Below are positions 1 to 64,000 of a stretch of DNA of 64,000 nt, piece after piece (the stretch's first letter is position 1; each line of letters starts with the position of its first letter). The notes beneath the pieces were generated by a model. That model did no database searches and was not told the DNA's origin. It saw nothing but the letters and a program-made list of their open reading frames with translations. The position numbers were made by a program, and so were the translations under genes. Source of the DNA: Terriglobia bacterium (GTDB lineage Bacteria > Acidobacteriota > Terriglobia > Terriglobales > Acidobacteriaceae); contig JAIQFH010000010.1 in NCBI GenBank assembly GCA_020073385.1, positions 1 through 64,000 on the forward strand. Reading direction: 5' to 3'.

Positions 1-1
1 G

Positions 2-391
2 CGCATTCAGGGTGAGCACGGGAAACAGTTGTTGCGGCGGCGGGGAGAGCTGTTGGAACGCAGCTTCGCGCACGCCTATGAGACCGGAGGGATGCGACGC
101 GTGTACTTGCGAGGACGGGAGAATGTTCTCAAGCGCGTACTGATCCACATGGGCGCACTCAACCTGTCGCTGGTGATGCGGCAGTGGCTGGGAAAAGGCA
201 CGCCTGGCGGCTGGCAGGGATTCTCGGCCGACGCACCACTGACTGGGCTGCAATTTTGGATTGCGATCCTGGGTGCCATTCAGGAAAGCACATCGCTACC
301 GACGCCCAGATCCCCAGACTGTCCTGCGGTTCGCCACTGTGATTCAACCCGCGGCGCAGTGACAAAAACTACTTCCGCCACGGACTGCTAG
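2..391 (+). mobile_element. C-terminal part of a DDE transposase, cut by the left edge
   Basis: The reading frame is open from base 2, so the gene begins outside the window. The first ~60 visible residues carry the end of a DDE transposase as found in IS1182/IS4-like elements: RSFAHAYETGGMRR, then LRGRENVLKR, then a LGKGTP-type end. The remaining ~60 residues up to the stop look unlike this family, so the original C-terminus may be frameshifted or replaced. I saw no clear terminal inverted repeat in the following 300 bases. The family assignment is by recognition of the conserved C-terminal block; the exact IS group is uncertain. Confidence 0.7.
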
Positions 392-678
392 GTCTTGCCG
401 AAACGGAATCCGTGTGCACTTTCTATGGCTTGCACAAGCCAGTCAGGTGGATTTCCAGCATCCATGACGTCGGTGCCAGCCGCCGTGCCTGACTGGAGGT
501 TCACGCTTTTGGATGTGGCTTTTGTCGCAGTTTCGCCAAGGGCCTGAAGTAGGCCGTCCGGGGGGGGGCCCGCAGATATTGCGGAGATCACCGCCCCGCT
601 GGTTGTGTTGGTCTGCTCCATCGTGGTCTTCACCGAAGGAGCAGCCTGCTTCTCGTCGGTCTCAATGATGATTCGCAT
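388..678 (-). CDS. Small protein with a duplicated PPD-x-L-x-QA motif, downstream of a subtilisin
   Basis: A 96-residue protein of unknown function. I chose the start at 678 because GGAGG lies 9 bases before it; the frame is open further upstream but without such a site. It has no signal peptide and no membrane segment. Its second half contains two related segments, AGPPPDGLLQALGETA and AGNPPDWLVQAIESAHGF, joined by a Ser/Thr/Ala-rich stretch; the rest is low-complexity and polar. It ends the same-strand run of prodomain-like gene, S8 peptidase gene and this gene, 61 bases after the peptidase stop. It could be a substrate, inhibitor or precursor peptide of the peptidase; that is inference from position only. 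Confidence 0.65.
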   Translation of the reverse strand: MRIIIETDEKQAAPSVKTTMEQTNTTSGAVISAISAGPPPDGLLQALGETATKATSKSVNLQSGTAAGTDVMDAGNPPDWLVQAIESAHGFRFGKT

Positions 679-739
679 AACGTTCAACCTCCGGCATCGC
701 GGGTTAGCAATAGGGCTGACCGCGCGGGTTAATAGCGTT

Positions 740-2518
740 CTACCAGCCAAGCACGGCATAACGTCCTTCGATGTTCACCGGGACGTTGGTCAGGTTAGTC
801 ACGGTAATCCAATAGGTGATATACCGATCCTCAGAGCGTTCCACCGCCACACTCGACTGGATCTCCGGAGCACCAACCTTAGGTGTGATCGGAACCACGG
901 ACCACAGCACGTGCCAGTGTGCAGGCCACATGAAGGTGAACCAGGTTTGCGTCTGGTTGGGCTGCAAGGTGCCTGTGAACTGCACGCCAATCCAGTTGTT
1001 TTTTTGCAGGATCAGCGGGATGATCTGGCGCAGATTGGGTCGGTTACCGATGCGCTGCGTGGCCGGCCTTCCAGGAGCGTCTTGTTGCGGTGAACCGGTG
1101 CTGCGGAGCACATCGCGCGCCCGAACTGGCGAGAGAGGGATACGGCCATTCGCCTTCAGGACACCCTGTGCGCAAGCCAATGTTCCGACGACAATCGGCG
1201 ATGCGCTGGACGTGCCGCTGAAGGTGTCTGTGTAGTACTGGTTCTTGCCGCTACCACCCTGGAGATCGCCATAGCCGGTCGTGGTAACCTCTCGTCCCCA
1301 GCCCTGAGCGTCAATCAGAGCGCCGTAGTTTGAGAAGTCCAGCCGTGAACGATCTGGTCCCCAGATGTTGCGGCCATGCGTGCCCGGAGGCGGAGCACCT
1401 GCTCCCACCACGATGGCGCCGGAGTCCCGGTTGTTCCGATTAAACGGATTGGTCCATGTGGTTGGGAAACCAGCAGGCCGCGTGTTGTAGATAGAGTCGT
1501 CAAGGTTCTCAGCGCCGTTGCCAGCGGCTTCGACCACGACGATTCCCTTGTTGATCGCATAACGGATGGCGTCAAAGTCGTCAGGCCACCATTCAACGGC
1601 GATGTAGCCTAGCTGATCGGCGCGTCCTTGGAAATTATAACGCGGACCTGCGCGGTGAATCTCCAGCAGGATAATGTCGCCTTCGCCAAGTCGATCCGCC
1701 GCCCCGCGAATCACTTGGGCCGTGGGAAGCGAGAAAGCGGCCCCGCTGTACATGGCATCGGGCGCGATTCCGGTGATGCCAAAGGTATTGCGATCGCCGG
1801 CGATTTCGCCCTGGACGGCGGTTCCGTGGTTGTCATCACCCGCCGCGTTACCCACCACGACCCCGCCCTGGTTCTGGAGCAGGTCTTCGTGCCCGAAGTT
1901 CCAGTTCCATTCGCAGTCGATGATACGTACGCCAGCGCCGGTGCCGCCGGCTTGTGTCCAGGCATAGCGCGCGTCGATTCCTGTCGGAGCTGGACCGACA
2001 TAGTCTTGGCGGCCCGTGAAATCCGGCGTGGCTAGGGGAGCTTCCTGCGGCAGGGGCTGCATTTCGTTGATGCCGTGGACCAACTCCGGCATGGACTCAA
2101 TAGCTGTTGCGAAGGCCAGTTCAGCAGCGGGCTTCACGTAGGCGGCATCGACCACATTGTGCGTGCGTAGTTTCTCAGCCAAGCTGTCTAGTTTGTCGTC
2201 TGGCGCTTCAACATGGTAGTAGAGACCCAGGTGAGGTGCGATCATGCCCGGAGCAGAAGGCATGGTGGCTGCTTCGGCTTTCAACCGCTCTTCACTGATG
2301 CCGAACAGCGGACGCATGGTGGCGCTTTCTGTCTCCAGCAACGTAGCGAGCCCCGTGGTGTCAACGCCGGATAGCGACGTAACGCCCTCAGGCCGGGCAC
2401 GCACTTCGGCTTCCGGCTTCGTGACAACAATCAGTTCTCGTTTGAGTGGAAATCCCTGCTTGGAAAGCTTCTGGGGAGAGCCTCCAAAAGTCTTGAGTTG
2501 GCTTCTTGGTTGGGGCAT
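740..2518 (-). CDS. Subtilisin-like serine peptidase (S8 family)
   Basis: A 592-residue endopeptidase. Residues ~30-150 look like a propeptide (a RELIVVTKPE strand, a linker, then a second strand-helix-strand ending in DAAYVKP). The catalytic domain follows: Asp in IIDCEWNW (~201), His in DDNHGTAVQGE (~231), oxyanion Asn in EAAGNG and nucleophile Ser in FSGTSSASP (~437), so the triad is complete. The last ~100 residues form a beta-rich tail. There is no classical signal peptide; the N-terminus is basic and polar, so export is unclear. The start at 2518 has AAAGGA 9 bases upstream. The preceding same-strand gene encodes what looks like a second, free copy of the propeptide, which suggests the two are co-expressed. 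The family call is firm; the substrate is unknown. Confidence 0.92.
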   Translation of the reverse strand: MPQPRSQLKTFGGSPQKLSKQGFPLKRELIVVTKPEAEVRARPEGVTSLSGVDTTGLATLLETESATMRPLFGISEERLKAEAATMPSAPGMIAPHLGLYYHVEAPDDKLDSLAEKLRTHNVVDAAYVKPAAELAFATAIESMPELVHGINEMQPLPQEAPLATPDFTGRQDYVGPAPTGIDARYAWTQAGGTGAGVRIIDCEWNWNFGHEDLLQNQGGVVVGNAAGDDNHGTAVQGEIAGDRNTFGITGIAPDAMYSGAAFSLPTAQVIRGAADRLGEGDIILLEIHRAGPRYNFQGRADQLGYIAVEWWPDDFDAIRYAINKGIVVVEAAGNGAENLDDSIYNTRPAGFPTTWTNPFNRNNRDSGAIVVGAGAPPPGTHGRNIWGPDRSRLDFSNYGALIDAQGWGREVTTTGYGDLQGGSGKNQYYTDTFSGTSSASPIVVGTLACAQGVLKANGRIPLSPVRARDVLRSTGSPQQDAPGRPATQRIGNRPNLRQIIPLILQKNNWIGVQFTGTLQPNQTQTWFTFMWPAHWHVLWSVVPITPKVGAPEIQSSVAVERSEDRYITYWITVTNLTNVPVNIEGRYAVLGW

Positions 2519-2554
2519 ATCAACATCCTTTCTGGTTACGTGGAACCGGTATGT

Positions 2555-2827
2555 CTATGGCGGACCTTCTGGTGGCTTCAGGTATGCCGCCTCCACTGAT
2601 TTGCATTGCTGCAACTGAGCGATGACACGCTCTGCAGCAGTTTGGTCTGGCGTTTCTATGTAGAAGTAGCGACTGAGCACTGGGTCGTTCACCCCGGGAT
2701 GCATTGGCCTGAGATTGATCCCGAGACGTAGCTCTGCCTCATGCACGTCCGCCGGAAGCTGTCCAACAAGAGAACGCAAACCTTGTGCAACGGACGGTAG
2801 CTCACGCACTAGGACCACGACGTACAT
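2555..2827 (-). CDS. Free-standing S8-prodomain-like protein
   Basis: A small protein (about 90 residues from the ATG at 2827; the frame is open to 2893, giving 112). Its two halves match the propeptide region of the adjacent peptidase: an opening hydrophobic strand followed by a helix, then LRPMHPG against MRPLFG, and finally YFYIETPD...VEAAYLKP against LYYHVEAPD...VDAAYVKP. There is no catalytic domain. I prefer the 2827 start because the match begins there. It lies 36 bases upstream of the peptidase gene on the same strand. Stand-alone propeptides of subtilisins are known to act as inhibitors or folding chaperones (the I9-type principle); I infer such a role here. Confidence 0.6.
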   Translation of the reverse strand: MYVVVLVRELPSVAQGLRSLVGQLPADVHEAELRLGINLRPMHPGVNDPVLSRYFYIETPDQTAAERVIAQLQQCKSVEAAYLKPPEGPP

Positions 2828-2893
2828 TGGCAATAGCCCCATCAAGTTACTGAGCGTCAGAATTGTCCCTATCGCCGTTCTGACACGCGACAC

Positions 2894-3216
2894 GCTCTAA
2901 GACGATCTGAATAGGTTGTTGATTTGATATCAGTACAACGAGCGGACGCAGTAGAAGCTGAAGCTTCATAGCTGCCTCGACGACGCCTGGATTTCACCAC
3001 AGGAATCATTACGAGATGCGAAGTGACACGCTGTCGTAGCACCATTCGATCGGATGCTTTCGTTCGCTCTGTGGTGTGAGTCGCCTCAGAGGGTGTTGGG
3101 GTTCCTCTTCCTCGGCGGGAACTTCTCTTCGGAGAGACGATTCACCAGAATTCTGATCTTGGACCGCCGAGAAATCAACAAGAAAGTCAAGTTGTTACGA
3201 AATCCGAACAGTTGAA
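2894..3216. other. Gene-free stretch between the peptidase operon and mobile DNA
   Basis: About 320 bases with no convincing gene in any frame. It should contain the promoter of the leftward peptidase operon, but I cannot point to a good -35/-10 pair. It leads directly into the IS110 remnant on the right. Confidence 0.4.
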
Positions 3217-3405
3217 ATGGAAGGCCTGAAAATCCCGCAGATCGTTTCTCAATCGGGGCTGAATCCACGCGAGTACTCCTCGGGCGGACGACAGCGGCTG
3301 GGATCGATCTCCAAGCAAGGCAATCCGATGATGCGCTCCTTATTAGTGGAAGCGGGACACACGGCGGCGCGGTTGATACAGCGGGATCTACAGCCTGATA
3401 TGTGA
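3217..3405 (+). pseudogene. Remnant of an IS110-family transposase (C-terminal end)
   Basis: This short reading frame contains the strongly conserved end of the IS110 transposase (transposase_20 region): GLNPREYSSGGRQRLG, then SISKQGNPMMR, then LLVEAGHTAARL. The catalytic N-terminal RuvC-like part is absent, so this is a dead fragment. Similarity stops after TAARL (about base 3375). From there the reverse strand continues as gasdermin-like coding sequence, so the fragment boundary also marks where that gene was cut. Recognition of the family is firm. Confidence 0.75.
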
Positions 3406-3739
3406 CACCGCTGAACGCGAACGTGAACTCTTAGGATCCGGTGAACGACAGGTCAATCCTAGGCACAGCATCGATGCCCAGCACTCGCAAGGCCTGTTGC
3501 ATGAAATCGATTGCGGCGCCATAGTTTTTTTTACTCTCCAGCTTGCCTTGAAGGTCTCCCAACCTACCGCTCGTTGGTGTGAAACTCACAGGCTTTTGGA
3601 AGAATCTCGCAAGTTCCCCTCTCCGAACCAATTTCTTTTTCGCGAAATTGTAGAGCTCGGGTGGTACTAAGCCGGTGCGAGGCAGAAATACCGGCTGGTA
3701 TCCGTAGGAATTCAGCATGACCACCAATGCATCAGCCAT
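3372..3739 (-). pseudogene. Broken bacterial gasdermin-like gene (N-terminal part)
   Basis: The intact frame from the ATG at 3739 (GGAGG upstream) gives 102 residues up to a TAA at 3431-3433. The opening resembles bacterial gasdermins: SYGYQPVFLPRTGLVPPEL, a basic helix, then a glycine-containing strand and IDLSFTGS. Reading straight through the TAA, the same frame continues EFTFAFSGVTYQAVDP, which fits the next gasdermin beta strand, until it meets the IS110 remnant. So the gene carries a nonsense codon and a 3' truncation. Known bacterial gasdermins are ~260 residues, form membrane pores and are released by a neighbouring caspase-like protease; a CHAT protease gene lies 24 bases upstream on the same strand. 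The family call rests on memory of the N-terminal pattern and on context, so it is moderate. Confidence 0.55.
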
Positions 3740-3763
3740 ATTCGTCCCCTCCACCGCGTTTGG

Positions 3764-4417
3764 CTAGACGAACGAAGCCATAACGTCGCCGTAATATGTG
3801 TAGGATAGGAAAGTCGGCGATTCTTCCTCGGATGCGTACCGGATTTTCTGCAAAGCATCAGCGAAGGTTCGGGGATGACCTTCCTCTGCCAACAGAACAT
3901 TCTCCAAAAAGTCAAAGATCACGGAAGACGCGTCCACGTCAACAACTGACCACAACGGTGCAATGAAACTACCGAACCTATCTTCAATTAGCGCTTCCGC
4001 GAACCCGCCCATCACTCCAAGATTGAGACTAGGAGCCCCAGCTCCGCAGGCATTGAAAAACACGAGTGAGTGACGGTTCTTGCCCAATCGTGTTTCTTTA
4101 CGGCGAATATCGAGCGCACGCAAGTCCGTGTCCTCGAGAAAGAGCTGTGCATACTCAGCCTTTTCGACATTACTTGCCCCTTGTCCGGCATAGTGAATCA
4201 ATCCTATGTCTTCTTTCTTGGCCTCCTCGAACATCTCAATCACATTCTGCTTTCGTCCGGTGATCGGAACGGCACTGCGTCCGAGTTTTGCGCAAGTTCT
4301 TTGCGATTCTGCCTGAGCTGATAGAAGAGGCTTGAGACCCCTACGAGGCGGGCTTTTCGAGTAGTCGGGCGCAATTGTAGCTACCTTGCCCGCTTGTTCA
4401 ACAATCAGAACGCGTGA
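3764..4417 (-). pseudogene. CHAT-domain (caspase-like) protease, truncated at the N-terminus
   Basis: The frame is open from just after a TAA at 4418-4420 down to the stop at 3764. It encodes a CHAT peptidase core: a first strand (VLIVEQAGKVATIAPDYS), a helix region, the catalytic His in GLIHYAGQG and the catalytic Cys in FFNACGAG, ending in YTYYGDVMASFV. No ATG exists in the opening ~58 codons; the only usual start is a GTG at 4243, which would remove the first strand of the fold. The 5' end overlaps the stop of the upstream gene. I therefore read it as an N-terminally truncated gene, although rare CTG re-initiation at the upstream stop cannot be excluded. CHAT proteases are known activators of bacterial gasdermins, and a gasdermin-like remnant follows directly. 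Confidence 0.72.
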
Positions 4418-6366
4418 TTAGTCAAATACGACGTGATCTTTCCGACGTCGAATTTGGCTCCGATCAAGAAGCGCAAATCATCGGCTGCGCGCCTGCTGAT
4501 GTTGGTGGTGTTGACTCCGACGCTGGTTTGCCCGAGATTGGCGCTGAACCCGATCACGAGCGGCGTGCTCGGCACCTTCAGAATGCCTTCTAACGAAATG
4601 CGGTAAAGCCGCGTATGGTTCCCGTCGCTCAGAAGAGTCTGAAGGTTACTGAATCTGCCGACGGCAATATCTAAGTAGCTGTTTACTTCGGGCGCCTCGT
4701 TCACAGACCAGGCGCCGAGGATAGGGGAGTTCCGGTCGACTTCTGGCGAGGGAAGGGACTCATGCCCGATGCGTGCTCCGTAAACGTAGAAGTTATAGAA
4801 ATTCGAATCGTTCACCGCCACAATTGGCGTGTCGGAGGGGTTCCCCGAATTCGACGATTGACCTTGTGCCTGCGACTGATTGATCGCCGAGACAGGCGTA
4901 TCGAAGCCAATCTTAGCGAGTGGAGCGACGAAAAGAGCGTTCCGTACACCGTTGTACGTCCATAGCTTCGCGATAAACGGGAGATAAGCTCCCACCGCTA
5001 ATCGCGCCGACTTTTGCGAGGTCAGGAACGTGTTGAATTGATCTGTGTTGTCCGAACTCGTGCCGCTGCATTGTCCCGTTGTGCTGGTGTTGGCTGTGGG
5101 ACATGGTTGCGCAGTGACAGGCACGGACGTGAGTCGGGTCTCAAAGAATGTATTGAACCCGGGCACGCCGCGCGACTGTCCGTAAACCGGTCGCGGCAGA
5201 ACCCAGGCCTTGTCCATCAGGAAGGACAGGAAAAGGCTGCTTTGCGAGAAGCTGCCTTGATCCTGGGACATTAAAATGCCCGATGTGAAGTAGGTTTTGA
5301 CGCGGCCCCAATCACCGGCGAAATGAACCGGTATTGGCGTCGAAAAGAATGAGGCGACCTGGTTTTGGGAAGCGTCAGTGAGGCGTTCTTCGAGGACAAG
5401 TGTTTGCCCAGCTCGGGGTGGCGATGAGAGTTGCAGAGCGAATGTGCCATCGGCGGCAACAGTCGCGCCGGACTTAATCTGGACGGCATTGGCGTGCGCT
5501 GCCAAAAGTTGCGATTGCCCGGGCTGCACGCCCAATACGTCCACGTTTTGGCCTGAGTTGGTAGCAGGATCCACGCTCCACACTGCCATGGTGGCAGCGC
5601 AACCCGGCGGAACAATCGCAAGCCCTGCGATCGTTGTGGTGAGATCTGACACCGTGGCGGTGATGATCGGGCGCTTGTCAGCCGGAACAAAGCATAGCGT
5701 ATAGATCTTAACGATTGGCGGTGTCAGGTAGAGCTTGAACTTGAACCGGAGTGGGCTCGTATTTCCACCGGCACTCACTGAGGCAGTTCCGCGGTAGTCG
5801 CCCTCAATGTTTCCACCGGGCTGAACCGTCCCACTTATTAAGCCCGCAGAACTGACGACTAACGAGTTCGGCAGACTTGGCAGAGGAGATCCCAGTGTGC
5901 CTCCGGGCGGCAGGGGCAGTTGGGCCTGGTAGGCCACCCCTGGATAAACGTCGGGTAGCGCGACTTCGTCGTTCGGCGCGGCAGGGGTTTGAGCTACGGC
6001 ATTCACGGTCAACTTGGCCGTGACACGCGTGACTTTGGCATTCGCGTCTGTGATCACAACGGTGAGCATGGAGCTCTGAGGCGGAGCTGTTGGTGTTCCC
6101 GTAATTAATCCAGTTGCCGGATCGAAGTTTAGCCACGCGGGTTTCCCATTGCTATCGATGGCCATGGTTGCGGGAGCGGCAAGAACCATTCCATCAAGGG
6201 AGAGGCGAATTTCGTATGCTGTACCCACAGTTGCGGAAGGCAATGTCACGGTACTGCCGCCCTGGGCCACTGCCTTTGTGAATGGACCGGCCAGAACTCC
6301 GGCAAGAAGAAAGAGGTTGATGAGTAACCGGAAGTAAAGCGCTGCCTTTGGACCAAGGGTTGGCAC
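4405..6366 (-). CDS. Secreted protein with putative Ig-like (He_PIG-type) domains
   Basis: A 653-residue exported protein. I read the start as GTG at 6366 with AAGGAG 7 bases before it. A hydrophobic stretch (LLINLFLLAGVLAG) ending near an AQG site forms a signal peptide. Residues ~40-120 hold a putative Ig domain of the He_PIG type (SATVGTAYEIRLSL, then PAWLNFDPATGLITGTP); a second, weaker copy follows to ~215 (VYPGVAYQAQLPLPPGG, GLISGTV). The last ~300 residues are beta-strand rich with aromatic ends and could be an outer-membrane or surface domain. It has a Cys-containing Ser/Thr loop around residues 420-440. Its stop overlaps the truncated CHAT frame. The function is unknown. Confidence 0.75.
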   Translation of the reverse strand: MPTLGPKAALYFRLLINLFLLAGVLAGPFTKAVAQGGSTVTLPSATVGTAYEIRLSLDGMVLAAPATMAIDSNGKPAWLNFDPATGLITGTPTAPPQSSMLTVVITDANAKVTRVTAKLTVNAVAQTPAAPNDEVALPDVYPGVAYQAQLPLPPGGTLGSPLPSLPNSLVVSSAGLISGTVQPGGNIEGDYRGTASVSAGGNTSPLRFKFKLYLTPPIVKIYTLCFVPADKRPIITATVSDLTTTIAGLAIVPPGCAATMAVWSVDPATNSGQNVDVLGVQPGQSQLLAAHANAVQIKSGATVAADGTFALQLSSPPRAGQTLVLEERLTDASQNQVASFFSTPIPVHFAGDWGRVKTYFTSGILMSQDQGSFSQSSLFLSFLMDKAWVLPRPVYGQSRGVPGFNTFFETRLTSVPVTAQPCPTANTSTTGQCSGTSSDNTDQFNTFLTSQKSARLAVGAYLPFIAKLWTYNGVRNALFVAPLAKIGFDTPVSAINQSQAQGQSSNSGNPSDTPIVAVNDSNFYNFYVYGARIGHESLPSPEVDRNSPILGAWSVNEAPEVNSYLDIAVGRFSNLQTLLSDGNHTRLYRISLEGILKVPSTPLVIGFSANLGQTSVGVNTTNISRRAADDLRFLIGAKFDVGKITSYLTNHAF

Positions 6367-6928
6367 GGTTTTCTCCTTGGGCGAATACGTAGTTAGGAGT
6401 TGCCTGGGAAGCGGGTGAGTGTCGGATGAAAGTTGCGCCTGAGCTACAAAACATTTTTTCTGTTACGAATGCCGAACCTGCACTTTGCCAAGCCAATAAT
6501 ATCATCGCGAGAGATTTGCCGGACCATCGATTCGAAGCCGCGATCTGTGCAAGTTTAGTTCAATACTGAGCTAGAGAAGTGAGTGTACGTGAAGCGGTAG
6601 TCGGTCCGTCGAGATCATCATGCAGCGCCCGTGAAACCGTTCTTCTCTGTTCGGAAAATGTAACAACTCCTGGAGTACAGCGTGACCTTGTTTTGCGATG
6701 AGACACAGACTTGACTTGAATTTTCTCTCTGTGTTCGATGCCCGAGGCCCGGTTCACCAATCGGTCGCGCATTTAGCGATCAGAAGCTGATGGCGCCTAT
6801 TCGTCAGTCTGTCTGTGCAGGTCGAAACGATTTGCCAGTAACTGTCACTAGTGATATAGATGCAGACTTCAAACCTGCCTGGTATCCGGTTATCGGCCCA
6901 AAAACGCTTGGACTGGGGAAGCTCTGAA
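6367..6928. other. Intergenic region between divergent genes
   Basis: About 560 bases with no supported gene; the short frames here lack codon structure and ribosome sites. It must contain promoters for the leftward Ig-like gene and the rightward cytochrome operon. The one visible element is a perfect 10-base palindrome, TCACTAGTGA, at 6845-6854, about 75 bases before the rightward start; its meaning is unknown. Confidence 0.5.
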
Positions 6929-9787
6929 ATGATGCCCACACTCAGCGAGATGTTTCGACGCCTCTTCAACGCTGAGGAGCAGACGCGTGCCGCACGATCG
7001 GTAGAGTGCTTTGGCTGGTTGGACATGCTGCTGGGAAGCATAATCCTCGTCGCGCCTTACTGGACCGCGTGGCTGCTTCAAATGCCCGCACTTACGGACC
7101 AAGGCGCAAACTATCTGCGGCTCGTTGGACTGTTAGTCGGCGGATTGGGAATGTTATATGTGGTGGCCGGGCGCCTGAATGCGCAGGGTTTCATCTTCGC
7201 CTCCTTACTCGACCGGCCACTCGTGCCGGCGATCATGGCGGTTCTCTGGTACAAGGGAATCCTTCCCGGTCCTCTGGCACTCGCGTTCTCGGTGAGCGAC
7301 TTCGGCGGTTTTCTGTGGACTCTTTCAGCGTGGCGCGACGACTCGCGACTTGGCCCGGATCCAGACCATCCGCGTCTGGTCACTCGAATAGCTGCATGGT
7401 TCTTCGCTTTCGTGAGCGGCGTGGTTCGCAACGCACGCACCTTTCACCCGGATGGCAGAGTATTTCGCGGTACTGTGCGATCTCTGCAACCGGCGGACGA
7501 TAGCTTCGCGCGCGCAGCCGAACAGCTTGCGGGAGCGTCTCTCATGCGCATTGGCATGGGGGTGATGAAGAAGGGAGCTCCGGTTTGGCTAGCCGACCGG
7601 ATTCCTGATGCACCAAGCATCGCGACTCGCTTCTCCTCGTCCCCGCCCGACCATATCAGCCTGCATGGCCGCACAGACGATTGCCTGGACCTCTTGTGTA
7701 CCGCCGGTGGCAACCGCCTGTGGAAGCTGCTTGTGAACCTCGCTCTGGGCGGGCGGATGTACGGTCTTCACCAGTTCGATTACTTCAGCAACGTTTATTA
7801 CGCCGACGTGCCGTACAGGATCGACGATGGCAAGCGTGACGTGTGGATTCGTCTCGTCCCGGATGCGAAGACATCCGGCTCCCCGCAAGATGGTCCGGCG
7901 CGGGAAGATGGCCTCTCGAGAGCGGTCGCACGTCGTGCCGTGCTCCGGCTTGAAGTCCAGGAAGTGGGGGATGCGCGGGCACCCTTCGTCCCTATCACGG
8001 AGATCCGCTTTGAGGAGGAGATCCAGATCGATCAAGAAGCCCTGCATTTTGATCCTGTTGCCGGACGAGGCTTCGAACCCCATGGATTGCTGACTGAAGT
8101 TCGCAAAAAGGTCTACCCAGCCAGCGTTCAAAGCCGGGCCGCGAGTGCGTCAGAACGATCTCTTCGAGATCAAGAAGGTGTGGGCAAGAGGCTGGCACTG
8201 TACTTCGATGAAGGAACTCGGGCCACATCCACTGGAGGCTGGCGCCGTTGGGCCAAGGTCACTTGCTTGTCCGGAATCGCATTACTTGTGCTGCTCGTGA
8301 TTTACATGGCGGTACGTCTGACCCGTGATCGTCCTGTCGAATATGCGGATGATGTCCTCCACTTTGAGTATGGTTCGACGGGCGGCGAGCGGACGAACGG
8401 GATTCCGTATTGGCTCTGGGTCGCGCTCCCAGAACTCTTTCCCGAGTATCTACCCGACAAGACGCCGGGCCGCGGTTACTCATCGTTCGGTATGATTTAC
8501 GAGCCGGGCAAAGACCCACGCTACGACCTGCCAGTCGGCATGTCGATGCGCAATTTCCGCGGCATCGATGTTGTCTATCTCAACTGCGCCTCCTGTCACA
8601 CCGGAACAGTTCGCGACACGCCCGGGGCTGTCCCTCGCATTGTCCCGGGAATGCCCGCCCATACGTTTGATCTCGGTGCTTGGGGAAAATTCCTCACATC
8701 CATTCCTACAGACCAGAAGTTCACGCCGCAGCGCCTGCTCGATCAGATTAGCAAGATGCAGGACGATCCTCACCGCCGTGTGGACAAGCCAGACCTGATC
8801 AACAGACTGATATTCAAATACCTCGCGGTCTATCTCATGCGGGACCAACTGCTGATTCTGGGCCAGCGGCTCAGCTTCATTAATAAGGACAGTTGGGGGC
8901 CGGGGCGAGTGGATACATTTAACGCCCCAAAGGCGCTCCTCAACTTCCCGATGGAAAAGTACGCCGATCCTAAGGAGTTGATCGGTAACGTTGATTTCCC
9001 ATCGATCTGGTATCAGGGGCCGAGAAAGGGTATGCAACTGCATTGGGACGGGAATAATACGTCGGTCGATGAACGCAACTTGTCAGCCGCGTTCGGGACG
9101 GGTGCGTATCCTCCGACTCTGGACGTCGACCGCGTGCTGCGTACCGCAAAGTGGCTGGAGACCGCGAAGCCGCTACCGTATCCTTACCAAATTGATGGGC
9201 CACTGGCAGCGCACGGAAAAGAGATCTACAACGAGTATTGCGCCCGATGCCACGGCACCCAGGAGCCACCATTTCGTCACGACCCGCCACAACCGGACGA
9301 ACTGGTCGGCACCGTCGTACCGATCGATAAAATCGGCACGGATCGCTGGCGCCTTGACTCCTACACCTGGGTCCTGGCCGTTAACCAGAGTACGCTCTAC
9401 GCTGGTTATGAAAAGGATTGGGGTTTCGCACCGCCTTATCCGCAGCGCTTCAGCCACTTTCGCAAGCAGCCGGGCTATGCCAATTCTCCTCTTGACGGAA
9501 TCTGGCTGCGAGCGCCCTATCTGCACAATGGGTCGGTTCCGAATCTGTGGGAACTGCTCAAGCCCGAAAAAGAGCGAGTCGGATTCTTCTACCGAGGCAA
9601 TGACGTTTACGATCCCAAGAACGTTGGGTTCGTTTCCAATATTGCCGAGCAAGACGGCCACAAGTTCTTCCCCTTGAATACTCGGGACCCCGGCAACGGC
9701 AACGGAGGACATACAGGTCCGACGTATGGCACCGATCTGCCAAATGGCGAGAAATGGGCGCTCCTCGAATATTTGAAAACTTTTTGA
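6929..9787 (+). CDS. Membrane-anchored dihaem cytochrome c fused to a catalase-like region
   Basis: About 953 residues. I prefer the start at 6929 (GGGGAA 8 bases upstream); an in-frame ATG at 6860 has no such site. Residues ~20-150 form about four membrane helices. Residues ~165-440 begin ARTFHPDGRVFRGTV and recall the catalase-like fold (tentative). Another membrane helix lies at ~446-465. The exported domain has two haem c motifs, CASCH at 553-557 and CARCH at 771-775, and ends with APYLHNGSVPNLWELL...FYRGNDVYDP...VGF, a signature of dihaem cytochromes of the RoxA/di-haem peroxidase-like group. It heads a + strand operon of two more such cytochromes and a GMC oxidoreductase, so it probably passes electrons or oxidises a substrate outside the cytoplasm. 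The exact reaction is unknown. Confidence 0.78.
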   Translation: MMPTLSEMFRRLFNAEEQTRAARSVECFGWLDMLLGSIILVAPYWTAWLLQMPALTDQGANYLRLVGLLVGGLGMLYVVAGRLNAQGFIFASLLDRPLVPAIMAVLWYKGILPGPLALAFSVSDFGGFLWTLSAWRDDSRLGPDPDHPRLVTRIAAWFFAFVSGVVRNARTFHPDGRVFRGTVRSLQPADDSFARAAEQLAGASLMRIGMGVMKKGAPVWLADRIPDAPSIATRFSSSPPDHISLHGRTDDCLDLLCTAGGNRLWKLLVNLALGGRMYGLHQFDYFSNVYYADVPYRIDDGKRDVWIRLVPDAKTSGSPQDGPAREDGLSRAVARRAVLRLEVQEVGDARAPFVPITEIRFEEEIQIDQEALHFDPVAGRGFEPHGLLTEVRKKVYPASVQSRAASASERSLRDQEGVGKRLALYFDEGTRATSTGGWRRWAKVTCLSGIALLVLLVIYMAVRLTRDRPVEYADDVLHFEYGSTGGERTNGIPYWLWVALPELFPEYLPDKTPGRGYSSFGMIYEPGKDPRYDLPVGMSMRNFRGIDVVYLNCASCHTGTVRDTPGAVPRIVPGMPAHTFDLGAWGKFLTSIPTDQKFTPQRLLDQISKMQDDPHRRVDKPDLINRLIFKYLAVYLMRDQLLILGQRLSFINKDSWGPGRVDTFNAPKALLNFPMEKYADPKELIGNVDFPSIWYQGPRKGMQLHWDGNNTSVDERNLSAAFGTGAYPPTLDVDRVLRTAKWLETAKPLPYPYQIDGPLAAHGKEIYNEYCARCHGTQEPPFRHDPPQPDELVGTVVPIDKIGTDRWRLDSYTWVLAVNQSTLYAGYEKDWGFAPPYPQRFSHFRKQPGYANSPLDGIWLRAPYLHNGSVPNLWELLKPEKERVGFFYRGNDVYDPKNVGFVSNIAEQDGHKFFPLNTRDPGNGNGGHTGPTYGTDLPNGEKWALLEYLKTF

Positions 9788-9804
9788 CCTGAGCGGCGAT
9801 TCCT

Positions 9805-10980
9805 ATGAAAAGGCGCACAAAACGAAATGTCCTGATCGTCACTGTGGCGCTGCTGGTGATCGCCGGCATCAGCACATGGAGTCATCTAAGGCGGGAAATC
9901 CCTCAGCCGGGATGGATCACCGCCGACCAACGCAGTACCTTCCTGTATGGCTCAGTCGGAGCCGAACGCGATGCCGGAATACCCTACTGGATATTGCTGG
10001 CGCTGCCGCGCATGTTTCCCGAGTACATGCCGGGAAACGGTGGCTACGTGTCCTTGGGCCTCTCGTGGGAGGAGGGCAAGGAGATGCCGGCCGGCTTTTC
10101 CAAGAAGACAATCGGCTACGTTCGCGTAGCCGGCAACTGCGCTCTGTGCCACGCTGCTTCCTTCCGCACCGGGCCTGACCAGGGGCCCGAGGTTTTGCCC
10201 GCTGTTCCCGGCCGAGCCCCTGACGTTCAGGGATTGCTCACGTTTTTTCAGCAGTGTGCTCAAGACCCGCGCTTCAACGCCGGCGAGATGATGACCGAAA
10301 TCAACTCCGCGACTAAGCTACCTTTCATTGATAGCCTGCTCTACAGGTATGTTTTGATCCCTCGTACCCGGCGGAAACTTCTTAGCCAGGGTTTGGTGAT
10401 GATCGACTCAACTCTCCAGCAGCACAGTCGCGATCCGTACTCGGACGTTCCCTTCTCTACGCCTCAACTGAGAGGCCTCGCGCTCTGGATGAAAGGCATG
10501 AAAGTGCCGCCGTATCCGCTGGAGTGGGACCGCACTCTGGTGGAGGCTGGAAAGCCGCTGTTTGCCCAGCAATGCGGATCGTGCCACGCGCCCGATGGCA
10601 AGCAAAAGGGGACGGTGATTCCGATCGCTGAGATCGGCACCGATCGAGAGTTGGCCAACGCAAGAAACACCAGCGGCTACATTGCCGGGTCCCTGGATGG
10701 AATCTGGATGCGTGGGCCATACCTCCACAATGGTTCTGTTCCAACGGTGGGTGATCTGCTCAAGGCTCCCGCACAGCGGCCGGCAACTTTCTACCGTGGC
10801 AACAACCTGCTCAACACGCAGAGCCTTGGCTTTGTTTCGGATCTCCCACAGGAGAAAGGCCTTCACTTTGTCCTGTTCGATACGAGGCTGCCGGGGAAAG
10901 GCAACTCTGGACATCTGTATGGGACCGGACTCTCGGATCAGGACAAGAAGGCAATTCTCGAGTACCTGAAGACTCTGTGA
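9805..10980 (+). CDS. Dihaem c-type cytochrome, membrane-anchored
   Basis: A 391-residue paralogue of the C-terminal half of the preceding protein, 17 bases downstream of it. An N-terminal basic stretch plus hydrophobic helix (NVLIVTVALLVIAGISTW) anchors it in the membrane with the rest outside. The shared opening is FLYGSVGAERDAGIPYWILLALP, matching FEYGSTGGERTNGIPYWLWVALP in the first gene. Haem motifs are CALCH at 112-116 and CGSCH at 257-261. The end again has GPYLHNGSVPTVGDLL...TFYRGNNL...LGFVSDLP. It lacks the membrane-bundle and catalase-like parts. It probably works with the first cytochrome and the GMC oxidoreductase encoded next, as electron acceptor or as a RoxA-like oxygenase; I cannot decide between these. 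Confidence 0.82.
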   Translation: MKRRTKRNVLIVTVALLVIAGISTWSHLRREIPQPGWITADQRSTFLYGSVGAERDAGIPYWILLALPRMFPEYMPGNGGYVSLGLSWEEGKEMPAGFSKKTIGYVRVAGNCALCHAASFRTGPDQGPEVLPAVPGRAPDVQGLLTFFQQCAQDPRFNAGEMMTEINSATKLPFIDSLLYRYVLIPRTRRKLLSQGLVMIDSTLQQHSRDPYSDVPFSTPQLRGLALWMKGMKVPPYPLEWDRTLVEAGKPLFAQQCGSCHAPDGKQKGTVIPIAEIGTDRELANARNTSGYIAGSLDGIWMRGPYLHNGSVPTVGDLLKAPAQRPATFYRGNNLLNTQSLGFVSDLPQEKGLHFVLFDTRLPGKGNSGHLYGTGLSDQDKKAILEYLKTL

Positions 10981-11022
10981 ACTCCAGAGCCTGAAATACG
11001 CACGAAGGAAGAACGCTTAAGA

Positions 11023-12879
11023 ATGAGTTCCAAGATTCCCAACCAGCTCGACTGCGAATTTGTCGTTGTCGGCTCAGGGGCAGGTGGTGGCACCGTGGCG
11101 TCGCGCCTGGCTCAGGCTGGACGATCTGTCGTGCTGCTCGAGGCAGGAGGAGATCCTCGAAAACTCAAGGGTGGCGATCCGGTTCAGCCTGATGCCAACC
11201 GATTGCCGGCTGATTACGACGTTCCCGCGTTCCATGCCTTTGCTTCCGAAAACACCGCCATCAAATGGGATTTCTATGTTCGTCATTACTCTGATGACGA
11301 ACAGCAGCGACTGGATCCCAAGTACTGCGCGAAGCGGGATGGAGTTCTGTATCCGCGAGCCGGGACCCTCGGAGGATGCACGGCCCACAACGCACAGATA
11401 TTGATCTATCCACACAACTCAGATTGGAAATACATCGCTGATCTAACCCAGGATCCCAGTTGGCATCCGGACAAAATGCGGACCTACTTCGAGCGTCTGG
11501 AAAACTGCCACCACAGGCCCTTGCATCGCTGGCTTACCAAGATAGGATTCAATCCGTCCCGACATGGCTGGAAAGGATGGCTGCACACAGAAAAATCGAT
11601 CCCCATGGCTGCCCTCTTGGACAAGGACCTGTTCCAGACATTGACGGAGTTTATCGAAGAATCACTCGCGTCCTCCGGCGATGCGGTCGAACGCGTGGGC
11701 TGGTTTTTGGAAAGCTGGGGCGATCCCAATGACTGGCGTCTGGTGCGAAAGAACGCGAGGGGGTCGCGCTATACGCCCCTCACGACGCGAAATCACGCGC
11801 GTATGGGGTCTCGTGAGTTCGTTCTGGAATCCGCTCGCAGGCATCGCAATTTGAAAGTTGAACTGAACGCACTCGCCACAAAAGTTTTATTCGATGAGAG
11901 CAATCGCGCGGTCGGAGTGGAGTACCTCCACGGCGAGGGCCTTTACCGCGCTTCTTCCCGGTGCAACCTGGAACCGGGAGAACGAAGGCAAGTCCTCGCT
12001 TCCAAGGAAGTGATCCTATCGGGCGGAGCCTTCAACACTCCACAATTGCTGATGTTGTCCGGTATTGGCCCGCGCGAAGAATTGGAGCCTCTCGGAATCA
12101 AAGTCATCGTAGACCTTCCTGGGGTGGGCAAGAATCTACAGGACCGATATGAGATAGCCGTGGGCAATCGAATGAACTTCAAGCAATGGCATATCTACAA
12201 GGGGGTAAAGTTCTCTACGGAAGACCCGCAATTTCAACAGTGGAATCTATGTCGATCCGGGATTTATGCGACCAATGGGTCCGTTCTTTCTTTCTTGAGG
12301 CGATCTCCGGTGGCGGAGGAACCGCCGGATTTATTTTGCATGGCGTTGCTGGCCAACTTCCGTGGATATTCTCCGAACTATTCACAGCTGTTTGCCAAGG
12401 ATCTGAATTACCTTACGTGGGTTGTGCTCAAAGCGCATACGCGCAATCGAGCCGGCAGGGTTACATTGCGGTCTGCCGACCCTCGGGATATGCCCCACAT
12501 TAATTTTCATTACCTGGAAGAAGGTGGAGAGCAGGACCTGGAGGCTGTGCTTGATGGCATTAAGTTTGTGCGCGCTCTCACGTCCGAACTCAGGGAGCAA
12601 AAACTTATGTCGGAGGAATTTCCAGGAGATGATTTTCAAACTGACGAGGAATTGAAGACTTATATCCGGAATAATGCCTGGGGACATCATGCGTCTTGCA
12701 CCTGCGCAATCGGCCAAGACCGGGATGGAGTCCTGAGCAGTGATTTCTGCGTACATGGAACCAGCGGGCTTCGCGTGGTGGATGCCTCGGTCTTCCCGCG
12801 GATTCCAGGTGTCTTCATTGTGAGCGCGGTTTACATGATTGGCGAAAAGGCCGCCGACGTCATACTCAGCGGTCACTAA
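11023..12879 (+). CDS. GMC-family FAD-dependent oxidoreductase
   Basis: A 618-residue flavoenzyme. The N-terminal Rossmann motif (VVGSGAGGGTVASRLAQAGRSVVLLEAG, residues ~15-40) binds FAD. GGCTAHNAQI corresponds to the GMC signature 1 region, and SGGAFNTPQLLMLSGIG to signature 2. The C-terminus has WGHHASCTCAIG...GLRVVDASVFPRIPG, the usual GMC end with the active-site His. There is no signal peptide. GMC enzymes oxidise alcohols such as glucose, choline, long-chain or sterol alcohols. It sits between three dihaem cytochromes, which suggests that electrons from alcohol oxidation leave through c-type haems as in gluconate or alcohol dehydrogenase systems. The substrate cannot be named. Confidence 0.9.
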   Translation: MSSKIPNQLDCEFVVVGSGAGGGTVASRLAQAGRSVVLLEAGGDPRKLKGGDPVQPDANRLPADYDVPAFHAFASENTAIKWDFYVRHYSDDEQQRLDPKYCAKRDGVLYPRAGTLGGCTAHNAQILIYPHNSDWKYIADLTQDPSWHPDKMRTYFERLENCHHRPLHRWLTKIGFNPSRHGWKGWLHTEKSIPMAALLDKDLFQTLTEFIEESLASSGDAVERVGWFLESWGDPNDWRLVRKNARGSRYTPLTTRNHARMGSREFVLESARRHRNLKVELNALATKVLFDESNRAVGVEYLHGEGLYRASSRCNLEPGERRQVLASKEVILSGGAFNTPQLLMLSGIGPREELEPLGIKVIVDLPGVGKNLQDRYEIAVGNRMNFKQWHIYKGVKFSTEDPQFQQWNLCRSGIYATNGSVLSFLRRSPVAEEPPDLFCMALLANFRGYSPNYSQLFAKDLNYLTWVVLKAHTRNRAGRVTLRSADPRDMPHINFHYLEEGGEQDLEAVLDGIKFVRALTSELREQKLMSEEFPGDDFQTDEELKTYIRNNAWGHHASCTCAIGQDRDGVLSSDFCVHGTSGLRVVDASVFPRIPGVFIVSAVYMIGEKAADVILSGH

Positions 12880-12893
12880 GATTTCTGCAAGGC

Positions 12894-12914
12894 CCGAATG
12901 TCATTCACATTCGG
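12894..12914 (+). terminator. Small hairpin after the GMC gene
   Basis: CCGAATGT, a five-base loop CATTC, and ACATTCGG form a perfect 8-base-pair stem, 14 bases after the GMC stop. There is no T-run behind it, so it is a weak terminator, an RNA-stabilising element or an operator. The next gene is 94 bases further on, which fits partial separation of transcription. Confidence 0.35.
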
Positions 12915-13007
12915 CGGTGTCCCTGAAATCAAGTCGAAGACGAATTGACTCGCCGGCTCAGAACGCAAGTCTGTTCATCTGAGTCACAAATATAAGGAGT
13001 GCTAAGT

Positions 13008-13457
13008 ATGGCTTACGATGTGCCGCAACTATTGCAAATGTCCAATTCGGACTTGGATTCTCTTTTCTCCAAGAGTCCCGCGGGGGATATTCCAAATGGC
13101 CCAGCCAAAGGCACGGCAATCATCGCTTCTGGCACCAGTTACAGTCCGGAGATTGCAGAATTCATCAGCCTGTTCGTGTGGCAGGGTAAAACCTTTGACT
13201 CCCAGAAAGGAGTGTTGAGGAACCGGATTCTTCCGATCGGTCTCAACGCCATCATTGCCAAGGTCTATAAAGGCGCCAGTTGGCTGGATCAAAAAGAATG
13301 CGTTGTTCTTGACTATTCCGAAACCTCGCTGGTGGCACACTGGATTCGTGATGAAGTCCGGCTGATTCAGCCGAACTTCTATTTGGGGCGCGTTTATTGG
13401 GCGAACAAGCCGCTGATTCATTTTTGCCTCCAGTTTGGCGCCGCGGCTGGCTCGTAA
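13008..13457 (+). CDS. Small conserved-looking protein of unknown function in the cytochrome operon
   Basis: A 149-residue protein. The start at 13008 has TAAGGAG 8 bases upstream, better than the ATG at 12999. There is no signal peptide or long hydrophobic helix. It starts with an acidic amphipathic stretch (PQLLQMSNSDLDSLFSK), then alternates strand-like segments: GTAIIAS, SLFVWQGKTF, KVYKGASWLDQKECVVLDYS, WIRDEVRLI and NFYLGRVYW, suggesting a small beta barrel of lipocalin-like type. The pattern G.....L.....Y.G.SW.D....LDY in the middle looks conserved, but I do not recognise the family. It lies between the GMC oxidoreductase and the third cytochrome and is likely co-transcribed with the latter (69 bases apart). 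Confidence 0.7.
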   Translation: MAYDVPQLLQMSNSDLDSLFSKSPAGDIPNGPAKGTAIIASGTSYSPEIAEFISLFVWQGKTFDSQKGVLRNRILPIGLNAIIAKVYKGASWLDQKECVVLDYSETSLVAHWIRDEVRLIQPNFYLGRVYWANKPLIHFCLQFGAAAGS

Positions 13458-13526
13458 AGACCGTTCACAGGTTGGTGTGGGATCAGTTCAAGTTCGGGAA
13501 TCGCGTTGCAGGCAGGAGGAACCACT

Positions 13527-16022
13527 ATGGCTGGAAAACTGGCTCGGCGGCTGATCGTCATGGTTGCGTTACTGCTACTCGTGGGGGCTGGTGTCCTCAT
13601 CTACTGGTGGAGCGTGCCAAGGCCTGGGCACGTTAAAGACGAAGCGCTCTTAGCGGGCAGAGATGCTTCCAGTTTCCCCGCAGCGGATGAAGACGACTTC
13701 CACGACATGGACGGAGCTGTGGCTCTAAGCGCGGAGGAAATTAAAGGCCGCGACAACTGGATTGTATGGACGGCGGGCAACGACCGGCTCTGGGACAAAC
13801 TGATCTATGCCAGCGCCGGGGCGCTGGATTTCCTCAAAGTCCTGTCCTCGCACCCTGAATTGCGGAAGATCAACCCTGACTTCAGTCACGATCGCCGCTG
13901 GGAGTACCTTGGCCTGGTAAACGATCCCTGCTTTGAACAAGCTACCGGGCCCGATCCTGACAGATGGGGTCTTTGGCTCGACAAGCGACGTCCGAACTGC
14001 AAGCCGGACTCCTTCGAAAACGAAAAGAAGTATCCGGGAGTAAGAATCGGCTCGCGAGGCACCCAACTCAACGGAAAAGATTTCCCGGTCGGTTCTTACT
14101 ACGGTTACGAGACCGGCATCGTGGGGTTACGGCTCTTTCCCAACCCGGACTTCGACGAGAAGGCCGCCAAACGGTGGGATCCGGAGAGATACTACACCGA
14201 CCCCACTTACTACAATGACAAGAATCTAGTGCGGCCGTATCGCGTGGGGATGTCCTGCGGTTTTTGTCATGTTGGACCCAACCCGGTCAAACCTCCTGCG
14301 GATCCGAACCATCCGAAATGGGAGAACCTCAGTTCCAATGTTGGTGCACAGTATTTTTGGATTCAGAGAATCTTCTACTGGCATGGCGACGAAGACAATT
14401 TCGCGTGGCAACTCTTTCACACCTCCCGGCCGGGGAGCCTCGACACTTCTTTTGTCTCCACGGACAACATCAACAATCCCCGGACAATGAATGCAGTCTA
14501 CTTGTTGAAAGAGCGCCTGCAGCACTCGAAACGTTGGGGCCAGGAAACTCTCGCCGACGGTCAGAAGAACAACAAGCAGTTTAACGAGTATGTACCCAGC
14601 GGGTGGCTTACTGATTTCTACAAAACGCCTGATACAGTTTGGACGCCACGCGTTCTCAAGGATGGCTCCGATTCGGTGGGCGCTTTGGGAGCGCTGAACC
14701 GTGTCTATCTGAACATTGGTACCTTCAGTGAAGAGTGGCTGTTGCATTTTAACGCTCTGGTAGGTGGCAAGCCGATTTCTCCCATCGAGATATCCGTCGC
14801 GCGAAAGAACTCCGCCTATTTTGCCGCGACAGAAACGCAGACGCCCGCAACCGCACTGTTCTTCCTGAAAACCACAGGAGCACATCATCTGAAGGATGCT
14901 CCCGGCGGACCCGAGTACCTCGCCAAAGATGCAGGATTGGTCCCCCGCGGAAAAGAAGTGTTTGCCGAGCGTTGTGCGCGGTGTCATTCCAGCAAACTGC
15001 CTCAACCGCCGGTGCCCGGCCTCGATCCTTCGGGCTGTGCGGGAAAGGACTATCTGAACTGTTGGAACAAGTATTGGGAGTGGACCAAGACTTCGGATTT
15101 CAAAGAAAAGATGAAGAGCATTGTCACGGCTCCCGATTTCCTGGACGGCAACTATCTGTCCACCGAACTGAGGGTTCCGGTGACATTGCTGCAAACGAAT
15201 GCTTGCAGCCCGCTGGCCACGAATGCTCTCGGCGGGAACATCTGGGATAATTTCTCCTCCCAGTCGTATAAAGAGCTACCTTCCGTCGGAACCATTACCT
15301 GGTACCATCCCTACACGGGTGAGCCCAGGACTTATGTGATGCCCGCGGGCGGCCGGGGATACACGCGGCCTCCGTCGCTGGTCAGCCTGTGGTCAACCGC
15401 GCCCTTCCTGCTGAACAACAGCGTCGGCAAGTTTGACTACGACCCGTCTGTCGCCGGACGCTTGCGTTCATTCGAAGACTCGATTCACCAGATGCTATGG
15501 CCCGAATCGCGAGACAAAGACGAACTGCTCGGAGACAAGATTCCCGGCAAGATCGATCGCACGACGAAAACAAGTTACCTCAAGGTCTCGTACGGATATC
15601 TTCCTGACGCACTGCAACAACTCCGCGGTATCGCGCGCTTTTTCCCTTGGCTCATCGACGATCGCGACAAGATCATCAGGATCGGCCCGATTCCAAAAGG
15701 CACTCCGGTGGGGCTCCTCGCAAATATCAATCCGCTGCCGGAGAGTAACGATCCCGACGAGCGGTTGCAGCATGACAAGAAAATCCTGGATCTAGTGCTT
15801 AAGATCAGTGGCGACCTGCAGAAGCTTCCGCCCGGCGCAACGGATCATGATGCGGAAAAAGTGTTTGCCAATGTGGTCGAGCAGATGCTCGAACTCAGCA
15901 AGTGCCCTGACCTCATCGTGAATCGGGGTCACTATTTCGGGACGGATAAGTTCGGCGGCTCGGAAGCGGGTCTCACTGACGAAGACAAGCGCGCCTTGAT
16001 CGCTTTCCTAAAGAGATTCTAG
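13527..16022 (+). CDS. Large dihaem c-type cytochrome, membrane-anchored
   Basis: An 831-residue protein. I chose the start at 13527, with AGGAGGA 6 bases before it. One N-terminal membrane helix (LIVMVALLLLVGAGVLIYWW) anchors a periplasmic body. Haem motifs are CGFCH at 244-248 and CARCH at 483-487. Its C-terminal part has GRGYTRPPSLVSLWSTAPFLLNNSVGKF, a variant of the YLHNGSVP block of the two other cytochromes, so it is a more distant relative. It is longer than ordinary electron-carrier cytochromes, which suggests an enzymatic role (dioxygenase- or peroxidase-like) or a scaffold. It ends 99 bases before the membrane patatin gene. Family recognition is good; the reaction is unknown. Confidence 0.8.
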   Translation: MAGKLARRLIVMVALLLLVGAGVLIYWWSVPRPGHVKDEALLAGRDASSFPAADEDDFHDMDGAVALSAEEIKGRDNWIVWTAGNDRLWDKLIYASAGALDFLKVLSSHPELRKINPDFSHDRRWEYLGLVNDPCFEQATGPDPDRWGLWLDKRRPNCKPDSFENEKKYPGVRIGSRGTQLNGKDFPVGSYYGYETGIVGLRLFPNPDFDEKAAKRWDPERYYTDPTYYNDKNLVRPYRVGMSCGFCHVGPNPVKPPADPNHPKWENLSSNVGAQYFWIQRIFYWHGDEDNFAWQLFHTSRPGSLDTSFVSTDNINNPRTMNAVYLLKERLQHSKRWGQETLADGQKNNKQFNEYVPSGWLTDFYKTPDTVWTPRVLKDGSDSVGALGALNRVYLNIGTFSEEWLLHFNALVGGKPISPIEISVARKNSAYFAATETQTPATALFFLKTTGAHHLKDAPGGPEYLAKDAGLVPRGKEVFAERCARCHSSKLPQPPVPGLDPSGCAGKDYLNCWNKYWEWTKTSDFKEKMKSIVTAPDFLDGNYLSTELRVPVTLLQTNACSPLATNALGGNIWDNFSSQSYKELPSVGTITWYHPYTGEPRTYVMPAGGRGYTRPPSLVSLWSTAPFLLNNSVGKFDYDPSVAGRLRSFEDSIHQMLWPESRDKDELLGDKIPGKIDRTTKTSYLKVSYGYLPDALQQLRGIARFFPWLIDDRDKIIRIGPIPKGTPVGLLANINPLPESNDPDERLQHDKKILDLVLKISGDLQKLPPGATDHDAEKVFANVVEQMLELSKCPDLIVNRGHYFGTDKFGGSEAGLTDEDKRALIAFLKRF

Positions 16023-16121
16023 ATGGGAGCGGACTCGCGCTCTAAGAGACACAAGAAGACACTCCACGGAACTGGGGCATAACCACATTTGTGAGACTCG
16101 GGCTCACATCGGGAGGTTGCG

Positions 16122-19100
16122 ATGCCGATGAACTATATTACCGAACTTGCCAACCAGGCCTTCACGAAGATAACGCCGGAAGCTTGGAAGCAGAGTGACA
16201 AGCTTTGTGCTTGTCTCTCGGAGAAGCCAGCCACCGTTCTTGAGTTGGAGCAGGATCTGGAATCCAAGCCGGCGCTCCAGGCCCAGATAGCCTGGCATGT
16301 CGGTTACACGCCGAGTCAGTGGCTCGTAGAAAATGAATTGGACCAGGTCCATGCGCGGCGAGTTCGTCAGAAGATTGACGGTGTAAAAGCGGACGGAGAG
16401 CCTTACGCTCGCGCCATTGATTCCGATCTTATGGGAGTATGCCTCTCCGGCGGAGGCATCCGCAGCGCCACCTTCAATTTGGGGGTGTTGCAGGGACTGG
16501 CTGAACTCAACCTGCTGCGTTGCTTTGACTATCTTTCCAGCGTTTCAGGCGGTGGCTACATTCACCAATGGCTTGCGGCGTGGATCCGCCGCCAGAGTGA
16601 GAAGCACGATGAGGCCAACAAGGCGAACGGATTCGATGATGTCAATCAGATGCTCATCCCACCGCCTGAACCTGGCAACCAGAGTCAGCACGCCGATCCC
16701 ATACGCTGGCTCCGGCAATATAGCAATTACCTCACGCCGCAGCTTGGGCCGTTTTCGGCGGATGCTTGGGTAACCATCACGACGTGGCTTCGCAATACGA
16801 TTCTCAACCAGATCATCCTGGTTGCGGGCCTGCTCTTCCTGATGCTCGTGCCCCACTTGCTCACATTGCAATCTCTGTTTCCTCAGCGCGATTGGGCCGT
16901 GTTAATGTGCACAGGCGTCGTCGCCTACCTGTTCCTCGTTGCCACTGTTTTTGTTGGAGATAATCTTGCGCAGATAGACAGCCCGAACGCGGTCCTCGGC
17001 CAAGCGGGAGTGCAGGTGTTCCTCGTACTTCCGCTGCTCGCGGCAGGAGTATTGACGACTTATCTGTTTCCGATCAGCTTGCTCGGTGCCAACCTTGTTT
17101 TGTCCTTTCTGGTAGCTGCGGGGCTGCAACTGATCCTGACAGTGGTGATCACTTTCAGGGGTGGCGCGCCGCTTTCATACTTGAAGAGCCACCATCGAAC
17201 TGCACGGTATGGAAGTTTCGGGGAATTCTGGAGCCAGAAGCCGAAATGCTTTGCGCATGTGAGAGCGGTTTTCGCAATTCTGGGTTTGTGCTTCATCGCT
17301 CTATTTGCCGCCTTGTGTGGCGCCGTTTGGAACGTTACGGCAAACCTGATTATGGCTTGGCTCTGGTCCTACGGCTCTGCGCGTGGTTGGGAAATCACGC
17401 TGGTTATTGGACCACCACTCGCGCTACTCGGACCGCTGATAAGCCTGCTCGTAGTTTTGGGCCTTCTGGGAAGAAGCTTCAGTGATGCGCGCCGGGAATG
17501 GCTCTCCAGACTGGGCGCATGGATAGGACTTTACGCCCTCACGTGGCTTCTTTTTGTGGGCTTTTCTTTGTTCGGTCATGCAGCGGTTAAGTGGCTCGGG
17601 TGTCACATTAAGACTGAAGTGGGCACTCTGGTGGGCTGGGCCGGCACGACCTTGGCTGGCCTGCTGGCAGGCAAGAGTTCGAGCACAAAGGGTGATACTG
17701 CTGGTGAGGCGTCCTCCAAATCGACCTCTCTTGAGTTGCTTGCGGTTGTCGCGCCCTATGTGTTCATTGCAGGACTGCTCCTGATTGTCTCCCACATTGC
17801 AGAGCTCCTTTTTGTGCGATCGGGAGCGTACGGCTGGGTCTTCGTCATCTTCGCTTTTCTGGTGCCGTTGGTGGTTTGTTTGTCATTTGCATGGAGGGTT
17901 GATATTAACGAGTTTTCCATGCACGCCTATTACCGCAATCGCCTCACACGCTGCTATCTGGGGGCCTCGAACCGCTCCCGCCGGCCAAATCCGTTCACGG
18001 GTTTCGATGAAAAAGACGCTAACATCGCAATGAGTAAACTTCTCCCGAACCAGGGATACTACGGGCCATATCCGATCTTCTGTACCGCCCTCAATCTCAC
18101 TCGCGCAGAAGACCTGGCCTGGCAGGAACGCAAAGCAGCTTCGTTTATCTTCAGTCCACTCTATTCTGGCTACGACGTCGGCTGGACAGAAGCGAAAGCT
18201 TCGGAGAAAAGCCTGCGGTTCAACGGTTTCGTTAAGACAGAAAACTATGCCTATCCGTCACCCGGCATACATATCAATACTGCGGCGGCTATTTCTGGCG
18301 CAGCGCTGAGTCCGAATTCGGGGTTCCATAGCAATCCAGCGACAGCTTTTCTAATGACCGTGTTCAACGTCCGGCTGGGCTGGTGGCTGGCAAATCCGCG
18401 CGTCCTCGCGGAAGACGGAGAAAAGTTGGGTGGGCGACGGGGGAAGTTGAGAAATCCCTATCCTTGGCCTTCTCCCCATTTTTCTTTGTTCCAGTTGCTG
18501 GGTGAACTTCTGGGCTCGGTCGACGACACGAGTGAGTACGTCATGCTGAGCGATGGAGGCCACTTCGACAATATGGGCATTTACGAACTTGTCCGCCGTC
18601 GCTGCCGGTACATTGTCATCTGCGACGGTGAGGAAGACGGTGGCCTCAGGCTTCAGGGCATCGGCATGGCGATTCGTAAGTGCCGCATCGATTTTGGTGC
18701 AGAAATTGACCTTGACCTGCGTCCCTTCCAGCACCCTGACGACGCGGGACACAGCCCGGCACACTGTGTGGTGGGAACCATTACATATCCGGAGGCCCCC
18801 ACTAATCCTGGGATTGTCGTATATCTGAAAGCATCGTTGACGGGAGACGAACCTGGGGACGTTCTGAATTACAAGAAGGAGGATTCCGCGTTTCCCTATG
18901 ACAGCACGGCGAACCAATGGTTCACCGAGTCACGGTTTGAGAGCTATCGCAGGCTTGGTCATCATGCGGCCATGGCTACGTTTCAACCTGGGCGCCCTAT
19001 CTCACTCCAGTGTGGCAAGCGCAAACAGCGTAGCGAATATTTTGAGAATCTCAAGAACATCTGGTGCCCCCTCACGCCCGAGATGCAGCGTTACTCCCCG

Positions 19101-19478
19101 GACCACAGTTCTTCATTCCAGGCCCTGTTGCAGGAGGTCCGTACGGATCCGAAGCTCGCGGGTCTTTTCGACCTGCTGTTCGAGCGCGATCCGGATCTGT
19201 CTCCCCTAGACTGGAAAACGACCCACGCGCAGGATGCCGACTATGGCGTGCGATTCTGTTCCAAGCTAATCGAATTTATCTTTATTGTGTACCTGCAACT
19301 CCGACTCGTCTTTCCAGAGAACCTCACGCACCCCTTCGCCGAGGGATGGCTCGAGATTTTCAGGAATTGGGGCAGGGTTGATGTGATCAGAGAAGCCTGG
19401 CTCCGCTATGGGTCTGGTTACACCAAAGCGTTTCAAATTTTCGCTGAGAGTGACAAAGTTAGACTACGAAAGAAGTAA
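16122..19478 (+). CDS. Membrane-bound patatin-like phospholipase
   Basis: A 1118-residue protein combining a split patatin domain with a large membrane region. The start at 16122 follows GGGAGG. The oxyanion loop is CLSGGGIRSATFNLG (~residue 108) and the nucleophile elbow LSSVSGGGY (Ser ~138). From ~225 to ~600 there are about nine hydrophobic helices. The catalytic Asp comes in MLSDGGHFDNMGIYEL (~809). So the Ser-Asp dyad is complete, with the membrane bundle inserted between its two halves. Patatins release fatty acids from phospho- or neutral lipids. Its stop overlaps the start of an alpha/beta hydrolase gene by one base, so the two are translationally coupled. Together they give the operon a lipid-hydrolysing end. 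Confidence 0.85.
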   Translation: MPMNYITELANQAFTKITPEAWKQSDKLCACLSEKPATVLELEQDLESKPALQAQIAWHVGYTPSQWLVENELDQVHARRVRQKIDGVKADGEPYARAIDSDLMGVCLSGGGIRSATFNLGVLQGLAELNLLRCFDYLSSVSGGGYIHQWLAAWIRRQSEKHDEANKANGFDDVNQMLIPPPEPGNQSQHADPIRWLRQYSNYLTPQLGPFSADAWVTITTWLRNTILNQIILVAGLLFLMLVPHLLTLQSLFPQRDWAVLMCTGVVAYLFLVATVFVGDNLAQIDSPNAVLGQAGVQVFLVLPLLAAGVLTTYLFPISLLGANLVLSFLVAAGLQLILTVVITFRGGAPLSYLKSHHRTARYGSFGEFWSQKPKCFAHVRAVFAILGLCFIALFAALCGAVWNVTANLIMAWLWSYGSARGWEITLVIGPPLALLGPLISLLVVLGLLGRSFSDARREWLSRLGAWIGLYALTWLLFVGFSLFGHAAVKWLGCHIKTEVGTLVGWAGTTLAGLLAGKSSSTKGDTAGEASSKSTSLELLAVVAPYVFIAGLLLIVSHIAELLFVRSGAYGWVFVIFAFLVPLVVCLSFAWRVDINEFSMHAYYRNRLTRCYLGASNRSRRPNPFTGFDEKDANIAMSKLLPNQGYYGPYPIFCTALNLTRAEDLAWQERKAASFIFSPLYSGYDVGWTEAKASEKSLRFNGFVKTENYAYPSPGIHINTAAAISGAALSPNSGFHSNPATAFLMTVFNVRLGWWLANPRVLAEDGEKLGGRRGKLRNPYPWPSPHFSLFQLLGELLGSVDDTSEYVMLSDGGHFDNMGIYELVRRRCRYIVICDGEEDGGLRLQGIGMAIRKCRIDFGAEIDLDLRPFQHPDDAGHSPAHCVVGTITYPEAPTNPGIVVYLKASLTGDEPGDVLNYKKEDSAFPYDSTANQWFTESRFESYRRLGHHAAMATFQPGRPISLQCGKRKQRSEYFENLKNIWCPLTPEMQRYSPDHSSSFQALLQEVRTDPKLAGLFDLLFERDPDLSPLDWKTTHAQDADYGVRFCSKLIEFIFIVYLQLRLVFPENLTHPFAEGWLEIFRNWGRVDVIREAWLRYGSGYTKAFQIFAESDKVRLRKK

Positions 19479-20545
19479 TGTCTTCTTGGCGTACGCACGA
19501 TGGGGCCGATACCTGTCCCCACGCCCGAGCGGCAAGATTGCAGGTGCACTTCAACATGAGAAAGCGGCACCCCTTTTCCGGCAGCGGGATTGTGGACGGA
19601 GTCCATCCTCTCGACGTGATCGCGGCATCACTGATGCGTCGGCAGAAGCTGTTCTCTCGAGGATGGGGAGACGAGTCGTTGTTAACTGATGTTGTCGAGC
19701 GGGCCTCGTTTGCGCGGCCGCCGGGCGCCATCTGTATCGACTGGTCTGGCGGATGTCGCAGATCTCGCAGCACTCGGCGCGATGGCACATTCATCTCTCC
19801 TCTGGACTTGCTTCCGGCGGAAACCAGAACCGTGCACATTCGAGCCTGGGTGAAACCAGGGAACACCGCCGCTTGTGTGATCCTCGCCGCCTCTCGCGAG
19901 GAAGGATACAAAATGCGAGAGCGCGTTTTCGGGCCTCTCATCGATCGCGGACTGGATCTGTATCTGTTGGAGAATCCGTTCTATGGCCGGCGGCGTGCAT
20001 CCTCATCGGCGTCTCTGGCCACCTTCAGCGATCACGTACTCATGAATATAGGTTCGGTCTGGGAAGCGCAAGCGCTGCTGGAATATCTCCGTGGTTCGTA
20101 CAAGAAGCTCACCGTAGCAGGTTACAGCATGGGAGGTCACATGGCGGCGATCACGGCCGCTGTCACTCCGTTTCCCATAGCATGTGCCGCGCTGGCTACG
20201 GGTGCTTCGGCAGCCCCGATCTACACCAAGGGCCTGCTTTCCTGGAGCGTGAACCTGGACGCTTTGGCGGTCGAACCGGGCCGGCAAGTGGCAGCAAGGG
20301 AACGACTCCATCAGCTTATCGAGGTGGCCGACTTGACCCGTCACGCTGTCCCAATGCGAGTAGATGCCGCCATCGTCGTCGGCGGTACCAAGGATGGTTA
20401 TGTCTTGGCGGAGGAAACTGAGCGCCTGCACCACTACTGGTCCGGAAGCACCCTGCGCTGGCTTCCAGCAGGTCACGTCACGGCGTTGATGTTCTTTCGC
20501 GGAGCTTTACGCGACGCGGTGGCCGATGCAACTGCGAAGTTGTGA
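19478..20545 (+). CDS. Alpha/beta hydrolase (ABHD18-like)
   Basis: A 355-residue putative serine hydrolase. The start ATG shares its A with the TAA stop of the patatin gene. The nucleophile elbow is VAGYSMGGHMAAITAA (about residues 215-230). The region before it, CVILAASREEGYKMRERVFGPLIDRGLDLYLLENPFYGRRR, is typical of the ABHD18/DUF2048-like group, and GHVTALMF near the end supplies the likely catalytic His. There is no signal peptide. It probably acts on an ester released by, or related to, the patatin substrate. It is the last gene of the + strand operon and ends 24 bases from the converging glycosidase gene. Confidence 0.75.
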   Translation: MSSWRTHDGADTCPHARAARLQVHFNMRKRHPFSGSGIVDGVHPLDVIAASLMRRQKLFSRGWGDESLLTDVVERASFARPPGAICIDWSGGCRRSRSTRRDGTFISPLDLLPAETRTVHIRAWVKPGNTAACVILAASREEGYKMRERVFGPLIDRGLDLYLLENPFYGRRRASSSASLATFSDHVLMNIGSVWEAQALLEYLRGSYKKLTVAGYSMGGHMAAITAAVTPFPIACAALATGASAAPIYTKGLLSWSVNLDALAVEPGRQVAARERLHQLIEVADLTRHAVPMRVDAAIVVGGTKDGYVLAEETERLHHYWSGSTLRWLPAGHVTALMFFRGALRDAVADATAKL

Positions 20546-20569
20546 CCCGGCATTCCATTCGCACGGAAT

Positions 20570-23383
20570 CTAATGGCTCGGAATCAGTCTCAGCCGCAGA
20601 CCACCGACCAAACCCGACGGAAGAGGTTGCAGATTCTCCATCCCTTGTGGGACGAACCGTTGCCCATAGCGATCGTTCAGGAGTCGATAGTCCGGAAGAG
20701 CGCTTCCGGCTAACGAATTGATGGCCGTATTGCCGACGATGATACTCAGTTCGTTCTTTCCCGGCTTCAGCAACGAGCTCACATCGAGGGTGTACGGGGG
20801 ATGCCACACAACACCAGCACGCTGGCCGTTAACCTGCACCTCGGCAGCTTCACGCACCGGCCCCTCCAGAAAGGCACGCAGATTAAACGTCGGCAAAGGG
20901 TCAGGCTTTGGCACAGGTGTGCCATCACCGAAATCCAATAACATAGACGTTCTGGATTTCACGTCTGCTGGCAACTCGATGACTTTTTTGTATGTGACTC
21001 GTCCGGAATAATATTTGAAGGGCTCTTCCTCGCTCCAGGAGCGAAGGGTTGCCATATGGACCGTCTGATTCGTTTCACCGAACGTCAGGTCCCAGTCGGA
21101 CGAGAGGTCAATGTCCCGGGAATGAGTACGCATGCTTGAATCGGAATTCGCGATCTTTCGAGGCGACTCAATCCGAAGATTCGTTATTAAGATCAACCGA
21201 GACTCGTAGGGCAACAGCCGAAGATCGCTTTCATCCGCGTTAACCTGAACCGAAATCTGCCCGGTGAATGGATCCCACGACTCAGCATATTTCCCGTTTT
21301 CACGGAACCCCGCCTTTACGCGTATCGAACGATTGGCCGTGTTCGCGATGAAGTACAAATCCCCAACATCCAGCTTGCGATGAATAAATCCGATTTCCGG
21401 AGCCTTGGGGGAGAAGGCTACATCCGGCTTGAGGTAAGTTGCGATTGTACTTCCGAGTTGACTTTCATCCTCGACGAAATGGCCTGGCGCACCCTTTGAA
21501 CGGAACAGGCGCTGAGATACCGTCAGTATTTGCTGCCCCTCTGCTTCTCCATTTAGAAATCCTGGCGCAGTGGAAGGCAGTCGGCGTGTTGCAATGACAA
21601 TGCCGCCATGCAATGCGTATTGTTCGATCTTCTGGTAGGTGGCCACGGGCAACCGGTCAACACCCGCCAAGATCAGGACTGGATACGGAATGCCTATTGA
21701 ATCGATCGTATCGCCATCGATGAAGTCGAAGTTAAATCCAGCGTCGAGAATCTGCGGGATCACATTGTTGCCCAGCAACTCTCCCATTGACTCGTCAATG
21801 CTCACGTCTCTGCCGCGAGTGTTAAAGCCAGCCTGCGTCGTTACGGATGACGACAAATGACCGTTCACAGTGAAGCTCGCCCACGCATCGTCGTTGGGCA
21901 GCAGCAGCGCCACATCATTGGCCGGCTTGCCTTGTCGCAGTGCGAAACTCACTCGCTGCAGATACGCTGCCAGGTCCGGCATGGCGAACCACCATGGATT
22001 ATGGGCGTCAAAAGCGCCGGCCGCATACATCTGCCATCCAGGCTCCCCGGCGGCCTTTGGCGAGTAAGGCCACCCGTGCCCCACCAACTGATTTATGCCT
22101 TGGAGGAAATGCAGATCGGCTTCAACCTTCATGTCGAGCGGAGTTGCGCGAAACGCGGGGGAGTGCAGCCACGTCCACGTCTCTGAAGAAATCACTGGCT
22201 TACCAAACAAATGGCCTGCGGAAGCTGCCCAGCGCGTGTCCGAGAACTGCCGCCACATCTGGAGCGTTGCCTTGCCCTCTCCTTCAGGAAGATCCTCATA
22301 TTGATTACTCGACAACGTGACGGGGGGATATCCGTACGTTTGCGAACGGAGCAGTGTGTGGTGTTGAGCGGCCCACGCATGCAGGGGCCTCAGATAGTGA
22401 CCGTTGGCGAGTTCAGTCAGCGTCTTTCCCCAATCGTGCCGGATTGCTGCCGTCTCCCGACCTGCATCGCCAATTAGCGCCGGCAAATGCGGGGTCAGGT
22501 CGTACCCTCGGCGCCGCTGAAATTCTTTCAATAAATCGGAAGTCCAATCGGATCCGTAGTCCTCCAAGCTGTCACTAAACACCGCGTAAGGAGGATGGTC
22601 ACTGAACGCTTCCATCAAGCGATCTCCAACAGCGTGAAGATGCGTATCAATGGCAGTCTGGTCATAGTGATCGAGAACAAATCCTTCCGCGCCAAACGCG
22701 GGACGTTTCACGGTCATTCCGGTCCGGCTGGAAATGAAGAAAACCGCCGCACAGGGAGCACGCAGTTCGGGAGAGATCTGCAAACGACCACTTTCGATCA
22801 TCGGATTTTGGATCTGTCTTGCGTCGCGGAGTACCAGAGCATCGTATGAACCGGGCGCCAAAAAAACTGCTTCGGGGCGTTCACCGATCGTGATACTCGG
22901 TACTGCAATCGACTTCGAGCCAGGAGGGATTTCAACGATCTCAACACGCATGGCTCCCGCTGCTTGGGTTACTGGAATATGCGGACCGCCAAAAGGCCAG
23001 CCGCTTCCGAGTGTGATGTCCACACGCAAGCCCATCTTCCTGGCTTCTTGCGCCGCGAAGCGCAGGGCATCGATGTGTTCGTCTGAAAGGAACGGAATGT
23101 TGTGAAATCCGGTTTGAGGATCGTCCAAGGCAAGTGGGTATAACGTGGCGATCTCGACGCCTCCAATCCCCGCTGCCTTCATCTCTTCGAGTTCCCGCTT
23201 AATTTCGGACTTTGCGACTGCAGGCCCGAACCACCACCAGCGCACCATAATCCTCGAGTCATCCGGAGAATGTGCAAATGATTCCGTCAATCGGATCAGA
23301 CTTGGATCGCTCTGGGCAACAACTACGGGAATTTTCAGGAGAGGAATTACAAAGAGCAGAACGGCGCAGGCGATCCTGGTCAT
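20570..23383 (-). CDS. Secreted glycoside hydrolase, GH106 (alpha-L-rhamnosidase)-like
   Basis: A 937-residue exported protein; GAGGGG precedes the start. The signal peptide is ACAVLLFVIPLLKIPVVVAQ. The catalytic region starts SRIMVRWWWFGPAV...REELEEMKAAGIGGVEI in outline, the pattern seen in GH106 and related (beta/alpha)8 enzymes in which a Trp-rich strand is followed by an Ala-Gly-Ile-Gly-Gly helix. The middle has a strand with GDTIDSIGIPYPVLILAG, and the end is a beta-sandwich with a galactose-binding-like jelly roll (VQVNGQRAGVVWHPPYTLD, PGKNELSIIVGNTAIN). It probably trims a plant or microbial polysaccharide outside the cell. It is a lone gene on the - strand between two operons; its substrate is inferred only from the family. 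Confidence 0.72.
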   Translation of the reverse strand: MTRIACAVLLFVIPLLKIPVVVAQSDPSLIRLTESFAHSPDDSRIMVRWWWFGPAVAKSEIKRELEEMKAAGIGGVEIATLYPLALDDPQTGFHNIPFLSDEHIDALRFAAQEARKMGLRVDITLGSGWPFGGPHIPVTQAAGAMRVEIVEIPPGSKSIAVPSITIGERPEAVFLAPGSYDALVLRDARQIQNPMIESGRLQISPELRAPCAAVFFISSRTGMTVKRPAFGAEGFVLDHYDQTAIDTHLHAVGDRLMEAFSDHPPYAVFSDSLEDYGSDWTSDLLKEFQRRRGYDLTPHLPALIGDAGRETAAIRHDWGKTLTELANGHYLRPLHAWAAQHHTLLRSQTYGYPPVTLSSNQYEDLPEGEGKATLQMWRQFSDTRWAASAGHLFGKPVISSETWTWLHSPAFRATPLDMKVEADLHFLQGINQLVGHGWPYSPKAAGEPGWQMYAAGAFDAHNPWWFAMPDLAAYLQRVSFALRQGKPANDVALLLPNDDAWASFTVNGHLSSSVTTQAGFNTRGRDVSIDESMGELLGNNVIPQILDAGFNFDFIDGDTIDSIGIPYPVLILAGVDRLPVATYQKIEQYALHGGIVIATRRLPSTAPGFLNGEAEGQQILTVSQRLFRSKGAPGHFVEDESQLGSTIATYLKPDVAFSPKAPEIGFIHRKLDVGDLYFIANTANRSIRVKAGFRENGKYAESWDPFTGQISVQVNADESDLRLLPYESRLILITNLRIESPRKIANSDSSMRTHSRDIDLSSDWDLTFGETNQTVHMATLRSWSEEEPFKYYSGRVTYKKVIELPADVKSRTSMLLDFGDGTPVPKPDPLPTFNLRAFLEGPVREAAEVQVNGQRAGVVWHPPYTLDVSSLLKPGKNELSIIVGNTAINSLAGSALPDYRLLNDRYGQRFVPQGMENLQPLPSGLVGGLRLRLIPSH

Positions 23384-23609
23384 AGCCCCTCCCTTGCGGC
23401 ACTTTGGGTGACTAAGGAGTCAGCCAACGTTCCATCTATTCAGGAGACTAGTTGGCCTGTCCTTTGTGTCTCTCGCAGGCTCACGCAGCTAGCTTGCTTC
23501 TGAATCAACGAGACGGTCATTTTACATCTGCCTGATGATTCGCGAAAAACAGGATGAGCGCTCAAATGGTCGCGCGGAATGGCGCGTTTTTTAGCGGTTG
23601 GTGCGAACC

Positions 23610-24383
23610 CTACGACGAAAGAGAGCAATTTCCCGGAGGGATCGACAGTGAACGGATCGGTGAGCACTGAGGAAGAACTGATACGACCGTCCGCACCATG
23701 TGGTCCGTGTGTCGCCACCAGCCGTAGAAGACTTGCTCACCGGAATAACGGACATGCAGCGGACGCCACCCATCGGGATCAATGTGTGCCATGGGAACGA
23801 GAGGTAGGTCTTGTCGAGACTGCTGGGCGTGCGGCAGCAACCTATCGCCGGGGCTAACGTCCATGCAGTTGGTGTCAAGCCGAAGCCCCACATGCAGAGC
23901 CTTGAGGGCGCTCTCTTTTGCGCTCCAAAGTAGCGTCACCAGCAACGGCCGCTCCTCCACCAAGGTTCGCTCGACGAGCACCTGCTCGTGGGCCGTGAGG
24001 TAAGCGGCGATAAAGGCATCACTGCGCGGCTCGATCAGTTCCAGATCGCAGCCGATGCCAGGCCCGGTCAGCGCGACGGCACACATGGCGATACCGGCAC
24101 GATGGCTGAGTGAAATGGTGACAGGCGCTGTTTGGTTGAACAGAAATGCCTCGGGTGCGCCGGACGCCGCTCCTCGTATTTCTATGTTCGCAAGGGCGAG
24201 AAGATCACATGGCAGGCTAAGACAGGTAGCCAGCGCGTGTTTCGCGGTCCAGCGACCTAATCGCCAGTCGTTGCGACGTTTAGCAAAGCGCATGCGGCCA
24301 AGGAAAAGGGTCTCTCCCGCACTCAGCCATTGATTTTCCGCCGGCACATCGGTTTCATTCTGCTCCAGCCAGTAGACGCTCAT
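23610..24383 (-). CDS. 4'-phosphopantetheinyl transferase (Sfp type)
   Basis: A 257-residue transferase that moves the phosphopantetheine arm from CoA to carrier domains. The family motifs are present: GIGCDLELIEPRSD (Mg-binding Asp) and LLWSAKESALKALHVGLRLD (the W-S-x-K-E-x-x-x-K block), with an N-terminal RWTAKHALA segment. The length is normal for the Sfp group. It is the last gene of the long - strand block, 50 bases after the carboxylase gene, so it is very likely dedicated to the synthase encoded two genes upstream. That partner is unusual: its three carrier domains have Thr at the attachment position, so this enzyme is the first candidate for a Thr-accepting transferase. That specificity is inference. 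Confidence 0.9.
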   Translation of the reverse strand: MSVYWLEQNETDVPAENQWLSAGETLFLGRMRFAKRRNDWRLGRWTAKHALATCLSLPCDLLALANIEIRGAASGAPEAFLFNQTAPVTISLSHRAGIAMCAVALTGPGIGCDLELIEPRSDAFIAAYLTAHEQVLVERTLVEERPLLVTLLWSAKESALKALHVGLRLDTNCMDVSPGDRLLPHAQQSRQDLPLVPMAHIDPDGWRPLHVRYSGEQVFYGWWRHTDHMVRTVVSVLPQCSPIRSLSIPPGNCSLSS

Positions 24384-24433
24384 TCAAGCCATCCGCTCCA
24401 AGCCTGGCCTTGGCGCAAACCATTCCGCCGTGA

Positions 24434-27400
24434 CTAGGCCGCTTCCACAATCTCGAGTTCCGTCTTCCCTCTTACGTTCTCCTCGCTTCTTATCCCACGC
24501 TCCACGGCATCGATCAGATACGGGCGGAGATTTGCGGGCGGAAGAATGTGATTCAGCGCGCCCACGCTGAGCGCCCGGTGCACACTGTGGATGTGGTCAA
24601 ACTCGTTGGCCAACTCTCCTAACTTCTCGGAATGCACGACCTTGAATAGTTCATTCCACTGGGCACGCAGCCGTCCTTTCTCAACGCCGTCGGCCTGAAG
24701 CATAGCCTGATTCAAAGCCTGGAGCCGCTCATCCTTACGAGTTCGCGCCTCAACCTCACCAGCGAAAACAACGGCCGCTGCGGGAGCGCCGCCGATGACT
24801 GAAGCGTACGTACCCTCCAGAGCCGCCACTTCAAGGTGATCGTTGAGAGCCCGCGAGAACACAACGTATGCGCCGCCGTGATACCTGGAGATCACGCAGA
24901 AGACGATCGGGCCCTTGAAGTTCACCACGGCCCTACCAATCTCTGCGCCGTACTCAAGCTGCAACCTCCGCATCGACTCCGGAGAACCGTCAAATCCTGA
25001 CAAATTGGCCAATACCACGACCGGACGATTGTTGCTGGCGGCATTGATGGCACGCGCCACCTTTTTCGAAGACTGCGGAAAGAGCGTTCCGGCGCACCAT
25101 TGGTCCGGTCCGTCGGCGGGGACAAATCCCATGCGGGGCACAGAGCGAGACTCGATACCGATAAGACATACCGGGTATCCGCCCAGGTGAGCATCCCAAA
25201 CCACGGCGGTCTCCGCCGCTCGCATCCCAGCCCAGCGCTCCAGGGGCGCGTGGTCCTGGTCTACAGTTGCCATCATTACTCTGCGAATGTCGAAGGGTCT
25301 CTTCCGTCCGGGATTGGTCTCGTTAGACAAGATCTCCCCAACCCGAGCGAACCCTTCTTCACCGTTCTTGTTGTGAGGATAACTCTGCACGTCGCGGTCG
25401 ATGGGATCGATTGTCTCAGCCCGGCGAGGAAACCTCTCCCCCGGCAAAATGTAGGTGTGCTCGTAGTGTCGAAAGAGAATGTGACACGCTTCGTCAAGGT
25501 CGCGCGCCCAGTATTGAGCCTGGCCATTGACGCCCATGATGCGGTCGTAGCCGCCAATGCCTTGATTGTCTTCCGCTGAAATGCCGCCGGAGTAGTCGAG
25601 TGCGCGCTTGCCGGTCAGCACCATCGCTGCCTTCGGCGTCATCACCAGAATGCCTCGCGTGTGCATCAGCATTGTGGCCTCGGCGTTCCAGTAAGGTTGG
25701 GCGCCCACGTTGATCCCGTTGATCAAGAGATTCACTTCACCGCCGGCTTGAGTGAACTGCACCAGCCTGCGCAAAACCTGGGCGATCCAGTCCATATTCT
25801 CGACGCCGCTGTCCATCGAGATCTTCGCGCCGGCTGATATCGGGAACCACTCTACCGGGACGCCTTTCTCTTCAGCTAAATCCAGGGCGCCGATGATGAG
25901 CCGACACTCTGCTTCGGCAAGTGCTCCCAAGTCTTTGCTGGGGTCACCGAGCAGCAGAACACGCGTCATACCCTCAGGATATCGATTGGTGAAATTGCGG
26001 ATGACTCCAACGATAATGTTCGCCTTGTTCTGGCCGTACGGGCGATTGACCGGAACTAATCGGCCTTCGGCGTCAAGATCGTACTCCGCAAAATCTCCGG
26101 GAGGAAATTCTGATCGTGTGTCTTCCCGAGCTGGAGTAAGCATCTTGATGATCTCGTACGGGTACACCATTCCGCGTTGGCGGACGCGAATGACTTTTTG
26201 ATCGTATGCGGTTAGCGGTTTGATCGGGAGGAGTTTGTCGGCAGGCCGGAATGTGATCAGCAGGCCACTACCGACCGGACTCGAGACGCGCACCACCATA
26301 TCGCGCAATTCTCCGGTAGCGGGGTTGGGAATCCGGGCACGTACTACCACCTGCTCCAGCCCCAGGCCTTCGGTCTCGGGCGCGAGTCTACGCACAATAT
26401 CGGTCAATTCATCCGGCTTGAGATTGAGCGGAGGCCAGACATATAGGAATACACGATTCCAATACAAACGCTCCTGAGGCCGGCGCCGTGACTGAAACAA
26501 CCGGATCGTCCCCAGCGCTTCCATAAACATGCGTTCCAGGTGCGGCAGCTGAACGATGCGCCCTGCTTCATCGCGCAGGGGGGTCACATCGCGCACTTCG
26601 GCAGCCGCAATCAAACGCTCATCCTTGGGGTTGTCGCGTGCAACGGCACGGAGAAGATATACGTCAGCGACGGACGGCAGACGCTCGATGTTGAAGTTGC
26701 TGAGGCGCCAGAGATGCAGCCGCTTACCGATCATCGGATGCACGCCGCGATACAACGTCTCCTCTTCGTATCCTCCGTCTCTTGGGCGATAGGTGAAGTG
26801 CTGCATGCCGCTCGCATATTGATCCTGGCTCACACCGGCAACTGCGACCACGATGCGACGGATCGGACGAGGAAACGCAATCTGACTCAGCATCGCCTGC
26901 ACTTCCACTTGTGTCTTTTCCGCCTCACTCAGCTTGCCGTTGGAGCAGACGTGAAAGTCCAGGACGACGTCGTGATTAGCCGGTACCGCAGCAATCGCGG
27001 GAAGCAGTGCATTTGCCACCGAAGAAAGACCGCGATATTCCGCGTAGGCAGCGAAGACGTGGATGCGCTTGCCCTCATGATCATATTCAGCGCAGACATA
27101 ACAGTGTCCGTCCACCGTCGATGCATTCGGATTCTGGAGAGTCCGAATCTTGTAATACCTCGAGGTGAGCACCTCCAACATCGTGAGACGCAGGCCGAGA
27201 TCAGCAGCGGGAAATCGCCCGGCAAACAGACCCGCAAGAAGTAGCGGACAATCGATCAGCGTGCGAATCCTTGCGCGGGCGTCAGCAGCGTCGGGGGCTG
27301 CTGCGAGATATGTAAGATGCTTTTCCGCTTCGTCGTACACTTTTTTCCACGCCTGCTCAAACAAAGGCTGATCGAAGTAGCGATAGCGCACTTCCCGGGC

Positions 27401-30031
27401 AAGATCGCTGACCGAAGGATGGAACTCGCGGGTGATCGAGATCATTCGGCCAAGGAGCGTCCGAAAAGATCCGTTAAGGAGTAGCTCCGAGGTTTTCACC
27501 AGCCTTAGGCGGTGCTCGAGAATGTCCAGAACACATGCCGCCTGCTGCTCCATTCGCTGGTGTGATTTGTAGATCCAGAGCAAGGTCTCCTTCAGATTGG
27601 GTGAGCCATCCAGAGCGCGCACACCGTAATGAGCCAAAGCGCGACCCAGCGCATCGGCAAAGGCCTGCGGGAGTCCTTCACCATTGGTCTCGACCATGCG
27701 CAAGTAGGAGAAGAGGTAAGCCTCCGCGCTGGGATCTTCGCCCGCAGTGTGACGGTCCACTTCCGGTTCACGTTGAAACAGAGAACATATGTCGACAAAG
27801 ATGTTGAGGATCTCGATCTCGGACTGTCTTATTTCTTCACTGTTCGCAGGGCAGAGCTGTCTCCAGGAGGAAAGCTGGCGGGCACCCCCTGGGTCGATGT
27901 CAAAACCCAGCATGAGTTGGCGGAGTTCCTTGAGGCTCTCTCGGCAACGAGGCATAGCGTCCTCTCCGTTGCCGCTCGAGCTTTGGGAAGCGCCAAATAC
28001 CACGCGGTGGAAGGATGTGATCGTATCGTCGCTACTCGTGGCTTCGATTTGGACCAGCGGGGCGCCGGTATCGACCTGCACGTTCGGCATCGTCATTACC
28101 CTTCGGACTTTGCCGGAAAACTGAGCGACCACGTGCGTTTCCATTTTCATGGCTTCGAGAACAATCAACGGGTCCCCGACGGCAACCGTATCTCCCGGCT
28201 TCACCGCAATCGAAACCACCACTGCCGGAGCAGGCGCGTGTACTATGCCACCGTCATCTCGATCCACCCGATGCGATACACCATCGACTTCAATCCTGGA
28301 GCTCACTCCTTGCGTGATCGAGACAACGTGGAAGCGACGCCCGAGGGCAGTGAGCCAACCCTCGAACTGGCCCAGACGGTCGGTGCGAGCCTCGATCCGC
28401 TTTCCATCGACTTCCACCCTGTAGTCTTGAGGGCCGGTTCGATAGGTCTTTGTCGAGTAGAGTTGTCCGCGATAGCTCAGCGCCAAGGTGCGGCCAATCT
28501 CGCTCCGCACCTGCGGACGGCCACGCGCAGCGGATGCATAGAACTGTGCTTGTTCCACAGCCAGCTCGGCTTCGTATGCATCGATCGCGGCCTGCACCAA
28601 GGCGACATCGGCATGCTCGTGAGAGAGATGATCGCCGGCCGCTGCTACGCGGTCGAGCCATCGAATGTCCGCTTGCCCGTTCAATACCTCACTGCGGTTT
28701 AGCAGTTCCAGCAGAAATGCTTTATTACTTGCCCCGCCCTTAATGACGACGACACTATCCTGGAGCGCGCGCCGGAGACGAGAGAGCGCCTCCCCCCGGT
28801 TTTGACCATAGGCGATGATCTTGGCGACCATGGAGTCGAAGTCTGCCGGAACGGTCTCACCCTCGGCCACCCCCGTGTCCACGCGCACGCCGGGACCCGT
28901 GGCAATCCGAAAGCGTTCGACCAAGCCTGGGGCCGCAGCAAAACCGCTATCGCAGTCCTCCGCATTGAGTCGAGCCTCAATCGCGTGACCGGTACTGCGG
29001 GGGCACTCCCCTTCCAGACGACCGCCCCGCGCAACATGAATTTGAAGTTTCACCAGGTCGAGCCCGGTTGTGCACTCGGTAACCGGATGCTCTACCTGCA
29101 AACGTGTATTCACCTCCATGAACCAGAAGCGATGGGTCTCCGGTTCGTAGAGAAACTCAACGGTGCCGGCATTGCAGTATCCGGCGGCCTTGCTTAGACG
29201 AACCGCGGCTTCGCGTATCGCCTCATCTTCCTGTTGGGAAAGCACCGGGGAAGGCGATTCCTCGAGCACCTTCTGGTGTCGGCGCTGTATCGAGCAATCA
29301 CGCACGCCCACAGCCCACGTCGTCCCGTAGCGATCGGCAATAATCTGGACCTCGACGTGGCGCGCGCCCTGTACCAGTTGCTCAAGGTATACAGTGGGAT
29401 CGCCGAAAGCCTTGGCCGCTTCGGCTCGGGCACTCTCAAAAGCCTGGGGCAGTTGGGTCGCAGATTGCACGAGGCGGATCCCGCGGCCGCCTCCGCCCGC
29501 CGTTGCCTTAATAAGGAGTGGAAAGCTCAGGCGCTCAGCCTGAGAGCATGCGTCCGCGAGAGTCTCGACAGGTCCGCCGCTCCAGAGGGCGACCGGTATT
29601 TGGGACTGCTCTGCCAGCCGTTTCGCGGCGATCTTGTCGCCAAGCTGGCGCATCACCTCTCCCGGAGGCCCGATGAACACAATGCCCATCTCGCGACAAA
29701 GATCCGCAAATGCCGCGTGTTCCGCCACAAAGCCCCATCCCACCCAAACCGCGTCTGCGCGAGCGGCTGCGAGTGAACGTTCGAGCCGCTCGTAATCGAG
29801 GTAGCTACTCTTGGGTCGACGAGTGTCTGGGTCGATAAATTGGGCGGCGCCGAGAGACACTGCCTCGTCTGCTTCGCGGACGAACATGGCATGACGGTCA
29901 GGTTCCGTGAAGAGCGCGATGGTGCGCAACGGCACACTGTGCTCGTCCCGGAACTCCCGCGCCGCGTGGATGAAGCGCATGGCGGCTTCGCCGCGATTGA
30001 CAATAGCAACCCGTTGGAATTCATCTTGCAT
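24434..30031 (-). CDS. Single-chain acetyl-CoA carboxylase (BC-BCCP-central-CT), eukaryote-like layout
   Basis: About 1865 residues from the ATG at 30031 (GGAGG 5 bases before it; an upstream TTG at 30049 is less likely). Order: biotin carboxylase (VNRGEAAMRF at the start, ATP-binding KATAGGGGRGIRL, EVNTRLQVEHPVTE); biotinyl domain with VLEAMKMETHV, Lys-629 being the biotin site; a ~550-residue central region; then a full carboxyltransferase with both halves (GAKISMDSGVEN, GGISAEDNQGIGGYDRIMGVNGQAQYW in part; GTLFPQSSKKVARAI, VVVLANLSGFDGSPESM). Most bacteria split these functions over four proteins; one chain of this size recalls eukaryotic ACC (~2200 residues). It makes malonyl-CoA and lies 41 bases after the Pfa-like synthase gene, so it probably feeds that synthase. 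Other acyl-CoA substrates are possible. Confidence 0.9.
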   Translation of the reverse strand: MQDEFQRVAIVNRGEAAMRFIHAAREFRDEHSVPLRTIALFTEPDRHAMFVREADEAVSLGAAQFIDPDTRRPKSSYLDYERLERSLAAARADAVWVGWGFVAEHAAFADLCREMGIVFIGPPGEVMRQLGDKIAAKRLAEQSQIPVALWSGGPVETLADACSQAERLSFPLLIKATAGGGGRGIRLVQSATQLPQAFESARAEAAKAFGDPTVYLEQLVQGARHVEVQIIADRYGTTWAVGVRDCSIQRRHQKVLEESPSPVLSQQEDEAIREAAVRLSKAAGYCNAGTVEFLYEPETHRFWFMEVNTRLQVEHPVTECTTGLDLVKLQIHVARGGRLEGECPRSTGHAIEARLNAEDCDSGFAAAPGLVERFRIATGPGVRVDTGVAEGETVPADFDSMVAKIIAYGQNRGEALSRLRRALQDSVVVIKGGASNKAFLLELLNRSEVLNGQADIRWLDRVAAAGDHLSHEHADVALVQAAIDAYEAELAVEQAQFYASAARGRPQVRSEIGRTLALSYRGQLYSTKTYRTGPQDYRVEVDGKRIEARTDRLGQFEGWLTALGRRFHVVSITQGVSSRIEVDGVSHRVDRDDGGIVHAPAPAVVVSIAVKPGDTVAVGDPLIVLEAMKMETHVVAQFSGKVRRVMTMPNVQVDTGAPLVQIEATSSDDTITSFHRVVFGASQSSSGNGEDAMPRCRESLKELRQLMLGFDIDPGGARQLSSWRQLCPANSEEIRQSEIEILNIFVDICSLFQREPEVDRHTAGEDPSAEAYLFSYLRMVETNGEGLPQAFADALGRALAHYGVRALDGSPNLKETLLWIYKSHQRMEQQAACVLDILEHRLRLVKTSELLLNGSFRTLLGRMISITREFHPSVSDLAREVRYRYFDQPLFEQAWKKVYDEAEKHLTYLAAAPDAADARARIRTLIDCPLLLAGLFAGRFPAADLGLRLTMLEVLTSRYYKIRTLQNPNASTVDGHCYVCAEYDHEGKRIHVFAAYAEYRGLSSVANALLPAIAAVPANHDVVLDFHVCSNGKLSEAEKTQVEVQAMLSQIAFPRPIRRIVVAVAGVSQDQYASGMQHFTYRPRDGGYEEETLYRGVHPMIGKRLHLWRLSNFNIERLPSVADVYLLRAVARDNPKDERLIAAAEVRDVTPLRDEAGRIVQLPHLERMFMEALGTIRLFQSRRRPQERLYWNRVFLYVWPPLNLKPDELTDIVRRLAPETEGLGLEQVVVRARIPNPATGELRDMVVRVSSPVGSGLLITFRPADKLLPIKPLTAYDQKVIRVRQRGMVYPYEIIKMLTPAREDTRSEFPPGDFAEYDLDAEGRLVPVNRPYGQNKANIIVGVIRNFTNRYPEGMTRVLLLGDPSKDLGALAEAECRLIIGALDLAEEKGVPVEWFPISAGAKISMDSGVENMDWIAQVLRRLVQFTQAGGEVNLLINGINVGAQPYWNAEATMLMHTRGILVMTPKAAMVLTGKRALDYSGGISAEDNQGIGGYDRIMGVNGQAQYWARDLDEACHILFRHYEHTYILPGERFPRRAETIDPIDRDVQSYPHNKNGEEGFARVGEILSNETNPGRKRPFDIRRVMMATVDQDHAPLERWAGMRAAETAVVWDAHLGGYPVCLIGIESRSVPRMGFVPADGPDQWCAGTLFPQSSKKVARAINAASNNRPVVVLANLSGFDGSPESMRRLQLEYGAEIGRAVVNFKGPIVFCVISRYHGGAYVVFSRALNDHLEVAALEGTYASVIGGAPAAAVVFAGEVEARTRKDERLQALNQAMLQADGVEKGRLRAQWNELFKVVHSEKLGELANEFDHIHSVHRALSVGALNHILPPANLRPYLIDAVERGIRSEENVRGKTELEIVEAA

Positions 30032-30072
30032 GAGCGCCTCCGTGAACAATGGTGCTTGTATCGGGGCGTGCG

Positions 30073-33000
30073 TTAAGCCACGAGAACGGCCTCTGCTGAC
30101 ATGATGGCCTGCAGGCTTTTCAGATTTTCTTTGTCAACGCTATCGGAGAGAGCTACTGTCTGGTAACCAATGAGACGTAGGTAGCAGTTTCCGTTTTCGT
30201 CAAGAACTTCAGCGTCGAAACTTCCTCGAACCTCGTCAGGGGTGACTACGGCATACAAGCGGCCATCGGCCACGTTCGGCGTATGGAACTCGGAGACCTG
30301 GCGAACGCGCTGTGGCAAACCCATTCGACCCTGTATGCCAAGCTCCCAGATCCCGGCAGTTTGGAAGCAAAGCTCGATCAGCCGTGGTGCGATGACCGTG
30401 CTTAACTCTGACGGATGGTGATTGGGGGGCAAGCCTTTCGTCAGCAAACCAACGACGCGCTTTCCATCCCACCATGCCTTCTCCACTACCTGATACGCGG
30501 GCCCATGGAAATAGAGTCGATAAATGTCGGCCGCTTCGACGCAGGTTCCGGCCGGTGCGACAAATGCCCTCGCACCCGGCGTCTGGACGGCTTGTCTCGC
30601 GAGCCGCACACGCGCAGTGAAGTGCGTCGTTGCTTGCGGCTCTTTAGAGTTTGGAAGAGAGCGGTAGCCGATCAACCGGCAATCCGCCACCAACCCATCT
30701 TCCTGCGGATGAATCTGTGTCTCAATCCGAACGGTGCGGGGTTCGCTTCTGTAAAACTTGAGGGGCGCGATGAAGCTTATGTCTTCGATCGCCTCGACCC
30801 GCCATCCGGGAAGGAAGCACAGAGCAGCTTCAGCAAATGCCTCGATACCCATTACGCCCGGCAGAACCGGAGTCCCATCAATCTGATGATCATGCAGGAA
30901 AGGTTGAGCCGGCGGGTCGAGTGTTGTTTCGACCGCGTAGCCGTCGTAAAGATTCATGGAGGCAACTTTACCCGCCATGGGCCTCATGGCTGGTAACTGC
31001 TTCCCTGCTTCTGCGGACGAAGGATCTAGTCCACCAGTCGAATCCCATTCATTGAGCAAAACGCCAAGACGCTGGCCGATCACAATCTCGCCTCGCGTCG
31101 CACCGGCGGTGAGTTCGCGACGGATCAGCGGAATGCCGGCTTCCGGCGTCAGCATGTCGATTCCGGCGAGTTCCATTATCTTTGGGATCGAGCCGCGCGT
31201 GGCCATGCCGATTCCACCCCACGCCGTCCAGTCAATCGCAATGCCGCGCGTCGCGGGACGGGTGGTACGGAAATTCGATGTGATCTTGCATAGCAGATCA
31301 TTCGCGGAGCTGTAGTCGGTCTGTCCAGCGTTGCCGAACCGGCCTGCAATCGAACTGAACGCCACCGTCGCACCGAGGGGCATTTCACCAATTGCATGCA
31401 GCAGATTGAAGAATCCGTCGCTCTTGACGTCAAATACTAGGTCAAATTCTCGGGAATCCTTATCTGGCAGTGAATGGCTTCGCTCAATACCGCCGGCATG
31501 CAGCAGCACGTCGATGCGACCGCTGCGCTGACGTACCTGGTCGATGACCTTGGCGACTGCCTCCGCATCCGTGAGGTTGACGCTGAAGTAGTGTGGCGTG
31601 CCACCGGCCGCGCGCACGGCATCGATAGCGCTTTGAGCAGCTTGTGCCCGCTCCAGACTCGCGAGTTCCTTTTCGACGAGAGCTGGAGTAGCCCGTTCGC
31701 CGCGGGTCTGGATACGCGCAAACAGATCGCGTTTGAGGTTTTCCCTGTCGTTCACGAAGCGCTTCAGGTTAGGATTGTCCGGATCGGGCTTCGGCACTAG
31801 ATCAAGCAGATAGAAAGTGCCGCCAGATGCATTGGCCAGATCGGCGGTGATGGCGGAGACGATGCTTCCAGCCGCGCCGGTAATAACGAAGACTGTGTTC
31901 TTGTCGAACACCATGCCCGGTCGCCCATCGGTGGCGGGCTGCTCCTGCAAGCCGACCGTCCAGCGCTGGCCACTCGTGTATCCGATCTCAACCGCTCCCG
32001 GATCATGCAACGTTTCGGAGATCAGAAGATCGGCAACTTCGTTCGGCCTGCGCTTCGCGTCAAAGTCGACTGCCTTCACGAGGCATTCCGGGCGTTCCCG
32101 CTTGTACGTCTTGGCAAAACCAGTTACAGCGCCACCAAGAGGAGCTACTGCTCCAGCGTCGTCATATCCGTGATGTCCGCCGAGTGTCGTCGCAGTCACG
32201 AGGAACGTGCCCGGGCGGCTTACATGCCCATACAACACACGCATGGTGGTGTGCAGCAACTTCACTCGCACCCGCACGGCCTCGCGCCAGACAGTGGAGT
32301 CCATCTTGCGAAGGTCGCCTTCATTGTCGAGCGCGGTCAACCAGAAAACTCCGTTCACTGGCCTAGTTGCGGTCCAGGCTTTGAGAATGCCGGTCAATGT
32401 GTCGGCATCTGGACTTCCTTCAACGCAAAATACCTTGACTCCCAGCTCAGTGAGGCGTTCCGTCAGCGCTTGGCCCACGCCGCCCTTGTCGGGCATGAGT
32501 ACCACGCTGCTGTTTTGATCAAGCTTCACTCCGGTTGCCTTACAGACGCTGAGCGGAGGACGCAATGTCGCTACCGGCACGCGTCGGGGAATGTTGTTGG
32601 CCGCATCGAGGCTGGCGAGCACCGGGCGCACAGGCTGGACAGAAACCGAAGCTGTGGGCGCCGCTGATCTCTGTTCCTCTGGTGCTGGTTTCACGGAGGG
32701 CACCGAGGCCTTCGCCCGCGCGGACCGGTCGTGGGCAAACTTGATCACATGCGCCAAGGTTGGAAAATCACGCAGTTTTAAGGTTTCATCGCGCGGAATG
32801 TTGTATGCGGCTCGCACGGCCGCAAACATCTCCGCCTGTTTCACCGTATCGACGCCCAGATCTGCTTCCAGATCAAGATCCAGATCCAACATGTCTTCCG
32901 GATATCCAGTCTTTTCGGCCACGATCTGGAGAACCATCTTCTTGATGGGATCATCGGAATCGGCCGTCGTCACGAGTGGTGCAGCAGCAGGCGCGAGCAC

Positions 33001-36000
33001 CTCGGACGCAACCGCCGTGATTGAGACCGGCAACGGTGATGCCGGTGAAGCCAGTCCCAGCGCAGGCGCGCCGCCCAAGTCCGGCCGCTTCTCGTACACA
33101 AATCGAATCACGTGGGCCAGCGTGGGATAGTCGCGCAGTTTGCGGTTCTCGTCGCGCGGAATGTTATACAGCTCCCGGATAGCCGCGAACATCTCCGCCT
33201 GCTTGACGGTGTCGACTCCCAGGTCGGCTTCCAGGTCGAGGTCCAGGTCCAGCATGTCTTGCGGGTATCCAGTCTTCTCTACCATTAGCGCCAGGATGCG
33301 TTCCTTCACGGGATCGCCATCTTTGGCCGAGGTTTCCGCGGGCACTGCCCGGATCGCTTCGGCTCCGTGACTCTCCTCGACTCTTGGAGCTAAGACTTCC
33401 GTCGCTGGAACCAGGATTGGCACGGCTTGCGCAGCTCGAAGGTCGGGCCGCTTCTCGTACACGAACCTGATCACATGGGCGAGCGTCGGGAAGTCGCGCA
33501 GCTTGATTTTGTCGTCGCGGGCGATGCCGTACGCTTCACGGATCGTGGCCATCACTTCCGCCTGCTTTACTGTGTCGACGCCCAAATCCGCTTCGAGATC
33601 GAGATCCAGATCCAGCATGTCTACCGGATAGCCAGTCTTCTCAGCAACCAGCGCCAACACCCTGTCTTTTACGGGATCGCCTTGCGGAGCCGGTGTCACA
33701 GGGGCTGGCGGCACTGACATAGGCGCTTGCACTTGCACCGGCGATTCGACAACCGGGCTCGGCGTTGGCACGTGTGGTAAGTCGGCCACGGGAACCGGCG
33801 TCTTCGGAAGCACGGGGCGAAGGACGTCATTGGATTTCTGAGCAGCTTCCACCACTCGCGCTGCTGATCCCTGATCGCGTATCCGCAGTGTGCGATGCAC
33901 GACTTCCAGTTCTGCCGTGGGATAACCTGCGACTCGGCTCAGCCACGCTTTCCAGCAGTCCTCGTCGGCAATGCGATAGGCATAGCCCAGGGCATTGGGC
34001 CGGCGACGGACACCGTCCTTCGTTGCGACCCAACGCAGCAGTGTCATGCTGATTTGCGAACCAAAACCCGCGCCGAGGCGGATCGCGTATTCGATTGGAT
34101 ACGCACCACCCTTGGACAAATTCAAAGTGCCTAGCTCGGGATCAATCTCTTTGAAGTTGGCGACGGGCGGCACGATGCCAGTTTCCAGCGCCTTCACTGC
34201 AACCACATCCTCGATTCCAGTCCCCATCGCGTGACCGGTCATACCCTTCGTGTTCGCGATCACTACCTGATCTGCGGCATCGCCGAACACACGACGTAAC
34301 GCGTGAATCTCAGCGGAGGCACTGCCCCCGCGTGCTGGAGTGTAGGTTTCGTGAGAAACAAATACAGTGCGGGGCGCGATCTGCTGACGGGAAATACCAC
34401 TATGAGCTTCGGCCTGTGCGATCAGGTCTTCCATCACCTGGCCGATATGCTGTACGTCGAGGCGCGTACCGTGGAAAGCGCTATTGGCAGTGGCAGTGCT
34501 TAACACTTCGCAGATCGATTGCATTCCGCGTTCACGGGCCGCGTCCGCGCTCTCGACCACAAGGCCTGCAGCGCCCATCCCGACGATCAAGCCGTGGCGA
34601 CGGCGGTCAAAGGGAGTAGCAGCTTCTTCGACCACCTCGTCCGTGGCGGCCGCACCGCTCGCCAGGAACCCAGCACCAAACCATTCGATCAAATGGTCGG
34701 AGGTAACATCGTCGGACGAAACAATGATTACGCGGCGGCACCGTCCGGCGTAGATCCAGTCTTGCGCCAGCGCCACAGCTTGCGTGGTGCTTGCGCAGGC
34801 CGAATTGATTTGAGTATTCGGACCGCGGGCCCCAATAAATTCAGCGAACTGCGAATGCCCCATGGGCAGCGTTCTGAGCAGGAAGCGCCGGTCGAAGACA
34901 TAAGGCTCCTTCTCGATGGCGTCCCGTAAGTCTTCCGCACGGCGCTCAATCTCATGTTCGAGGATGGAATCACCATTCGACTTCGCGGTCCGCGCAAGCA
35001 GGGTTTCCAGCATTCCCAGTTGCTCACGGCGGGAGTGATCCGTGTAGTAGCGCGACATTTCGTCCGCGAACGAGTCGCAACCCGGAAAGGCAGAAGCAAA
35101 AATCACGCCGGTGTCGTCGCGTAAGGCATCCGGGAGGGCCCATCGATCCGGCAACTGCGAACCTTTGCTCGTCGTCTTGTAGCGCATGACCAGCGGGATG
35201 CCAGCATCGCGTAAGGCATCGATGCCCACGGCAATGGCCAGTTGGGTGTCGCGGTCGAGAGCCGCCCTACGGTCGGCGGAAACGCCGAATTCACTTTCCA
35301 GGTCGAATGCTCCGCCCCGTCCCGCCAGCTTGATGACATCGGCTACGTTGTTGATAGTTTCGAATGTGGGCCCGCCATTGTCACTCTTCATCAGGCGCGT
35401 GATGTGCTTGTCGAGCATGGCTTTGCGCAAACGAGTCGGGATGAGATCGATGAATTGATCGCCGCGCAGGATGCGAGCGAGGTTTGCATCATCAAAGATG
35501 TGCTCGGTGCCCGGCAGACCCAGAGCAGCGCCTGTAATGACGACTGGCTGGTAAGCCGGACGATGGTCTGGTTCACCCTGAATTTTCCGAGCACGCTCAA
35601 GGACCTCAGCGAAGAGGTGGCCGAGTTCAGAGAAATGATCGCCATTCGCTCGCGTCGCCTGTCGGGTGGCGGGTGCGGAAGTCTTCGCGACGAACTTGTC
35701 CGATTCGAACGGCAATGGTGCAACAAGAATGGATGCTTGTGGTTTCTCCGCCGGAACCTCGGCAGTACCGCGTCCCAGGCCCGCCGCGTATAGGCCGCAC
35801 AGCGCCTGGTTGAACGATGCGATGTCGCCGAACTTCGGATGATTGGTGAACAGCGACACCACGTCGCCCCGATCGCCGAGAACATCCTCGGCAAATCCCT
35901 GCAGCGCCTTTTTCGGCCCAACTTCCACGAAAATACGTGCGCCGGCTTCGTATAGTGTGCGCAGGCCTTTGATGAATTGAACGGGAGAAGCCACCTGCTT

Positions 36001-38613
36001 GGCAAGAATGTCCAACATCTGAGGCACGACATCCGGGCCAGTGGGATAGAACTCGCCGTTTACGTTTGCAACGATCGGCAGGCGTGGTGATTCCAGATGC
36101 AGTCGCTCCAGTTCCTTCCGCAACGGTTGGCTCGCTGGTGCGACAATCGAGGTGTGAAAGGCGTGGCTGACCGGTAGCTCTGCGACGTCGAAACCAGCAT
36201 TCCTGAGAACCTCCATGGCTTGCGTGACGGCGTTGCTGGCACCACCAATTACCGCTTGATGTTCGCTATTAATGTTGGCGATCACTACGTAGCCGTTGAC
36301 CGTCTTCAGGATTCGTTCGATCTCATCCAGCGGGGCAAATACGGCTGCCATCTTTCCTTTGTCGGCAACTGCGACTTGCGTCATACCGCGCCCGCGAGCG
36401 CTTACCGCTTCCAGCGCATCCTCAAAGGGAAGAGCGCCCGAGGCGACTAACGCTCCGTATTCACCCAGGCTGTGTCCCATTGTCATGTCTGGCTGGATGC
36501 CATACGCGGCCAGCAACCGTGTCAGGGCGAGATCAATCGCGAGAACGGCCGGCTGCGTAATCGCCGTCTGTCGCAAATCGTCATCAGCCTTGGCAACAGC
36601 GTTGGGATCCGCCTGATCAACGAAGACAAAGTCGGTGAGCGGCTTGCCCAGCAACGGCGTCATTACTCGATCGGCCTCGGCGAACGTTTCAGTCACGATT
36701 GGTTCCGCGTCGCGCAGACCCCGAAGCATATTCACGTATTGCGAACCTTGGCCCGTGTAAAGGAATGCCACCTTGGGAGCCGGTCCTTGACCATGGAAGA
36801 TGCCTTGCGCGCGCAGCGCCTTCCAGACGACTGCCTGGTTAGCTGCCAGCGCCTTGAGTGCTTTACCGGCCCTGTCCGCCAAGTCCGCGGCATCGGTGTA
36901 ATCAATCGCCAGACGTTCGGGAGCTCGCAAGTCGGTTTCAACCGGTGCTGTGAGTGCAGGCGCACTGCCGGCTTGAGCATTCTTCATCACTACGCGCAGA
37001 CGCTCGGCGAGCGCAGCCTCTGAGGCGGTACCAATCACGAGCGCTCCGCGCAGCGGTGCCTTGCAGATAGACAAAGAAGCAGAGGACACCGAAACAGCGG
37101 GAACTTCTTTCGTATTCATGACTACCTCGTTGATCGCAGCTTGGGGCAGGACGCTGACGGCGAGTGACCGCTTTCCATTTCCAGTCAGCCTTCCGGGAAG
37201 GTGCTCTTCGAGAACGATATGGAAATTTGTGCCGCCAAAACCAAATGCGCTAACGCCAGCGCGCCGGGGACTGTCGGACGGAACGCTCCATGGTTTCAGT
37301 TCCGTATTGACGTAGAGCGGGGAGTGGGCGAAGTCGATGTCCGGACTGGGATGTTCGCAATTCACACTGGGCGGCAACACCTTGTCTCGCAGGGCCAGTG
37401 CGGTTTTCAACAGTCCCGCTGCGCCTGCCGCTCCTTTGAGGTGCCCGATGTTCGACTTGACCGAGCCCAGCGCCACGGAGTGGGTTGGAAGATGCTGACT
37501 ACTGAGCAAATTCGCCATGCATTGAGCTTCAACCACATCACCCACTCGAGTGGATGTGCCGTGTCCCTCAATCAATGTCGCGGTGGCGGGCGATAAGCCT
37601 GCATTCTGCCATGCGCGCTCGAGGCAAAACTTCTGACCAACCGGATTGGGCGCAGTGATCCCTTTTCCTTTGCCGTCGCTTGACGCCCCGATCCCACGGA
37701 CAACGGCGTAAATTTTGTCTCCGTCACGCTCGGCATCTGCCAGCCGCTTCATGAGGAAGATCGCGGAGCCTTCGCCCATCACAAAGCCGTCCGCCCCATC
37801 CGCATAAGGACGGGTGCCAGTCGCAGACAGCGCGCCAATCTTGCAGAACTTCACGAATGTCTGGGCGCCCATGTTGCGGTCGATGCCACCGGTGATGACC
37901 CCGTCGAAATCCTTAGCGACCAGACCTTCCACAGCAGCGCTCATGGCCGCCATGGCGGACGCGCACGCTGCGTCGCAAACGAAATTCGGGCCATGGAAGT
38001 TGTAGATGTTGGCAATGCGTCCGGCAATGCAGTTGGCCAACTCGCCGGGCATGCTGTCTTCCGTAACTTCGGGCAGGCGCTTGCCAATGCGGTCGTGCAA
38101 TTCTCGGGTAATGTCCGCGCGCCTGGCCTCCGGAAGGGCCGCGAAGCTCTCGCTCTCCGCGAGCTCATGCGCATACTCCGGGAAGTTCACCCGCAGCGCG
38201 GTCTGATAGTGTCTTTCACCTGCCATGGCGTTGCCAAGGATTACGGCGACTCGATCCGGGTCGAGCGGTCGCTTGGGGTAGCCGTAATCTTCCAGAGCTT
38301 CGCGCGTGGCCGCGATCGCCCACTTCTGTGCCTGATCCATGGCATCGGTCACTCGCGGTGGGATCGGTAGATGCCACTTCATCGGATCCCAATTCCATTC
38401 GCGCACCCAGCCGCCGATCTTCGAGTATGTTTTGTCAGGGGCGCTAGGATCGGGGTCGTAATAAAGAGCCGGATCCCAACGCTCCGGCGCAACGTCGGTG
38501 ATGCTGTAACGGCCCTTCTTTACGTTTTCCCAAAACGCGGCCACGTTGGCGGCATCGGGCAGAATGGCTCCCGCTCCAACAATCGCGATTGCACGATTGG
38601 CTGTGTCTTCCAT
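30073..38613 (-). CDS. Pfa-like iterative lipid synthase: KS-AT-KS-ACP-ACP-ACP-KR-DH
   Basis: A 2846-residue megasynthase from the ATG at 38613 (AGGAG 7 bases upstream). Domains: KS1 (~8-480; Cys-217 in DAACASA, EGHGTST, SNIGHLKGAAG); AT (~620-940; Ser-715 in GHSLGEYG); KS2 (~1040-1500; Cys-1273 in NSACASTTQ, VSHETYTPARGG, GMTGHAMG), complete rather than a Cys-less chain-length factor; three ACPs (~1640-1980); KR (~2130-2510; TGAAGSI, Ser in FSSIAGRFG, Tyr-2434); hot-dog DH (~2560-2840; His-2576 in HQIDGTPVLPG). There is no enoyl reductase and no thioesterase domain. The arrangement resembles PfaA of PUFA/secondary-lipid synthases, with KR and DH in the same chain. All three ACPs read LGVDTVKQ instead of LGIDS-type. 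The product is probably a long acyl chain for the neutral-lipid genes of the same operon. Confidence 0.92.
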   Translation of the reverse strand: MEDTANRAIAIVGAGAILPDAANVAAFWENVKKGRYSITDVAPERWDPALYYDPDPSAPDKTYSKIGGWVREWNWDPMKWHLPIPPRVTDAMDQAQKWAIAATREALEDYGYPKRPLDPDRVAVILGNAMAGERHYQTALRVNFPEYAHELAESESFAALPEARRADITRELHDRIGKRLPEVTEDSMPGELANCIAGRIANIYNFHGPNFVCDAACASAMAAMSAAVEGLVAKDFDGVITGGIDRNMGAQTFVKFCKIGALSATGTRPYADGADGFVMGEGSAIFLMKRLADAERDGDKIYAVVRGIGASSDGKGKGITAPNPVGQKFCLERAWQNAGLSPATATLIEGHGTSTRVGDVVEAQCMANLLSSQHLPTHSVALGSVKSNIGHLKGAAGAAGLLKTALALRDKVLPPSVNCEHPSPDIDFAHSPLYVNTELKPWSVPSDSPRRAGVSAFGFGGTNFHIVLEEHLPGRLTGNGKRSLAVSVLPQAAINEVVMNTKEVPAVSVSSASLSICKAPLRGALVIGTASEAALAERLRVVMKNAQAGSAPALTAPVETDLRAPERLAIDYTDAADLADRAGKALKALAANQAVVWKALRAQGIFHGQGPAPKVAFLYTGQGSQYVNMLRGLRDAEPIVTETFAEADRVMTPLLGKPLTDFVFVDQADPNAVAKADDDLRQTAITQPAVLAIDLALTRLLAAYGIQPDMTMGHSLGEYGALVASGALPFEDALEAVSARGRGMTQVAVADKGKMAAVFAPLDEIERILKTVNGYVVIANINSEHQAVIGGASNAVTQAMEVLRNAGFDVAELPVSHAFHTSIVAPASQPLRKELERLHLESPRLPIVANVNGEFYPTGPDVVPQMLDILAKQVASPVQFIKGLRTLYEAGARIFVEVGPKKALQGFAEDVLGDRGDVVSLFTNHPKFGDIASFNQALCGLYAAGLGRGTAEVPAEKPQASILVAPLPFESDKFVAKTSAPATRQATRANGDHFSELGHLFAEVLERARKIQGEPDHRPAYQPVVITGAALGLPGTEHIFDDANLARILRGDQFIDLIPTRLRKAMLDKHITRLMKSDNGGPTFETINNVADVIKLAGRGGAFDLESEFGVSADRRAALDRDTQLAIAVGIDALRDAGIPLVMRYKTTSKGSQLPDRWALPDALRDDTGVIFASAFPGCDSFADEMSRYYTDHSRREQLGMLETLLARTAKSNGDSILEHEIERRAEDLRDAIEKEPYVFDRRFLLRTLPMGHSQFAEFIGARGPNTQINSACASTTQAVALAQDWIYAGRCRRVIIVSSDDVTSDHLIEWFGAGFLASGAAATDEVVEEAATPFDRRRHGLIVGMGAAGLVVESADAARERGMQSICEVLSTATANSAFHGTRLDVQHIGQVMEDLIAQAEAHSGISRQQIAPRTVFVSHETYTPARGGSASAEIHALRRVFGDAADQVVIANTKGMTGHAMGTGIEDVVAVKALETGIVPPVANFKEIDPELGTLNLSKGGAYPIEYAIRLGAGFGSQISMTLLRWVATKDGVRRRPNALGYAYRIADEDCWKAWLSRVAGYPTAELEVVHRTLRIRDQGSAARVVEAAQKSNDVLRPVLPKTPVPVADLPHVPTPSPVVESPVQVQAPMSVPPAPVTPAPQGDPVKDRVLALVAEKTGYPVDMLDLDLDLEADLGVDTVKQAEVMATIREAYGIARDDKIKLRDFPTLAHVIRFVYEKRPDLRAAQAVPILVPATEVLAPRVEESHGAEAIRAVPAETSAKDGDPVKERILALMVEKTGYPQDMLDLDLDLEADLGVDTVKQAEMFAAIRELYNIPRDENRKLRDYPTLAHVIRFVYEKRPDLGGAPALGLASPASPLPVSITAVASEVLAPAAAPLVTTADSDDPIKKMVLQIVAEKTGYPEDMLDLDLDLEADLGVDTVKQAEMFAAVRAAYNIPRDETLKLRDFPTLAHVIKFAHDRSARAKASVPSVKPAPEEQRSAAPTASVSVQPVRPVLASLDAANNIPRRVPVATLRPPLSVCKATGVKLDQNSSVVLMPDKGGVGQALTERLTELGVKVFCVEGSPDADTLTGILKAWTATRPVNGVFWLTALDNEGDLRKMDSTVWREAVRVRVKLLHTTMRVLYGHVSRPGTFLVTATTLGGHHGYDDAGAVAPLGGAVTGFAKTYKRERPECLVKAVDFDAKRRPNEVADLLISETLHDPGAVEIGYTSGQRWTVGLQEQPATDGRPGMVFDKNTVFVITGAAGSIVSAITADLANASGGTFYLLDLVPKPDPDNPNLKRFVNDRENLKRDLFARIQTRGERATPALVEKELASLERAQAAQSAIDAVRAAGGTPHYFSVNLTDAEAVAKVIDQVRQRSGRIDVLLHAGGIERSHSLPDKDSREFDLVFDVKSDGFFNLLHAIGEMPLGATVAFSSIAGRFGNAGQTDYSSANDLLCKITSNFRTTRPATRGIAIDWTAWGGIGMATRGSIPKIMELAGIDMLTPEAGIPLIRRELTAGATRGEIVIGQRLGVLLNEWDSTGGLDPSSAEAGKQLPAMRPMAGKVASMNLYDGYAVETTLDPPAQPFLHDHQIDGTPVLPGVMGIEAFAEAALCFLPGWRVEAIEDISFIAPLKFYRSEPRTVRIETQIHPQEDGLVADCRLIGYRSLPNSKEPQATTHFTARVRLARQAVQTPGARAFVAPAGTCVEAADIYRLYFHGPAYQVVEKAWWDGKRVVGLLTKGLPPNHHPSELSTVIAPRLIELCFQTAGIWELGIQGRMGLPQRVRQVSEFHTPNVADGRLYAVVTPDEVRGSFDAEVLDENGNCYLRLIGYQTVALSDSVDKENLKSLQAIMSAEAVLVA
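32760..33690 (-). repeat. Triple tandem acyl-carrier repeat with an exact 121-residue period
   Basis: Three carrier domains within the synthase gene each contain YPxDMLDLDLDLEADLGVD-type core followed by TVKQAE. The attachment-position codons lie at 33571-33573, 33208-33210 and 32845-32847 (residues 1681, 1802 and 1923), exactly 363 bases apart. The cores are nearly identical, whereas the Pro/Ala/Val-rich linkers differ, so the array arose by duplication and the cores are held by selection. Tandem carriers are usual in Pfa synthases and raise output; Thr at the attachment site is not. Confidence 0.93.
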
Positions 38614-38673
38614 GATGACGCTCCTGTACAACCTATGGCAGGTTGCTTACGACAGATAGTCAGGCGTCGGGAC

Positions 38674-40347
38674 TTATGCGGCGAGTGCAGGCTTCGCTGC
38701 ACGGGCGTAGAGGACGTCGGCTATAAAGTCCATGTCAGAAATCAGGCCCGCCTGTGCACGGTGAACGGCCGGCAAACCTAAATTCGTTTCAAATGCAGAC
38801 ATCTCGGCATCACCAACGGCTCCAGCTCCAGTTACCCAGCGCAAGCCTTCTTCCGCGACCTTGAGTGCTGCTTCGCGGGAGAAGGTTCGACTCAGTGCCG
38901 CAAGTGCTGGCGCGTCAAAGCGCCGGTTGGCTTTCTCGTTCAACTTTCCCTCCGCGAGACAGGCGGCGCGACGAGCCAGACTGCCCGCGCTCTCCGCGTA
39001 AGCGATCCACTCGCCCAGGCGCAGCAGAATGTGTTGATAACGAGTGAGGCGTGCGACACGCGCTTTCTCCATGACTTCAGCCAGTGCGTGATGCGCCAGC
39101 GCCGCGAAATTCGCGCCTACGTTTGGATGCTGGGCATGCAACGCTTCCAACTCGCGCGCCCGCTCGTGATAGTGCTGGCCGCGCGTCTTCAGGTGGAGTT
39201 GCCAGCGGTCGCGGCTGATGGTCATCTCCATGATCTCGGACGTGCCTTCATAGATCGTGGTGATGCGCACGTCGCGGCTGATTTTCTCCACGATGTATTC
39301 ATGCGTGTAGCCGTAACCTCCGAGCGCCTGGATGCTGGCGTCGGCAGCCTGATTGCCGGCCTCGGTCGCCATATATTTCGCGATCGCCCCTTCGGTGTTC
39401 AGGCTTCCTTCTCCGGCGTCGATCCGCTCGGCAGTCTCTTCGATGTAGGCGCGTGCGGCTTCCAATCTCGCCACGTGGGGCACGATCAGCTTGTGCGTGT
39501 AGCCTTGCTTTTCCGAGAGCGGTGCTCCTGCCTGAATGCGCTTTGTGGAATACGGAATCGCACGATCCAGAGCGGCCCATCCTGCTCCGAGGCCGAAGGC
39601 CGCCACCATCAATCGCGTGTAGCCGAATACAGCCTGCGCCTGTATCAAACCCTGGCCTTCGACGCCACCAATCAGCCGGTCGGCATCGACAAAGACGTCA
39701 TTGAAGGCGAGGGCTGCGGTATTGCTGAGGCGAATGCCATGCTTGTCCTCTGGTTCGTCGTGGGTAAAGCCTTTTACATCTTTTTCAACGATGAACCAAC
39801 TCGGGCCGTTCGACGTGTTCGCTAATACCGTGTAAGCACCAGCGATTCCGCCGTTGCTGATCCATTGTTTATTACCGTTGATCTTGTATCCGACGACGCG
39901 TCCGTCTTGCAGGACTGGGTCGGCCGTGGTGCGAAGGGCTGCCAGATCGCTGCCGGCTTCCGGTTCAGTGGCGCCGTAGGCGAACAACAATCCCTCGTCC
40001 GCGATCCGACTCAGCCACAGCTTCTTTTGCTCCGGCGTGGCGCCCACGGTGATCGGATCGCTGCCGAGAAACGTTGCCAGGACGGAAGTCGCGACTCCTA
40101 GATCGATGCGCGCCATCTCTTCACAAATGCAGTAGACGTCGAACGTGCCTCCGCCCATGCCGCCGAACTCTTCCGGAATGAAAAGAAGTTGAATGCCCAG
40201 TTTGTCGGGGCTGCACATGTCGCGGACTATGTCGATGGGACATTCGTCGCGCGCATCGAGATCGATCAGCACGTCGTCGGGAAGCCGCTTCTTGGCAAAC
40301 TCTTTCAGAGACTTCACGCTCAGTTTCAGTGTCTTGTAGGCAAGCAT
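38674..40347 (-). CDS. Acyl-CoA dehydrogenase of the lipid operon
   Basis: A 557-residue flavoprotein, from the ATG at 40347 (GAGG upstream; the frame is open 39 bases further). N-terminal helical domain, then the FAD-contacting beta domain ([37 protein letters not shown]), the C-terminal helical domain and [17 protein letters not shown] with the catalytic Glu position, followed by a ~130-residue extra tail. It normally oxidises an acyl-CoA to trans-2-enoyl-CoA and gives electrons to ETF. EtfA, EtfB and a membrane ETF-linked Fe-S oxidoreductase are encoded directly upstream. Because the synthase next to it lacks an enoyl reductase, it may instead saturate, or introduce, a double bond in the synthase product; that is inference. 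Confidence 0.9.
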
Positions 40348-40357
40348 GAATGCAACC

Positions 40358-41344
40358 TCACTTGGCGGCAACGCCGCGCATTTCACGAGCTTGGTTGGTC
40401 AGTTCCGGCAGAAACTCCAGGACGTCATCCACAATTCCAACATCGGCCACCTGGAATATCGGGGCTTTAGGATTCTTATTGATGGCGATGAGGAACGGAT
40501 TTCCTTTGATGCCGGCGAGATGCTGGAACGCACCACTGATGCCGCAAGCCAGGTAGACCTTGGGCTTCACAGTCTTCCCCGATGACCCAACCTGGCGAGA
40601 CTTCTCCATCCATTTCGCGTCGACGACAGGCCGCGAGCAACTCACCGCCGCGCCCAGCACCTCCGCGAGTTCTTCGGCAAGAACCACGTTGTCCTTCTCT
40701 TGCAGGCCTCGCCCGATGGAAACCAGGACGCTATGCTTTGTGATATCCACATCGCCCGCCTCGGCAACGATGGTCTCGAGATAGCGGCGTCTTGCCGTCA
40801 AAGTGCCCACGGCAGAGGACTTGTCGATGACTACGCTCGAAATCGGAGTGACTTGCTCCGGCTTAAATGAGCCAGGACGGACGTTGATCACCGCGCCCGA
40901 GGAAACATCACAGCGCACATGAGCACTGACTTGTCCGCCGAATTCCTGTCGTACGACTCTGAGGAAGGCCTCCTGTACCCCATCAATTCCCAGCACGTCG
41001 GGGACGAAAGGTGAATTCAGCCTGATGGAAAGGCCCGGCGACAGATCGATCCCAAAATGATCGTGCGGGACCAGCAGAATACTGTTGCGCGGTAGAACGT
41101 TCACCAGCGCTTGCCTGATTAACTCGGCGTTGGGGTAGGAGAGCGCTTCGTTAGCTACCTTCCAGACCTCCCCATAAGAGGAAAGGAGCGAGTTACAAAC
41201 GGCATCGAGACCGGCACCCCAACCGGTAACAATTGCGGTGGGAAGTGAAGCGGGATCTATTCGTCGCGCTGCGGCTGCGAGTTCCGCGGCGGAATCGTCA
41301 ACGACGCCGTCTCTATGAATGATGTAGGAAAAAACGCAAGCCAT
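40358..41344 (-). CDS. etfA: Electron transfer flavoprotein, alpha subunit
   Basis: A 328-residue subunit of the ETF heterodimer. The FAD-binding C-terminal domain is clear: [27 protein letters not shown] in outline, then [19 protein letters not shown] and [22 protein letters not shown]. It carries electrons between acyl-CoA dehydrogenase (encoded 10 bases downstream) and a quinone-linked oxidoreductase (encoded upstream). The start ATG overlaps the TAA of etfB by one base, so the two subunits are translationally coupled. The length is normal. Direction of electron flow is not fixed by the sequence. Confidence 0.95.
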
Positions 41345-42129
41345 TATTTCAGCCCTCCCCTCGCTGCTACCAACTCAAGAACCGTGTGAGCGTTCTCTTC
41401 CCGGCTGCCGTGCAGCATGTCCGCTCCCTTGCTGAATGCAGGAACAAAGTAGTCCACGCGCCTCACCTTCGCGGCCACTTCTCCGACCGCGGCTTTCTCA
41501 ACTCCGAGGTCCGAGGCTCCTAACGTCGGGATCGGCACGGAAGCCACCTGCCGAATACCGCGCATCCCGACGTAGCGGGGCTCATTAATACCGGTCTGAA
41601 TGGAGAGGACGCACGGCAGATCGATCTCGCTGATTTCCCGATTGCCACCTTCGATCTCGCGGCTGACTTTGAGCTTTCCGTCTTCCGCGGTGATGGAATT
41701 CACAAGAGAAGCAAACGGGTAGTCGAGCATTGCCGCCAGCATTCCACCCACTTGGGCGGCGTCGTCGGCCTGGACCCCGGTCAGAATGAGGTCGTAGCGA
41801 CCTTTCCGCACAAAATCCTTGAGAATGGTCGCGATGCCCCGGCCGTCGGACCCGCTGAAGGCTTCATCAGAGATCAGCACGGCATGATTCGCGCCCATCG
41901 CTAATTCACGGCGTAGGACCTCTTCGTCATCTTCGCCGCCGACTGTCACCACGGTGACGTTGCCGCCGACACGATCGCGAATCTGCAGGGCCTCTTCGAC
42001 CGCGTAGTTATCCGCCTCATTCACCGAGTACACCAACTCTTCGCGCTCGATGTCATTCCCGGCCGCATTGAGCTCAATTTCGTTCTCCGAGGTGTCGGGC
42101 ACTCTTCGAACACAAACTAGAATCTCCAC
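41344..42129 (-). CDS. etfB: Electron transfer flavoprotein, beta subunit
   Basis: A 261-residue subunit binding AMP or, in bifurcating versions, FAD. I chose the GTG at 42129 (GGAGG 6 bases upstream); the family starts with a strand of the type VEILVCVRRVPDT. Characteristic segments are VNEADNYAVEEALQI, ELAMGANHAVLISD, LILTGVQADDAAQVGGMLA and LPCVLSIQTGINEPRY. Only two bases separate it from the stop of the membrane oxidoreductase gene. The pair belongs to the acyl-CoA dehydrogenase partner type by context. I cannot decide from sequence whether it is bifurcating. Confidence 0.95.
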   Translation of the reverse strand: MEILVCVRRVPDTSENEIELNAAGNDIEREELVYSVNEADNYAVEEALQIRDRVGGNVTVVTVGGEDDEEVLRRELAMGANHAVLISDEAFSGSDGRGIATILKDFVRKGRYDLILTGVQADDAAQVGGMLAAMLDYPFASLVNSITAEDGKLKVSREIEGGNREISEIDLPCVLSIQTGINEPRYVGMRGIRQVASVPIPTLGASDLGVEKAAVGEVAAKVRRVDYFVPAFSKGADMLHGSREENAHTVLELVAARGGLK

Positions 42130-42131
42130 GT

Positions 42132-44249
42132 TCAACCTCCACAAGTCGCAGTTACCAATTCCTCAGTCTTTTCAATGCAAACCTCGCGAACCATGTGCTG
42201 GTCCACTAGTTCGGTCAGGTCGATGGCAGACATCTTGCCTTCCAGGCCCGCCACTTTGATCGCGTCTTCGATGTTCGCCATGCAGAACGGGCACGCCGTT
42301 ACGATCACGTTAGCCCCTGCTTCGGCAGCCATTCGGACTCTGAGCACACCCATCCGCTGCTCTTCTTTGGGCTCGTAGAAGAGCATGAGTCCACCGCCGC
42401 CGCAGCAGAATGACCGGTCTCGCGACCTCTTCATTTCGACTCTCTTTAATCCTGGAATCGCGTCGAGCACAGTGCGCGGGTCGTCGTAGATCTGGTTATG
42501 GCGTCCCAGATAGCAGGGGTCGTGGTAGGCATAGACCTTGTCTTCGCTCTCGACGCGACGGAACTGGATGTTGCCGGCCCTCACTTCCCGGGCGATCACC
42601 TGGCTGATGTGCTCGACAGGGGGCACATCTTTATAGTCGTGTTTCAGCGAATTGTAGGCATGCGGGTCGGCGGTGACGATTCGCTGCACTCCCGATGTCT
42701 TAATGGCTTCTGTGTTGTGATCCCGCAGGGCCATGAAGAGCATTTCTTCGCCGAAACGTCGAACCTCGTGGCCACTGTCCTTCTCTGCCGCGCCCAGAAT
42801 TCCGAAGTCTTCCCCGATATAGCTGAGGACTCTGGAGGTGGATCGCCCGATCGACTGCATGCGGTCGTCGTAGGAAGTAATGCTGTCGACGAAGTACAAG
42901 GTGTCAGCGCCATTGCTTCCGTCGAGGATCTTGACGCTGCAGCTTCGCTGGGACTCTGTGGCCTTCGCCCAGTCGGCCTTTTTCTTTTCCATCTTCCCGT
43001 AGGGATTGCCGCGATTCTCCAGGGCCTTTAACGGCTTTTGCAGCGATTGGGGCACGTTGCCGTCATCGATCATCCCGCGCCGCAGGTCGACGATCTTGTC
43101 GATGTACTCGACCAGCAGTGGGCATTCTTCTTCGCATGCACCGCACGTCGTGCACGACCAGATTTCGTCTTCCGAGTAGATGTTGCCGATCAATGGCTTG
43201 CTGTTGTTGGCCTTGCCGAGTACGGGATAGTGCTGAAACGCGTAGTCTCTGGCCTTGATGGTGAGGAATCGTGGCGCTAACGGACGTCCCGCCGCATTAG
43301 CCGGGCAATTGTCTGCGCAGCGCCCACAATCGGCGCAGGAATAGAAATCGAGGACGTGCTTCCAAGTGAAGTCTTCGAACGTCTTCACGCCAAAGGATTT
43401 CACTTGATCGAGATGCTCGTCGGAAACGCCCCATCTCACCGGCTTCAGCGTGCCCCGATCTAGCTTCGCAAAGTAAATGCTGAAGAGCGATGTTTCCACG
43501 TGAAACTGGATTCCGAAGGGCCGATAGCAGAGCAGGAAGTAAAAGGTTAGTTCATGGACGAGATACGCGGTGACATTGATGACCCAGAGTGTGGCTAACG
43601 GCATGGATCCAACAACAATCTTGAATATCCACGGCAGGGATAGTACAGCCAAGGTTTCGGAAGGTTGGCCTTGCAGTGTATGGCCAGCGGCCTTGCTGGC
43701 GGCAAAGAGACTGTCGGCTACCATCAACAGGGCGATCAGCCCAAGAAGGAATACGGCGTCGGCGGTGTGGCTCTTGCCATACCTCGCGGGGACTGCATAT
43801 CGCGCGGGCTTGAAGACGAGTCGACGGGTTGCGGCGACCACCATGCAGAGAAAGACGACGGTCGCCGCGTAGTCGGTAGCGATGTCGTAGATTTGGCCGG
43901 TCCTTCCCGAAAGGCCGGGCATCACAAACTTCTCGGAGACGCCGACGATCAGTAGAGAGAAAGCCCGAGCCGCCAGCAGAATGAAGCCCGCGAAAATGAG
44001 GATGTGAATCGTCCCCGTGAATTTGTATCGCGGATGTTTCCACTGTCCCAGCCAGAACTTGAAAACTCTGGCCAAGCGAGTCACTGGACGATCAAAACGG
44101 GGATCGCTCTCAGCGCGCACCATTGGAACGAACCGCTTTGCCACGATATATGCGAAGCAGGCAACTCCAAGGACATGGATGGTTAGAAAGAGGTTGCGTC
44201 CTGGGACCAGCCACTCACTGCTCAACGAGGGTGAATAGATGCCTACCAC
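42132..44249 (-). CDS. Membrane Fe-S oxidoreductase linking ETF to menaquinone (EMO/DUF3483-like)
   Basis: A 705-residue integral membrane protein; the start is GTG at 44249. The N-terminal ~250 residues have about five to six membrane helices in a NarI-like bundle with several His. Two ferredoxin-like clusters follow, CADCGRCADNCP and CTTCGACEEECP. The C-terminal half has two CCG-type (HdrD-like) motifs: HDPCYLGRHN with SFCCGGGG, and the TACPFC block. This arrangement is that of the ETF:(methyl)menaquinone oxidoreductases that replace classical ETF-QO in many bacteria. It is encoded directly upstream of etfB, etfA and the dehydrogenase, so the four form one electron-transfer cassette between an acyl chain and the quinone pool. 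Confidence 0.88.
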   Translation of the reverse strand: MVGIYSPSLSSEWLVPGRNLFLTIHVLGVACFAYIVAKRFVPMVRAESDPRFDRPVTRLARVFKFWLGQWKHPRYKFTGTIHILIFAGFILLAARAFSLLIVGVSEKFVMPGLSGRTGQIYDIATDYAATVVFLCMVVAATRRLVFKPARYAVPARYGKSHTADAVFLLGLIALLMVADSLFAASKAAGHTLQGQPSETLAVLSLPWIFKIVVGSMPLATLWVINVTAYLVHELTFYFLLCYRPFGIQFHVETSLFSIYFAKLDRGTLKPVRWGVSDEHLDQVKSFGVKTFEDFTWKHVLDFYSCADCGRCADNCPANAAGRPLAPRFLTIKARDYAFQHYPVLGKANNSKPLIGNIYSEDEIWSCTTCGACEEECPLLVEYIDKIVDLRRGMIDDGNVPQSLQKPLKALENRGNPYGKMEKKKADWAKATESQRSCSVKILDGSNGADTLYFVDSITSYDDRMQSIGRSTSRVLSYIGEDFGILGAAEKDSGHEVRRFGEEMLFMALRDHNTEAIKTSGVQRIVTADPHAYNSLKHDYKDVPPVEHISQVIAREVRAGNIQFRRVESEDKVYAYHDPCYLGRHNQIYDDPRTVLDAIPGLKRVEMKRSRDRSFCCGGGGLMLFYEPKEEQRMGVLRVRMAAEAGANVIVTACPFCMANIEDAIKVAGLEGKMSAIDLTELVDQHMVREVCIEKTEELVTATCGG

Positions 44250-44275
44250 GGCCTATTCCCTGATACTTGCTCTAC

Positions 44276-45871
44276 CTACGCAACAACGAGCTGCGGCTGA
44301 ACATTCTTCAGTTCTGTTGCCGGCGCAGGTTCTGGTACTCGTTTCGATTCAATCGGAGTAACGTCACTCACTACTGGAACGGGCGCAAGCTCGGTGGTGG
44401 CCGGGGCGGAGGCGGCCGTCGACGCGGCCCGACGCCTCTGGCGCGCTTTCTTTTTTTGCGGCGGTCTGATTCCGGCCGCGTCTCGCAACTCTGTGAAACT
44501 TGCTTCCAGCAATTTCTCCATCTTCCTGAGGTCAGGCGCTGCGTGCGCATCGCCGCTGAACCCGAAGTAGACCATGCCGTTGTAACTCAGGACGGCGCAG
44601 TTGACCGCCATTTCGCCACCGACGGGAACGTACGGATAGCAATGCAGCATCTTGTGGCCAAGCAGGAAGAGTGGTTGTTGCGGCCCCGGTACGTTCGTAC
44701 AGACCATGTTGAAAGGTGTAATAGGCAACTGGCTAATAAGCGGCCCGGTCATTCCCTGCATAGTTGTGGGAAAGACCCCGATCAGGCCACCCGCCAAACT
44801 GACCAACTCGGCGGCGTGTACGCCCTTTAGGAATTCGGTCCGCTTGTGGACCGCGGCCAGCAACTTTCGGGGCTGTCGAATATCTAGTGGAATAGTAACG
44901 GGAACCAGGGAGATGCGATTCCCTAACTCCGCCGTGCTGTTACTGCCGCGCAGGTTGACGGGCACCATGATGCGGAACAGTTTCCCTTTCACTCGGTCAC
45001 CGTGCAATTCACAGTAGCGGCGAATTGTCGCGGTCACCAGGGCTAGGATCACGTCATTCACACTGGTGCCGCATTTCTGTCGGATGGCCTTCACGTCGGC
45101 CAATGGAATCTCGGTGCAGGCAAACTTCTGCGGTCCACGGTAGATCACGTTGAACCGGAGGCGCTCAGTAAACGCGGTGATCTCTGGAAACAAAGTCGCA
45201 AACTCGTCTCCGGCGACGCTTCCGCCATTCGCAGCAGCACGCTGCGCCATGCTGAGCAGATCGGTCATAGCGGAGAGAATTCGTTTGACGAAGTCAGAAT
45301 ATGAGTCTACGAACCCTGCCGTAAGCGAACTCAACGGATCGAGTGGCCGGGGAACATGGAACTTGAGCTTTTTCTTGGGCAAAGGCCGCACTTCTGGACT
45401 CGGATCCAAAAGCATGCTTAGGATGCCGACTCCTGCAATACCATCAGCCAGACAGTGATGCAGGCGGAAAATCATTCCCGTGTGATTGCCCTTCAGACCC
45501 CGGACGACGACTATGTCCCACAGTGGGTGCCGCCGATCCATTACGGAGCCAAATAGTTTCGCGGCAAGGGCCTTCAGTTCTGTGTCGGTGCCATGGTTGA
45601 GTGTCACTTCGTGCACGTGGCGTCGCAGATCAAACTCAGGGTCATATTCCCAACTGGGAAGTCCAAGACCGAACGGCGCGGGTACAACACGCTTGAGGTA
45701 GCGAGGGAGGAGCGGCAGCTTCGATTCGATAAACTGAACGCATTCCTCGAACGAGACCTCACCCTCGAAAAGGCAGATGCTGGCCACATTGAGAGGCATA
45801 CCTTCCCGTTCCAGATGCAGGAAGACCGTGTCGCCCCAGGAAAGGCGGTCACTCTGCTGGTGGTTCTGCAC
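44276..45871 (-). CDS. Wax ester synthase / diacylglycerol acyltransferase (WS/DGAT)
   Basis: A 531-residue acyltransferase that esterifies an acyl-CoA to a fatty alcohol or diacylglycerol. The GTG start at 45871 has AGGAG 7 bases before it. The active-site motif HHCLADG (His-138, His-139, Asp-143) is intact; other landmarks are LSWGDTVFLHLE at the N-terminus, RHPLWDI, VNDVILALV, VPVNLRG, NMVCTNVPGP and a YNGMVYFGFSGD strand near the C-terminus. The last ~60 residues are a Lys/Arg- then Pro/Ala/Val-rich tail, probably disordered. It lies in the same block as AdhE and the lipid synthase, which argues for wax esters as product, though TAG is possible. Confidence 0.93.
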   Translation of the reverse strand: MQNHQQSDRLSWGDTVFLHLEREGMPLNVASICLFEGEVSFEECVQFIESKLPLLPRYLKRVVPAPFGLGLPSWEYDPEFDLRRHVHEVTLNHGTDTELKALAAKLFGSVMDRRHPLWDIVVVRGLKGNHTGMIFRLHHCLADGIAGVGILSMLLDPSPEVRPLPKKKLKFHVPRPLDPLSSLTAGFVDSYSDFVKRILSAMTDLLSMAQRAAANGGSVAGDEFATLFPEITAFTERLRFNVIYRGPQKFACTEIPLADVKAIRQKCGTSVNDVILALVTATIRRYCELHGDRVKGKLFRIMVPVNLRGSNSTAELGNRISLVPVTIPLDIRQPRKLLAAVHKRTEFLKGVHAAELVSLAGGLIGVFPTTMQGMTGPLISQLPITPFNMVCTNVPGPQQPLFLLGHKMLHCYPYVPVGGEMAVNCAVLSYNGMVYFGFSGDAHAAPDLRKMEKLLEASFTELRDAAGIRPPQKKKARQRRRAASTAASAPATTELAPVPVVSDVTPIESKRVPEPAPATELKNVQPQLVVA

Positions 45872-45909
45872 GACAGGACTCCTATTCAGTTGCGCGACCA
45901 GAGCGCACC

Positions 45910-46197
45910 TCAGTTCACGAAAGAAAAACGATGCGCAAGCTTCACCAGTTTGAGCACCTTATAGACATCGACGCTAACGCCGCGTAACACGACCTTGACG
46001 GATTTCTCGTCGGCGATTCGGGCAAACTCTTCCATTGCTTGCAGGGCGGTTGAGTCGATTCGTCGCACCGAAGAGAAATCCAAGACCGCTTCGCCTTGAG
46101 TGCAGTCCAGATTCCTTCCTGCCTCTTGCAAGTCAAGAACGACGCGCTCTTCATCAATGTTCAGAAACACGGCAATCATCGCCATACACACCGCCAT
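45910..46197 (-). CDS. STAS-domain protein (anti-sigma-factor-antagonist-like)
   Basis: A 95-residue single STAS domain: EAVLDFSSVRRIDSTALQAMEEFARIA contains the strand-turn-helix with the Ser/Thr (DST) that is phosphorylated in SpoIIAA/RsbV-type switches, followed by VKVVLRGVSVDVYKVLKLVKL. It starts almost at once after the adhE stop and precedes WS/DGAT by 38 bases. In other systems such proteins control partner-switching sigma regulation or bind lipids and nucleotides. No kinase or phosphatase partner is encoded nearby, so its role in this lipid operon is open; local regulation is a reasonable inference. Confidence 0.82.
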   Translation of the reverse strand: MAVCMAMIAVFLNIDEERVVLDLQEAGRNLDCTQGEAVLDFSSVRRIDSTALQAMEEFARIADEKSVKVVLRGVSVDVYKVLKLVKLAHRFSFVN

Positions 46198-46200
46198 CCG

Positions 46201-48867
46201 TTATTTGGTTTGTTCCTGCGACGAATCGCCTGCCTTGGCCGTCCCTCGCCCCTCATACGCCTTCCAGAACAGTTCGACCATTTCGGTCATCAGGGGCATG
46301 CGAGGGTTCGATCGCCATGACGGGTCGTCAAACGCAATCTTCACCAGTTCGGGTATTGCTTCCTCAAACTCTTTCTTGGAAATTCCCAACTCGGCGATCG
46401 ACTGCGGAAACTCCAGTTCATCGAGCAGTTGCGACGTCGCCGCTATCAAGTTCTTCACCTTCTCATCCACCGAATGACCGCCCAGACCAAGCAAATCGGC
46501 GACCGTCGCATACTTCTTATGCGCCACGTATCCCTTGGTGTAAGGCGACGGCATGAACTTGGTGGGTACGGAAGCGTTATACGCAATGACGTGCGGCAGC
46601 ATGAGCGCATTGGCGCGGCCGTGGGCGACGCCGAAGCGCGCGCCGAAGGCATGAGCCAGTGCGTGATTTAAGCCCACAGAAGCGTTGGAGAATGCCATCG
46701 CCGCAATACAGGCAGCGTTGTGCATCATGCAGCGAGCCTCTTCGTCATGGGGATTCTTATAAGCAATCGGCAGGTACTTGAACACCAGCCGAATCGCTTG
46801 CATCGCGTTGGAGTCGGTATAGGCTGAGGCAAAAGTCGAGACTCCAGCTTCCAGTGCGTGGGTCAGACAGTCGATACCGGTATCCGCCGTAAGGCCTTTC
46901 GGCATGGACATGACAAACTGCGGATCAACAATCGCCACATCCGGGGTCAGCGAATAGTCGGCAAGCGTTACCTTGCGCCCACGATCCTTGTCGATCAGCA
47001 CGGCAAACGGAGTGATTTCGCTTCCCGTTCCGCTGGTCGTGGAGATTGCAATCAACCGCGCCCGATTAGTTTTTTCCGTCGGGTATTGGACCACTCGCTT
47101 GCGCAGATCCAGAAAGGGCGCCGCCAGATACTCCAGGTCCGCCTCCGGCGATTCGTACTTGAGCTTCATGATCTTCGCCGCGTCGATTACCGACCCGCCA
47201 CCCAGTGCAATGATCTGATCCGCTTTGTAGAAATTAAGCGCCTCCACTCCCTGCAGGATGACCTTGACCTCAGGCTCCGCATCGGGAATGACCTGGACAT
47301 GAACGTGAGTCTTGGGGCAGATGTGACGCCGGACAATGTCCACGTGGCCGATTCGCTCCAGACTCGGATTGGTAACAATGATGGTCGAGAGCGACGGGAA
47401 CTGGCGCAGATTCTCCACCGCGTTCATGTTGAAGTAAATCTGATTGGGAACTCGGAACCACATATGGTTTTGTGTCCTGCGGGCTACGCGCTTTACGTTC
47501 AGGTAATGAAAGACGTTCACATTGTCAGTGGTGCTGTTACCGCCGCCCGTCCCGCAGCCAAAGGAAAATGTGGGTACAAGATCGTTGTAGACCGCGCCCA
47601 GTGCTCCGATGGACCCGGGAGAATTCACAATGATTCGCCCCGCGTTGATCACTTCTCCGAACTTGCGGATAACCACCTCGTTGCGCGAGAAGATGACAGC
47701 CGTATGTCCAAGACCTCCCGCATGGTTCACGTCCACACAGACCTTGAGCGCCTCACCGACCGATTTCGCCCGATAGACCGCCAATACCGGGAACAGTTTC
47801 TCGACTGACAGAGGATGTTCACGGCCCACTCCCTGAATCGGTGCAATCAGAAGTTTGGTGTGCGGCTTCACGGGCAGACCGACGAAGCGGGCGATATCGC
47901 TGGCTTTCTGGCCAACAGCCATCGGTTGCATGAACCCAGTTTGCGGATCAATCACCGTGCGCCCCAGCAGTTTGGTTTCTTTCTCGTTGCAGATATGCGC
48001 ACCCAAGTCCGAAAATTTCTTTAGCACCTCGTCGTAAATCTCATCGTCGATCACTACCGTCTGCTCGGAAGCGCAGATGGTTCCGTTGTCGAAGGTCTTG
48101 GAAACAATGATGTCAACCACGGCTGTATTCAAGTCCGCGGTCTTCTCCAAGTAGACTGGCGTATTCCCCGGCCCTACACCTAAAGCGGGCTTGCCCGAAC
48201 TGTACGCGGCCTTGACCATGCCCGGCCCACCAGTGGCATCAATCAAGCCCACATCTTTATGCTTCATCAGGTAGGCGTTGTCCGGAAGAGTGGGCGATTC
48301 CAGGCAGGTGAACACGCCCTCGGGGGCGCCATGCTTCAAAGCGGTCTCGTACATGATCCTGACCGCCTCGGCGCAACAATGCCACGCCTTCGGGTGAGGA
48401 CTGAACACGACCGCGTTCCGCGTCTTGACGGCCATGATGCACTTGAACAAGACCGTAGAGGTGGGGTTCGTAATGGGCGTAAGTGAGAAAAGGACTCCGA
48501 TCGGCTCAGCCATCTCGACCAGATTGCGCTCGGGAAGTTCGCGGATGATGCCAACCGTACGTTTGTCCTTGACGTAGTTGTAGACGAACTCACTGGCCAC
48601 CATATTCTTGATGACCTTGTCTTCCATCACCCCGAGCTTGGTTTCTTCAACGGCCAGGCGGGCGAGGTATTGTGCCTGTTCCAGTCCAGCCAGGACCATC
48701 GGTTTGACGATGCGATCTACGTCCTGCTGATTGAATTGGGTAAAGACTGCAGCGGCGGTTCTGGCTTGGCGGACCAGTCCGTCCAGGTAAGCAATGCGTT
48801 CCGCACTGAGGCTTTCTGTGTTAAGCGGGATTTGGACCCGCTCCTTTACTGCTTCGCTCGCGATCAT
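46201..48867 (-). CDS. adhE: Bifunctional aldehyde-alcohol dehydrogenase AdhE
   Basis: An 888-residue two-domain enzyme; the start at 48867 has GGAGG 5 bases upstream. The N-terminal CoA-acylating aldehyde dehydrogenase half has [12 protein letters not shown] with the catalytic Cys (~265) and [10 protein letters not shown]. The C-terminal half is an iron-dependent alcohol dehydrogenase: [34 protein letters not shown] and [20 protein letters not shown] with the metal-binding His residues. AdhE reduces acetyl-CoA to ethanol in fermentation. Here it sits two genes before a wax ester synthase, so reduction of longer acyl-CoA to fatty alcohol is plausible but unproven. It could equally just re-oxidise NADH under low oxygen. 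Confidence 0.95.
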
Positions 48868-48933
48868 TGCTGCCTCCACTGCGCTCTCTCACGTTCGCCG
48901 GGTGCACGCATTTTTCGCTCTTAATCTGTCTTC

Positions 48934-49320
48934 CTACGCGTAGTCGATCGGATTCTTCTCAAGCCAGTGCTCATCGCGGGTCTTGCTGACACGCTTCCAT
49001 GAATTGGAAGCAACGGTCGCGGTCAACTGCCGGCTCTCCCAAATCACACCAGCGCCAAACGCAACCGCTCCGCCCAATAACGCACAGACGAGGGCTCTGG
49101 TTCTGGAACGCCGCCCGGTCGCCAGGTAACCGCCCAACGCTCCCAGGCACGCGCCGATAGCGGCAGGTGCCAGTGCTTGCCGAGCCGACTCACTGAGAAA
49201 CGAAGCCAACGATTCCTCTTTGAGGAATTCGCCTTCCCCCGTGCGTGCTCCCTCCAGTGCGGAATCTACGAGCTTGCGCCCATAGTCAACATTGGATTTT
49301 GACCATTCCACAACATTCAT
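48934..49320 (-). CDS. Small membrane protein of unknown function
   Basis: A 128-residue protein with GAGG before its start. Residues ~50-95 hold two glycine/alanine-rich hydrophobic helices (APAAIGACLGALGGYLATG and ALVCALLGGAVAFGAGVIW) separated by a short basic loop RRSRTR, a compact hairpin that could sit in a membrane or at a lipid surface. The N-terminal half is a charged amphipathic helix; the C-terminus is basic and polar. I do not recognise the family. It precedes adhE by 66 bases in the lipid operon, so a link to membrane or lipid-body biology is possible. Confidence 0.7.
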   Translation of the reverse strand: MNVVEWSKSNVDYGRKLVDSALEGARTGEGEFLKEESLASFLSESARQALAPAAIGACLGALGGYLATGRRSRTRALVCALLGGAVAFGAGVIWESRQLTATVASNSWKRVSKTRDEHWLEKNPIDYA

Positions 49321-49373
49321 GGGACTACCTCACGATGCAGCCGATCGCTGCCAAGCGCTCACCTCTGTGGTGA

Positions 49374-49604
49374 CTACGCTGCCGTTTGAGAACTTTCCAT
49401 TTTCGATTCGATGAGTTCAAGCAACTCTTCGAAGGTCATGCCTCGATCGAGCATACCGATGAGATCTTGCGCGTTGAAGCCCACCGCTTCTCCTGCATGT
49501 GTGAGTCTCTCGATTGCTTCGAAAACGGAAACATCGTGAGATTCACGTAAGCGTGCGAGAAAAGCTTCGAAGGTATTAGCTGACTGGGTTCCGGCGGGCA
49601 CCAT
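49374..49604 (-). CDS. Small acidic helical protein, head of the lipid operon
   Basis: A 76-residue protein; the ATG at 49604 is preceded by a GAGG and is preferred over the in-frame TTG at 49616. It is predicted mostly helical and acidic: FEAFLARLRESHDVSVFEAIERL, then FNAQDLIGMLDRGMTFEELLELIESKM. There are no Cys or membrane segments. The C-terminal half resembles short dimerisation or adaptor helices. I do not recognise it. It is the first gene of the long co-directional block, with a perfect CRP-type palindrome about 70 bases upstream, so it marks the likely transcription start region of the operon. Confidence 0.65.
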   Translation of the reverse strand: MVPAGTQSANTFEAFLARLRESHDVSVFEAIERLTHAGEAVGFNAQDLIGMLDRGMTFEELLELIESKMESSQTAA

Positions 49605-49672
49605 CCTCGACCTCAATGCCCAAAGTAGAACTCTAGTGGTGGGCTGAGTCTACAACCCATGTCACGTCGCGG

Positions 49673-49688
49673 TGTGACCTAGGTCACA
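49673..49688 (-). promoter_or_regulatory. Perfect CRP-type palindrome upstream of the lipid operon
   Basis: TGTGACCTAGGTCACA matches TGTGA-N6-TCACA on both half sites, and the symmetry extends one base further on each side to an 18-base perfect palindrome (49672-49689). It lies 69-84 bases before the first codon of the operon. The only gene it can serve is that leftward block, since aceA ends on the other side. It implies control by a CRP/FNR-superfamily regulator. Confidence 0.72.
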
Positions 49689-49805
49689 CGGTCCCAAATG
49701 GCCTTATGTCCGCTTGCGTACACTCGAAGAAGTGAGGGCGGTGAAGGGAGACATCCTTCGTTAACGGGCAGCGACTGCTGACGGATATTGAAGCGAAGGG
49801 CAAAT

Positions 49806-49839
49806 TGCGCCCGGGCCTGAGTGTTCCAGCCCGGGCGCA
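49806..49839 (-). terminator. Strong GC hairpin after aceA
   Basis: TGCGCCCGGGC and its exact reverse complement flank a 12-base loop, giving an 11-base-pair stem 35 bases after the aceA stop. On the transcribed strand a short AATTT follows, so it fits an intrinsic terminator with a weak U-tract. It separates aceA from the lipid operon. Confidence 0.7.
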
Positions 49840-49873
49840 CCGTAGAGAGAAATCTGTCGTCGATTGATGCGGT

Positions 49874-51271
49874 TTAGTCGCCGGAAGGCATGAGCGACTC
49901 TTCCATCGGCATGATTTCCGGCATAACGGACGGGCACTCGCCCAGGATTGGCTGGCAGGCCGCATTCGGGCCATGCTTTGGCTGCGCTTGCGACTGGATC
50001 CCGGCAAACTGCTCCTGCTCGGTCGACCCTTCCAGTGCCGTAGTCGAGGCGGTGCCGGCGGCGATCACCTGTGTGAGCGCGTCGAAGTATCCAGTGCCCA
50101 CGAAGCGCTGGTGCTTCACGGCCTCGTATCCGTACTGGGTTTCCCGGGCGAACTCCTTTTCCTGCAGGCGGGAGTACGCAGTCATGCCGCTGTCCTTATA
50201 TCCGCGCGCCAGTTCGAACATGCTCAAGTTCAAAGCGTGGAATCCGGCCAGCGTAACAAACTGGAACTTGTATCCCATCTTCGCGAGTTCCCGCTGGAAG
50301 GTGGCGATGGTTCGATCGTCCAAGTTCTTCTTCCAATTGAAAGACGGCGAGCAGTTGTATGCGAGCATCTTACCCGGATACTCGGCATGCACGGCCTCTG
50401 CAAAGCGGCGTGCTTCCTCGACATCAGGATGCGAGGTCTCACACCAGATGAGGTCGGCATATGGGGCGTAGGCAATGCCGCGCGCGATGGCCGACTCCAG
50501 TCCTCCGCGAATTCCGAAGAAACCTTCCGAGGTGCGTTCTCCGGTGATGAACTTACGGTCGCGCGGATCGATGTCGCTGGTCAGCAAGTGAGCGCTGTCG
50601 GCATCGGTGCGCGCCATGATCAGAGTGGGCACGCCTAGCACATCGGCAGCCAGACGAGCCGCAACCAACTTCTGAATGGCCTCCGAGGTCGGCACCAGGA
50701 CTTTTCCGCCGAGGTGTCCACACTTCTTCGCCGAAGACAGCTGGTCCTCGAAGTGGACGCAAGCCGCCCCGGCCTCGATCATCGCCTTCATCAATTCGAA
50801 GGCGTTCAAGGTGCCACCGAATCCGGCTTCGGCATCGGCCACGATCGGAGCCATCCAGTAAAGCCCGTTCTTTCCGTCAAGGTGATGAATCTGGTCGGCA
50901 CGCATCAGGGCGTTGTTGATGCGACGGACAACGTTGGGAACACTATCGGCTGGGTACAAGCTCTGATCCGGATACATCTGCCCCGCGTCGTTGGCGTCTG
51001 CTGCCACTTGCCAGCCGCTGAGGTAAATAGCCTTTAAACCGGCCTGCACCTGCTGCATCGCCTGGTTACCGGTGAGGGCACCTAGTGCCGGCACGTAAGT
51101 TTCGTTATGCAGCAGCCACCAGAGCCTCTCTGCGCCGAGGCGGGCCAACGTGTGCTCCACCTGGATGGAGCCCCGCAATTTGGCGACGTCCTGCGCGCTG
51201 TACGGGCGTTTGACGCCTGTCCAGCGGGGATCCGTGTTCCATTGTTGTTCTAGGGTATTTTGCGAGCGCAT
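49874..51271 (-). CDS. aceA: Isocitrate lyase
   Basis: A 465-residue enzyme splitting isocitrate into glyoxylate and succinate, the first step of the glyoxylate shunt. I start it at 51271 (AGAGGAG 8 bases before; the frame is open far upstream but the family starts here, [17 protein letters not shown]). The catalytic loop [16 protein letters not shown] is intact, with [28 protein letters not shown] and [15 protein letters not shown]. The last ~35 residues are a Gln/Pro/Met-rich tail not needed for the fold. It is transcribed divergently from malate synthase across 150 bases that contain repeated elements, and ends at a hairpin. It lets the cell grow on fatty acids or acetate. Confidence 0.97.
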
Positions 51272-51345
51272 GTCTGAAGTCTCCTCTGGCGTTTGTGCCG
51301 GTCTGGTTCCAGTAGAGCGCATCACAGGAAACGCCACAAACGGGC

Positions 51346-51379
51346 TAGTCCGTTTTGTCCCGGTAGTCCGTTTTGTCCC
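51346..51379. promoter_or_regulatory. Direct repeats in the divergent aceA/aceB promoter region
   Basis: TAGTCCGTTTTGTCCC occurs at 51346-51361 and again at 51364-51379, an 18-base period that would put both copies nearly on the same helix side. Just before the first copy, ACAAACGG (51337-51344) forms an imperfect inverted repeat with CCGTTTTGT. This looks like an operator for a regulator of the glyoxylate shunt; the TPR/Fis-type gene downstream of aceB is the nearest candidate. Confidence 0.6.
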
Positions 51380-51421
51380 ACCGGCAAGGCATGCTCTCCC
51401 GAAGAGCCGTACCATACGCAC

Positions 51422-52963
51422 ATGGCCACCATCGCGACCCGCAATGAAATCGAAACCCAGATCCTTACCCCGCAAGCAAGCCTCTTCCTGACCCGCATGG
51501 CACGCAAGTTCGAACCCCGCCGTCTCGAACTTCTTGAGCGCCGGCGGACCCGGCAGATGGAGATCGATGCCGGCGCCTTGCCCGGCTTCCTTCCGGAGAC
51601 AGCACCTATCCGCGAATCGGCATGGACGGTCGCGCCCATCCCGCAGGACTTGCTCGACCGGCGCGTCGAGATCACCGGCCCCGTCGACCGGAAGATGATC
51701 ATCAATGCGCTGAACTCCGGCGCCAGTGTATTCATGGCGGATTTTGAAGATTCGAATTCTCCCACCTGGATGAACAATCTCGAGGGACAGGCGAATCTCC
51801 GAGATGCGGTCGATGGCACCATCAGCTTCGTGAGCCCGGAAGGAAAGCGTTATCAACTCAATAACCGTGTAGCAACGTTGCTGGTGCGTCCTCGGGGCTG
51901 GCATTTGGACGAAAGACATTTTCTGGTGGATGGAAGGCCCATCTCCGGTTCCCTGTTCGACTTCGGACTTTACTTCTTCCACAATGCGCAGCGGCTGATC
52001 CGCAAAGGAACCGGACCGTACTTCTATTTGCCAAAGTTAGAGAGTCATCTGGAAGCGCGCCTGTGGAACGACGTGTTCTGTTTTGCGCAGGATGAACTCG
52101 GCATCCCGCGCGGCACGATCCGTGCCACCGTGCTGATCGAAACGATTCTGGCCGCCTTCGAGATGGACGAGATTCTCTATGAACTGCGGGAGCACTCTTC
52201 GGGGCTGAACTGCGGCCGCTGGGACTACATTTTTAGCTACATCAAGAAATTCCGGAACCGCCCGGACTTTGTATTGCCCGACCGCTCCACTCTCACCATG
52301 GAGAAGCATTTCCTGAAGTCCTATGTAGAACTGCTGATCCAAACCTGCCACCGGCGCGGGATTCACGCTATGGGCGGGATGGCGGCACAGATTCCGATCA
52401 AGAACGATCCTGCAGCCAATGAAAAAGCGCTGGAGAAAGTGCGCCAGGACAAGTTGCGGGAAGTGACTGCCGGCCACGATGGCACATGGGTCGCGCACCC
52501 CGGGCTGGTGCCCATCGCCAAGGAAGTGTTCGATCAGCACATGAAAGAACCGAATCAGATCAGCCGCCGGCGCGAGGATGTGCAAGTCAAGGCGACAGAT
52601 CTGCTTAACGTCACTGAAGGCAAGATGACAGAAGAGGGTCTGCGCTGGAACATCGACGTCGGATTGCAATATCTGGAGTCATGGCTGCGCGGTTCCGGCT
52701 GCGTTCCCATCTACAACCTGATGGAAGACGCTGCCACGGCGGAAATCTGCCGTTCCCAGGTGTGGCAGTGGGTAAAACACGGGGCCACGCTCGCCGACGG
52801 CCGTCCTGTCACGCAAGACATGATCCGCCAGGTAATTGGCGAGCAAAAGAATAAGTTGAAGGGCGGCCGCATGGCGGAAGCGGCGGAGATTTTCGAGCGA
52901 ATGATGACCTGCGAGGATTTCGCAGAATTCCTGACCTTGGAGGCATATGATTACATCGACTAG
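51422..52963 (+). CDS. aceB: Malate synthase A
   Basis: A 513-residue enzyme that condenses glyoxylate with acetyl-CoA to malate. I start it at 51422 ([13 protein letters not shown]); the longer open frame overlaps the promoter region. Landmarks: [13 protein letters not shown] in the first third, [14 protein letters not shown], the acid-base region [53 protein letters not shown] and [15 protein letters not shown] near the active site, and [15 protein letters not shown]. The size and motifs are those of the A form rather than the larger G form. It works with the divergent aceA and is followed 26 bases later by a TPR regulator gene on the same strand. Confidence 0.97.
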
Positions 52964-52989
52964 GAACAGGCAAGGCGCCTGCGCGGACG

Positions 52990-54636
52990 ATGAACCACCA
53001 ATCCGCCGAGATCTCCGATGAGTTTCTCGCACAACTGAAGGAAGACCTGGTGTGTCGGCGCGTGGGCCGCGGCTTGGCGCGCCTGGAAGAACATCGCCAC
53101 CTGCTGACCTCGTTTGACCCCGAAAAGAAAAATGCCGCTCGGTTTGCCGGCTATTTGGCCCAGTGGGTGGACGTTGGATTTCAACGTCCCGGACTAGTTA
53201 AAGAAATCGTCGGTCGGTTCTCTCGCCCGGTTCGCGTCCGCTTGCCGCTGCATGACTATTTGCATCTGCGCATGGCAGAGGGCATGGTGGCGATGGCGGA
53301 AGAGTCGAAGGACGAAGCCATTCAACACTTCGAACTTGTCCTGAGTCTCGAACAAGAGACGGATGATCAGGAACTGCTGTCAATCGCCAATTTCTGGAAG
53401 GGCCGCTGCCTGCGGATGAAGGGCGAGTACGATCAGGCCCTGGCATTCGCGGTAAAGGGCAGAGACCTTGCCCTGAAACTCGGGCACCCGCCGATGGCGG
53501 CGGTTATGCGAGTACTCGAGAGCTGGCTCTTTTTCCAGAAAGGCAATGCCAATCATGCTCTCGTTATTTTGCAGGCGGCCGAAGCCATTCTGAGCAAGAC
53601 CGACGACTATCTCACTCTGGGCAACATTCATTCCTCCTATGGGAGGATCGCCCGACGTCAAGGGCGTTATCAGCACGCCATCGAGAGTTTCACAACCGCT
53701 ATTGGGTATTACCGCAGGCTCGATCCGCAGCATCGCAATGTAGCGCGATCTCTGAACAACATGGCTTACGTCAAGAGGCTCATCGCCCTGCAGTTGCGGC
53801 GCAAGATCGATGCAGAAGCAGAGCGGCACAGGAAGGCCGCTACCCGCGGCGGGGCTCGCAACGGCAAAGATAAGCCGTCCTATCGCAGTCGTTTTGAGCA
53901 ACTGCGTGACGAGGCGTTGGCTGAACTTGGTGAGGCTGCCGCCATCTATGAACAGTACGGGAATCATCATGGATTGGGCAGCGTGCACCTGAACTACGGA
54001 TTTCTCCACTTGGACAACGGGGATCTGGAAGATGCGGAGGCGGAGGCGACGACGGCCTTCCACCTCGCAGATGAAAGGCGCGACCATATCCTCATGGCAC
54101 GCAGTCAGCTTTTGCGGTGCATGATCGAGAACGCCCGCGTCGAGGAAGGCATCGGAGAGAGCGCCGAACCCGGCGGCCACGCCCGGCTCGCCCAGGATTA
54201 CGTCCAGGAAGCCATCGAACTCGCGAAGCACACCGAGAACCGGCGTCTCCTCGCCCACGCGTACGTCTGGCAGGGACTGACTTACTGCAATCGCTTTTTC
54301 GATGACGCCGAGTCGGCGCGAGATTGGTATGACCAAGCCCTGACCTTCTCGAAAGGCGTCCATGCCGAGGGCGCGTGGGACGATTTGCAGACGCTGAAGG
54401 CCCGAGTTCAACGCGGCGGCAAGGTCAACCCCACGCTGCGAGCTTGGTCCCAAGGTTCGGTTGGAGACAAGACATTCCAGCAGATCACGGAGGAATTCGC
54501 AGAACTCATCATTCCCAAGGTTTGGGAGCGCGAAGGCCGGAAGATTTCCCGTGTGGCAGCACGCCTTTCTGTTTCTCCCAAAAAGATTCGGGCCGTCCTC
54601 AGCCGCGCCGGGCGAAGGAAGCCTCCCACGGAATGA
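52990..54636 (+). CDS. TPR protein with a C-terminal Fis-like helix-turn-helix
   Basis: A 548-residue soluble protein. Residues ~80-470 are a series of TPR-like helix pairs (HFELVLSLEQ, ANFWKGRCLRMKGEYDQALAFA, SYGRIARRQGRYQHAIESFTTAIGYYRR, HLNYGFLHLDNGDLEDAEAEATTAF, YVWQGLTYCNRFFDDAESARDWYDQAL), interrupted at ~265-300 by a basic loop. The last ~45 residues, RKISRVAARLSVSPKKIRAVLSRAGRR, read like the Fis-family DNA-binding helices. I infer a transcription regulator that senses a partner through its TPRs. It lies 26 bases after aceB, so the glyoxylate shunt genes are its most likely target, including the repeats in their shared promoter region. Confidence 0.75.
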   Translation: MNHQSAEISDEFLAQLKEDLVCRRVGRGLARLEEHRHLLTSFDPEKKNAARFAGYLAQWVDVGFQRPGLVKEIVGRFSRPVRVRLPLHDYLHLRMAEGMVAMAEESKDEAIQHFELVLSLEQETDDQELLSIANFWKGRCLRMKGEYDQALAFAVKGRDLALKLGHPPMAAVMRVLESWLFFQKGNANHALVILQAAEAILSKTDDYLTLGNIHSSYGRIARRQGRYQHAIESFTTAIGYYRRLDPQHRNVARSLNNMAYVKRLIALQLRRKIDAEAERHRKAATRGGARNGKDKPSYRSRFEQLRDEALAELGEAAAIYEQYGNHHGLGSVHLNYGFLHLDNGDLEDAEAEATTAFHLADERRDHILMARSQLLRCMIENARVEEGIGESAEPGGHARLAQDYVQEAIELAKHTENRRLLAHAYVWQGLTYCNRFFDDAESARDWYDQALTFSKGVHAEGAWDDLQTLKARVQRGGKVNPTLRAWSQGSVGDKTFQQITEEFAELIIPKVWEREGRKISRVAARLSVSPKKIRAVLSRAGRRKPPTE

Positions 54637-54661
54637 CTAACAGGGAAAGGACACGTTTGAT

Positions 54662-56317
54662 TTATAGCGCGTGCGCCGCGTCGCTCCAAGTTGTTTCCGC
54701 CGCGGGAGGAATGAAACTCATGGCTCGCTCGGCCAGAGCCGTGATGGTAAGGCTTGGGTTCACACCAAGATTTGCCGCCAGAACGGATCCATCACAGATG
54801 TACATATTGCGGTAACCGAAGGCACGGTGATGATCGTCCACCACACCGCGATCGGGAGAGCCCGCGATCACGCACCCTCCGATGCAGTGTGCGGTGCCGG
54901 GAACATCGAATAGAATCTCCGGAAGGATGCTCATCGCCGTGCCGCCAGCGACTTGCGCAACAGTTCGCGCGAACTGGTTTGCTTTTGGAATGTAGGTCGG
55001 CACTTTATCACCACGGCTGACCAGCATCTTGCGGAACGGCCAGAACCAAGGGCGCTGCCAGCGCATCTCAATATGTCCCTCTAGGGCTTGCATGCACAGG
55101 AGAATCACGTGTTCTCGCGCCCATCCCTTGGGCCAAAACAAACGCGCCGTCTTCATCGGGTGGCGCAACAGAGAGCCCAGGACATTCTTCAGCCAGAGTC
55201 GGATGCGCTGCGCTCCGGGGCGGCCATCAGTCAGCATCGTGGTAAGAAGGCCCATCGTGTCTGAGCCGCTGGGATAGCGCACGGCTTCAATGTGCGTGTG
55301 TTCGTCGATATAGATGCCGGAGCCGATGGCTATGCCTTGCGACAGATCGTCCGTGCACCCCGGCATGCGCGCCCCGATGAGCGACTCGGAATTGGTTCGC
55401 ACGTGCTTGCCCAGACGCCCGCTAATGTCGGGTAATGAACCGTTATCTTTTAGACGGAAAAGCAGTTCCATGGTGCCGAGCGAGGATGCGGAGAAGACCA
55501 CGCCCCGGCAGGTGAGCGTGCATGGTTGACGACGAATCCATGCCGTAGACTGCACGGTGCGTATTCGATATCCAGCACTGCCATCCCTCACCCCGTCAAG
55601 CGGTTCGACGTTCACAACCTTCGTTTCTGGGAAGATCATGGCGCCGCGCTTTTCTGCCACGTACAAATAAGTGAGATCGAGAGTGCTCTTCGCGCCATAG
55701 CGGCAACCCATCATGCAGCCGCCGCAGCTGGTACAGGTGGTACGCGGGGGCCCCTCTCCGCCGAAAAATGGGTCGGGAAAAGTTCTGTTACCTAGCTCGC
55801 CCTCGGCCGGTTGGAAGATCCCCACGCTGGTGCGGTAGAACGTATGGCCGCAGCCGGCGGCGTCTGCAGCCTTCTTTAACAAATGATCGGCGGGCCCGAG
55901 GATCTTGTTTTGCGTGACTCCCAGCATGCGAGAAGCCGTTTGAAAATGGCGAGGCATCTCCGCTTTCCAATTCGCCAAACCCGTCCACGACCCTGCATCC
56001 CAAACCTTCTCGGGGGGCGGGAGCAAGGTACTGGCGTAGGTGATCGATCCTCCCCCGACAGCACAGCCATGGAAGATCGTGGCATGGCGGAACAGCCGCA
56101 TATTGAAAAAGCCGCGCAGGCCGAGTTTCGGGCGCCAGAACCAGCGGTGAATGGACCAACTCGTGACGGGGAGAGACTGGGGCGTCCAGCGACGCCCCAT
56201 CTCGATCACGGCAACCCGATAGCCTTTTTCCACCAGGCGAAGCGCGGAAACACTACCACCAAAGCCGGATCCGATCACGATGAAATCGAAATCGAATTGT
56301 GGGTTCTGCGGCGCCAT
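54662..56317 (-). CDS. GMC/cholesterol-oxidase-like flavin oxidoreductase
   Basis: A 551-residue FAD enzyme from the ATG at 56317. N-terminal FAD motif: FIVIGSGFGGSVSALRLVEKGYRVAVIEMG. A cysteine cluster TTCTSCGGCMMGCRYGAK follows at ~180-200, as in long-chain fatty alcohol oxidases and related bacterial GMC proteins. The C-terminal part has GTAHCIGGCVIAGSPDRGVVD and NMYICDGSVLAANLGVNPSLTITALAERAM, the typical closing block. There is no signal peptide. It oxidises an alcohol, sterol or fatty alcohol. With a wax ester synthase in the window, oxidation of fatty alcohol released from wax esters is a sensible but unproven assignment. It converges with the TPR gene. Confidence 0.87.
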   Translation of the reverse strand: MAPQNPQFDFDFIVIGSGFGGSVSALRLVEKGYRVAVIEMGRRWTPQSLPVTSWSIHRWFWRPKLGLRGFFNMRLFRHATIFHGCAVGGGSITYASTLLPPPEKVWDAGSWTGLANWKAEMPRHFQTASRMLGVTQNKILGPADHLLKKAADAAGCGHTFYRTSVGIFQPAEGELGNRTFPDPFFGGEGPPRTTCTSCGGCMMGCRYGAKSTLDLTYLYVAEKRGAMIFPETKVVNVEPLDGVRDGSAGYRIRTVQSTAWIRRQPCTLTCRGVVFSASSLGTMELLFRLKDNGSLPDISGRLGKHVRTNSESLIGARMPGCTDDLSQGIAIGSGIYIDEHTHIEAVRYPSGSDTMGLLTTMLTDGRPGAQRIRLWLKNVLGSLLRHPMKTARLFWPKGWAREHVILLCMQALEGHIEMRWQRPWFWPFRKMLVSRGDKVPTYIPKANQFARTVAQVAGGTAMSILPEILFDVPGTAHCIGGCVIAGSPDRGVVDDHHRAFGYRNMYICDGSVLAANLGVNPSLTITALAERAMSFIPPAAETTWSDAAHAL

Positions 56318-56467
56318 GCAATTCACCCTTTCACGAGGAAAGTCTACGCGTGCCGGACCTGGAAGTTTCTGCTCCCTGTTAGTGACCCTCGTCACTGTCA
56401 AACTCGACTCCGGGCAGTAGAAATAGCATTGTCTGATCCTGGCTCAAGGAAGCCCGGAGGGGAGCGA

Positions 56468-57688
56468 ATGGAGAAGGCAATCGGTCTGGTGATTACAGGC
56501 GGTGGGGCCAGAGGCGCATACCAGGCAGGTATTCTGAAACGTATCGGTGAAATTAAACGGGTCCAAGAACAGGGTAACCCGTTTCCCTTGATTGGAGGTG
56601 CTTCCGCGGGCGCAATCAACGGTTGTGGCCTGGCGGTCGGTTGTGGCGAATTCTCATCAGCCACTGTTACCCTCGCGGATCTCTGGGCCGGTCTCCGGCC
56701 TTCCGATATCTTCCGCTGTGACGTTGTATCGCAGGCCCAGAACTCACTCACCTGGATCCTCGACCTCTCCTTCGGGGGGATTTTAGGAGGGGGCCATGCC
56801 CGATCGTTATTGGATGCAAGCCCTTTGAGGCACTTTCTCACCCGCCACCTCGATTGCGACCGAATTCAGCAAAACATCAGGCGCGGAAATCTTCATGCTA
56901 TCGCCATCTCCGCGACCAACTACAACTCGGGAAGCAGTTACCTCTTCATTCAGGGAGCCAAAGGACACACCAGGTGGAGCCGAATCCGTCTGGTGACGGT
57001 GTCGACGAAAATCACCGTTGATCACGTATGCGCGTCCGCCGCGATTCCCCTGATCTTTGAGCCGGTGCGTCTCAAAACTCCCCAGGGGTCGGCCTTTTTC
57101 GGGGATGGCTGTGCCCGCCTGCAACAGCCCCTGAGCCCCGTCATCCGGTTGGGGGCGGAAAAAGTATTTGTGATCGGCGTTCGATGCGAAGACAAGGAAC
57201 GACTGGATATAAGCAGTGATGAAAAGAATCCCTCGCTTTCGCAAGTGATGGGAGTTCTCTTCAATGTGATGTTTCTGGACCATCTTGCCACCGATATCGA
57301 GCATCTGGAGCGCCTGAATCACCTGCTCGAAAATGGCCACATCGTTCAACCCGACGTTGAAGAATCCGAAAAGATACGGCCGTTGGAGACTTTCGTCATT
57401 ACGCCTTCGGTCAATTTGTCAGAACTCGCAGGGCAGCATAAGAAGGACATGCCGTACCTGATCCAGTACTTTGTCGGTAGTTTGGGAAGGGATTTGGCCT
57501 CCAGTTCGGATTTGATGAGCTACCTGTTGTTCACCTCGAAGTTCACGCGCGATCTCATTGAGATCGGTTACCATGATGCCGACGAGCGCATCGACGAGAT
57601 CGAAGACTTCCTCTATTCTCCCGGGCCGTCGGACGCAAGCCTGCGTGAACATTCACGCGTGACGTCGACCCCTTCCCGTTTTCTTTAG
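56468..57688 (+). CDS. Cytosolic patatin-like phospholipase
   Basis: A 406-residue lipid acyl hydrolase; the start at 56468 follows GGGGAG. The oxyanion motif is LVITGGGARGAYQAGILKRI, the nucleophile lies in LIGGASAGAINGCG (GxSxG), and the catalytic Asp in FFGDGCARLQQPL, where the usual DGG/DGA is DGC. The C-terminal ~100 residues are a helical extension. There is no membrane segment, unlike the other patatin of this window. It may release fatty acids from stored lipid or phospholipid. It is transcribed divergently from the GMC oxidoreductase gene (150 bases apart) and converges with an acyl-CoA dehydrogenase gene, which fits a lipid-breakdown group. Confidence 0.88.
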   Translation: MEKAIGLVITGGGARGAYQAGILKRIGEIKRVQEQGNPFPLIGGASAGAINGCGLAVGCGEFSSATVTLADLWAGLRPSDIFRCDVVSQAQNSLTWILDLSFGGILGGGHARSLLDASPLRHFLTRHLDCDRIQQNIRRGNLHAIAISATNYNSGSSYLFIQGAKGHTRWSRIRLVTVSTKITVDHVCASAAIPLIFEPVRLKTPQGSAFFGDGCARLQQPLSPVIRLGAEKVFVIGVRCEDKERLDISSDEKNPSLSQVMGVLFNVMFLDHLATDIEHLERLNHLLENGHIVQPDVEESEKIRPLETFVITPSVNLSELAGQHKKDMPYLIQYFVGSLGRDLASSSDLMSYLLFTSKFTRDLIEIGYHDADERIDEIEDFLYSPGPSDASLREHSRVTSTPSRFL

Positions 57689-57711
57689 TCCGAAGCTTTA
57701 ATAAAACACCC

Positions 57712-59505
57712 CTACGCAACCATGTACTTGCCGGTTTCGATGACTCTTTGTGCGATCGTCCGCCGCAGGGCCAGCGTGTTGAATGGTTCGTACTTGCACA
57801 GCCGGCGCAGAATTGCCAACTGCGAACGCAGCATGTCTCCTTCGGCGCACGCTGCAATGACCAGTTTCGCCGCGCTTTCGATTTTCTCCATAGCCCCTGA
57901 TATATAAACGCGTGTCATGGCAATTGCTAGTGCGGCGCCCGCCTCGCCGTTCCGCGCCGCCAGTTTCTGCGCGCGCAGCACGGCGGACTCCATGGCATAG
58001 GTTTCAATGACCATGTTCGCAATCGCGCCCATGATCTCCTGCTGGTCCTGGATCGCTTGCATATACTTTTGCGTCGCGATGCCGGCAGCGAACAGCCCAA
58101 TCTTCTTGGCCGTCGCAACCAGCTTGCGCTCCTGGGCAAGTGGTCCCTCCTCGCCCTCTTCGGAGGTTCCCGAAAGCACCTCATCCATGAGTTTCTTGAT
58201 CGCTGCCATTAACGGGAGTTGCCCTGACATGGCCCGTTTCAGCAGAAACCCCGTGATGACCAACCGATTGATCTCGTTCGTGCCTTCGAAGATGCGGTTT
58301 ACGCGGACATCCCGGTAGTTGCGTTCAGCCGGGTACTCCTCGACAAAACCGTATCCGCCGTAGATCTGCACCGCTTCATCCACCACGTAGCTGATGAACT
58401 CCGATCCCCAGACCTTGAGGATCGAACACTCGACAGCGTATTCGTCGATGACCTTGCGGACGGGCGCCATGTCTGTATGTCCGGAGTCTAGTTGCGCAAT
58501 GGCCGCATCCATCATGCCAACCGTGCGATAGGCCATGGCTTCCCCGGTGAAGATGCCGGCCGCCATGTTGGCCAGCTTCTCGCGAATTAATCCGAAATCA
58601 GCAATTACTTTCCCGAATGCTTTGCGCTGCTTCGCATAAGCGATGGCACTCTCGATGCAGTTGCGAGCCGAGCCAATGCAGCCAGCGCCCAGTTTGAACC
58701 GGCCCACGTTCAGCACATTGAATGCAATATGGTGCCCTTTGCCGATCTCACCAAGGACATTCTCCACTGGCACCTTGCAGTCATTCAAGATGAGTGGGCA
58801 GGTGGAGGAGCCGCGGATTCCCATCTTGTGTTCTTCCGCTCCCACCGAAAATCCCGGGAACCCACGTTCCACAATGAATGCAGTGAACTTTTCTCCGTCA
58901 ACCTTCGCGAAAATGATGAACAGGTCGGCGAACCCTGCGTTGGTGATCCACATTTTTTCGCCGTTCAAAAGGTAATGCTTGCCATCGGCGGAGAGGTTTG
59001 CTCGGGTTCGGCAGTTCAAAGCATCAGAACCTGACGACGATTCGGAAAGTGCATAGGCTCCTACTTTCTCGCCGCTCGCGAGCCCGGGAAGATACTTCTT
59101 CTTCTGTTCTTCAGTCCCGAAGTAGACGATGGGCAGTGTGCCAATGCAGGTATGGGCGCCCCAAGTGGTGCTGAAGCCTCCGTACTTCGCAATACGATCC
59201 GCGATGATGGCGGAGGTCACCTTGTCCAGTTCCATGCCACCGTATTGTTCGGGAACGTCCACGCCGCTCAACCCGAGTTCACCTGCCTTCTTCACCAGTT
59301 CCCGGGTGACAGAAAAATCCTTGTGCTCCATCTTCTCGATGTTGGGCACTATCTCTTTATTCGCAAATTCTTCTGCGGTTTGTGCGATGAGCAGATGCTG
59401 CTCAGTGAAATCTTCTGGAGTAAAAACATCCTCTGGCCTGCGTTCCTCGATCAGGAAGCTGCCACCGGGAATCTTGGTGGCGGGTATTGCACTAAGCGTA
59501 GCCAT
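57712..59505 (-). CDS. Acyl-CoA dehydrogenase, very-long-chain (VLCAD/ACAD9)-like
   Basis: A 597-residue enzyme with a GAGGGAG ribosome site. It has the three-domain ACAD core (VDVPEQYGGMELDKV; YALSESSSGSDALNCRT; GEKMWITNAGFADLFIIFAKVDG; FNVLNVGRFKLGAGCIGSAR; RNYRDVRVNRIFEGTNEINRLV with the catalytic Glu) plus a ~180-residue C-terminal helical extension, as in VLCAD and ACAD9. It opens beta-oxidation of long acyl-CoA. It is a separate gene from the ETF-linked dehydrogenase in the big operon and clearly a different subfamily. It belongs by position to the lipid-breakdown genes. Confidence 0.92.
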   Translation of the reverse strand: MATLSAIPATKIPGGSFLIEERRPEDVFTPEDFTEQHLLIAQTAEEFANKEIVPNIEKMEHKDFSVTRELVKKAGELGLSGVDVPEQYGGMELDKVTSAIIADRIAKYGGFSTTWGAHTCIGTLPIVYFGTEEQKKKYLPGLASGEKVGAYALSESSSGSDALNCRTRANLSADGKHYLLNGEKMWITNAGFADLFIIFAKVDGEKFTAFIVERGFPGFSVGAEEHKMGIRGSSTCPLILNDCKVPVENVLGEIGKGHHIAFNVLNVGRFKLGAGCIGSARNCIESAIAYAKQRKAFGKVIADFGLIREKLANMAAGIFTGEAMAYRTVGMMDAAIAQLDSGHTDMAPVRKVIDEYAVECSILKVWGSEFISYVVDEAVQIYGGYGFVEEYPAERNYRDVRVNRIFEGTNEINRLVITGFLLKRAMSGQLPLMAAIKKLMDEVLSGTSEEGEEGPLAQERKLVATAKKIGLFAAGIATQKYMQAIQDQQEIMGAIANMVIETYAMESAVLRAQKLAARNGEAGAALAIAMTRVYISGAMEKIESAAKLVIAACAEGDMLRSQLAILRRLCKYEPFNTLALRRTIAQRVIETGKYMVA

Positions 59506-59797
59506 ATTCGCTCTCCCTCAGAAATGTACTCGTGCGGTTCGGTTCAGCATGAGAAACGAATTAAAAGTGAACGGGAATCTTCACGAATTGTCGAATCAAG
59601 CAGCCCACACTGAAAAGCTTGCGATCCGCGAACCAAGCGGACCTCAGGGTCCTCGGTCGAAGGCGCCTATTTTCGCTCGAACGCGCAGCAAGATCGCCAA
59701 CGTGACCTGGCAAGCGGCCAGATCACGTTGGCGTTTATTCTCGGCTCTGCTACTTATCAAAACCAACGCTGGGCTGCGGCGAATGTTTGTAGATCCA
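59506..59797. other. Intergenic region with a hairpin
   Basis: About 290 bases without a gene. It holds the promoter of the leftward acyl-CoA dehydrogenase gene on one side and the terminator-like hairpin of the phasin gene on the other; I see no other structure. Confidence 0.5.
59695..59733 (-). terminator. Long hairpin downstream of the phasin gene
   Basis: CGCCAACGTGACCTGGC pairs with GGCCAGATCACGTTGGCG around a short AAGC loop, with one mismatch over about 17 base pairs. It lies 64 bases after the phasin-like stop. There is no T-run on that strand, so it may work as a terminator with help or as an mRNA 3' stabiliser. Confidence 0.55.
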
Positions 59798-60724
59798 TCA
59801 CGCTGCGGCCGCTGCCGTCTTCACCTTCTTCACCGGCCTCCTGACGGGGCGCTCCGCCCTTCCCACCTTTGAAGTATTCGGAGGCTTCACCATGACATCC
59901 ATCAAGGCTTTCTGGGCCTCGACGTAGCTCTTTACAGCCTCCCGGGTCAATTCGCTCAAGGGGAGAGACGGAAATGGCCGCAGGAGCGTCATGGTCTTGC
60001 CTGCCGTTTTCACGTTGGCATTCACCTGTCGCCCGGCAATGTCAACCAACCGCTTTTGCGCTTCAATGAATGCTTCTGTGGCCTTTCGCGCCAGTTCTGA
60101 CAACTCGGTCTGCTTCATCTTCTTTCCGGCGCCGTTGGTGTGCTTCCCGCCGGTTGCTTTCGCGGTTTCCTCGGCGATTACGTCGAGGAATTGCTTTTGG
60201 GCTTTTACGAAGTTCTCCATGCCCTCGCGTGCCAACCCGACGAACTGCTCCGGCTGGTACGGTTTGCCGGCCTTGGCGGCGTCGACCCAGGTATGAGTCT
60301 GCTTGCCGGCGATTTTAAGAAACTGCTCCTGCATATCAATGAAGGTTTCGACGCTACGCCGCATCAGGTCCGTCATAGCATGGGCAGCAGGCCAGTCTCC
60401 AACACGTTCCTTAACGCTGGTCATGAGGAGTTCGTTCTGCTCCCTCCCCAGATCGAGCAGCACTTTCTGTCCTTCGAGGAAGTTCGTCAAGCCCTCCCCG
60501 GCAACTTCGCTGAGAATGGCCGTGGGAGAGTGAAGCGGGTCGGATAGTTGTTCGCGGATCGCGTGCATTACGCTTGCATTCTGCCGCATTGCCAGATCGA
60601 TGAGGATCCGTTGTGTGGCAAAGAGAGTTTGCGCGCCCTGTTGCGCCCAACCCGAGAGTAGTGAAACGACCGACGACTCTCGCGGATGAGTGCGGGGAGA
60701 TTCATGCTTTACTGCTGGGGCCAT
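59798..60724 (-). CDS. Phasin-like protein with six ~46-residue amphipathic repeats
   Basis: A 308-residue protein; the ATG at 60724 has GGAGG 8 bases upstream. It is built from repeats each containing F-x-x-x-Q-(K/R)-x-x-(L/V)-(D)-(I/L/V): TLFATQRILIDLA, NFLEGQKVLLDLG, TFIDMQEQFLKIA, NFVKAQKQFLDVI, AFIEAQKRLVDIA and SYVEAQKALMDVM. The central Gln lies at 38, 86, 132, 176, 223 and 271, so the spacing is 44-48 residues. The C-terminus is a Lys/Ala-rich tail (KKVKTAAAAA) like that of phasins. Phasins coat PHA granules; PhaR is encoded divergently and its likely operator lies in this gene's promoter. With no PHA synthase here, a coat for neutral-lipid bodies is an alternative. Confidence 0.8.
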   Translation of the reverse strand: MAPAVKHESPRTHPRESSVVSLLSGWAQQGAQTLFATQRILIDLAMRQNASVMHAIREQLSDPLHSPTAILSEVAGEGLTNFLEGQKVLLDLGREQNELLMTSVKERVGDWPAAHAMTDLMRRSVETFIDMQEQFLKIAGKQTHTWVDAAKAGKPYQPEQFVGLAREGMENFVKAQKQFLDVIAEETAKATGGKHTNGAGKKMKQTELSELARKATEAFIEAQKRLVDIAGRQVNANVKTAGKTMTLLRPFPSLPLSELTREAVKSYVEAQKALMDVMVKPPNTSKVGRAERPVRRPVKKVKTAAAAA

Positions 60725-60740
60725 ATAAGAACCTCCAATT

Positions 60741-60755
60741 TGCTGCATTGCAGCA
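60741..60755. promoter_or_regulatory. phaR: Candidate PhaR operator
   Basis: TGCTGCATTGCAGCA is a perfect 15-base palindrome (arms TGCTGCA and TGCAGCA around one T) containing CTGC-N3-GCAG, the type of TGC-rich site described for PhaR. It covers the expected first transcribed bases of the phasin gene, between the -10 box and the ribosome site, where a bound repressor would block elongation. Confidence 0.7.
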
Positions 60756-60763
60756 TCAGCTAA

Positions 60764-60792
60764 ACTATACGAAACGAGTGCGGTTATGTCAA
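60764..60792 (-). promoter_or_regulatory. Near-consensus sigma-70 promoter of the phasin gene
   Basis: On the minus strand TTGACA (60787-60792) and TATAGT (60764-60769) are separated by exactly 17 bases. Transcription should begin near 60757, about 33 bases before the phasin ATG, directly at the palindrome. A near-perfect promoter overlaid by an operator is what is expected for a strongly expressed, tightly repressed phasin. Confidence 0.78.
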
Positions 60793-60834
60793 GATAATCC
60801 TGCTGGTTGTGCGTAGCAACATGAGCAGGGATTC

Positions 60835-61362
60835 ATGAAACCCTCCGTGGTTCTGATCAAGAAATACGGAAACCGCAGGCTTTACGACACCGCGGGCAGC
60901 CGCTACGTAAACCTCGACGACCTGGCCGCGCTGGTACGTGCGGGCAAGGAAGTCCACGTTGTCGACGCGAAGACTGGCCGGGACCTGACTCGAGTGACCC
61001 TTACGCAAATCATCACAGAGGATGCGAAGGACAAACCGACGGGACTGCCGCTCGAGCTGCTCCGGCAGTTGATCATCGCGTCCGATGAGGTGCGGCAGGA
61101 ATTCCTCATGTGGTATCTGAAATCCGCCTTTGACACTTACGAGAAGCTGCAGGACGCAGTTCAGAACCGATTAAGCGAGGTCCAGTCCGCGATCCTGTCC
61201 CCAGTGGACATAATGAAACGGTTCCTGGGCACTGGCGCGTCATCTACTCCGCGAAGGGCCGACGAGTCGGAAGTTGAGACCTTGCGCAAGCGGGTGGTGG
61301 AACTCGAGGCCCGGCTGGGAAAGCCAACGCGCAGGCAGCATCGCCCTCGCGCGAGGCGGTAA
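60835..61362 (+). CDS. phaR: PHA accumulation regulator PhaR
   Basis: A 175-residue DNA-binding repressor. The N-terminal PHB_acc_N domain is clear: VLIKKYGNRRLYDTAGSRYVNLDDLAALVRAG, then VVDAKTGRDLTRVTLTQII. The middle (LLRQLIIASDEVRQEFLMWYLKSAFDTYEKLQ) corresponds to the PHB_acc domain, and the C-terminus is a short coiled coil with a basic tail (RRQHRPRARR). In known systems PhaR represses phasin genes and is displaced when it binds nascent PHA. It is divergent from the phasin-like gene, with a palindromic site in between. Its effector here need not be PHA, since no PHA synthase gene is in the window. Confidence 0.93.
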   Translation: MKPSVVLIKKYGNRRLYDTAGSRYVNLDDLAALVRAGKEVHVVDAKTGRDLTRVTLTQIITEDAKDKPTGLPLELLRQLIIASDEVRQEFLMWYLKSAFDTYEKLQDAVQNRLSEVQSAILSPVDIMKRFLGTGASSTPRRADESEVETLRKRVVELEARLGKPTRRQHRPRARR

Positions 61363-61425
61363 CTCCCATCTAAATACCGCAGCACGGAAATGTGTTAGTA
61401 ACAGGTACGAAAAGCAGTACAATAT

Positions 61426-61437
61426 TGCAGTGCAGCA
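61426..61437. promoter_or_regulatory. Second TGC-rich site, before the lipase-like gene
   Basis: TGCAGTGCAGCA, preceded by TATT, repeats the TGCAG unit of the phasin operator 50 bases before the proposed start of the lipase-like gene. It may be a second, weaker PhaR site linking that gene to the same control. It is only short, so chance occurrence is possible. Confidence 0.35.
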
Positions 61438-61486
61438 TTTGCCGCCTCCGCCTCGACGCGGAGGTCTGGTAGACCCAGGGACGAAC

Positions 61487-62296
61487 TTGCCGCCTAAAAA
61501 GAAGAAAGCAGCAGCGCGTCCTTCAACCACGAAGCAGCGTCCGTCTACTCCCCGGCGCTACCCCGAAGCCGACACTTCTCTTTGGACCGAAGCCCTATTC
61601 GGGGCGGAGATCCTCATTCTGCACGCCACCCCGGTGTACTACGGCCTGGGCGTGCCGCGTGGTGATAGCTCGGCGGTCGTGATCATTCCAGGCTTTCTTG
61701 GCACTGATCTCTACCTTACAGAACTTTATGCTTGGCTGGGGCGCATTGGATACCGGCCCTATTTCTCGGGCATCGGCATCAACGCGGAGTGTCCAAACCT
61801 GCTGATCCAGCGCCGACTGAACCAGACGATCGACCAAGCGTTGGCTGAGACCGGCCGCAAGATTCATCTGATCGGTCACAGCCTTGGAGGAGTAATCGCC
61901 CGTTCGTTGGCGGGCGCACGCCCGAAGGACGTGGCTTCTGTGACCACGCTCGCCGCGCCTATCCGTGGCACGGTTGCGAATCGAGCTGTTCTCCACGCGG
62001 CGGAAGCCGTGCGCCTCCGGATTCTCGAAGAGCACGGCCGCGGAGTACTGCCCGACTGCTACACCGGACGATGCACCTGCAATTTCCTGGACTCGCTCCG
62101 GCGCAAGGTTCCCGACTCGATGGTCGAGACTGCGATCTATACGCGCCATGATGGCATCGTGGATTGGCGCTACTGCATGACGATGAACCCTGAAGTGGAC
62201 GTGGAAGTTCCAGGCACTCACATCGGAATGGCATTCAACCCAGCGGCCTACACCATCGTCGCCGAGCGCCTCGCCTCGGCTCAGTCGACCAAGTAG
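61487..62296 (+). CDS. Triacylglycerol-lipase-like alpha/beta hydrolase
   Basis: About 269 residues from a TTG at 61487 (GGGA before it); a GTG at 61430 is an alternative, and no ATG is available in the region where the fold should begin. The N-terminal ~25 residues are very basic (PPKKKKAAARP), then VVIIPGFLGTDLYL (oxyanion region), IHLIGHSLGGVIARSLAG with the nucleophile Ser, a cysteine-containing lid region (DCYTGRCTCNF), HDGIVDW with the catalytic Asp, and GTHIGMAFNP with the catalytic His. There is no signal peptide, so it acts inside the cell. It follows phaR by 124 bases; an intracellular lipase or granule depolymerase is a reasonable inference, and the basic tail could bind a granule or nucleic acid. 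Confidence 0.8.
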   Translation: MPPKKKKAAARPSTTKQRPSTPRRYPEADTSLWTEALFGAEILILHATPVYYGLGVPRGDSSAVVIIPGFLGTDLYLTELYAWLGRIGYRPYFSGIGINAECPNLLIQRRLNQTIDQALAETGRKIHLIGHSLGGVIARSLAGARPKDVASVTTLAAPIRGTVANRAVLHAAEAVRLRILEEHGRGVLPDCYTGRCTCNFLDSLRRKVPDSMVETAIYTRHDGIVDWRYCMTMNPEVDVEVPGTHIGMAFNPAAYTIVAERLASAQSTK

Positions 62297-62297
62297 T

Positions 62298-63239
62298 TCA
62301 CCCTACTATCTCCAGCACGGCGCCGGTGGTCGCTTCTAATGTCTCGGGCACTCCCCCCGCACTCTCCAGCAGAATCGACGCGGATGCCAGGCTATTGTTC
62401 GCTACTTCAAAACTGCCGGAGCAATCGGTCTTTATATAAGGGAGACGATGCAGACTCGAACCGCCACCGTTGATCACAGCCTCCAGGCGGATTCCATTTC
62501 GCACGGCACTGCGAAATTTCCACTGCATGTTATCCCGGTCGCTTCCCGTTTCATCTAGATGGCGAAAGACGTGCTGTTGTCCGTCGTGCCAGAGCACAGC
62601 TTTGCGAAAGACCAGTCCGAACGGCATCTCGTAGACCAACGCCTCCAGAGTAGTCGCGGATCGACCGGCCCGAGGAAAGTATGCATGAGCCCACGTCCAG
62701 AAGTTGCGATGTCGGTATCCACAGTTGTGTCCCTGAACTCCGAACCCCAGGGGGTCCCCGGTGAAGCTATGGCCGTCGAGGGTGATCTGCCCTGAAAAAA
62801 GCGCGTCGGAGTGCGGTGTGCGCGAGAAACCAATCCAGCCTTTGTCGCTCAAGGTTACGCAAAAGCTGGAATGGTAGCGTAGGTTCCATGAGATTGTGTG
62901 ACCATCAACTTCCATGGATCCCTGGCAGGAATTCTCCTCAATCCCGTTGCCGCCAATTCGAAAGTGAAACGGAGACTGCCCTCTGCGGCTGAGATCCACT
63001 CCTTCCAGCGAAAATCCCTGGATGAAGCTTTGCGGCTTGCCACCCGCGGGGAACCATGTTGCCCAAACTTGAACGGGCATCCCACGCGGATTTCCGACGC
63101 AGCCGTCGCGCCCGGGATTCATCAACAAATAACGGAACCACCACGCGCCGCTACCATCCGCCAATCCCATGCGAACAAACCAAACTTCATAACGGCGCGG
63201 GACCGACAAGCTGGAGAAAACTTCGTTTAGAGTGGCCAA
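62298..63239 (-). CDS. Lipocalin/CrtC(AttH)-like protein of unknown function
   Basis: About 313 residues; the frame starts at a TTG (63239) with GGAG upstream, and no earlier ATG exists. It is rich in beta strands with Trp/Tyr/His patches: AWWFRYLLMNPG, VQVWATWFPAGG, SPFHFRIGGNGIEEN, GHTISWNLRYHSSF and GHNCGYRHRNFWTWAHAYF. The last motif recalls the calycin-type pair of barrels of carotenoid hydratase CrtC/AttH and tocopherol cyclase, which act on isoprenoid lipids. The similarity is only by pattern, so the assignment is tentative. It converges with the lipase-like gene with one base between them and diverges from the kinase gene. Confidence 0.6.
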   Translation of the reverse strand: MATLNEVFSSLSVPRRYEVWFVRMGLADGSGAWWFRYLLMNPGRDGCVGNPRGMPVQVWATWFPAGGKPQSFIQGFSLEGVDLSRRGQSPFHFRIGGNGIEENSCQGSMEVDGHTISWNLRYHSSFCVTLSDKGWIGFSRTPHSDALFSGQITLDGHSFTGDPLGFGVQGHNCGYRHRNFWTWAHAYFPRAGRSATTLEALVYEMPFGLVFRKAVLWHDGQQHVFRHLDETGSDRDNMQWKFRSAVRNGIRLEAVINGGGSSLHRLPYIKTDCSGSFEVANNSLASASILLESAGGVPETLEATTGAVLEIVG

Positions 63240-63357
63240 GGACGTCGCAGCTCCGAGCTACACCACACTATCTCACGGACCTTCAAACCTTCGCGTGATG
63301 GCAGTCACTGCACACTCCTGTGCCAACGACCATAGTGTGAGCCGGTAGCTCCCACAT

Positions 63358-64000
63358 ATGCTGGATGCGTCCGCCATCGCAGCGGGCTTTCGCCAGCTCG
63401 CGCCCGACCAACTGCGCGCGGCCCTTGAGAATTTCTTGCCGAAGGGCACAGCCGCCGAAAGAATCAGCGCCATTGAAGCCGGACTGCGAAGCCCGGCCGG
63501 ACAGTCCGTGCGGGACGCGATGGCGCGATGGATCGTGGATGAGATCGTCCCCGTGGAGGCGCTTGTTCCGGAAGCTTACATTAAGTGGCGCCCGCCGGTG
63601 CGCGACGCCATGATGTTCGTGGTGGCACGCCTCTCCCCGGCGCGCCTCGCTCCAAAACTCCTCGAGCAGATCGAACTTCCAGCCGCGACGTCAGCCGAAG
63701 TCCGCCTCTTGCGGTTGATTGCTAAGGTGCCTGGCCTGCAAAAACTGGGCCAGGTTATCGCGCGAAATCGGCATCTCCGTCCCGCCCTGCGCAAAGCGCT
63801 AGCGAAATTGGAAAACGGTATTCGCGACGTCAGACCCGAAGACGTGCACGACATCATCCAAAAGAATCTCGGACCGGAGCTCAAGCGCTTCGCCGTCGAA
63901 ATCGCGCCGAGCATTCTCTCGGAGGCCAGTGTGAGTGCGGTCGTGCGCTTTACCTGGATAAATCCTGACACCGGACGACGCGAGCGTGGCGTCTTTAAGG
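63358..64000 (+). CDS. ABC1/UbiB-family kinase-like protein, cut by the right edge
   Basis: An open frame from the ATG at 63358 (an in-frame TAG at 63346 limits it) runs off the window after 214 codons. The first ~120 residues are helical. Then QKLGQVIARNRHLRPALRKALAKLENG contains the KxGQ motif of the UbiB/ADCK/ABC1 family, followed by the usual helix with DVHDIIQKNLG, then EASVSAVVRFTWI and RERGVFK, where the alanine-rich loop and nucleotide-contacting Lys of the family are expected. Family members support quinone or lipid metabolism and bind ATP. The kinase lobe proper lies outside the window. Confidence 0.68.
   Translation, partial: MLDASAIAAGFRQLAPDQLRAALENFLPKGTAAERISAIEAGLRSPAGQSVRDAMARWIVDEIVPVEALVPEAYIKWRPPVRDAMMFVVARLSPARLAPKLLEQIELPAATSAEVRLLRLIAKVPGLQKLGQVIARNRHLRPALRKALAKLENGIRDVRPEDVHDIIQKNLGPELKRFAVEIAPSILSEASVSAVVRFTWINPDTGRRERGVFK

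What the first reader, a model, noticed from the sequence alone, without database searches (positions are those of the whole stretch)
32760..33690. All three carrier domains of the lipid synthase have Thr at the phosphopantetheine site
Carrier proteins use a Ser (PUFA-synthase ACPs read LGIDSIK-like). Here each of the three tandem ACPs reads LGVDTVKQ. The Thr codons are ACA, ACC and ACG at 33571-33573, 33208-33210 and 32845-32847. Three different codons for the same residue rule out simple recent copying and show selection for Thr. KS1, AT, KS2, KR and DH active sites are intact, and an Sfp-type transferase is encoded in the same operon, so the synthase is not decaying. Either Thr is the attachment residue, which would be a new carrier chemistry served by a matched transferase, or the ACPs work without an arm. 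I know of no characterised Thr carrier.
Basis: partly seen in the sequence, partly recalled or inferred. Interest (0 to 1): 0.92.

Follow-up and report, generated by a model that had tools for sequence, protein, structure and literature searches.

The report
Lipid synthase carriers built on threonine
A large family of fat-making enzymes in soil bacteria and Asgard archaea appears to carry its growing chains on a threonine instead of the serine that textbooks call universal, and the enzyme usually comes with its own matching attachment enzyme.

Summary
All three carrier domains of the synthase read LGVDTVKQ (codons ACA, ACC, ACG), while the 8 other carriers of the same genome read Ser. Of 80 relatives held from a carrier-blind search, 57 show Thr carriers, 1 shows Ser and 22 have no carrier in the held DNA. 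In 300 distinct well-scoring carrier domains the site is Thr in 281 and Ser in 19. In a ketosynthase tree the Thr proteins form one supported clade (100/96), Asgard archaea included, with one Ser and two mixed Ser/Thr proteins inside it. A phosphopantetheinyl transferase gene sits at the end of the operon in 47 of 50 testable loci; in neighbouring clades it is fused into the carrier polypeptide. In two Asgard genomes (G678, G723) every carrier detected is Thr and the only transferase detected is that fused one. Active sites are kept. The best reading is that phosphopantetheine is attached to Thr. The cluster matches the published 'Type R' secondary-lipid synthase. I found no report of the natural Thr, and engineered Ser-to-Thr ACPs are reported as dead. 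Mass spectrometry is still needed.

The parts
30073..38631 (-). Type R-like lipid synthase, 2852 aa: KS1-AT-KS2-ACP-ACP-ACP-KR-DH
   Evidence: conserved in relatives
37174..38595 (-). KS1 (aa 13-486)
   Evidence: Pfam; Cys and both His kept in 74 of 74 aligned Thr synthases, 1 gap
35884..36765 (-). acyltransferase (aa 623-916)
   Evidence: Pfam; Ser in 75 of 75, His in 70 of 75
33952..35544 (-). KS2 (limits approximate); Cys and both His kept
   Evidence: sequence; 75 of 75 for each residue
33427..33684 (-). ACP1; Thr codon ACA at 33571-33573
   Evidence: AlphaFold model: helix II begins at the Thr
33064..33321 (-). ACP2; Thr codon ACC at 33208-33210
32701..32958 (-). ACP3; Thr codon ACG at 32845-32847
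31216..31653 (-). ketoreductase core (aa 2327-2472)
   Evidence: Pfam; Tyr in 73 of 74, Ser in 73 of 74
30139..30957 (-). dehydratase (aa 2559-2831)
   Evidence: Pfam; His in 71 of 72, 3 gaps
24434..30049 (-). single-chain acyl-CoA carboxylase (BC-BCCP-CT), between synthase and PPTase
   Evidence: Pfam; same place in 17 of the 20 extended loci L112-L131
23610..24383 (-). Sfp-type phosphopantetheinyl transferase
   Evidence: Pfam; catalytic D113, E115, E157, K161 kept in 53 of 53 linked PPTases; fold matches Sfp-CoA-PCP 4mrt, Z 20.0, rmsd 3.0, 213 aligned
38674..40386 (-). acyl-CoA dehydrogenase, usual upstream partner
   Evidence: Pfam; a relative lies in 74 of the 80 loci L032-L111
40358..41344 (-). 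EtfA
   Evidence: Pfam
41344..42144 (-). EtfB
   Evidence: Pfam
42132..44249 (-). Fe-S oxidoreductase with cysteine-rich CCG domain
   Evidence: Pfam
44276..45871 (-). wax ester synthase / diacylglycerol acyltransferase
   Evidence: Pfam

Best explanation
The carriers of this synthase are working acyl carriers whose 4'-phosphopantetheine arm is linked by a phosphodiester to the side-chain oxygen of Thr, at the start of helix II, where other carriers use Ser. The transferase in the same operon (fused to the carrier polypeptide in neighbouring clades) transfers the arm from CoA to this secondary alcohol. The adjacent carboxylase supplies malonyl-CoA, AT loads it on the Thr-linked arm, KS1 and KS2 extend the chain, KR and DH process it, and the acyl-CoA dehydrogenase and ETF act on the enoyl or acyl product. 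Shown: conservation of Thr, its clade, linkage or fusion of the transferase, intact active sites, and genomes with no other detected carrier. Inferred: the Thr modification itself, the order of reactions, and the product (a long acyl chain, in Acidobacteriota perhaps for wax ester or triacylglycerol).
For: Thr in 281 of 300 distinct carrier domains (score 30 or more, near full length), Ser in the other 19, with four Thr codons used. Carrier-blind recruitment: of 80 loci 57 show Thr, 1 shows Ser, 22 contain no carrier in the held DNA (recounted in 99). The residue-masked HMM finds Ser where present, so it does not miss Ser. KS1 tree: clade of 46 rows (43 Thr-only, 2 mixed, 1 Ser), support 100/96; the 6 Ser PUFA-type rows fall outside it. 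Mixed arrays in one polypeptide: L186 S,T,T and L189 S,T,S. A PPTase at the end of the operon in 47 of 50 testable loci (33 of 34 from the matches; 14 of 16), and fused to the carrier polypeptide in 15 further loci, 13 Thr-only and 2 mixed. G678: 4 of 4 detected carriers Thr, sole PF01648 match fused to them; G723: 2 of 2 Thr, sole match fused; G626: 5 of 5 Thr, sole match adjacent. Own genome's 8 other carriers all Ser. KS Cys/His, AT Ser, KR Tyr, DH His kept. Linked PPTases keep all catalytic residues and do not mix with 20 of the 21 other PPTases sampled. ACP model is a normal ACP with Thr38 as first residue of helix II.
Against: No biochemical evidence. E. coli ACP S36T is stated not to be modified and not functional (PMC3340395, passages), and spinach ACP-I Ser38 to Thr or Cys is cited as losing function (PMC9310384, passage), so Ser-to-Thr is not neutral for the systems tested. 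Two Thr synthases (L157, L200) show no PPTase downstream in the held DNA. One Heimdallarchaeota synthase has Ser in all four carriers, so Thr is not strictly required; the long-branched Ser protein L180 also falls inside the Thr clade in the wider tree. Some Asgard arrays hold degenerate repeats with other residues at the site (scores under 30; L184, L229), so single domains can be lost. Completeness of G678, G723 and G626 is not known to me.
Confidence: 0.86

Rival explanations
1. The Thr domains are arm-less structural modules; the synthase borrows a free Ser carrier in trans, and the linked transferase serves that carrier.
For: ACP S36T of E. coli is not modified there (PMC3340395, passage). 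The window's genome does encode AcpP-like Ser carriers, and two of the Asgard genomes (G662, G750) have one further small ORF with a Ser carrier-like motif.
Against: G678 and G723 have no detected Ser carrier and one PPTase fused to the Thr domains. In Thr domains the residues around the site are kept at 99-100% (E-7, D-5, L-4, G-3, D-1, K+2, Q+3, A+4). Mixed Ser/Thr arrays exist. Arm-less domains should drift; among 300 well-scoring domains the site is only Thr or Ser, and the few repeats with other residues score under 30 and look degenerate.
Confidence: 0.07
2. The transferase modifies a different conserved hydroxyl of the domain, such as the Thr 21 residues before or 29 after the site.
For: Thr-21 is 98% Thr and Thr+29 is 96% Thr in the Thr domains.
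Against: Both vary to Ser in 2-4% and lie away from the start of helix II. The site Thr is aligned exactly with Ser in mixed arrays and outgroups, and no Ser or Cys column is conserved in the domain.
Confidence: 0.03
3. Thr is tolerated with slow or partial modification and is a neutral relic fixed by history rather than a selected trait.
For: Ser/Thr exchange is chemically conservative; one origin explains nearly all cases.
Against: Ser is one base change away, yet Thr is kept in arrays of up to six domains across phyla with four codons in use. Return to Ser is rare: one Ser and two mixed proteins among the 46 rows of the clade, plus perhaps L180.
Confidence: 0.04

Closest known systems
Type R secondary lipid (Pfa-like) synthase cluster of Shulse and Allen 2011 (PMC3098273)
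   Same: One protein KS-MAT-CLF-ACP(3-6)-KR followed by a PPTase gene; in Koribacter an acetyl-CoA carboxylase gene lies between, as here; Acidobacteria and Chloroflexi among the hosts (passages).
   Different: Their text, searched by term, has no 'threonine' and no 'serine'. They call the second KS a CLF; here it keeps Cys and both His. They report three phyla; here Thr relatives also occur in Actinomycetota, Myxococcota, Gemmatimonadota, Gammaproteobacteria and, with fused PPTase, Asgard archaea.
PfaA of omega-3 PUFA synthases (TIGR02813)
   Same: KS-AT-tandem ACP-KR layout; best NCBIfam match (940.6 bits).
   Different: Below the curated cut-off of 1010.1 bits. The PUFA-type relatives sampled read LG[IV]DSIKRVE/D with Ser.
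Phosphopantetheine carrier family PF00550
   Same: Sequence match over cut-off, ACP fold, helix II start.
   Different: Thr at the attachment position. The three solved relatives whose alignments I read (PigH, 2lol, 2ehs) have Ser.
Sfp-type PPTase (Sfp, AASDHPPT, PptT)
   Same: Fold (4mrt Z 20.0, rmsd 3.0, 213 aligned; 2cg5 Z 18.6, rmsd 3.5, 225 aligned) and catalytic Asp/Glu/Glu/Lys.
   Different: Separate from the other PPTases sampled; positions 90, 149 and 150, mostly Phe in those, are aliphatic or small in the linked ones, and K48, E118, R120, F124 also differ (confounded by phylogeny).

Membership tests
Type R secondary lipid synthase | single PfaA homolog KS-MAT-CLF/KS-ACP(3-6)-KR | tested here: met
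   Pfam: KS, AT, second KS, 3 ACP, KR plus DH; definition read in passages of PMC3098273
Type R secondary lipid synthase | PPTase gene downstream | tested here: met
   23610-24383; 47 of 50 testable relatives
Type R secondary lipid synthase | KS phylogeny groups with named Type R members (Koribacter, Solibacter, Roseiflexus, Elusimicrobium) | tested here: inconclusive
   Solibacteraceae MAG loci L056 and L061 group with the window.
PF00550 phosphopantetheine carrier | family profile over curated cut-off | tested here: met
   35.6, 28.4, 27.4 bits against 20.8
PF00550 phosphopantetheine carrier | Ser at the attachment position | tested here: not met
   Thr in 3 of 3 domains
PF00550 phosphopantetheine carrier | covalent 4'-phosphopantetheine | not testable with these tools
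   needs mass spectrometry
PfaA of PUFA synthases (TIGR02813) | score over curated cut-off | tested here: not met
   940.6 against 1010.1 bits
Type I PKS NF045894 | score over curated cut-off | tested here: not met
   634.2 against 1740 bits
Sfp-type PPTase (PF01648) | profile over cut-off and catalytic residues | tested here: met
   63.7 against 25 bits; D113, E115, E157, K161

The most novel reading that the evidence does not exclude
Threonine-linked phosphopantetheine is a second, natural attachment chemistry for carrier proteins. It arose once in a clade of iterative lipid megasynthases spread over several bacterial phyla and Asgard archaea, is installed by a co-inherited transferase lineage adapted to a secondary alcohol, and in some Asgard cells may be the only carrier chemistry present.
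Probability: 0.82. Interest if true: 0.93.

Novelty: new variant of a known kind. Interest (0 to 1): 0.89.

Why it matters
That the arm sits on Ser is treated as a defining property of carrier proteins, and Ser-to-Thr is read as a dead carrier (E. coli ACP S36T is used as a negative control, PMC3340395). If Thr is used across a whole clade, that rule is wrong, many synthases that would be flagged as inactive are active, and there is a natural ACP-PPTase pair that ordinary Ser-specific PPTases may not touch, useful for orthogonal labelling and pathway engineering. It also gives a directly testable question: what lets this transferase accept a secondary alcohol.

Tried and rejected
Sequencing or code artefact: rejected, since 8 other carriers of the same genome read Ser and Thr recurs in independent assemblies. 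Decay: rejected, since active sites are kept. Recent copying of one array: rejected by cross-phylum spread. A plasmid-collection search gave one record covering at least 80% of the query (Nonomuraea gerenzanensis); its 247-aa ORF that I first took for the PPTase was a wrong reading frame, and the true one is in another frame. A second plasmid search with the carriers alone gave 3 records and added nothing. The one non-S/T residue in a scored domain (an R in L027) reads from a stretch with an ambiguous base and was dropped. Domains scoring under 30 were not counted; they include degenerate Asgard repeats with A, N or S at the site. Left out of the careful tree: 14 of the 66 rows of the quick tree, namely L195, L196 and L180 as long branches (L180 is a Ser protein that falls inside the Thr clade), L165, L166 and L110 as they show no readable carrier, and 8 Thr rows to save time. 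In one search the AcpS-like row L268 joins the linked PPTases on a 4.45-long branch; it was dropped. The linked PPTases were not shown to be one clade, only not to mix with the other 20. The positions that separate them are confounded by phylogeny and could not be placed in coordinates here. The 20 loci L112-L131 were chosen because one search had already shown a PPTase match near the expected place, so '20 of 20' is no fair count; the count I give is (33 of the 34 testable among the 47 genomes, the exception being L075, which has no carriers; 13 end too early) and from loci fetched by KS alone (14 of 16; exceptions L157, L200). In one search those of the 33 that I did not fetch or that do not hold the gene in the locus rest on position alone, in contigs without names. 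Literature: 88 of the held PMC library found no report of a natural Thr carrier; subscription papers are not covered. Seen as term passages only: PMC3098273, PMC3340395, PMC13343975, PMC9456370, PMC11744666, PMC9310384, PMC8436480; in PMC8460268 the term sought was not in the main text; all others as search listings.
Full report
What is there. On the minus strand the window holds a 2852-aa synthase (30073-38631), a single-chain carboxylase (24434-30049) and an Sfp-type phosphopantetheinyl transferase (23610-24383), with an acyl-CoA dehydrogenase, EtfA, EtfB, an Fe-S oxidoreductase and a wax ester synthase/DGAT upstream. The synthase reads KS1-AT-KS2-ACP-ACP-ACP-KR-DH (KS2 limits from sequence). 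All three carriers read LGVDTVKQ, with Thr codons ACA, ACC and ACG at the stated places.

Not an oddity of this genome. The genome has 11 PF00550 matches. The 8 outside the synthase all carry Ser (GGHSL, GGDSL, LGADSL, LGIDSL and the like). Of 61 genomes searched, the window's own included, 14 have the synthase at E 1e-100, all 14 in the window's genus, and the carriers that I read in their loci are all Thr, two to four per protein. One of these genus members (G007, L003) has the same carrier sequences as a named 'Candidatus Sulfotelmatobacter' MAG (L033), so the window is probably from that acidobacterial genus (inference).

Carrier-blind survey. I searched named genomes with KS1-AT only, so the carriers could not bias recruitment: 177 relatives, the best 80 held. 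A profile with the site residue masked finds Thr carriers in 57 of the 80 loci, Ser in 1 (L108, a Heimdallarchaeota MAG) and no carrier in the held DNA of 22, many of them cut by contig ends. The Thr loci are labelled Acidobacteriota, Actinomycetota (for example Nonomuraea, Actinoplanes, Trebonia, Mycobacterium sp.), Myxococcota, Chloroflexota, Gemmatimonadota and Gammaproteobacteria. Phylum samples gave KS1-AT relatives in 16 of 301 Chloroflexota (E 1e-140), 76 of 235 Myxococcota (1e-120), 24 of 119 genomes of the phylum of the Heimdallarchaeota MAG, which I call Asgard (1e-100), 20 of 247 Acidobacteriota (1e-120) and 5 of 346 Actinomycetota (1e-120); these are mixed synthase types. From these I fetched 56 stretches, chosen to include distant relatives, and read the carriers. 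Pooled over all loci held then, 300 distinct carrier domains (score 30 or more, near full length, out of 505) hold Thr in 281 and Ser in 19; Thr codons are ACG 127, ACC 118, ACA 19, ACT 17. By non-redundant polypeptide, fragments included: 115 Thr only, 9 Ser only, 2 mixed, and 1 with an artefactual R at an ambiguous base, of 127. Lower-scoring degenerate repeats with A, N or S at the site occur in some Asgard arrays and were not counted.

One clade, with rare return to Ser. In a KS1 tree of 52 rows (IQ-TREE, bootstrap/SH-aLRT), 43 Thr-only, 2 mixed and 1 Ser protein form one side of a branch with support 100/96; the six PUFA-type Ser proteins (LG[IV]DSIKRVE/D) lie outside. Inside the clade, L164 (Heimdallarchaeota, Ser) is sister to L182 (Asgard, Thr), and L186 (S,T,T) and L189 (S,T,S) carry both residues in one protein. 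In the wider quick tree of 66 rows the long-branched Ser protein L180 also falls inside. The tree is rooted by the outgroup that I chose; Ser as ancestral state rests on general knowledge of carriers.

The transferase comes along. Of 47 relatives whose genomes were scanned for PF01648, 34 have contig left beyond the operon, and 33 of these 34 have a match within 2.5 kb of its expected end; the exception, L075, has no carriers. I fetched 20 of the 33, chosen because of that match: the PPTase follows the carboxylase, or the synthase in the 3 without carboxylase there, and in 7 of 20 it lies on the opposite strand, facing the operon. Of 16 further loci fetched by KS alone and long enough, 14 have it; L157 and L200 do not. 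Together 47 of 50. In the neighbouring myxococcal and Asgard clades the PPTase domain is part of the synthase polypeptide or, in L181, of its carrier subunit: 15 loci, 13 Thr-only and 2 mixed, with Pfam confirming it in the two proteins that I scanned, L188 and L167. The catalytic residues D113, E115, E157 and K161 are kept in 53 of 53 linked PPTases; these 53 include that of the all-Ser Heimdallarchaeota protein, two of mixed ones and one (L101) whose carriers were not seen. In a tree with 21 other PPTases from genomes with a Thr synthase, 20 of the 21 fall into two groups without linked ones (99 and 100); the exception is the AcpS-like L268 on a very long branch. Positions 90, 149 and 150 are mostly Phe in the other group and aliphatic or small in the linked group. 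This could make room for the Thr methyl group, but phylogeny confounds it.

Genomes with little else to modify. I scanned 10 genomes for PF00550 (E 0.05) and 18 for PF01648, and read the sites. G678: four matches, all Thr, one PPTase, fused. G723: two, both Thr, one PPTase, fused. G626: five, all Thr, one PPTase, adjacent. G735: four Thr and one degenerate repeat (LGIDSELF), one PPTase. G662: four Thr, one degenerate repeat and one 92-aa ORF with Ser, one PPTase, fused. G750: three Thr, one degenerate repeat and one 66-aa ORF with a Ser motif, one PPTase, fused. G670 and G753: two and one Thr, plus one short ORF each without Ser at the site; their PPTases were not counted. G691: S,T,S, one PPTase, fused. 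G408: four Ser, two PPTase matches. I do not know how complete these genomes are.

The synthase is fit to work. In 75 distinct Thr synthases of at least 2400 aa: KS1 Cys and both His in 74 of 74 with one gap; AT Ser 75 of 75 and His 70 of 75; KS2 Cys and both His 75 of 75; DH His 71 of 72; KR Tyr and Ser 73 of 74 each. Cys-based condensation needs thioesters, which need the phosphopantetheine thiol (general knowledge). The ACP model (mean pLDDT 90.3) is an ordinary ACP whose second helix starts at the Thr. The PPTase model matches Sfp in its CoA-PCP complex, 4mrt, Z 20.0, rmsd 3.0, 213 aligned.

What is known. The cluster matches the description of 'Type R' secondary lipid synthases (Shulse and Allen 2011, PMC3098273, passages), including the carboxylase gene between synthase and PPTase in Koribacter. 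The text, searched by term, has no 'threonine' or 'serine', and Type R is listed among the uncharacterised types. E. [quoted passage not shown] Searches for a natural Thr carrier found none in the held library.

Mechanism, with grades. Shown: Thr conservation, clade, linkage and fusion, intact active sites, cells without other detected carriers. Strongly inferred: Thr carries the arm. Inferred: malonyl supply by the carboxylase, iterative elongation, ACAD/ETF acting on the acyl chain. Speculative: wax ester or triacylglycerol as destination in Acidobacteriota, from the DGAT and AdhE-like neighbours.

Noticed in passing
window 33952-35544: KS2, called a chain length factor in the Type R description, keeps Cys and both His in 75 of 75 aligned Thr synthases, so it looks like a second working KS.
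   Followed up: partly
L112, L113, L115-L117, L119, L120, L126 (PPTase genes): Several linked PPTases, mostly actinobacterial, read S[LI][TS]DRAG where others read SxSH: the motif His is replaced by Asp.
   Followed up: no
L075 10001-14602: A Myxococcales chromosome has a synthase whose match ends after KS2 with no detectable ACP, KR or DH, and the genome's only PF01648 match lies elsewhere.
   Followed up: partly
G626 (L179): A genome from the Myxococcota sample with five Thr carriers and no other PF00550 match, and a single PPTase match: either incomplete, or the synthase may be its only fatty acid synthase.
   Followed up: no
G408 (L164, L240): The Heimdallarchaeota genome whose carriers are all Ser also has a second, short PF01648 match (132-aa ORF), unlike the Thr-only Asgard genomes G678 and G723.
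   Followed up: no
window 44276-52963: DGAT, AdhE-like, isocitrate lyase and malate synthase genes lie beside the operon, suggesting a storage lipid and glyoxylate-shunt island.
   Followed up: partly
L004 (G033:C202:18101-26659): A relative synthase of nearly the same length has one in-frame TAG; the same genome has a second copy without stops (L016).
   Followed up: no
window 20570-23383: A glycoside hydrolase of family 106 (alpha-L-rhamnosidase) follows the PPTase gene on the same strand.
   Followed up: no
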